This document shows positions 1 to 25,954 of a stretch of DNA of 25,954 nucleotides, piece after piece. This stretch comes from a virus, in IMG/VR virus record IMGVR_UViG_3300048444_000129, positions 1 through 25,954 of that record. One strand, 5' to 3'. Both the position numbers and the translations under genes were made by a program. The first letter of the stretch is position 1. The number at the start of each line of letters is the position of its first letter. The notes under the pieces are model-generated. The model was not told where the DNA came from. It saw only the letters and a list, made by a program, of their open reading frames with translations, and searched no databases.

Positions 1-567
1 AATAAACCTTATTTAAAAGATATAGAAAAACTTTGTTATGAAAATGGATCAAAACATCATCTACACATTTATACAGATAGATGGACGAGGAGAAATCCTT
101 TTACATTTGTAGATAGCAAAGGAGAAAAACAGAAACTTGAAGAAGTAAAAGAGAATATACCTGACAATACTGTAATTATTGAAAATAAAAAATTAAAAAT
201 AAGAAGGGAAAGTTATGAAAGATTACAAGTCGCAACAATAAAAAGACAATCGAAATCACCCAAAGAACTTAAAAAAATTAATTGCGAATGGGAAATTGAC
301 AATAGAGTGTTAGTAAATCCTGATGGACAAGTTTTGCCATGTTGTTATTTTGCAAATTCTCATTTTTTTAATTCAATAACAAACAAAGAGAATAATTTAG
401 TAACTCATCCTTTAATTAAACATTATAATCAATATAAAAAAAGTCACAATGTTTTTCATAACAACTTATTAGATATTATAAAAAATGACTGGTTTAGAAA
501 GAAGTTGCCTGACAGTTGGAATAGTGATAGCCCTGTACCCCAATGTTCAAAGCACTGTGGATCATAA
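1..567 (+). CDS. Radical SAM protein, C-terminal part with SPASM-like Fe-S domain (5' truncated by window)
   Basis: The reading frame is open from the first base, so 188 residues of the C-terminus are visible and the start lies outside the window. A cysteine pattern typical of SPASM/twitch auxiliary iron-sulfur domains is seen: Cys95, then NPDGQVLPCC with Cys114-Cys115, a W-F-R-x-x-LP stretch, and a terminal C-S-K-H-C (Cys182, Cys186; numbering from the window edge). In this superfamily an N-terminal CxxxCxxC cluster cleaves S-adenosylmethionine and the SPASM cluster helps modify a sugar, peptide or other substrate. The CxxxCxxC part is not in the window, so the radical SAM call rests on the C-terminal domain alone. 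The stop is one base before the next glycosyltransferase start, which implies co-transcription and a likely role in glycan or small-molecule modification. The substrate cannot be read from the sequence. Confidence 0.72.
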   Translation, partial: NKPYLKDIEKLCYENGSKHHLHIYTDRWTRRNPFTFVDSKGEKQKLEEVKENIPDNTVIIENKKLKIRRESYERLQVATIKRQSKSPKELKKINCEWEIDNRVLVNPDGQVLPCCYFANSHFFNSITNKENNLVTHPLIKHYNQYKKSHNVFHNNLLDIIKNDWFRKKLPDSWNSDSPVPQCSKHCGS

Positions 568-568
568 T

Positions 569-1327
569 ATGTCTAAATCTTTTAAAATAAAAATATGTTG
601 CGTTTACTTTGAAGGAAAATACACACCTGACTATGTTGAAAAACTATACAATGGTTTAAAAAGAAATAGCACTATACCATTTGAGTTTATATGTTACAGT
701 GACAATCCCAACGTAAAAGCAGATATAGTAATACCTTTACCAAAACATTCAGATATTAAACTACATTGGCACAAACTTGCGTTTTTCTCACCACTATTTG
801 CTTATCAAAAACCAGGTGATGAAATAATCATCATGGATATAGATCAAGTTATAGTTGGTAATATAGATGAAATGATAGGTTATCCTGTTGATGATAATGA
901 GTTAGTATCGTATGGTAAGTGGTGGAATGATACCAAACTAACTCTTAATGGTGGTTGGTATAAATTTAAATCAGGAAGTTTTAAATATATTTGGAATGAA
1001 TTTATAAAAAATGTAGAGCATTATCAACTTCGATACTACAACAAAGGCATTGTTCACCACAAATACTATGGAGAACAAAATCACGTTGAAAATACTATAA
1101 GATACAACAAAGGTAAAATAACTCTTATGCCTAAAGAGTGGATAGGTAAATATACTAATAATGAAAAAACAAACTTACAATATAATGTAAAGTATTCAGA
1201 AATGTTTGATACTGATTATATGATATTAGACAAACCTAATCCTAAGTTAAAGATAATACATTTTGCAAATCCCGATAGTAACATTCACACATCTAAAGAA
1301 GATTGGATAAAGAGGTATTGGAAATGA
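569..1327 (+). CDS. Glycosyltransferase, GT-A-like with DxD motif
   Basis: This is a 252-residue protein. The ATG at 569 was chosen because it directly follows the upstream stop (565-567); the open frame runs further upstream only inside the previous gene. A hydrophobic strand ends in D90-I-D92 followed by QVIVGNID. This is the classic DxD metal/nucleotide-sugar site of GT-A fold glycosyltransferases, resembling GT8-like or hypothetical phage transferases. An N-terminal I-x-C-C-x-x-F-x-G-K-Y-T strand and a later G-x-W-Y-K-F-K-S-G stretch fit the same fold. It would transfer a sugar from a nucleotide-sugar donor to an unknown acceptor, perhaps host surface glycan or phage protein. The gene overlaps the next by four bases (ATGA), so the two are translationally coupled. 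The next gene looks like a diverged tandem copy. Confidence 0.78.
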   Translation: MSKSFKIKICCVYFEGKYTPDYVEKLYNGLKRNSTIPFEFICYSDNPNVKADIVIPLPKHSDIKLHWHKLAFFSPLFAYQKPGDEIIIMDIDQVIVGNIDEMIGYPVDDNELVSYGKWWNDTKLTLNGGWYKFKSGSFKYIWNEFIKNVEHYQLRYYNKGIVHHKYYGEQNHVENTIRYNKGKITLMPKEWIGKYTNNEKTNLQYNVKYSEMFDTDYMILDKPNPKLKIIHFANPDSNIHTSKEDWIKRYWK

Positions 1328-1908
1328 GAATAATTTGTTGTAGATTTGGTAAAAAATATACCAACTGGCACGTTAGAAATCTTAAACATATGATTGATAA
1401 TTATTCTGGCCTAAAGTATGATAGTTTTGAAGTTATTGAAGATGATCTGTATGGCAACTGGTATAATAAGTTTCAAATGTATGATAGATTTAGAGACGGT
1501 GAAAATCTATACTTTGATTTAGATATGGTAATATACAATAAAGTTCCTAATCTAATAAGAAAGGATTTTACACTATTACATGCTTGGTGGAGAGAACCTT
1601 ATCATACTCCTTTAAACTCATCAATTGTATCATGGACTGGTGATGTATCACACATATGGAATAAGTTTAAAAGTGATGAAGAATACTATATGACAAAGTA
1701 TTGGAAAGGCAGTGATGAATTTTATTATAGAGAATTAAAATATAATACATACGATAAAGTCTGTTATTCAATACAAGAAGATGAAACTAAAAATAAAGAT
1801 CACAGTATATGCCTTTTAAATCAAAACAAACATCTTATGGATGAGGGGTGGTCTGGATGGTGGAAAGATTATTTTGTCAGTTCAAATGCCACAGACAATG
1901 TATCATAG
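1324..1908 (+). CDS. Glycosyltransferase-like protein, paralogue of the preceding gene
   Basis: This is a 194-residue protein. The start at 1324 overlaps the upstream stop as ATGA, with AAGAGG about eight bases before it. The N-terminus (I-I-C-C-R-F-G-K-K-Y-T) and the D65-L-D67 motif after a hydrophobic strand match the same positions in the upstream gene. A shared IWN-x-F followed by a Y-rich stretch further supports common descent. The DxD motif predicts a metal-dependent nucleotide-sugar transferase of GT-A type. It is about 60 residues shorter than its neighbour and lacks that protein's C-terminal part, so it may use a different acceptor or act together with its partner. Its 3' end overlaps the 3' end of a minus-strand gene by 40 bases, so no spacer separates the two convergent operons. 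Confidence 0.68.
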   Translation: MRIICCRFGKKYTNWHVRNLKHMIDNYSGLKYDSFEVIEDDLYGNWYNKFQMYDRFRDGENLYFDLDMVIYNKVPNLIRKDFTLLHAWWREPYHTPLNSSIVSWTGDVSHIWNKFKSDEEYYMTKYWKGSDEFYYRELKYNTYDKVCYSIQEDETKNKDHSICLLNQNKHLMDEGWSGWWKDYFVSSNATDNVS

Positions 1909-2360
1909 ATAGTTTGAGATTTTCTTAACTTAGTTTTTAACTTAGTGTTCTTAGAGTTTTTTATTTTATCTAACTCAAACAAAGCAATCTTCAGTGTAAA
2001 CAATTCCTCTTTGTCTTCAGATTTTTCTTCAAAAACAGTTTTTACTAACAGATTAAAAAACTTTGTATCAACTTTATTATTCTCTAAGACTAATCCTTCA
2101 TTTTTTGCTATCTCTAATACAGCAGTCTCATAATCTTTTCTTTCTTCTTGTTTTCTCTTATATGTTATTTCATGCAAATCATCTAAAGTAACAAACTCTA
2201 ATAAAATTTTATATTGTGGTTCGTTTTCATCAAAAGGTATTACTGTTGGGTATGTTTCTTTTTTATCTTCACTTGTTGCTAGTATTTCAATAAACTTTCT
2301 ATCTTCATCACAGAAATATGCCGTGATAAAATTATCTTTCAAGTATTCTTTAGTTAGCAT
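1869..2360 (-). CDS. Unrecognised acidic, charged protein (163 aa)
   Basis: I do not recognise this protein with confidence. The start codon at 2360 lies inside the end of the epimerase gene (11-base overlap), with GAGGAT a few bases upstream, so it is the last gene of the late minus-strand run. The N-terminal third looks like a small globular domain (TAYFCDEDRKFIEIL, then an IPFDENEP stretch). The rest is strongly charged (many E, K, D) and probably helical. There is no signal peptide or membrane segment. The final 40 bases of coding sequence are antisense to the end of the plus-strand glycosyltransferase gene. The position suggests a marine T4-like accessory protein, but no function is assigned. 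Confidence 0.7.
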   Translation of the reverse strand: MLTKEYLKDNFITAYFCDEDRKFIEILATSEDKKETYPTVIPFDENEPQYKILLEFVTLDDLHEITYKRKQEERKDYETAVLEIAKNEGLVLENNKVDTKFFNLLVKTVFEEKSEDKEELFTLKIALFELDKIKNSKNTKLKTKLRKSQTIYDTLSVAFELTK

Positions 2361-3078
2361 GTCTTTGATCCTCTATATAACTGTATAAATCGACTTTGGG
2401 TTTCCATCCTAAATCTTTTAATATACTTATGTCTGCTTTATTATCTAATCTCTCGTTTTCTTTTCCCACCAATCTCTCACACTCTATTCCAAAGTAATCT
2501 ACAAGTTGAACTAAGTTATTGGTCTCTCCTGTTCCAATATCTAAGACACCTGTAAAATCTGAACTCATTAAAGTTTCAATAGCACTTATAATATCATTTA
2601 CATGAATAAAATCTCTTGTATGATTTGTATGAATAAAAGGAACATCGTTTCTTAATATTCTAGGAATTAACATATCTTTTTTAGCATTAGGTCCATAGAC
2701 AGTTGTAAATCTCATACCAACACTATTTTTTGGTGCGATCATCTCTAAAGCATGTTTAGTAATTCCATATGGATTACGCCATGATTCATACACCACTGAA
2801 GAACTAGCATATAATATTCTTGTATCTTTAAAAAAGTCAAATAATCTTTGCCCAGCAATTACATTGTTTATCCAATATCCTGTTGGGTTATTTAAACTAT
2901 CTCTCACACCTGACAAACCTGCCAAGTGAATTACTAAATCGACATTATGTTTTAAGTCGCAATTTAATAAATCATTACCTGACGCTTTATCTAAGCAGAT
3001 TATGTTATGTTTTTCTTTAAAATGATTTTGTAGATTTTGTCCTATAAATCCATCACTGCCTGTTAATAATATGTTCAT
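2350..3078 (-). CDS. NAD-dependent epimerase/dehydratase (SDR family), short form
   Basis: This is a 242-residue extended-SDR-type sugar nucleotide epimerase or dehydratase. The NAD(P)-binding motif is at the very start (T6-G-S-D-G-F-I-G13). It is followed by D-L-V-I-H-L-A-G and G-V-R-D-S near residues 47-61, the catalytic serine region ASSSVVY near 91-97, and Y104-G-I-T-K108 (YxxxK). R-F-T-T-V-Y-G-P near 123-130 is the usual substrate-side loop. The family converts nucleotide sugars, for example 4-epimerisation or 4,6-dehydration. At 242 residues it is well below the roughly 310-340 usual for these enzymes, so the C-terminal substrate domain is reduced. The exact reaction cannot be assigned. 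It sits after the fibre genes and next to the glycosyltransferases, which supports a role in making a sugar donor. No strong Shine-Dalgarno site is visible. Confidence 0.85.
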   Translation of the reverse strand: MNILLTGSDGFIGQNLQNHFKEKHNIICLDKASGNDLLNCDLKHNVDLVIHLAGLSGVRDSLNNPTGYWINNVIAGQRLFDFFKDTRILYASSSVVYESWRNPYGITKHALEMIAPKNSVGMRFTTVYGPNAKKDMLIPRILRNDVPFIHTNHTRDFIHVNDIISAIETLMSSDFTGVLDIGTGETNNLVQLVDYFGIECERLVGKENERLDNKADISILKDLGWKPKVDLYSYIEDQRHAN

Positions 3079-3081
3079 ACT

Positions 3082-3091
3082 CTATATATAC
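3082..3091 (-). promoter_or_regulatory. GTATATATAG element upstream of the SDR gene, possible promoter
   Basis: The minus strand reads GTATATATAG three bases before the epimerase ATG region, in the 16-base gap after the fibre gene stop. An identical 10-mer occurs upstream of the GT9 gene at 13630-13639. It differs by one base from the T4-type late box TATAAATA (TATATATA) and could be a weak late promoter or a separate promoter class. In AT-rich DNA a chance match is possible. Confidence 0.3.
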
Positions 3092-3094
3092 AAG

Positions 3095-3994
3095 TTATAA
3101 CTTCCTAATTTTAAACTGATATGTTGATACAGCAGATGAAGAACCAGCAGGAAATCTTTGTGACCTATAATCATCAGCATTTACAAATAAAGTATTTGTT
3201 GTGTTTCCTGTTAGTCTAGTATCTGTCATAGTCGCTCTTGTTGATCCTGATCCGTTTATGTTATAGTTAATTTTGTATCCGTCTGTTGATGAAGCGGCCG
3301 TGTGTCTTATCCAATCACTCAATAAACTATCAAAATTTGTTGTAGTATATTCTTGTATATCATTTGATCCTGTAATATACATTGGAGATGTATAAGATGG
3401 TGCTGAACCACTCCATGTTCTTCTAAACAAATAATAATTTGTAACTGTTGATGGTCTGTCTCTTGTTGATGAAACATTTGTTGATCCATTATAACGTGTG
3501 TCTGTATATACAGTTGTCGAAGAAACCCTAGTGTGATTTGATAAACTAGTTGAAGTATGTAAAGTATAAGTTCCTGCTTGTGAGTTACTTGTATTTGATC
3601 CAATTAATAGATCAATTGCAGGATGTAAAAATGTATCTTTAAAATCTTGTAAAGACATGGCACGAATGTTTCCACTATCATTGTAAACAGGAAAAGTTTT
3701 ACCTGTATCAGATGCTGGCGTTGATGCTGATGATGTTAATCTCAATCTATTATAAGTTACCGAAGTATCACCTAAAGAACCAGGTGTTTGAAATGATGAC
3801 GGATGGGATGAAACTGTACTAGCAATTTTTCTAGTATCAACTAATGAAGATATATTTCCTGATCCAACTGAAAGGGCCGCACTTGGACTTTGTGAATATT
3901 GATATATTGTTTTATCTATGATAGAATCAATCATAGCGTCACTCATCTCTTTGAGATCACCACTCAAATTATATAAAGGTCTTCTCACTGCCAT
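3095..3994 (-). CDS. Virion structural protein, fibre/baseplate-associated (299 aa)
   Basis: The N-terminus (MAVRRPLYN, a D-L-K-E-M-S helix, then I-Y-Q-Y-S-Q-S-P-S) is of a type I associate with conserved structural proteins of marine T4-like phages. After about residue 60 the protein is extremely rich in Ser, Thr, Asn and Tyr with almost no Cys, as in extended beta-structured phage fibres or adhesins. The C-terminus ends in a short charged strand. The gene follows another fibre gene after a 9-base gap, with a strong GGGGG stretch in the leader, and precedes the sugar-active genes. A structural role is inferred from composition and context. The precise position (short fibre, fibre connector or baseplate decoration) is not shown. 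Confidence 0.6.
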   Translation of the reverse strand: MAVRRPLYNLSGDLKEMSDAMIDSIIDKTIYQYSQSPSAALSVGSGNISSLVDTRKIASTVSSHPSSFQTPGSLGDTSVTYNRLRLTSSASTPASDTGKTFPVYNDSGNIRAMSLQDFKDTFLHPAIDLLIGSNTSNSQAGTYTLHTSTSLSNHTRVSSTTVYTDTRYNGSTNVSSTRDRPSTVTNYYLFRRTWSGSAPSYTSPMYITGSNDIQEYTTTNFDSLLSDWIRHTAASSTDGYKINYNINGSGSTRATMTDTRLTGNTTNTLFVNADDYRSQRFPAGSSSAVSTYQFKIRKL

Positions 3995-4003
3995 GGCAAC
4001 CCC

Positions 4004-4678
4004 CTATGTACTTGTTCCGTGTATTATCTTAACTGTTGTTCCACTTGAGTCGATTATGGATAAAGAAACCGAATTAGATAAACTTGAAAGATTAGAAGAA
4101 CTTGTAAGCAATGTTCCACTTTCATTCGGTAGATTTATTGTGTTATTTTGTGTTGGATCAATTACCGATAATGTAGTTGTTATACCATCGTCAGTAGCAC
4201 CTTCAAATACTAAATTAGGTGGTAATGTTGTTGTATTTGTTGTTGAATTAATATTAGTTGTAGTTATAGAACCAGCAACGTTTACGTTTGTATTAATATT
4301 TAATGACGTACTATCGTTTGTCGTAATAGTTCCATTTGAAATTGAAACGTTTGAAACTGAAAGACTTGTATTAATAACAACATCATCTGTTAATGCTATT
4401 TTAAGAATATCAGTTGGTAATACACCAGCAGATATTTGATTAGTTGTTCCTTGAAATGTAAGTGTATCTCCACCAGCAATTGTTTGAGTATTGTTTGATT
4501 CATCAATAATTGTAAAACCATCATCAACAGTAGCTTTTAATTCATTTAACGCACCCATGGCGTTAGTAGCAGTAAATCCTGTTAATATCGCAGGATCACC
4601 AACGTCTAAACCAAGTTTATTAAACTCAACTCTAAACTTCTCTAAAGTGTCTGTAACGTATATATGTGCTATTGCCAT
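4004..4678 (-). CDS. Tail fibre-like protein (224 aa)
   Basis: The first 60 residues form a small N-terminal domain (D-T-L-E-K-F-R-x-E-F-N-K-L-G, then A-M-G-A-L-N-E-L-K) of a type common at the start of marine phage fibre proteins, probably for attachment to the baseplate or to another fibre. A variant of the shared shaft module follows (T-I-I-D-E-S then G-D-T-L-T-F-Q-G near 56-78), then a Thr/Asn/Ser-rich beta region with many I-N-T and T-N-I repeats. The start ATG shares its A with the upstream stop (TAATG), so translation is coupled to the small helical gene before it. No receptor-binding domain is recognisable at the C-terminus. Confidence 0.65.
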   Translation of the reverse strand: MAIAHIYVTDTLEKFRVEFNKLGLDVGDPAILTGFTATNAMGALNELKATVDDGFTIIDESNNTQTIAGGDTLTFQGTTNQISAGVLPTDILKIALTDDVVINTSLSVSNVSISNGTITTNDSTSLNINTNVNVAGSITTTNINSTTNTTTLPPNLVFEGATDDGITTTLSVIDPTQNNTINLPNESGTLLTSSSNLSSLSNSVSLSIIDSSGTTVKIIHGTST

Positions 4679-4896
4679 TATTTTTTAAGTCCTATAATTA
4701 GTTGTTTTATCTCTCTTAATTCTGCCTTTAAAGTATTTATTTCTTTTACTGCCGATCTTAGAGTATCTCCTTCTTTTTTTCTGTTTAATACTCTTTGCAT
4801 ATAAACATTATATGCTGATTTGTCAGTGTTGACGATTGCACCAGTTTGTGTGTCTCTAACTAAACTTGCATATCCTTCAACTTTAATTTTAGTCAT
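4678..4896 (-). CDS. Small conserved structural-cassette protein with C-terminal coiled coil (72 aa)
   Basis: Translation most likely starts at the ATG at 4896, one base after the stop of the giant DUF4815 gene. An ATG 18 bases further upstream lies inside that gene's last codons. The protein begins MTKIKVEGY-x-x-L-V-R-D, has an N-T-D-K-S-A-Y-N-V-Y-M-Q-R segment, and ends in a heptad-like helix (T-L-R-S-A-V-K-E-I-N-T-L-K-A-E-L-R-E-I-K-Q). Small proteins of this design lie beside fibre genes in marine T4-like phages, and a trimerising or chaperone-like role is plausible. That function is inference. Tight coupling on both sides shows it is made in step with its neighbours. Confidence 0.66.
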   Translation of the reverse strand: MTKIKVEGYASLVRDTQTGAIVNTDKSAYNVYMQRVLNRKKEGDTLRSAVKEINTLKAELREIKQLIIGLKK

Positions 4897-4897
4897 A

Positions 4898-7800
4898 TTA
4901 TACCGCCAAAGCAATTCCTCTCAAATCTTTTATACGAGGTGCATAAGCAGAGTTTGTTCCTCTAAATACAATTTTAATTTGAAATGATGAGAAGTCTGAT
5001 ATATTTTCATCACTCCATTTATAATCTTTAAAGTCTCTATCTAATACTTCTTGTCCCTCGGATGATTTAACTGAATCGTCTGTTGTTCCATCTAAGTTAA
5101 ATGGTGTAAATGGAATATCTTCTATTCTTCTTTGTTCCATACCACCTGTTACTCTATAATAACATCTTAGTTGTGATGTACTTCTAACTGATCCTGCAAC
5201 TCTTATTTCTAAAGCAGTTGATGGATTTTCTAAAGTAATAGGTCTTGTTATATAAGAACCAGCAGATGAACCACCTAATGTTGCCGTGTCATCTTCATAA
5301 TTAATTGTATTAGTAATTTTAGCAACTATCTGAGCACCATTAGCAGGTGTTGATGAAATTGTTAATGTACTTCCTGAAATTGTGTAGTCATCAAACGGTG
5401 CCAAAGTTGTTCCGTTAAGTGTAACTTTAACATGATGAGCAGACTCAGGTGTTCCTGATAAAGTAAAATCTGTATCAGAATTATTACCTGTAAATGTATC
5501 AGTTGAATATACAATTGGATTTGTTAATCTGTTTGTAATAGTAAACGCATTTAATCGTTTCATATCAATTATCGGAGATAGATTTGGATTATCAGTAGTC
5601 ATAGAAACATTAACTATCATAGATTGATTACCATATCTTGTAGTTGCATTTGATCCTATTTCTTGTTTTTCATTTATTTCACTAAGAACAACTTTTGGTT
5701 CTGTGAAGTATATGTTATCTCCAATTACAACTGACTTAACACCACTTTCTAAATCTCTACTGTAAGCAAATGATGTATTGCCAGAGTCCAAAGAGTTACT
5801 TGATGTTGATCTTAAAGTTGTATTTAAAGATGTTCCTGGATGAACAACATTTCCAATTTGTAGTTGTAACACATCATAAGGTCTATTTTGTGTTGCAGTT
5901 ACAGTAGTTGATCCTTCATCTCCTGTTACAGTTGCCGTTCCAGCAGTTGTAACATCATAACTATCTAAAGTTATATTTGATATTGAATTAAAAGTTGTAT
6001 TGATCTGTGCCTCAGTTATACCATTTGATAATGAAGACGCACCTGAAATAATAACATTATCACTAGTGTGTAACATACCATGATTCGGATGATGAACTCT
6101 TAGTAAAGTTGAACCATTAAATGTTCTTAATGGATTAGTTACTAATGTTCTTGTAGGTAATGCCTTGTTAGCAAGTGATAGTGTTCCGGTAGTTGTTGTA
6201 TCAAATACTGCCTTCTTCAATGTAAATTTTAAATCTTCAGTTTGTTCTGGTGTCCATGTACTGTAGTTAGCAGATTTAAATAATACACCAGATGTTGGTT
6301 GTTTAGATACTGTTCTATTAGAATCAAGTGTCTTACTTCCAAGTTTAGCAATGTAAGCTGTGTAGTCTGCTGAGTCTGAATATAAGATTATACAATACTC
6401 AACACCTTCGTTCAAATATACAGGTGCGTTGAATGTAAATGTCGTTGCAACTGTTCCATCTGTTGATGTATTAACTTGACTTGCATTTAACCATTTTTCT
6501 GAGAAAGGAATTAGTTTTGTTCCTGGATAACCATTCACCATGTTTCTAATTTCTGCCTTAACAGGAATGTCATCTGATTTAGTAGCAAAGAAAGCATCAA
6601 CACTTGTAACAAATATTCCATCAGCGTCATTAACAACAAATGATTGTGCTAAAGGATCAGGACCTGGATTTCCTCCATCACGTTCTTGTGGTTGATTTAC
6701 GACAGATGTAACCCTACTTGTTGATCTTGTTTGGTTAACACTTCTTCTTACTGTTCTTGCTTCTCTAGTTGAAATTATTGCCTCTTGTACTGTTTGTAAT
6801 AATCCTTTTGCGTCATAGTCTGCCTCTGCTGATGTAGCAATAGCAGTTTTATCTTGTGAGTTTGATACCGAACTTGTTAATCTGAATACTCTCTTACCTG
6901 TTCTCCATCTTGGATTAGATGAAACTTTTGGATCAGGTATAGTAAATGTTCCTGTAGCAGTTCCGTTTGCGTCTGTTATAATTGACGTTGGAGTTGTGTA
7001 TGCTGAAACATCTATGTTATCAAAGAAAGGATACACTCTAACGTTTGGTCTCATTCCGTAAGCAGTAAAGTTAATTGCTCTACTTCTTATAAATGGAACA
7101 AATGCAATAGATATAACTCTATTTCCTAAACTTTGTCTTACAGTTTGAGGAATAATTTCTGATCTTATTCCACTTCTAGTTTGAACTACAGAGGTTGTAG
7201 TTGTAGTTGTTCTTCCAGATGTAGTTGTTCTAGGATTACCAGACCACTGATCTTGCCAGTTGTTCCATTCTGTACTTAATGGGATACGAGTTGTTCCTGC
7301 ACTTAATCCTCTATCTCTTGCCAAGTTGTCAAATGAACCATTAACATTAGCAATTAAGTCTGGTGCAACTTCAGTTTCTCTCCACTCATCAACAGGTGGA
7401 TCTAATTCAGCAGTTCCAATCCAATTGAATACTAAGAATGGGTTAAGATTTTCTGTTGCAGTTGCATATGGTTGTTCTAAGTAAGTTGTTTCTGTATAAG
7501 GTAAAGTTACAACATCACCAGTTAGTTGATAGTTAGCGTCTGTTCTATCTGTGGCAGTAATTACTGATCCATCGTTATCAACTTCTTCTAATTCAACTGT
7601 GTCCTCATTGAATAATGTTCTTGCCTCACCTCTTGCTCTATCGATAGCAGTTTTATAATCAATGTTACCTACATCACCAATATTGTGTCCTGTAAAGTTA
7701 TCAACTATAAAACCATTTTTAAATCTATCTAGGCCGTTTGTGTCTTGTATTTGTAAATTCTGTGCGTCTTGTTCTAGTAATGACAATTGAGTATAGTATT

Positions 7801-10800
7801 CTAAGTTTTGTATTCTGCCTTCTAACTTACCAATATCTCTCATTGTAAATCTTCTATTATCTTCAGGTGTTACTGTTACATCACTTACATTTAAAGTATA
7901 TGCTGGAATGTTTACAGTTGCAAGTAACATATGTCCAGGAAGATTATTAGGTTCTAAAGGATTAATATCGGATGCACCTTCAACTACTTTAAATTCACCT
8001 TCTCTAGTCATAAAGATTTTATCTATTCTACTTAAATAAAATTCTAAGTCAGATGAAATAACTGAATTGAATTCAGGAACTTCGACCACTGAAGCGCCAG
8101 TACCATCAAATTGTCTGTCTGTTCCACCACTGTTAATAGTAGAGGCGTCTTCAACTCGTGGTCTAAAGTCCAAACTATCTCTCAATTCATATGTTGCACC
8201 AGTAGTGTCAGATGTATAAGATGGTATATTTTCGTAATCAACTTGAGCGTTGTAACTATCAACATCAAAATAATCTCCACTGCCGTGTTCAAAATAATCA
8301 AAGTCTATTGTTAAATTAGCTGTAGGTTTTATGGCACCAGTTTTTAATTTTATTCTTCCAATATCATAGAAGTTATCTCTTTGTCCTGTATCTAAATCAA
8401 ATCTATCTGTAATATCATCACCACCCATTGTAATTGAATTAACTCTATAAACATCGGCCTTACCTAAACTTATAACACTGTCTGTGTAGTTTGTAATAGA
8501 TAAACTTGAAACGTTTGTTAAAGTTTTTGTTTTTGAGTTTACTAATGGTTTATTAACTGAATAAGTTATTTTAACTGTTTGACCGTTATATCCACCAAAA
8601 TCTAAAACAAGTTCAGTTTGTGCCTGATTTAAAGTAAACATAGAGTCTAGTTTAAATACTTTACCAATATCTGAACCAACTGTTACACTAGCAGAATAAT
8701 CTTTTGAGTTAAATGTTGAAAACGTTTCACCATTTCCTAATGTAATAGTAATTTGATTTGATGAGTTGACAACTTCAGTTTTTTGTCTTCTAACTTTGTA
8801 GTTTGTGTCTGTAACAAAGTTATTTAAAGTTGTCTTTAATGTCTTAACATTATCGTATGGTAATTTAAATACCATAATATTGTTTTCAGGACTATTAATT
8901 TTTGTTCTTTGTCTTAAAAGAATACCTGCAGTAGTAACATCACTTCCACCAACATCACTTGTTAAAAATAATGATGTGTCTGAAACAATGTATGCAACTG
9001 TTTCTGTTATGTTGTTACCTGTGTCTGTATCAAATGAAATTTGATCACCAGGTTTTAAATCTGTTAAAAAGAAAGTTCCTTTTCCTAATATGTTCTTACT
9101 AGAGTTTGCAATTGAGATGTTTCCAACTAATGTTGTGTTATCACCATAAGCAGTTGACAAAGATGTATCAGATGTATATGGTGGTGTTCCATCCATTGCA
9201 ATTTGTTTAACTGAACTAAATTCTTTTATTGAAGCACCAGCAAGTCCTAATACTGTATTTTGAACTGTAGCAGATGCCGAACTGTCGTTTGTTACAACTT
9301 CTCCAGAAGCAAATGTTCCTTCAACGTTTGCAAGAACTAAAACTCCGTGAGTAGCATTTCCTGTACTTGTAAATGCCGTAACATTAGCAATTGTTGTTCC
9401 ATCAGATGTATATAACTCAAATGTATTAGCACTATAATCAGCGTTTCTTACTGTAAATACATCACTAGTAGTTACAGCAACACTATCAACCTCAAACACA
9501 GGTGATAAGAATTTTATTTGTTGACCATCTTTTAATCCTAAAGTTCCTGAAGCACTTACTACACTGTTTGAAGTATTAATAGATGTAATACCTTCACTGT
9601 GAGCAACACTTGAATTTTGTACAACACCAGAAGCACCTGAAGTTGAACCAGAAACAGTGTCACCTGTTGTGAAAGATGTATTGTCTAATAAGTTTAAGTG
9701 TGTAAACATTTCTATATCAAATAGATAATGTTTGTAAACTGATGTATCGTCTAATATTAAATTAGCGTCAGTATCTAATGCTAATGAAGTTTCAAATCCT
9801 CTACTTTTTGCTCTACCAATTTGTGGAACAATTGCACCACTTGTTGCTCTTTCAACACCTTTTGTGTCTGTAGCAACATCATGTAAATTAACTGATTTAA
9901 ATGCCTCAACTGAAGCACCAAATTCAGCAAAATCAGGTGTATTATAAATGTTTGAAACATTGACAAAGTTATCTACATCGAAAGTTGTTTTGTTATTATT
10001 GATAGTTGTAAAATCTCTTCCTTTATTTAAATTAACAAAGTTTGTGGCCATGTTTTCATTTTCATAACCATTAACATATGCTTTAAATGGTGAAACACCA
10101 ATTGCTAATTTAGATTCTAATCCACCTTCAGATGATATGTAAATACCTCTAACTATATCAGTATCCGAACTTGTTGTATCTTTTAAATGTTCTCTTACTT
10201 CAAAATCAGGATTAGTTAAAACATAATCTCCTGATTCATCGAAAGTTCTTCTAGCAAGTGTGTCTTCTAATACAGCATATTCTGTTGATCTAACTTGTGA
10301 AAGAATAATACCATTTTTAACTCTAGCGATTTCATAAAAGTTAGAATCTTCAGTTGATGATAAAGTTCTTTTTGAAAGTGATAAAGTAACTTTTAATCTG
10401 TGAGCACCAGGAGCGTTTGCGTTTGAATATCCTTGAGCATTGTCATCCAAAGAAGTATCATCTCCAGATGTAATAAAACTTTCAGTTACTTGTAGTCCAA
10501 TTCTATAACTTGGTTGATTTGTATATTTGTCTAAAACTAATGATGAAGACTCAACTCTAACCATATATCCGTTAATGTAATATATTCCTGCCTCAATACC
10601 AGCGGCAGAACCAGTTGCTGTTGTATCAACAACAAATGTATCACCTGAACCTTGTGCCGTTACTGTTTCTCCATCATCAAAAACAGTTTTAACATTGTTT
10701 ACTGAATCTGCTGATGTGTATTTGATGTATAAAGTATCTGGATCAGTTCCATCTGAAGCAACTACTTTAATAACTGTAGCACCAACTTTAGAAGTATCAC

Positions 10801-11089
10801 CTAATAAATCTTGGTTTAAGTAAGCATTTAAATCTGAATTTGATTTAGATGTAAGTTTTACGGCAGTATAATTTGTATCTATTGAAAGTTGTCCAGGGAT
10901 AACCATTGACCCTTGTTTAAAGAAGTGGTCACCCATTTTCTCAACTTGGTTTTGTAATATTGTTTGAGATTGTGTTAGTTCTCTTGCTTGAACAGCAAAA
11001 GATGGTCTAAACAAAATACGATGATAGTTTTTTGTTTCATCAAAATCATCAAAATATGGGCTGATGTTAAAATCAGTTGGACTTGGCAT
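4898..11089 (-). CDS. Giant baseplate/fibre structural protein, DUF4815-type N-terminus (2063 aa)
   Basis: The N-terminus (MPSPTDFNISPYFDDFDE, then a helix with Q-A-R-E-L-T-Q-S-Q-T-I-L-Q-N-Q near 33-50) matches what I know of DUF4815 structural proteins in marine T4-like phages. It is followed by G-S-M-V-I-P-G-Q and many beta-rich repeats. Visible modules are two GE/GD-x-V plus SGA or SAS beta elements (FTTGDTVSGSTSGASG and FASGEVVTNDSSASAT), a Thr-run linker near residue 1310, and a beta-sandwich module near 1860-1925 (TFTGNNSDTDFTL to FDDYTISGSTLTI). The C-terminal domain is rich in strands and ends in I-K-D-L-R-G-I-A. It lies directly after gp8, where T4 carries gp9-gp12. It probably joins baseplate and fibres, but that is inference. 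AAGGGA precedes the start. Confidence 0.82.
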   Translation of the reverse strand: MPSPTDFNISPYFDDFDETKNYHRILFRPSFAVQARELTQSQTILQNQVEKMGDHFFKQGSMVIPGQLSIDTNYTAVKLTSKSNSDLNAYLNQDLLGDTSKVGATVIKVVASDGTDPDTLYIKYTSADSVNNVKTVFDDGETVTAQGSGDTFVVDTTATGSAAGIEAGIYYINGYMVRVESSSLVLDKYTNQPSYRIGLQVTESFITSGDDTSLDDNAQGYSNANAPGAHRLKVTLSLSKRTLSSTEDSNFYEIARVKNGIILSQVRSTEYAVLEDTLARRTFDESGDYVLTNPDFEVREHLKDTTSSDTDIVRGIYISSEGGLESKLAIGVSPFKAYVNGYENENMATNFVNLNKGRDFTTINNNKTTFDVDNFVNVSNIYNTPDFAEFGASVEAFKSVNLHDVATDTKGVERATSGAIVPQIGRAKSRGFETSLALDTDANLILDDTSVYKHYLFDIEMFTHLNLLDNTSFTTGDTVSGSTSGASGVVQNSSVAHSEGITSINTSNSVVSASGTLGLKDGQQIKFLSPVFEVDSVAVTTSDVFTVRNADYSANTFELYTSDGTTIANVTAFTSTGNATHGVLVLANVEGTFASGEVVTNDSSASATVQNTVLGLAGASIKEFSSVKQIAMDGTPPYTSDTSLSTAYGDNTTLVGNISIANSSKNILGKGTFFLTDLKPGDQISFDTDTGNNITETVAYIVSDTSLFLTSDVGGSDVTTAGILLRQRTKINSPENNIMVFKLPYDNVKTLKTTLNNFVTDTNYKVRRQKTEVVNSSNQITITLGNGETFSTFNSKDYSASVTVGSDIGKVFKLDSMFTLNQAQTELVLDFGGYNGQTVKITYSVNKPLVNSKTKTLTNVSSLSITNYTDSVISLGKADVYRVNSITMGGDDITDRFDLDTGQRDNFYDIGRIKLKTGAIKPTANLTIDFDYFEHGSGDYFDVDSYNAQVDYENIPSYTSDTTGATYELRDSLDFRPRVEDASTINSGGTDRQFDGTGASVVEVPEFNSVISSDLEFYLSRIDKIFMTREGEFKVVEGASDINPLEPNNLPGHMLLATVNIPAYTLNVSDVTVTPEDNRRFTMRDIGKLEGRIQNLEYYTQLSLLEQDAQNLQIQDTNGLDRFKNGFIVDNFTGHNIGDVGNIDYKTAIDRARGEARTLFNEDTVELEEVDNDGSVITATDRTDANYQLTGDVVTLPYTETTYLEQPYATATENLNPFLVFNWIGTAELDPPVDEWRETEVAPDLIANVNGSFDNLARDRGLSAGTTRIPLSTEWNNWQDQWSGNPRTTTSGRTTTTTTSVVQTRSGIRSEIIPQTVRQSLGNRVISIAFVPFIRSRAINFTAYGMRPNVRVYPFFDNIDVSAYTTPTSIITDANGTATGTFTIPDPKVSSNPRWRTGKRVFRLTSSVSNSQDKTAIATSAEADYDAKGLLQTVQEAIISTREARTVRRSVNQTRSTSRVTSVVNQPQERDGGNPGPDPLAQSFVVNDADGIFVTSVDAFFATKSDDIPVKAEIRNMVNGYPGTKLIPFSEKWLNASQVNTSTDGTVATTFTFNAPVYLNEGVEYCIILYSDSADYTAYIAKLGSKTLDSNRTVSKQPTSGVLFKSANYSTWTPEQTEDLKFTLKKAVFDTTTTGTLSLANKALPTRTLVTNPLRTFNGSTLLRVHHPNHGMLHTSDNVIISGASSLSNGITEAQINTTFNSISNITLDSYDVTTAGTATVTGDEGSTTVTATQNRPYDVLQLQIGNVVHPGTSLNTTLRSTSSNSLDSGNTSFAYSRDLESGVKSVVIGDNIYFTEPKVVLSEINEKQEIGSNATTRYGNQSMIVNVSMTTDNPNLSPIIDMKRLNAFTITNRLTNPIVYSTDTFTGNNSDTDFTLSGTPESAHHVKVTLNGTTLAPFDDYTISGSTLTISSTPANGAQIVAKITNTINYEDDTATLGGSSAGSYITRPITLENPSTALEIRVAGSVRSTSQLRCYYRVTGGMEQRRIEDIPFTPFNLDGTTDDSVKSSEGQEVLDRDFKDYKWSDENISDFSSFQIKIVFRGTNSAYAPRIKDLRGIALAV

Positions 11090-11104
11090 TTATTTCCCTT
11101 TACA

Positions 11105-12628
11105 TTAAAATTCGATAATTAATTTTATATTTTCAGTTTGATCAATAGCTCTTGCAATTCTAACTCTATTCTCAACATATAAAACATCACCAGAGTCATG
11201 TTTAATTTCTGGTACTGAATATCCACTTATAAACGAAACAGCGTTTATAGTTTGTGTAGATATATCAGGAGTTCCTGTTGCACTTGAACCAGGAGCAGAA
11301 ATTACACCTGAACCACTAAATGCTATTTGATCTCCACTTGTAGAGACACCAGCATCGTTGTGTCTAAACTGTGAAAAGTATAAAATATTGTTTGAAGAAT
11401 CCCACTCAACTACTTTACCAGTTGCGCCTGTTGTTGCCTGGTTTATTTCTTCATCTACTAAGAATGTTCCTGGAGATGGAGAAGCAGAAAGTTTAACAGC
11501 AAAAGTTCCTCTAGCTGTAATATCAGTTAAGTCAGTTCCGTTTGGATCTTTAGGGTCTTTAATTAAAGAGATTTTTCTAAAATCGTTAGCAGCAGTGAAG
11601 TCACCAGTTCCTAATGAATTGGCATTTTCACTTCCTTCTAAAGTAGTAGTCATCATCACAAAGAAAGCACCTAACTCGGCAGGAGCATTTGCACCGTGAC
11701 CACCTTTAGGTGGAATAATTACATCTAGTTCAGCACCTGAACCAGTTCCACCAGCATTTGTTCCAGCAATAATATCAGCATCTGTGATATATGCATATGT
11801 GTATCCTGAACCATTTGTTGTAATATTAATTGAAGTTACAATACCACTTTGTATAGTTACTTCACACTCGGCAGCAGAACCACCGTTTGCAGAATAGTCA
11901 CCTCTTATTGGAACACCTGTAATAGTTCCTGATGAACCACCACCATTAATTGTAAATCCAGTTCCACCATTTGCAACAGAAACAACATCTAGTCTTCCGT
12001 CAGTAGCTGCAGCCGCAATAGTAGAATCAGTTGCTACAGGCATAAAGTCAGTTGATAAGAAATTAACTTGTTGGGCAGCACTTAATGTATAAATGTATTT
12101 CCATCTATATCCGTCAGATGTAATTACAAAAGGTGTAGTAGATGTTCCAGTTGGTTCTACTGTTGAAGTAGCACCACCATTATTATCTAAACACTTGTAA
12201 ACATTTCTTGCTGTTGTGAGTACATAGTAGGATGCGTCAAACAAAGTTGTTGCACCACTATTTGATGTTCTTCTTGTTGATGAACTATTAGGAACATATT
12301 CTTCATAATCATGTCTATACATATCATAAACTGTTCCAGATATCCAATTTCTTCTTGGACATACTAATGCTACATCGTTACCAGTTATTCTTTTGGCAGC
12401 GATTAATTCATCAAAGTTATTAAATTCGTTTATTACACTATCACCAGGAGTTTCTGGTATAGTTTCAGTACCTTCAAAATCTGTTCTTCCGTCAGGTCTT
12501 GTAAAAGTACCATATTCTCTAATTCTACCGATACCTAGGTAGTAGTAATTAGGGTTTGTTTCTGTGAAAGACTCTCTAAAGTTTTCGGCATTATTAAGTC
12601 TAAATTTGTTTGTTACTATTGCTGGCAT
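11105..12628 (-). CDS. 8: Baseplate wedge subunit gp8 homologue (507 aa)
   Basis: The protein matches T4 gp8 at both ends and in between: A-I-V-T-N-K-F-R at residues 3-10, P-R-R-N-W near 91-95, Y-K-C-L-D near 145, S-D-G-Y-R-W-K-Y-I-Y near 170, and V-E-N-R-V-R-I-A-R-A-I-D-Q-T-E-N-I at the end. In T4, gp8 is a dimeric wedge component between gp10/gp11 and gp6/gp7. This version is clearly longer than T4 gp8 (334 residues). The extra sequence lies in the centre and includes a G-G-T-G-F / G-S-G-Y-T beta repeat and an F-L-V-D-E-E-I plus T-T-G-A-T-G-K-V element also seen in other wedge proteins here. Two TATAAATA boxes precede it and AAGGATAAG is the ribosome site. Confidence 0.88.
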   Translation of the reverse strand: MPAIVTNKFRLNNAENFRESFTETNPNYYYLGIGRIREYGTFTRPDGRTDFEGTETIPETPGDSVINEFNNFDELIAAKRITGNDVALVCPRRNWISGTVYDMYRHDYEEYVPNSSSTRRTSNSGATTLFDASYYVLTTARNVYKCLDNNGGATSTVEPTGTSTTPFVITSDGYRWKYIYTLSAAQQVNFLSTDFMPVATDSTIAAAATDGRLDVVSVANGGTGFTINGGGSSGTITGVPIRGDYSANGGSAAECEVTIQSGIVTSINITTNGSGYTYAYITDADIIAGTNAGGTGSGAELDVIIPPKGGHGANAPAELGAFFVMMTTTLEGSENANSLGTGDFTAANDFRKISLIKDPKDPNGTDLTDITARGTFAVKLSASPSPGTFLVDEEINQATTGATGKVVEWDSSNNILYFSQFRHNDAGVSTSGDQIAFSGSGVISAPGSSATGTPDISTQTINAVSFISGYSVPEIKHDSGDVLYVENRVRIARAIDQTENIKLIIEF

Positions 12629-12644
12629 TTCTTATCCTTTTCAA

Positions 12645-12652
12645 TATTTATA
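12645..12652 (-). promoter_or_regulatory. Late promoter box TATAAATA, proximal to gene 8
   Basis: This is a perfect match to the T4-type late promoter octamer on the minus strand, 17 bases from the gp8 start codon. With T4 spacing, transcription would start near 12639, just ahead of the AAGGA ribosome site. It is one of two tandem boxes in the 56-base gap before gene 8. Confidence 0.72.
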
Positions 12653-12675
12653 TAACTTATTAATATTGTTTTTAA

Positions 12676-12683
12676 TATTTATA
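12676..12683 (-). promoter_or_regulatory. Late promoter box TATAAATA, distal to gene 8
   Basis: This second perfect octamer lies 31 bases upstream of the first and directly after the GT9 stop codon (12685-12687). Tandem late boxes would give gene 8 and the long downstream DUF4815 gene strong transcription independent of the fibre genes. Confidence 0.68.
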
Positions 12684-12684
12684 A

Positions 12685-13596
12685 TCATTCCGAAGAACAT
12701 TTTACATCTATTTTATCTTTATCTTTAGGACGATCTATAATAGATTTGAACGACTCATATACTTTTTCTGGTTCTACCATAATATTACGAGGGTCATTTG
12801 GGTCGTATTTGTTCTCATTCCACTTATTCCCCATATGAAATTGTAAGTTTTTATGATGTGTATAACCAAATTGAGTCCATCTTGTACTCCCCCAAACAAT
12901 GACACCTCTTGTTTTAGATGAAGCAGCAAAATGCTGTAAACATGAATCTATACCGATAAATGCTTTTGCGTTTTTAAGTAATTCATGTAACTGTGACCAA
13001 TGTAAAGGACATTTGATAGTTCCTTGATAACTTGGTTCATTTGGTAATGTACAATCAATAATAGTCAATTTGGGATATTCTTGTTTGATTGTATTAATAA
13101 CTGTTTGCGCTAAGTATTGTGGATAGATACGGCCAGGATTATTATTATTATATGGAGTATTAGCGGCGCCACCTGTCCAACTACTTTGACCACCAGAAAA
13201 CTGAATTAAAATATAATCGTTAATTTTATTATCTAGTAACCATTTATCTACTGATTCTTTTAAATGATCTGTAAACATTTTAGGAACCATACTTCTTTCA
13301 AATTCAATACCATGTAACTTACTGTATGCTTCAATCAAATGTTGATCACCAAATTGAAAATTTGATTTGTAAGGTTCTGAATAGTAAATATTATCACTAC
13401 TCATTATTCTTTTATCGTTTAAAGGAATTGTTTGTTCAAATGCTAATTTAACATTTGGATTGTTTGCAAAACATCCAACATAAGGTGTATAAACTTGTAT
13501 TGGTTGTCCTGCCTTTTCGGTTAATTTATCTACTAGTGATGTGAACGTTGAACATTTACCAACTCCACCTTCAACTATATAAGTGTCTAATGTCAT
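12685..13596 (-). CDS. Family 9-like glycosyltransferase (heptosyltransferase-like), 303 aa
   Basis: The fold looks like GT-B glycosyltransferase family 9. There is an N-terminal glycine loop (E-G-G-V-G-K-C-S-T near 9-17), a central I-L-I-Q-F-S-G-G strand near 129-136, and the diagnostic C-terminal block A-F-I-G-I-D-S-C-L-Q-H-F-A-A-S near 212-226 with Asp217 and His222. G-V-I-V-W-G-S-T follows near 231-238. Family 9 enzymes add heptose or related sugars to lipopolysaccharide cores. It is not a structural protein, yet it sits between the LamG-like gene and gp8 inside the baseplate cassette. It could alter host lipopolysaccharide after infection, or sugar-coat the fibres; neither is shown. A GGAG site precedes the ATG, and the leader holds a GTATATATAG element. 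Confidence 0.8.
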   Translation of the reverse strand: MTLDTYIVEGGVGKCSTFTSLVDKLTEKAGQPIQVYTPYVGCFANNPNVKLAFEQTIPLNDKRIMSSDNIYYSEPYKSNFQFGDQHLIEAYSKLHGIEFERSMVPKMFTDHLKESVDKWLLDNKINDYILIQFSGGQSSWTGGAANTPYNNNNPGRIYPQYLAQTVINTIKQEYPKLTIIDCTLPNEPSYQGTIKCPLHWSQLHELLKNAKAFIGIDSCLQHFAASSKTRGVIVWGSTRWTQFGYTHHKNLQFHMGNKWNENKYDPNDPRNIMVEPEKVYESFKSIIDRPKDKDKIDVKCSSE

Positions 13597-13629
13597 AATA
13601 ACTCCATAATTTTTAATAATTTAATAATA

Positions 13630-13639
13630 CTATATATAC
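13630..13639 (-). promoter_or_regulatory. GTATATATAG element upstream of the GT9 gene, possible promoter
   Basis: The minus strand reads GTATATATAG in the 48-base gap between the LamG-like gene stop and the GT9 start. It is the same 10-mer as at 3082-3091 before the SDR gene, one mismatch from the late box. Its position before two sugar-active genes only is suggestive. Confidence 0.32.
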
Positions 13640-13644
13640 GTCTC

Positions 13645-14511
13645 TTAAACAGTAGGTGCCGAAGACTTGTAAGGATGAGAACTTGGTAAACCAGCAGTCA
13701 ATCCCCATTTATGTGCCAAGTATCCTTCAGCAATTTCAAAGTAACTCATATCAGTACCACTTGTTCCTGGTTGTCTTGCATAAGCAAGTGATTCTGCCAT
13801 TCTTCCGTCTAATTCTTGTGATGATCTATTTCTCATAAATCTTACTTGTTGTCTTATCTGTAAAGAGTTATCATAATCATTTACAGGATTAAATGCGTTT
13901 TGACCATTTATTCTAAGACCGATTTGATTTCCTGATTTATTAAAAAATACACCAACAATATACCAAGTAAAGGATGATAAACTTACAAAATTCCATTGTT
14001 GAAGATTACCAATTACTGAACTGATTCTATTTGAAGATAGTCCATCTAAATCTAATTCTCCAGGCCAAGTATTATTACTCGCACCTGAACTTATGGCATA
14101 ATCTCTTTTTGGATTTTGATTAGTTTCTACTGACCAAAATGAATCTTGGCTAGAGTTTGATCCATGATATTGAAATACACCTACAGCCCAATGATTACCA
14201 CTACTAACTTGACTATTTACATAACTTCCACTTTGGATATATTCATTACTACCACTAAAATCTGCAACGTCTCTACTATTTAATCCATTAGTTACAATTG
14301 TTGGTGTTCCACCAATAGAAAAACTGTGTTTTCCAGCCTTATCTGATAATCCTATTATTGTAGTTCCTGATGTTGATCTACTACTACTATCATCAAAGTC
14401 AACCCACCAAGCAAGAAATCCCAAATCAGATGGTGCCCATGGAGTAGCGGATGCTGAAGAAGTTGCTCTTCTTCTCATTGAATGTCCTATTGAACTAAAT
14501 GACGAACCCAT
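13645..14511 (-). CDS. LamG/concanavalin-like domain structural protein (288 aa)
   Basis: After a short Ser/Thr/Arg-rich N-terminus, the protein has an L-A-W-W-V-D-F-D-D segment near 33-41, a long beta-rich body, and the ending A-E-G-Y-L-A-H-K-W-G-L plus L-P-S-S-H-P-Y-K near 255-282. That ending is typical of the LamG-like (concanavalin A-like lectin fold) domains found in marine phage structural proteins. Such domains bind carbohydrate, so it is a candidate receptor-binding or capsid/fibre decoration protein. It follows the second fibre gene with an AGGAGAT ribosome site. The fold assignment comes from motif resemblance. Which sugar it binds cannot be read. Confidence 0.68.
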   Translation of the reverse strand: MGSSFSSIGHSMRRRATSSASATPWAPSDLGFLAWWVDFDDSSSRSTSGTTIIGLSDKAGKHSFSIGGTPTIVTNGLNSRDVADFSGSNEYIQSGSYVNSQVSSGNHWAVGVFQYHGSNSSQDSFWSVETNQNPKRDYAISSGASNNTWPGELDLDGLSSNRISSVIGNLQQWNFVSLSSFTWYIVGVFFNKSGNQIGLRINGQNAFNPVNDYDNSLQIRQQVRFMRNRSSQELDGRMAESLAYARQPGTSGTDMSYFEIAEGYLAHKWGLTAGLPSSHPYKSSAPTV

Positions 14512-14519
14512 GTTATCTC

Positions 14520-15695
14520 CTATGAGAAACTAACAGATTGTCCTGTAACAATGTAAGAACTTCCTGTATAGTAGATTGTAAATGAAATTATATCTACACC
14601 ATTAGCAGTACCAGATGGTGTTGAACCACCTTGCCAATTAATTGTAGTGCTTGAACCATTAACATTTAATTGAGTTATCATATAAGGTGTTGAACCTTGA
14701 TTCCATATTGCTGTAATATTAGTTCCTTGTGCAGACGATAATGATAAATTAGTTACATTTAAAGTTTTATTATTAAATGCACCACTAAGAAATAAACTAT
14801 GAGATACTAAAGCAGATAGACTAACTGTTGAAGCTGCACCAGATGATCCTAAAAATGATTCTATAATTCCATTATCAGATAATTTTATTCCACCAGTAAT
14901 GTTTTTATCATTAGTATCTAAATCTCCACCTAAAGAAGGTGATGTATCGTGTTCAACATTTAATGATTGTATATTATGTGATCCTGCTACTGCTGAATAA
15001 ACTAGATAACCATTATCTATGGTTGAAGTATTTACGTCTGTTAAAGCACCAAGTGTTGTTGGAGCAGTTTGTGATACCCAATCATAATCTGTTCCATTCC
15101 AACTTAATACTTCGTTAGTTGAAGCAGATGATTGATTTAAATGTGTATCAACGTCTGAGTCTGTATATGGATTTGTAGTTGATGGAGGTGGTGCCCAAAC
15201 ATAATCTGTTCCAGACCAAGTTAAATATTGATTAGTTGTAGCAGTTGATGTGTTTATATGTGAGTCAACGTCTGAGTCTGTGTATGAGTTAATATTTGCA
15301 CCATCAATTGTTATTGTGTTACTTGTAACACTTGCTGAAATTCCATTTGTTCCTTGTATAGTTAAGATTTCTCCTAAAGCAACTGTGTCTGTTGTTGAAC
15401 TTGCGTCTCTTATTGTAATTGTATTGTCTGTAAAAATAAGATTACCAGCACCATCAGTTGATATAAGTTGATTTGCAGAACCATCTGATTGTGGCCAAGA
15501 TAATCCATCTAATACAATATTTCCAGTTCCATCAGGAGTTATATTAATATCACCATCATTAGTAGATACTATCGCCTGTGTTGAAACATCTAAGTCACCT
15601 GCCAATGTTGGATTTGGATCTTCTTGTTGTCCTTGTATTTCTACTGTTCCATTAGGAAGAAGAAAGTTTGGAAATGTTCTTGTTATTTGTCCCAT
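14520..15695 (-). CDS. Tail fibre protein with tandem YTDSDVD repeats (391 aa)
   Basis: The N-terminal region carries I-N-I-T-P-D-G-T-G-N-I-V-L-D-G-L-S-W-P near 50-68, a block I recognise from many marine phage fibres. It is followed by one copy of the shared shaft module (T-I-R-D-A-S-S-T-T-D-T-V-A-L-G-E near 94-109). Two tandem repeats start with Y-T-D-S-D-V-D at about 138 and 177, a 39-residue period ending in W-S/N-G-T-D-Y-x-W. The C-terminal part is Ser/Thr/Asn-rich beta sequence with no recognised enzyme or lectin motif. It probably forms a trimeric fibre or a segment that joins the large YadA-like fibre made from the gene just before it. AAGGA precedes the start. Confidence 0.72.
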   Translation of the reverse strand: MGQITRTFPNFLLPNGTVEIQGQQEDPNPTLAGDLDVSTQAIVSTNDGDINITPDGTGNIVLDGLSWPQSDGSANQLISTDGAGNLIFTDNTITIRDASSTTDTVALGEILTIQGTNGISASVTSNTITIDGANINSYTDSDVDSHINTSTATTNQYLTWSGTDYVWAPPPSTTNPYTDSDVDTHLNQSSASTNEVLSWNGTDYDWVSQTAPTTLGALTDVNTSTIDNGYLVYSAVAGSHNIQSLNVEHDTSPSLGGDLDTNDKNITGGIKLSDNGIIESFLGSSGAASTVSLSALVSHSLFLSGAFNNKTLNVTNLSLSSAQGTNITAIWNQGSTPYMITQLNVNGSSTTINWQGGSTPSGTANGVDIISFTIYYTGSSYIVTGQSVSFS

Positions 15696-15705
15696 ATTTT
15701 ATTCC

Positions 15706-18700
15706 TTATAGAGGTAAATACCTTACTTGTATTTCTGAACTTGCCGATGGGGCAAGAACGAAAGTTAATGTTGTTCCTGAAATTGTATAGTCATCTGTTG
15801 GAACTAAAACTATTCCGTTTACAATTACAAATACATCATCAACAGTTCTTCCACTTTGATTTAATGTAAATGCACTTGTTGATTCATCACCTGTAAATTT
15901 CTGTGTACTGTATGAGTTAGAACTTTTAGCAATAGTTACTGTGTTGCCTGAAGCAGATGTTGTAATTCCTGTTCCACCAACAAGTGTTAAACTTTCAGTT
16001 CCTAAATCTATACTAATTGATGTTGAACTATCGTCTAATACACTTAAAGAACCAGATGCCGAGTTTGATATTGTAATTGTATTACCAGAAGCAGATGTTG
16101 TAATACCTGCCCCACCAGCAATCTGTAATTGTTCAGTTGATAATGTTATCGCAACAGCAGTTGAACTATCATCTATTACATTTAATGTTCCACCACCTGC
16201 GTCTTGTAATTCTAAGTATCCTGTTGAAGCATTATGTGTTAAGACTTGGCCATCTACAGCACTTGCCTGAACACCAGGTAATCTAAATTTTGTATTTGCT
16301 GGGTTACCAATTGTAATTTCATCATCAACAATTTGTGCTGATGGTGCAGCTGCATATCCTATAATAACGTTATTACATCCATCTTGCAAATCATAAACAC
16401 TAGAGCACCAAAAAGGTCCACTAAAACCCCCACCCAAAAAATTAAAACTACTAAATCCAGTAGCTGCATGAGAACCTATGATAGTGTTATGTCCAGTTCT
16501 ATTAGCACTTGAACATCCTTGATGTAAACTATTAGCAGCATTAGAACCCACAACTGTGTTATTTGTAGGGCCACTATCACCAGATGCTGGACCCATGTGA
16601 GCATTGTCTCCGATCACAACCATACCATAAGCTGAAAGTGAATTGTTTCCAAAAGTATTTGTTCCGACTAAAGTAATACCTTGTCCAGATGATGTATAAA
16701 ATCCAGCACCAGCGCCAACAGAAGTTATATGAGGTGCATAATCAGGTGAAGAAAAATTACCCATTCCTTCCTCACCAACTACTACAACACCAGTTGTAAC
16801 ATCATCACCAAAAGGAGAAGTAAAATCGCATTGATAAGCACAAGCACCAATAATAACTGAACCACTTAGTCCTCTTACATATTGAGCGGCATATGCCCCC
16901 AAAACTACGTTTTCACATGAGTTACATCCAAAAGAACATGTATTGGCATCAATGCCTTGAAGAGCATCATTTCCAATAATTACATCATTATATGAATGTG
17001 CTAAAGTTGGTACTTGACTTCCACTGTGAACACTTGACATATCACACATACAAGTAAATGCTCTATTACCAATAACAATTGATCCCTCAAGCGCATTGTT
17101 CATTGCTGAAGTATTACCTAAAACAACTGAATCTTTAAGTCCTATGTCAACTCCACATAAAGTATTATTACATGTAGCCGCAGCCGCATTGTGTCCTATA
17201 ACGACATTGGTATCGGCAAACACAACACAGTTCATTGCAAAATTACCAATTGCAAGGTTTGCTGTTTGTTCAAAGTTACATCCATACTTATTGTTACTTG
17301 ACCAATTTGGAATACCACTATAACTAGAACATACAGCAGGTGGATTACCTGTTGTTAATCTATTTGATCCAGTACACTGCCAACAATCAGAGCATGTTTG
17401 TACCCTTGAAGCTGCACTTCTTCCGATAGCAATTTGATAACCAGTTAATGAGTTACTTCCAGCAGATGATCCAATACTAATATTATCATTTCCTGTAGCA
17501 CTTCCACTAGCACCTCTACCTATAGCAACATTATAACTAGTGTTACTAACTGCACTACGAAAATTACATCGCCCAATAATAACGTTTTCATAAGCATTAC
17601 TTTGGATACAATTACCACTTTGTTGCCCAAGTACAATATTTCTGCTAAATGTACTTGGATTTGTACTATCAAATAAACTAAGTCCAAGCATAATGTTGCA
17701 AGACACATTACAATTAGAAGCAGCACACATGCTTCCCATAATGCTTGCCCCAATTGCAACGTTATTCCATCCGTGAGCTGCTTTTGTCAAAACAGACTTA
17801 CCTAATGCAACATTACAATATCCATCTGAAATTCCACAAAGAGCATCTGTTCCTACAGCAACGTTATTTGTTCCGTCAACAATACCACATAATGCATTAT
17901 ATCCTATAGAGACGTTACATCCTGCGTTAGCAGCGTTTGGTATGTCTGCTGTTGTACCAATAGCAACATTGCATCGTCCCAGAGGATGATATCCTCTTAA
18001 TCTCATTTCAGCGCCAGACGCTAAATCAAAACAAGTAAGGCCTTCTAAGCAAGTTGTTGTACAACCTAATTCTAATACTGTTGTTCCTAAAGTTGTACAT
18101 TTAGAAACAGGTGCCAAATCAATTGTTAAAACATTGTTGGCAATTGAAGTTGTGATAGCGTTACTTCCTGTTATATGTAAAGTTTCACCAAGTGCTACTG
18201 TATCAGTAGTTGATGAACTATCTCTTATTGTGAATTCTTTAAAAGCAGGTGCCAAGTCAATTGTTAAAACATTGTTGGCAACTGAAGTTGTGATAGTACT
18301 GCCTCCTGTTATGTGTAGAGTTTCACCAAGTGCTACTGAATCAGTAGTTGATGTGCTATCCATTATTGTTAATTCTGAATTTACTAAAGCGGAGTTTGGT
18401 ATATTTGTAAATGTATTTGAAAGACCATCAAGTGTTTTATTAGATAATGTTTCTGTTCCCGTTTGTGTAATTACAATTGATTGATCAATATCTAATTTTA
18501 ATTGAGTACCTGTAACAGATGAAACAATACCTAATCCACCAGTAACATCTAATTGATCAGTTGTTAAATCAATACCTATAGAAGATGATGAATCGTCTGT
18601 AATTGTAAGTGTTGAAAGAACGGCACCAATTGAGTTTGATTCAAACTTGCCTGTTGATGAGTTATATATTAATGCCTCACCGTTTACAGGATTTGAAACG

Positions 18701-18840
18701 TCAATTGATAAAGTCGAACCATCACCGATTGCACCGTAGATTTCATTAAAATTATCGTTAATTTTATCACCACCGTCTCTAATCGGGTCACCAGTGTTAT
18801 CGTTGGGTAATGTTCCTATATTGATTAATTGTTTTGACAT
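15706..18840 (-). CDS. Giant cysteine-rich YadA-like tail fibre/adhesin (1044 aa)
   Basis: Residues 1-40 are a fibre N-terminal domain (I-N-I-G-T-L-P-N-D-N-T-G-D, then N-D-N-F-N-E-I-Y). Residues 75-250 carry shaft modules, including two tandem 46-residue copies. Residues about 285-850 consist of some two dozen repeats built on N-V-x-I-G (for example C-N-V-A-I-G-T, N-N-V-A-I-G-A, E-N-V-I-I-G-R), the signature of YadA-type trimeric adhesin heads. This region ends with E-I-T-I-G-N-P and F-R-L-P-G. Two more 46-residue modules and a beta-sandwich (F-T-G-D-E-S to D-D-Y-T-I-S-G) close the protein. I count about 32 cysteines, all between residues 248 and 822, often just before the N-V strand; neighbouring structural proteins have almost none. 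It has its own late promoter. Trimeric host-recognition fibre is the likely role. Confidence 0.78.
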   Translation of the reverse strand: MSKQLINIGTLPNDNTGDPIRDGGDKINDNFNEIYGAIGDGSTLSIDVSNPVNGEALIYNSSTGKFESNSIGAVLSTLTITDDSSSSIGIDLTTDQLDVTGGLGIVSSVTGTQLKLDIDQSIVITQTGTETLSNKTLDGLSNTFTNIPNSALVNSELTIMDSTSTTDSVALGETLHITGGSTITTSVANNVLTIDLAPAFKEFTIRDSSSTTDTVALGETLHITGSNAITTSIANNVLTIDLAPVSKCTTLGTTVLELGCTTTCLEGLTCFDLASGAEMRLRGYHPLGRCNVAIGTTADIPNAANAGCNVSIGYNALCGIVDGTNNVAVGTDALCGISDGYCNVALGKSVLTKAAHGWNNVAIGASIMGSMCAASNCNVSCNIMLGLSLFDSTNPSTFSRNIVLGQQSGNCIQSNAYENVIIGRCNFRSAVSNTSYNVAIGRGASGSATGNDNISIGSSAGSNSLTGYQIAIGRSAASRVQTCSDCWQCTGSNRLTTGNPPAVCSSYSGIPNWSSNNKYGCNFEQTANLAIGNFAMNCVVFADTNVVIGHNAAAATCNNTLCGVDIGLKDSVVLGNTSAMNNALEGSIVIGNRAFTCMCDMSSVHSGSQVPTLAHSYNDVIIGNDALQGIDANTCSFGCNSCENVVLGAYAAQYVRGLSGSVIIGACAYQCDFTSPFGDDVTTGVVVVGEEGMGNFSSPDYAPHITSVGAGAGFYTSSGQGITLVGTNTFGNNSLSAYGMVVIGDNAHMGPASGDSGPTNNTVVGSNAANSLHQGCSSANRTGHNTIIGSHAATGFSSFNFLGGGFSGPFWCSSVYDLQDGCNNVIIGYAAAPSAQIVDDEITIGNPANTKFRLPGVQASAVDGQVLTHNASTGYLELQDAGGGTLNVIDDSSTAVAITLSTEQLQIAGGAGITTSASGNTITISNSASGSLSVLDDSSTSISIDLGTESLTLVGGTGITTSASGNTVTIAKSSNSYSTQKFTGDESTSAFTLNQSGRTVDDVFVIVNGIVLVPTDDYTISGTTLTFVLAPSASSEIQVRYLPL
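15916..16191 (-). repeat. Tandem 138-bp repeats, C-terminal shaft modules of the large fibre
   Basis: Two adjacent 46-codon units (residues 884-929 and 930-975) share D-D-S-S-T, then G-G-x-G-I-T-T-S-A-S-G-N-T. The matching DNA words recur exactly 138 bases apart, for example GAAGCAGATGTTGTAAT near 15950 and 16088. The units are diverged, so the duplication is not recent. Confidence 0.75.
18094..18369 (-). repeat. Tandem 138-bp repeats, N-terminal shaft modules of the large fibre
   Basis: Two 46-codon units (residues 158-203 and 204-249) are nearly identical. Both contain V-A-L-G-E-T-L-H-I-T-G and A-N-N-V-L-T-I-D-L-A-P, and long DNA stretches match at a 138-base offset, including AAAACATTGTTGGCAA. 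The similarity is higher than between the C-terminal pair, which suggests a more recent duplication or gene conversion. Confidence 0.82.
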
Positions 18841-18864
18841 ATCTCTCTTTGCTCTGCTTTGTTA

Positions 18865-18872
18865 TATTTATA
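18865..18872 (-). promoter_or_regulatory. Late promoter box TATAAATA for the large fibre gene
   Basis: This perfect late octamer on the minus strand lies in the 42-base gap between the gp7-like gene stop and the fibre start at 18840. T4-type spacing puts the transcription start near 18859, leaving a short leader with AGAGAGAT as ribosome site. It would give the fibre, LamG and GT9 genes their own late transcript. Confidence 0.72.
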
Positions 18873-18882
18873 ATCGAAAATT

Positions 18883-21468
18883 CTATACTCTATCCATCTT
18901 CTTCTTAGTTGATGACCATCTAGTTGTTGTAGTATCAAACTTAGGCGATGTTGTTATATTTGCTGGTAATGTAAACTTAGTTTTAAGTTGTTGTCCACCA
19001 CTTGTTGAAGTCATAATAAACACAGCCTCACCACCATTTAAAGATGATCTAGTATGTTGAACTTTCAGTTCCCCTATTGGTTTAAATGTATTAACACTTT
19101 GTAATACACTTGAATTCGTTGCCCCACCAAATGCCGTATTAGCATATTTGTTAAGTGTCTTATATCTTGGTCCTAAACCAAAACCTTGTTTAACTAATAT
19201 TCCTGTTCCGTCTGAATTAAATATTGTTCTCTTAACTCTACTTACAATATCGTAACTTATAGGTGGTGCAAATACAGTTACGTCTCTTGTTTTAGTTGGG
19301 AAGTGATCATGTGTTGACGGATCTAAATCAAACGGAACACCTAATTTTGGATCAGTTCTTAATGAAGTGCCATCTGTTGTTGTTCCTAATCTTCTTCCTA
19401 ACAATGTTCCAAAGATTAATTTGATTAGTGAATCAAAACCAGGTGTTGTTCCAACGATAGGTCTAATTCTTCCACTTAATCTGGATTGTATATCTACTTC
19501 TCCAATATAATAGAAACCTGCTGGGTGAGCAGCCTTCTCGTATGCGTCTCTCCAATCATTGATTGATCTACCAACTTTAATGATATAAGAATAATCTTGG
19601 TATAATAAACTGTCTTGTAATACCATAGTTGATTCAGAAACCCAACCATCAGTATTTAAAAATCTGCCAGATGTTTCACTTACTACATCAACTGTTGCTG
19701 TAACTGTTGCCTGACTATGTCTAACAATTGTAGCAGAACCACCAGGTCCTGTTAATGTAACATTTGTTCCAAATAGTCCATCTGTTTCTTTTACTTTTAA
19801 AATTTGTGTGTTAACATCATAAGATACAACTGTACCTGAAACAACTGTTGAACCATCTGATCCTAATGCTGTTACTGTTTGCAATGATGAAAATGCACCA
19901 ACAACATTTGTTAATACAAGATAAGATGGCATTGTCATTGTTGCAGGAGTTGGCGAATTTTCGTAATTAAATCCTAACTCTAATTCATTAAATGTCAGTA
20001 CTCTTCCTATTTGACTACCATAAGTTAATATCTTAGCACCACTACCACTTGATGATGTAACTGTTATTGTAGGAATAGAACTAAATCCATTTCCGTTATT
20101 TAAAAATCTTAAATCTGTTATATCACCTACACCTGTACTTGTCTCTTGTACAATTTTATTTCCTGTGTATGGATCACTTTTTGTTGTTTCATCTTCTAAT
20201 ACAATATGATCATCAGTTGATGATAAAGATTCCTCTTGTGTAAATCCACCATTAACTACTGATACTTTTGCTTCGGCATTTCCAATACTAAAATTAACAA
20301 GATCACCTATTTCATATCCTGTTCCACCTTCATCTACAATTAAATCTTCAAGTGAACCTAATCCTACAGGTCCAACTGAATATAATGCACCTGTTCCACC
20401 ACCTGTTGTTTGTATTAAATCATTTTCATTATACAAAGCACCATTTGATGTAATAACTTTTTCAGTAATAATACCAGATGAATTTAAAACAATTAAATCA
20501 TCTTCGTCTGTGTTACTTGATCCTATAATTCTTGCACCAGGAACAAAGTCACCTACAACTGAATCATATCCTAAAACTAACTCAGCAACAATTTTTCCAC
20601 CAATAGGATATTTTACAACACTTTCAACAATTGCCGTTGCCTTACCTACTAGATTAGTTTTAAATTGTGTAATAGTTTGACCAACTAATTTACCAGCATC
20701 AGAAAATCCTACTTCTAATGCTCTCATCACTTTTTTAGTTTCCCACTTACCATCAGATGCTCTTAAAATATTATCTCTTGGATATCTGATTTCAGCAGGT
20801 ATGTTAAAAAGTAATTGAAAGATTATCTCACTTGCTCTTTTAGTTCCTTTTGCTTCATAGAATGATTTTATATTTTTAACTAAAGTTTTCTTATCTAAAC
20901 CATCAGCAAGTTTTTCAGGTATAGAATTTAAAAATGCATTTCTAAAGTTTATTAAAAATTGATCTAATGTTCCATCAGGATCAGAATACTCACAAAGTTG
21001 ATGAATACTTTGAACTGGATTTGGTCTATACTTTGATATTGTTGCTTCGGCACCTGAAGTTAGTCCGTAAATTTCTTCACCTATTTTAAATTTGTTTTGT
21101 GATGTTATAAACAAACGAGAACCAGCATCTGTGTCTTCAACTATTACAGTTGCTTGAGCACCAGATATTCTTCCTTTGATAACTTCACCATTAATAAAAT
21201 CCCCAACAGGAGAATTTTCCATTAATAGATTATCTTCTCCGTCATCCTTTGTACGATTAGTTCCATTTAATTGCATGAAACTAGTTACAACAGGATTTTC
21301 TAATTGAATAATATTAGGGTCGTTAATTTTTATAAGTGATAATTCAGCAGCTTCTAAGAATTGATAATAAAGTTTTACAAACTCTAAAAAATACGGATGA
21401 TCCTCAAGCACAAAATCAGGTGATTGAGTTTCTATAAAGGTTGAGATTTTATCTTTTAAGTCTGCCAT
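18883..21468 (-). CDS. Baseplate wedge protein, probable gp7/gpI-like (861 aa)
   Basis: The protein starts with a helical domain (P-D-F-V-L-E-D-H-P-Y-F-L-E-F-V-K-L-Y-Y near 17-35). A beta insert (G-E-V-I-K-G-R-I-S-G-A-Q-A near 93-105) interrupts it. It continues as L-D-Q-F-L-I-N-F-R-N-A-F-L near 168-180 and K-T-L-V-K-N-I-K-S-F-Y-E-A-K-G-T near 194-209. The last block resembles the end of P2 gpI / Tail_P2_I domains (an arginine/lysine helix then x-K-G-T and a hydrophobic helix). In P2, gpJ and gpI are adjacent and correspond to T4 gp6 and gp7, and here the gene directly follows gp6. Later regions hold G-G-T-G-Y and G-N-G-F-S beta repeats. The gp7 identity is inference from synteny and this motif; a baseplate role is more certain. 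Confidence 0.72.
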   Translation of the reverse strand: MADLKDKISTFIETQSPDFVLEDHPYFLEFVKLYYQFLEAAELSLIKINDPNIIQLENPVVTSFMQLNGTNRTKDDGEDNLLMENSPVGDFINGEVIKGRISGAQATVIVEDTDAGSRLFITSQNKFKIGEEIYGLTSGAEATISKYRPNPVQSIHQLCEYSDPDGTLDQFLINFRNAFLNSIPEKLADGLDKKTLVKNIKSFYEAKGTKRASEIIFQLLFNIPAEIRYPRDNILRASDGKWETKKVMRALEVGFSDAGKLVGQTITQFKTNLVGKATAIVESVVKYPIGGKIVAELVLGYDSVVGDFVPGARIIGSSNTDEDDLIVLNSSGIITEKVITSNGALYNENDLIQTTGGGTGALYSVGPVGLGSLEDLIVDEGGTGYEIGDLVNFSIGNAEAKVSVVNGGFTQEESLSSTDDHIVLEDETTKSDPYTGNKIVQETSTGVGDITDLRFLNNGNGFSSIPTITVTSSSGSGAKILTYGSQIGRVLTFNELELGFNYENSPTPATMTMPSYLVLTNVVGAFSSLQTVTALGSDGSTVVSGTVVSYDVNTQILKVKETDGLFGTNVTLTGPGGSATIVRHSQATVTATVDVVSETSGRFLNTDGWVSESTMVLQDSLLYQDYSYIIKVGRSINDWRDAYEKAAHPAGFYYIGEVDIQSRLSGRIRPIVGTTPGFDSLIKLIFGTLLGRRLGTTTDGTSLRTDPKLGVPFDLDPSTHDHFPTKTRDVTVFAPPISYDIVSRVKRTIFNSDGTGILVKQGFGLGPRYKTLNKYANTAFGGATNSSVLQSVNTFKPIGELKVQHTRSSLNGGEAVFIMTSTSGGQQLKTKFTLPANITTSPKFDTTTTRWSSTKKKMDRV

Positions 21469-21470
21469 TT

Positions 21471-23336
21471 TTAATTATAACTTGATGTTGTTGAATATCC
21501 CACTCCTGCATTTGCTGAACCACCAACAAACGTATCAACTTCAACGTTGATCGAACTATTTGCAACATCTAATTCTATTATTTGATTTCTTAAAGGAACA
21601 ATGTCGTTAGATTGTGGTTGAACAGTTAGCTCAATTGAAGTTGAAGCAGAACCTCGTATATTCTCAACACTAGTTATAACTAAAGCATTTATTTTAATTT
21701 CACCTGTTTGGTAATTAATTGTTCCAGCATTATTGTCAACATAAACTTTTAATCCAGTTGTTGATGTTGAATTATAAAATCTTCTTAGATTACCATTACC
21801 ATCATCATCTAAGTACATAATTTCATTGCTATTTGAAACTCTAAATCCTGAAGAAAGTAAAACTCCTCCCATGTCACTAGCATGACCCATATGTGGATTA
21901 TAAAATGAATTTGAAAATGAAACGTTGTAGTTAATTGATGTATCTAAAGATGGTATAAATGATTTTCTTATTTTCACTTTTGTAATATTTGAAAGTATTG
22001 AGTTGTCTGTGTCATCAATAGTTTCAGATAATTTTGAATACCTAAACATACTATCAAACATTTGTAATGTGTTATCGTTAAAACTTTCTAAATTAGAAAT
22101 TACATCTGTTTTAATATCATCGGCAGATTTTGTTGTTGATCTGTCGTCATATTTAATAGTTGAAGTTAAAATAATTTTAGTAATTTCAGGATCAATTATT
22201 TCTGGTCTTACTGAAGCAACTGAATATTTTTTTAATGTATTAACAATATCTCTTTTTGTTGTTAATGTTAAGTTAGAACCTGATTTTGGTTTGATAGATA
22301 TAAAAACTTTTCCATAATATGGTGTTGCATTGTCTTCACCACCCCAAGCACTAATTGAATGTGCATTTGGATATAGTTGATTAACTTTAACTTTATAATC
22401 TTCAACTGTAACTGCTCTATCTTGTGACGCATAAAATTTAGGTGCATGAAATTTAACACTTGCATCCGTTTCAGAATCGGCACCGTTAGCAGCATTTGAG
22501 TTTACAGTTAATGTAAAGTCATTAAATCCTTGTATGTTACTTGCCAAAGTAAATGTTGAAGCGCCGTTAGCAGCATCTTTGTTAGTTACAACATATTTTA
22601 ATCTAACAATATTACCATCGTCTAATTTTTTTCCGATAATACCATCACCAAAATAAACTTCAAACTTACCATCTTCAGCTTCTTGTAAGAAATAAACTTT
22701 TGAGTCACCATCTAATTCAGTTATTGATGTTGCTCTATTGTAAGTTTGTATAACTGTGTCAGTTGAACTATTTTGAACTTCAACAGTTAGTGTAGTTGTA
22801 TCAGCATTTGCCGATGGTATAATAAATCTTTGATCTACATCTGAAGAATTTTCTGTATAGTTAAACGTTACATAAGTTCCTTCATAAATTTTTATATTTT
22901 TAAATTCATAAACACCATCTATTGGTGCAATTGTATGATTAGCGGCAGTTACAAATGAATAACTTGTTCCGTCAACTGTTGTTGTAAATTTTGTTGCGAC
23001 AGGCATAGTAATTGAACCACCTGTTCCATCATTCACTCTTACATTAACGTCGGCATAAGATGCCGTTGCCGAACTAGGTGTGTATCCTAATGCCTTTGCT
23101 AATGAAACAATACTATTTCTTAAATCAGCAGAGTCAATAAACATTTCATTGACAGCAACGTTTGTGTGATATGATAGATAGTGTGTGTTATATGCTAATA
23201 AATCTAGCAACACTGCCATACCAGAACCTTCAAAGTCATAATCTTTAAATTGATTTTGATTTGAAAGAAATCTTTTTAGATTTTCTTTGATGTTATCAAA
23301 GTCTAACTCTGAAATATTTAATTTGTGTGATGCCAT
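21471..23336 (-). CDS. 6: Baseplate wedge subunit gp6 homologue (621 aa)
   Basis: The N-terminal block aligns by eye with T4 gp6: N-I-K-E-N-L-K-R-F-L-S-N-Q-N-Q-F near 15-30, D-Y-D-F-E-G-S near 33-39, D-L-L-A-Y-N-T near 45-51, and S-A-D-L-R-N-S-I-V near 69-77 followed by A-L-G-Y-T-P. The middle part (V-E-D-Y-K-V-K-V, then A-W-G-G-E-D-N) fits the baseplate_J-like domain of contractile tails. T4 gp6 is about 660 residues, so this is near full length. In T4, gp6 dimers form the inner ring that ties wedges together and holds gp7 and gp25. The gene starts one base after the gp25 stop and is followed two bases later by the gp7-like gene, a strictly coupled wedge operon. Confidence 0.93.
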   Translation of the reverse strand: MASHKLNISELDFDNIKENLKRFLSNQNQFKDYDFEGSGMAVLLDLLAYNTHYLSYHTNVAVNEMFIDSADLRNSIVSLAKALGYTPSSATASYADVNVRVNDGTGGSITMPVATKFTTTVDGTSYSFVTAANHTIAPIDGVYEFKNIKIYEGTYVTFNYTENSSDVDQRFIIPSANADTTTLTVEVQNSSTDTVIQTYNRATSITELDGDSKVYFLQEAEDGKFEVYFGDGIIGKKLDDGNIVRLKYVVTNKDAANGASTFTLASNIQGFNDFTLTVNSNAANGADSETDASVKFHAPKFYASQDRAVTVEDYKVKVNQLYPNAHSISAWGGEDNATPYYGKVFISIKPKSGSNLTLTTKRDIVNTLKKYSVASVRPEIIDPEITKIILTSTIKYDDRSTTKSADDIKTDVISNLESFNDNTLQMFDSMFRYSKLSETIDDTDNSILSNITKVKIRKSFIPSLDTSINYNVSFSNSFYNPHMGHASDMGGVLLSSGFRVSNSNEIMYLDDDGNGNLRRFYNSTSTTGLKVYVDNNAGTINYQTGEIKINALVITSVENIRGSASTSIELTVQPQSNDIVPLRNQIIELDVANSSINVEVDTFVGGSANAGVGYSTTSSYN

Positions 23337-23337
23337 T

Positions 23338-23763
23338 TTATCTTAACCTTTGTAAAAATTCTGTTATAGTAACTAAGTCAGGAGAACCAACAACGTAAAA
23401 AACAATTCTAACTCTGTATTCATTTTTATCTAAGTCTCCGTTTGTTGTAACTTCAACTATATTTGCTCTTGGTTCGTAAACATCTAAAACTCTTTTAATT
23501 CTATCCGTAATAAGTGTCTCAATAACCGGCGTCATGTTTTCAAATAACAAAGCCCTTAGATCACATCCTATTTCAGGATGAAAAGGTCTTTCAAATCGAT
23601 TAGTAAGCACTAAGTTACGAAGCGATCTTTTAACTGCCTCAACGTCTGTTAATCTTACAACGTCTTTTGTTGCAGGATTACGATCAAAATCTAAATTTAA
23701 ATCACTATAAATTTTATTTGAACGTTTTGAGTTATTAGTTGATGTTGCGTCATAGTTTGCCAT
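23338..23763 (-). CDS. 25: Baseplate wedge subunit gp25 (141 aa)
   Basis: This is a gp25/GPW-family protein of usual length. Diagnostic segments are V-K-R-S-L-R-N-L-V-L-T-N-R-F-E-R-P-F near 44-61, P-E-I-G-C-D-L-R-A-L-L-F-E near 63-75, and V-Y-E-P-R-A-N-I-V-E-V near 94-104, followed by a strand of alternating residues. In T4 it joins sheath initiation to the wedge and has a lysozyme-like fold without needing lytic activity. The ATG at 23763 is the only sensible start, since the next Met is far inside the conserved region. No Shine-Dalgarno site is visible, and the late box TATAAATA lies only five bases upstream, so a leaderless late transcript is possible. Confidence 0.94.
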   Translation of the reverse strand: MANYDATSTNNSKRSNKIYSDLNLDFDRNPATKDVVRLTDVEAVKRSLRNLVLTNRFERPFHPEIGCDLRALLFENMTPVIETLITDRIKRVLDVYEPRANIVEVTTNGDLDKNEYRVRIVFYVVGSPDLVTITEFLQRLR

Positions 23764-23768
23764 AACAA

Positions 23769-23776
23769 TATTTATA
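23769..23776 (-). promoter_or_regulatory. Late promoter box TATAAATA directly ahead of gp25
   Basis: This perfect octamer lies in the 17-base gap between the PAAR stop and the gp25 start. If it works with T4 geometry, the first transcribed base coincides with the A of the gp25 ATG. It could drive gp25, gp6 and the gp7-like gene. Confidence 0.68.
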
Positions 23777-23780
23777 TAGA

Positions 23781-24044
23781 TTAATTAGAAAAAACGTTAG
23801 AAGATCCAGAAATACTGTGTCCACAACTTGCTGAGTCTCCTTGACGACAAATAAACTTACCATTTGCTCTTACTGTTGATGATTTTCCAACCATAGGTGG
23901 TGGAGGTGAATGTGGCGATAATCCATGTCCTGCAACAGTGTCACCTACTCTGACAATTCCCGATCCGTTGACAAAAACGTCTGAACTTCCATCAATTGCA
24001 ACGCCTCCAGCGGCATCAACACCTTTTCGAGCAACTCCTGGCAT
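23781..24044 (-). CDS. PAAR-motif baseplate spike tip protein (87 aa), gp5.4-like
   Basis: The protein has the short glycine/proline-rich repeat pattern of PAAR spike tips: A-R-K-G-V-D near the start, a V-F-V-N-G-S-G-I-V-R-V-G-D segment, H40 and H45 around S-P-H-S-P-P-P-P, and an R-Q-G-D-S-A-S-C-G-H block with Cys74 and His76. PAAR proteins form a sharp cone that caps the central spike and hold a metal with His/Cys side chains. T4 gp5.4 is the known counterpart. AAGGAAG lies nine bases before the ATG. Its place just before gp25 and gp6 fits a baseplate hub/wedge operon. The spike/lysozyme gene (gp5) and gp53 are not in this window. Confidence 0.88.
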   Translation of the reverse strand: MPGVARKGVDAAGGVAIDGSSDVFVNGSGIVRVGDTVAGHGLSPHSPPPPMVGKSSTVRANGKFICRQGDSASCGHSISGSSNVFSN

Positions 24045-24045
24045 A

Positions 24046-24198
24046 TTATTGTGCTCTTCCTTGCGAACTATAAGATTTAAACTGTCTTTTTTTGTGTTTA
24101 TTCATTGAAGATGTTTTTACACTGCCTTTTCTCTTTGCTTGTGATGTTTTTTTTGGTTTGCTTACATGTGCAACAAATGATTTTGCTAATTTTGCCAT
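24046..24198 (-). CDS. Tiny highly basic protein (50 aa), unrecognised
   Basis: This short reading frame begins with an ATG at 24198 that overlaps the upstream stop as TAATG and ends one base before the PAAR start, so it fits the operon exactly. The product begins MAKLAKSFVAHV and is then rich in Lys, Ser, Arg and Gln (K-P-K-K-T-S-Q-A-K-R-K-G; N-K-H-K-K-R-Q). There are almost no acidic residues. Such a protein is probably disordered and may bind nucleic acid or an acidic partner. No homologue is recognised. The tight spacing on both sides is the main evidence that it is real. Confidence 0.62.
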   Translation of the reverse strand: MAKLAKSFVAHVSKPKKTSQAKRKGSVKTSSMNKHKKRQFKSYSSQGRAQ

Positions 24199-24404
24199 TA
24201 TCTACCTATTTTCTTCTTTCTACCTAGTGGTAATTGAATTGAAGACACAATTTTTTTGCCTTTTTTACTAATATATTCAAATCCAATCAATTGATTCTTA
24301 AAATTTTCTTGGACAGACTTAACTGCCTTCTTAAAACTTGTATTTTCTTTTTTTTCTTCTTGTCCTTTTTCGTTCCAAAATAAAAATTCACGCATTTTTG
24401 CCAT
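24198..24404 (-). CDS. Small basic protein, first gene of the baseplate operon (68 aa)
   Basis: The start at 24404 (MAKMREFLFWNEKGQ) was chosen because AAGGAG lies ten bases upstream. The open frame continues upstream through A/T-rich control sequence with no ribosome site. The protein has an aromatic N-terminus, a charged helix (K-K-E-N-T-S-F-K-K-A-V-K-S-V-Q-E-N-F-K), an amphipathic strand with G-F-E-Y-I, and a basic tail (G-R-K-K-K-I-G-R). No family is recognised. It is the first gene after the CATAAATA late box and is coupled by TAATG to the next tiny gene. A role in baseplate assembly or early structural function is possible but unproven. Confidence 0.62.
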   Translation of the reverse strand: MAKMREFLFWNEKGQEEKKENTSFKKAVKSVQENFKNQLIGFEYISKKGKKIVSSIQLPLGRKKKIGR

Positions 24405-24414
24405 GATTCGTTCA

Positions 24415-24420
24415 CTCCTT
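24415..24420 (-). promoter_or_regulatory. Ribosome binding site AAGGAG deciding the 68-aa gene start
   Basis: The minus strand reads AAGGAG with ten bases to the ATG at 24404. It is the only good site nearby and rules out the longer upstream reading frame that would begin at 24500. Confidence 0.7.
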
Positions 24421-24441
24421 GTAAGATTCGTTGTTTTTTTA

Positions 24442-24449
24442 TATTTATG
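24442..24449 (-). promoter_or_regulatory. Late promoter box CATAAATA for the baseplate operon
   Basis: The minus strand reads CATAAATA 38 bases before the 68-aa gene start, which fits the relaxed NATAAATA late consensus described for T4-like cyanophages. It would start the long leftward late transcript. One base differs from the four perfect boxes further left. Confidence 0.55.
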
Positions 24450-24605
24450 ACTAAAAAAAACGAGTGTTCTCACTTTGTTCTCCTGTGCAAATTGGCACAC
24501 CCTAAAAAACCAAGTAAAATCAACACTTTTTTTTGCTTTTTTTTTGTTTTTTTTGCTCTTTTTGCTTGATTTTTCTGTTTTTTTCCTATAATATAAGTGT
24601 ATATT
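24450..24605. other. Divergent intergenic control region, poly-T rich
   Basis: No gene is supported in these 150 bases between the leftward late operon and the rightward small-gene array. The left half holds a short inverted repeat, TGTGC-AAATTG-GCACA at 24484-24499. The right half is a run of T tracts on the plus strand (24528-24586) that leads into a TATAAT box. The long T tracts could bend the DNA or act as an upstream activating element. Confidence 0.6.
24565..24592 (+). promoter_or_regulatory. Sigma70-like promoter for the rightward small-gene array
   Basis: A perfect TATAAT at 24587-24592 is preceded by CTTGAT at 24565-24570 with a 16-base spacer. A TTGCTT at 24562 gives a longer, poorer spacing. 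The expected start near 24599 lies ahead of the first small gene. A host-type promoter here fits an early gene array, in contrast to the late boxes on the other strand. Confidence 0.5.
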
Positions 24606-24638
24606 ATGAAAAACAACACTAACAAGAAAGAAAACACT

Positions 24639-24866
24639 ATGAAAAACGAAAATACTATGAATATCAAAAATGATTTAGTTAATGAAATGTTTAATTTTTA
24701 TAATTCAGATTTTATACTTTCTGACTCTTATACTGTTATCAATTCTGGGCTAACTCATTTTTATGATGATGAAACTATAACTCATAGTGAGTTAAATGAA
24801 TATATGCATGAATACAAAGATTTTAAATTAGAATCTATCATTGTCATTCCGGCTATGTCACACTAA
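24639..24866 (+). CDS. Small acidic protein of unknown function (75 aa)
   Basis: The start at 24639 is preferred because AAGAAAG precedes it and the leader matches the leader of the next gene. An ATG at 24606 would add 11 residues but sits almost at the predicted transcript start. The product is acidic (D-D-E-T, H-S-E-L-N-E-Y, K-D-F-K-L-E) with Tyr and Phe and no membrane segment, and ends in a short hydrophobic strand. It is not recognised. As first gene behind a sigma70-like promoter it may be an early host-acting protein, but this is inference. Confidence 0.55.
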   Translation: MKNENTMNIKNDLVNEMFNFYNSDFILSDSYTVINSGLTHFYDDETITHSELNEYMHEYKDFKLESIIVIPAMSH

Positions 24867-24898
24867 TAACACTAACAAAAAAGAAAGAAGAATATATT

Positions 24899-25069
24899 AT
24901 GAAAACTAAAATGAAAATAACAAACACAAAAAATGTGCAAGTACAATTCTTACCTGCTCAAAAAACTAACATAAAACACGTTATAAGAAATAAATCTAAA
25001 TGTGTTCAAACTAGAATGTCTTGGCAAATGATGTCAAAACATTTAAACAAAAATAACAAAGTTGCCTAA
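24899..25069 (+). CDS. Small basic protein of unknown function (56 aa)
   Basis: This reading frame is preceded by an AAGAAAGAAG leader. It encodes a Lys/Asn/Gln-rich basic protein (MKTKMKITNTKNVQVQF, then I-K-H-V-I-R-N-K-S-K, then M-S-W-Q-M-M-S-K-H-L). Its stop lies a few bases before the AAAGGAG of the next gene, as expected for an operon. Its leader shares AACACTAACAA with the leader of the preceding gene. No family is recognised. The positive charge would suit nucleic acid binding. Confidence 0.58.
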   Translation: MKTKMKITNTKNVQVQFLPAQKTNIKHVIRNKSKCVQTRMSWQMMSKHLNKNNKVA

Positions 25070-25088
25070 CCTAAAGGAGAAATACACT

Positions 25089-25295
25089 ATGAACAATACA
25101 ACAAACTTAAATCTTTCAATTGTAAGAAATGTTGCTTATAATAAGATTTCAAAAATGCAATCAACAATAAAAGAAGTTATTGAAGTTGATGATCAACTTT
25201 TAAAAATGATTGATATAAACATGAAAAATGCTATTAATAAAATAATACATGATTACAGAGTTTATAAACAAACCGGCGTAATGAAAGTTAAATAA
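25089..25295 (+). CDS. Small helical protein of unknown function (68 aa)
   Basis: The ATG at 25089 was chosen for its strong AAAGGAG site. The frame can be extended upstream only through a TTG that overlaps the previous gene. After a short Asn/Thr N-terminus the protein looks wholly helical (N-K-I-S-K-M-Q-S-T-I-K-E-V-I-E-V-D-D-Q-L-L-K-M-I), with a basic end. There is no recognised family and no membrane segment. It is part of the rightward array with a repeated leader design. Confidence 0.6.
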   Translation: MNNTTNLNLSIVRNVAYNKISKMQSTIKEVIEVDDQLLKMIDINMKNAINKIIHDYRVYKQTGVMKVK

Positions 25296-25304
25296 GGAGA
25301 AACT

Positions 25305-25463
25305 ATGAAATACTTAACAACATTTTTTGCTATACTTTTTATAATGTCAATGATCAGTGCTACTGGTTTTATTGAAAAAGATAGTTACTTAATCGGATTT
25401 ACTATGATGATACTTGGAATATCATCTGGTTTATTAACGTTAACTTTACAAAACAAACAATAA
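25305..25463 (+). CDS. Small membrane protein with two predicted transmembrane helices (52 aa)
   Basis: An AAGGAGAAACT leader precedes the ATG. The first 22 residues are strongly hydrophobic after M-K-Y-L-T-T, then a short polar turn (E-K-D-S) is followed by a second hydrophobic stretch (Y-L-I-G-F-T-M-M-I-L-G-I-S-S-G-L) and a polar tail. This is a two-helix hairpin in the inner membrane. It could be a holin-like, superinfection-exclusion or host-takeover protein; nothing in the sequence decides between them. It lacks any recognised family signature. Confidence 0.6.
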   Translation: MKYLTTFFAILFIMSMISATGFIEKDSYLIGFTMMILGISSGLLTLTLQNKQ

Positions 25464-25483
25464 CAATAAAGGAGAAATACATT

Positions 25484-25774
25484 ATGACTAAATTAAAATT
25501 TAAAGACTTACCACAAATACTTGAATGGATAAGAGAACCTTCTCATTCTGAACATTTGTATATGATCAAGGCTGCAATACAGAATGTTGAAAATTCTAAG
25601 TTTGTTGTTGGTAGTAAAGTTGTCTTTGGCAGACCTAATGGTCAACAAAGAGTTGGTGTTGTTTTAAGAACAAGAAACAATAAGGCAACTGTTGAAGTAA
25701 GTAATAATCACAATAATGGAACCTCAAAATGGAGAGTGCCATTTGATCTAATGAGAATTAACACTAATGCTTAA
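25484..25774 (+). CDS. Small protein with SH3-like beta-barrel region (96 aa)
   Basis: The N-terminal 35 residues are helical (D-L-P-Q-I-L-E-W-I-R, then M-I-K-A-A-I-Q-N). Residues 40-90 carry a pattern of short strands (V-G-S-K-V-V-F-G-R, then G-V-V-L-R-T-R-N-N-K-A-T-V-E-V, then W-R-V-P-F-D-L-M) typical of KOW/SH3-like barrels that bind nucleic acid or protein. AAAGGAG lies before the start. The fold is an inference from strand pattern. The role, perhaps in translation or transcription control, is unknown. Its stop lies inside the next gene (8-base overlap). Confidence 0.66.
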   Translation: MTKLKFKDLPQILEWIREPSHSEHLYMIKAAIQNVENSKFVVGSKVVFGRPNGQQRVGVVLRTRNNKATVEVSNNHNNGTSKWRVPFDLMRINTNA

Positions 25775-25916
25775 GTGGATATCATTAACTGTTGTAACTG
25801 CCGTCTTAGTGACTTATATACATTTCACTTATAAGACGGCATGTGATGTCAAGGATCAACAAAGAACAAGAAACAAAGAATTAGAAAGAGTATTACAAGA
25901 AATTAATGCTCAATAA
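25767..25916 (+). CDS. Small membrane-anchored protein with charged helix (49 aa)
   Basis: The ATG at 25767 overlaps the end of the preceding gene by eight bases. Residues 4-20 are hydrophobic (W-I-S-L-T-V-V-T-A-V-L-V-T-Y-I), a single N-terminal transmembrane anchor. They are followed by a charged helix (D-Q-Q-R-T-R-N-K-E-L-E-R-V-L-Q-E-I). This topology is shared by i-spanin-like proteins and by many other small phage membrane proteins, and length alone cannot separate them. A 10-bp perfect inverted repeat lies in its coding sequence. Confidence 0.55.
   Translation: MLKWISLTVVTAVLVTYIHFTYKTACDVKDQQRTRNKELERVLQEINAQ
25799..25841 (+). repeat. Inverted repeat/hairpin inside the last small gene
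   Basis: TGCCGTCTTA (25799-25808) and TAAGACGGCA (25832-25841) form a perfect 10-bp stem. An inner GTGA/TCAC stem stands off by a three-base bulge and closes a 12-base loop. No T run follows on the plus strand, so a simple intrinsic terminator is unlikely. It may be an mRNA structure or protein site. Confidence 0.7.
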
Positions 25917-25954
25917 GATTCCGCAAGTTTTCACACTTTCGAACCATCAAAGAA

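Follow-up and report, generated by a model that had tools for sequence, protein, structure and literature searches.

Cysteine-rich YadA-like phage fibres and a linked GT9-like glycosyltransferase: a candidate S-glycosylation system

We found that the cysteines of viral fibres built on a YadA-like ladder show a strong, Cys-specific association with one family of GT9-like glycosyltransferases (GT), and that this association extends across viruses and is seen within families of related fibres. From these sequence comparisons we consider that the exposed ladder cysteines are probably S-glycosylation sites of the fibre-linked GT9-like enzyme. The evidence also leans, somewhat less firmly, toward a widespread virus system in which fibre-linked GT9-like enzymes S-glycosylate dozens of outward-facing cysteines on repeat-built fibres and so form a thioglycoside coat. 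With the same guarded preference we would see in it a means of glycosylating Cys in virion proteins that extends from small pelagiphages to phages of the T4-like kind and to viral contigs 100-365 kb long, and from ladder fibres to one Kelch-like lineage. The analysis concerned a 25,954-base IMG/VR virus record, called the window below, in which an earlier note had pointed out a cysteine-rich fibre. That note did not mention the association with the GT, an association that speaks for single thiols being modified.

Results

By its Pfam and PHROG matches, the minus strand of the window encodes a baseplate cluster of the T4-like kind. The cluster contains genes for a PAAR protein (23781-24044), a gp25-like protein (23338-23763), a gp6-like protein (21471-23336), a large wedge protein (18883-21468), the Cys-studded fibre of 1044 aa (15706-18840), a fibre-like protein of 391 aa (14520-15695), a virion-like protein of 288 aa (13645-14511), a GT9-like glycosyltransferase of 303 aa (12685-13596), which we propose as the partner enzyme of the fibre, and a gp8-like protein (11105-12628); a DUF4815 protein of 2063 aa belongs to the same cluster. 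Along 11105-23763 the PHROG matches follow the T4 gp9-type order of gp25, gp6, large wedge protein, gp9-like and gp8. In the pelagiphage Mosig, a 'putative tail fiber protein' occupies the position equivalent to that of the window fibre. The two proteins encoded between the fibre and the GT are retained in the related loci L004-L007. The ORFs at 13645-14511, 14520-15695, 21471-23336, 3095-3994 and 4004-4678 encode no Cys at all, and other structural ORFs have one in 861 aa or two in 2063 aa; at 0-3 Cys for each neighbouring structural protein, the earlier remark that the neighbours are almost devoid of Cys was borne out.

The fibre consists of a gp9/10-like N-terminus, beta linker repeats, a YadA-like NVxIG ladder and C-terminal beta repeats. 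Residues 3-105 scored over the cut-off for Pfam T4_gp9_10_N (PF07880; 9.1e-11), and the N-terminus also matched phrog_677 (baseplate wedge tail fiber connector; 7.7e-29) and T4 gp9 in the PDB (1pdp; 4.2e-7), so that on the strength of these domain matches the fibre is most likely attached to the baseplate. Pfam gave no S74 match at the C-terminus, and across the 1044 aa it gave no domain corresponding to the C-terminal membrane anchor of trimeric autotransporter adhesins. The ladder region (aa 291-850; 16291-17970) has about 26 NVxIG-type rungs in the rung map, spaced mostly 16-25 residues apart. As in a YadA-like fold, the rungs stand in tandem and share an invariant G and a [VI]-x-[IV] core, both in the rung map and in the rung profile of relatives. 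The window ladder is irregular, and no linear sequon is obvious.

All 32 cysteines of the fibre lie within residues 248-822 (575 residues, 5.6%), in agreement with the count of about 32 in about 575 residues that had been given before, and 28 of them fall in the ladder. To name their places we took the canonical YadA repeat of 14 residues (PMC9543794) as reference and aligned the invariant Gly of the rung to its Gly-8. Regular relatives have 17-residue rungs, numbered from the N of NVxIG, and their variable offsets 15, 16, 5, 6, 9 and 10 correspond to positions p2, p3, p9, p10, p13 and p14. Many cysteines had been said to stand directly before NVxIG; the motifs named are indeed present, and five cysteines (C290, 308, 342, 381 and 562) are at this -1 position, which is p3, but two (C642 and 822) are at -2, which is p2, and others are at p10 (C425/667), p13 (C318/335) and p14 (C411/538/597/671). 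The remaining cysteines are off the regular rung positions. They include four before the ladder (C248/260/264/270) and five (C483/486/489/504/521) in a CxxCxxC-type insert (CSDCWQC...C...C; aa 480-523; 17272-17403), and all five of the latter are retained in an alignment with L006/L007. The insert and the four pre-ladder cysteines look like a separate, conserved feature that may have a metal-binding, disulfide or structural role.

A regular relative with 12 rungs was modelled by AlphaFold2 as a solenoid with a pLDDT of 88.9. The best PDB matches of this model included the heads of YadA, CbpF and BoaA, at E values of no better than 0.02-0.5, and the model also resembles the head of AtaA; together with the rung map this supports the YadA-like ladder described in the earlier note. 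The model matched viral ladder proteins, many of them of the S74 type, at E<1e-13. The head of the window fibre itself, modelled from 4 sequences, folded poorly (pLDDT 46), and we draw nothing from that model. A profile search of the PDB with the regular ladder returned weak chains of another left-handed-helix type and nothing else. The fibre shaft is presumably trimeric.

We then compared the fibre with its relatives. Three of the Cys-rich relatives (L004, L005 and L008) are near-identical to the window fibre. Two others, L006/L007, have an overall identity of about 80% and retain 27 of the 32 cysteines, with five lost and ten gained; within the domain, 23/28 Cys are retained compared with 67% across all residues. 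When six close pairs were pooled, in a sum in which some proteins recur in two pairs, Cys at variable positions was retained in 68/76 cases and other residues in 512/810. We scanned 2.9 M viral contigs for pairs of C-N-[VI]-x-x-G strands with a spacing of 17 residues and obtained at least 53 viral stretches, all inside NVxIG-ladder ORFs, which goes beyond chance; this and our other scans and counts refer to the matches listed and draw on fragments rather than complete genomes. ORFs of Cys-rich ladders contain as many as 171 Cys in 3191 aa. The earlier view of an unusual kind of fibre is supported. The same pattern matched once in 84,980 cellular genomes, in L265 (Cerasibacillus), which is not a ladder protein.

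Across 2,445 rungs, cysteines were concentrated at the six variable positions (5-14%), with hardly any at structural ones; these and the other ladder Cys percentages rest on a simple motif definition. Cys in related viral ladders therefore has recurrent places, as the earlier note had supposed, and these are the six variable, outward-facing positions of the rung. Most ladders in control sets ascertained by Ser or Asn at p3 were low in Cys, and about 1/10 to 1/7 of them exceeded 2%. One could ask whether Cys is merely one of the residues tolerated at these positions, since they are variable and Cys exchanges there with many residues across the wider family. This neutral explanation is extremely improbable, because Cys reaches about 13% at most permitted positions of Cys-rich ladders against about 1% in the background, is retained better than the other residues found at these positions when close relatives are compared, and is strongly coupled to the GT. 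The idea that Cys might be freely replaced by Ser/Thr thus has two answers: the closest divergent relative keeps and even gains cysteines, but the wider family does replace them, by many residues.

The earlier note had suggested that stacked cysteines could form a disulfide or metal ladder. If stacked or inter-chain cysteines oxidised after lysis, they would staple the trimeric fibre; p3-p10 bridges are sterically conceivable because position 3 of such a beta-roll (LPBR) adjoins position 10 of the adjacent chain (PMC9543794), phage Milano demonstrates that extensive disulfide networks are possible in virions (PMC10811340), and all five Cys of the insert at aa 480-523 are conserved. As an indirect test of pairing, we measured Cys-Cys co-occurrence for all position pairs within a rung and up to 3 rungs apart, relative to within-protein shuffles. 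Stacked p2-p2, p10-p10 and p13-p13 pairs and inter-chain p3-p10 pairs were all near expectation (2,445-3,109 rungs), and diagonal pairs showed no consistent excess. Same-rung pairs such as p10-p13 were depleted in the Cys-rich set, with 15 seen where 48 were expected; the GT-linked set showed this less strongly and without significance. In the GT-linked set (1,730 rungs), there were 119 same-rung pairs against 135 expected and 335 adjacent-rung pairs against 292 expected, the small excess being spread over many position pairs. An excess of p3-p3 pairs was an artefact of the search pattern, which contributes one ascertained pair per protein, and excesses linked to p9 trace back to repeat duplication in L129, L120 and a few of their relatives.

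Co-occurrence near or below chance in both sets of rungs speaks against the stacked ladder, and we rejected disulfides as the general cause because no pairing excess is consistent among relatives; judging from these patterns, the ladder cysteines are probably single and without consistent partners. Stapling by disulfides would moreover leave the Cys-specific link to the GT, described below, unexplained, and we regard it as unlikely. A metal (for example Fe, Zn or Cu) held by the fibre thiols could instead aid attachment to metal-uptake receptors. Iron-binding tails have reportedly been proposed for marine phages, and the CxxCxxC motif of the insert would suit such a role. Binding of this kind is very unlikely, however, given that Cys is mostly one per rung with no ligand-like clusters, that His shows no enrichment at the positions of GT-linked fibres, and that metal binding predicts no GT.

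The enzyme encoded at 12685-13596 resembles known families only weakly. It matches Pfam Glyco_transf_9 with 28.0 bits, over the cut-off of 22 (E 1.7e-6). Its NCBIfam matches, to LPS heptosyltransferases and Aah/TibC, are far under cut-off, and with 16.3 bits against a cut-off of 200 it falls outside the Aah/TibC family TIGR04414. A search for sequence relatives in the PDB found none. The GT is 62% identical to one beside the ladder fibre of HTVC111P, a cultured pelagiphage in which the GT (gp53) lies immediately 3' of a Cys-bearing ladder fibre (gp52). The same pair is present in the cultured pelagiphage HTVC112P, which shares the host strain HTCC7211, and among 50,697 phage records the GT was found only in these two. 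In the window, two genes separate the GT from the fibre.

At least 80 GT loci were retrieved from viral contigs, with the GT assigned by a purpose-made profile, and 77 were analysed. A ladder fibre was located 5' of the GT in 70 of the 77, at -99 to +382 nt in 67 of these and at 2,089 nt in three window-like loci. Every one of these 70 fibres has ladder Cys (median 2.55%, minimum 0.79%). The other seven loci are at contig edges, and four of them retain a C-terminal remnant of the fibre.

We also looked for the GT starting from the fibres. In the flanks of Ser-ascertained ladders, the GT was present in 7/9 with at least 2% Cys and in 0/55 below this value (p=6e-8), and in those of Asn-ascertained ladders it was present in 5/9 Cys-rich and 3/54 Cys-poor cases (p=8e-4); both samples are blind to Cys, and as the 2% boundary was set after the Ser sample, the Asn sample is an independent check. 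In a Cys-blind sample of whole contigs of at least 29 kb, the GT was carried by 13/14 of those rich in Cys and by 1/31 of those poor in it (Fisher p 3e-9). Records that were Cys-ascertained or Cys-rich had a GT match in 24/29 cases, including the Kyanoviridae single-cell virus AG-345-L05, with several of the contig matches being partial and weak (E 1e-5 to 1e-9). Some Cys-rich ladder contigs of at least 30 kb had no GT match (5/29 Cys-ascertained and 1/14 others), and fragments may miss the GT. The link to Cys was also seen with divergent GTs (25-60% identity). This near-constant association of Cys-rich fibres with the GT suggests that the cysteines are sugar attachment points, not disulfide staples.

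The association is specific for Cys. At the six variable positions, Cys made up 7.4% of residues in GT-linked fibres and 1.2% in the background (p=4e-27). Only Cys, out of 20 residues, was strongly enriched with the GT, the next being Lys with 1.5-fold, and Ser, Thr, Asn and His were not enriched at the variable positions of GT-linked fibres. Variable positions lacking any Cys were a feature of 0/56 GT-linked fibres and 140/184 background fibres. To examine lineage as a confounder, we grouped fibres that share a C-terminal domain at 50% identity or more. In 485/495 comparisons within these families the GT-linked fibre was the richer in Cys (stratified p=5e-5), and therefore simple lineage is not the explanation. 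Nor does a locus-wide richness in Cys explain the link, as other ORFs at GT loci had slightly less Cys than controls and the fibre outside the ladder had a median of 0%.

In one GT-bearing lineage (L293-295, L590 and L594), the GT-adjacent fibres are Kelch-like and not ladders. Here Cys precedes TESYNG in 82-93% of repeats, compared with 0% in 28 GT-less loci. This second-fold case comprises one lineage and is weak alone.

GT9 enzymes usually act on LPS. It is conceivable, then, that the GT acts on host surface sugars or on other residues of the fibre and that the enrichment of Cys is indirect, arising, for instance, from a host in common or from hitch-hiking of a fibre cassette; fibre and GT might merely travel as a pair. 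The NCBIfam matches of the GT to LPS heptosyltransferases fit this explanation, as does the modification of Ser in beta-helical adhesins by TibC/Aah (PMC4358343). We consider it fairly unlikely, because Ser, Thr and Asn are not enriched and because the link to Cys persists within C-terminal-domain families, with divergent GTs and in a second fold.

Discussion

We propose that the fibre would be anchored to the baseplate by its gp9/10-type N-terminus, and that its shaft would be a YadA-like beta-roll, presumably trimeric, with many single, unpaired cysteines at the variable outward positions. During infection, the predicted GT would put sugar on the thiols of the ladder cysteines, and the sugar-coated shaft would tune adsorption, solubility or protection. 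We infer the activity of the GT, Cys as its acceptor, the identity of the sugar and the purpose of the coat. An NAD-dependent sugar epimerase/dehydratase encoded on the minus strand at 2350-3078 (Pfam Epimerase, 7.5e-22) may provide the sugar nucleotide, which is a tentative and speculative suggestion.

If S-glycosylation of the ladder is true, there would be a reason for phage fibres packed with Cys and a name for the enzyme responsible, and Cys-linked sugars would be a further way in which phages decorate their host-recognition proteins. According to one source, S-glycosylated proteins are seldom detected (PMC9877059). Our search of the literature on phage tail-fibre glycosylation with narrow phrases found nothing, which is weak evidence of absence. 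The proposal is testable in cultured marine phages and could yield a multi-site Cys glycosyltransferase as a tool, and ladder Cys together with this GT would be a genomic signature to predict such fibres in metagenomes.

The fibres can be compared with several known systems. With YadA-type heads, which are left-handed parallel beta-rolls (YadA 1P9H, BoaA 3S6L, CbpF 9GH5 and BpaC), they have NVxIG-type rungs and the invariant Gly in common, but they have a phage baseplate N-terminus in place of an autotransporter anchor, many Cys, and rungs that are mostly of 17 residues in relatives and irregular in the window, compared with 14 in YadA-type heads. At p3, BpaC makes a ladder of Asn whereas the window fibre has Cys. 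The ladder fold is also shared with S74-type fibres, such as the proximal tail fibre of the Prochlorococcus phage P-SSM2, those of HTVC111P/112P, SPO1 gp2.52 and giant-virus S74 proteins; HTVC111P/112P have ladder Cys and the GT, whereas in most others ladder Cys are few or absent and this kind of GT is missing.

A precedent for acceptance of sugar by bacterial Cys thiols is reported for the glycocin S-glycosyltransferases (sublancin, glycocin F and pallidocin). Glycocins are small bacteriocins, however, not fibres, and the window fibre has dozens of candidate sites per chain. The glycocin S-glycosyltransferases are of the GT2 type, unlike the family of the window GT. Agrobacterium phage Milano also has virion structural proteins rich in Cys (PMC10811340), but its cysteines form mapped disulfides in the sheath and baseplate, whereas ladders of the window type are without a pairing signal. 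Aah and TibC, with AIDA-I and TibA, likewise tie a heptosyltransferase-related enzyme to an adhesin of the beta-solenoid type that is modified at many sites (PMC4358343); as a second precedent, TibC/Aah heptosylate Ser of beta-helical autotransporters, whereas the residue correlated with the enzyme in the window system is Cys.

Cysteine clusters off the regular rungs

Two cysteine clusters of the window's fibre (15706-18840, minus strand) lie outside the regular NVxIG rungs: four cysteines ahead of the ladder at residues 248-270, and CxxCxxC with two further cysteines at residues 480-523. The viral sequences L006 and L007, about 80% identical to this fibre, keep all cysteines of both clusters, which may form a distinct metal or disulfide feature.

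Sugar-related genes and the fibre-glycosyltransferase pairing

At the left end of the window, a 5'-truncated ORF (1-567, plus strand) with a SPASM iron-sulfur domain (PF13186, 5.4e-6) represents the C-terminal portion of a radical SAM/SPASM-type protein; the next gene (485-1327) is glycosyltransferase-like (phrog_1962). Genes downstream of Cys-rich ladders were compared in alignment A4. The flanks of these ladders carry, beyond the GT9-like glycosyltransferase (GT), carbamoyltransferases, group-1 and GT34 glycosyltransferases and sugar-nucleotide genes, and no glycosyltransferases were among the gene families listed for Cys-poor ladder loci.

Five retrieved viral sequences (L293, L294, L295, L590 and L594) have Kelch-like repeat fibres, each repeat with one cysteine immediately preceding TESYNG. 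The GT is also present in their contigs; Kelch-like fibres are a second fold showing the Cys-GT association, in one lineage. In L292 and L293-L295, the GT lies amid small genes with no NVxIG ladder within the flank; a ladder-type fibre, L325, is located elsewhere on the L293 contig.

In the viral sequence L094, a Cys-bearing ladder protein (2-2869) matched the Pfam Chlorovirus glycoprotein repeat (1.2e-24) and a GT relative was found close by, suggesting that the pairing may extend to algal giant viruses.
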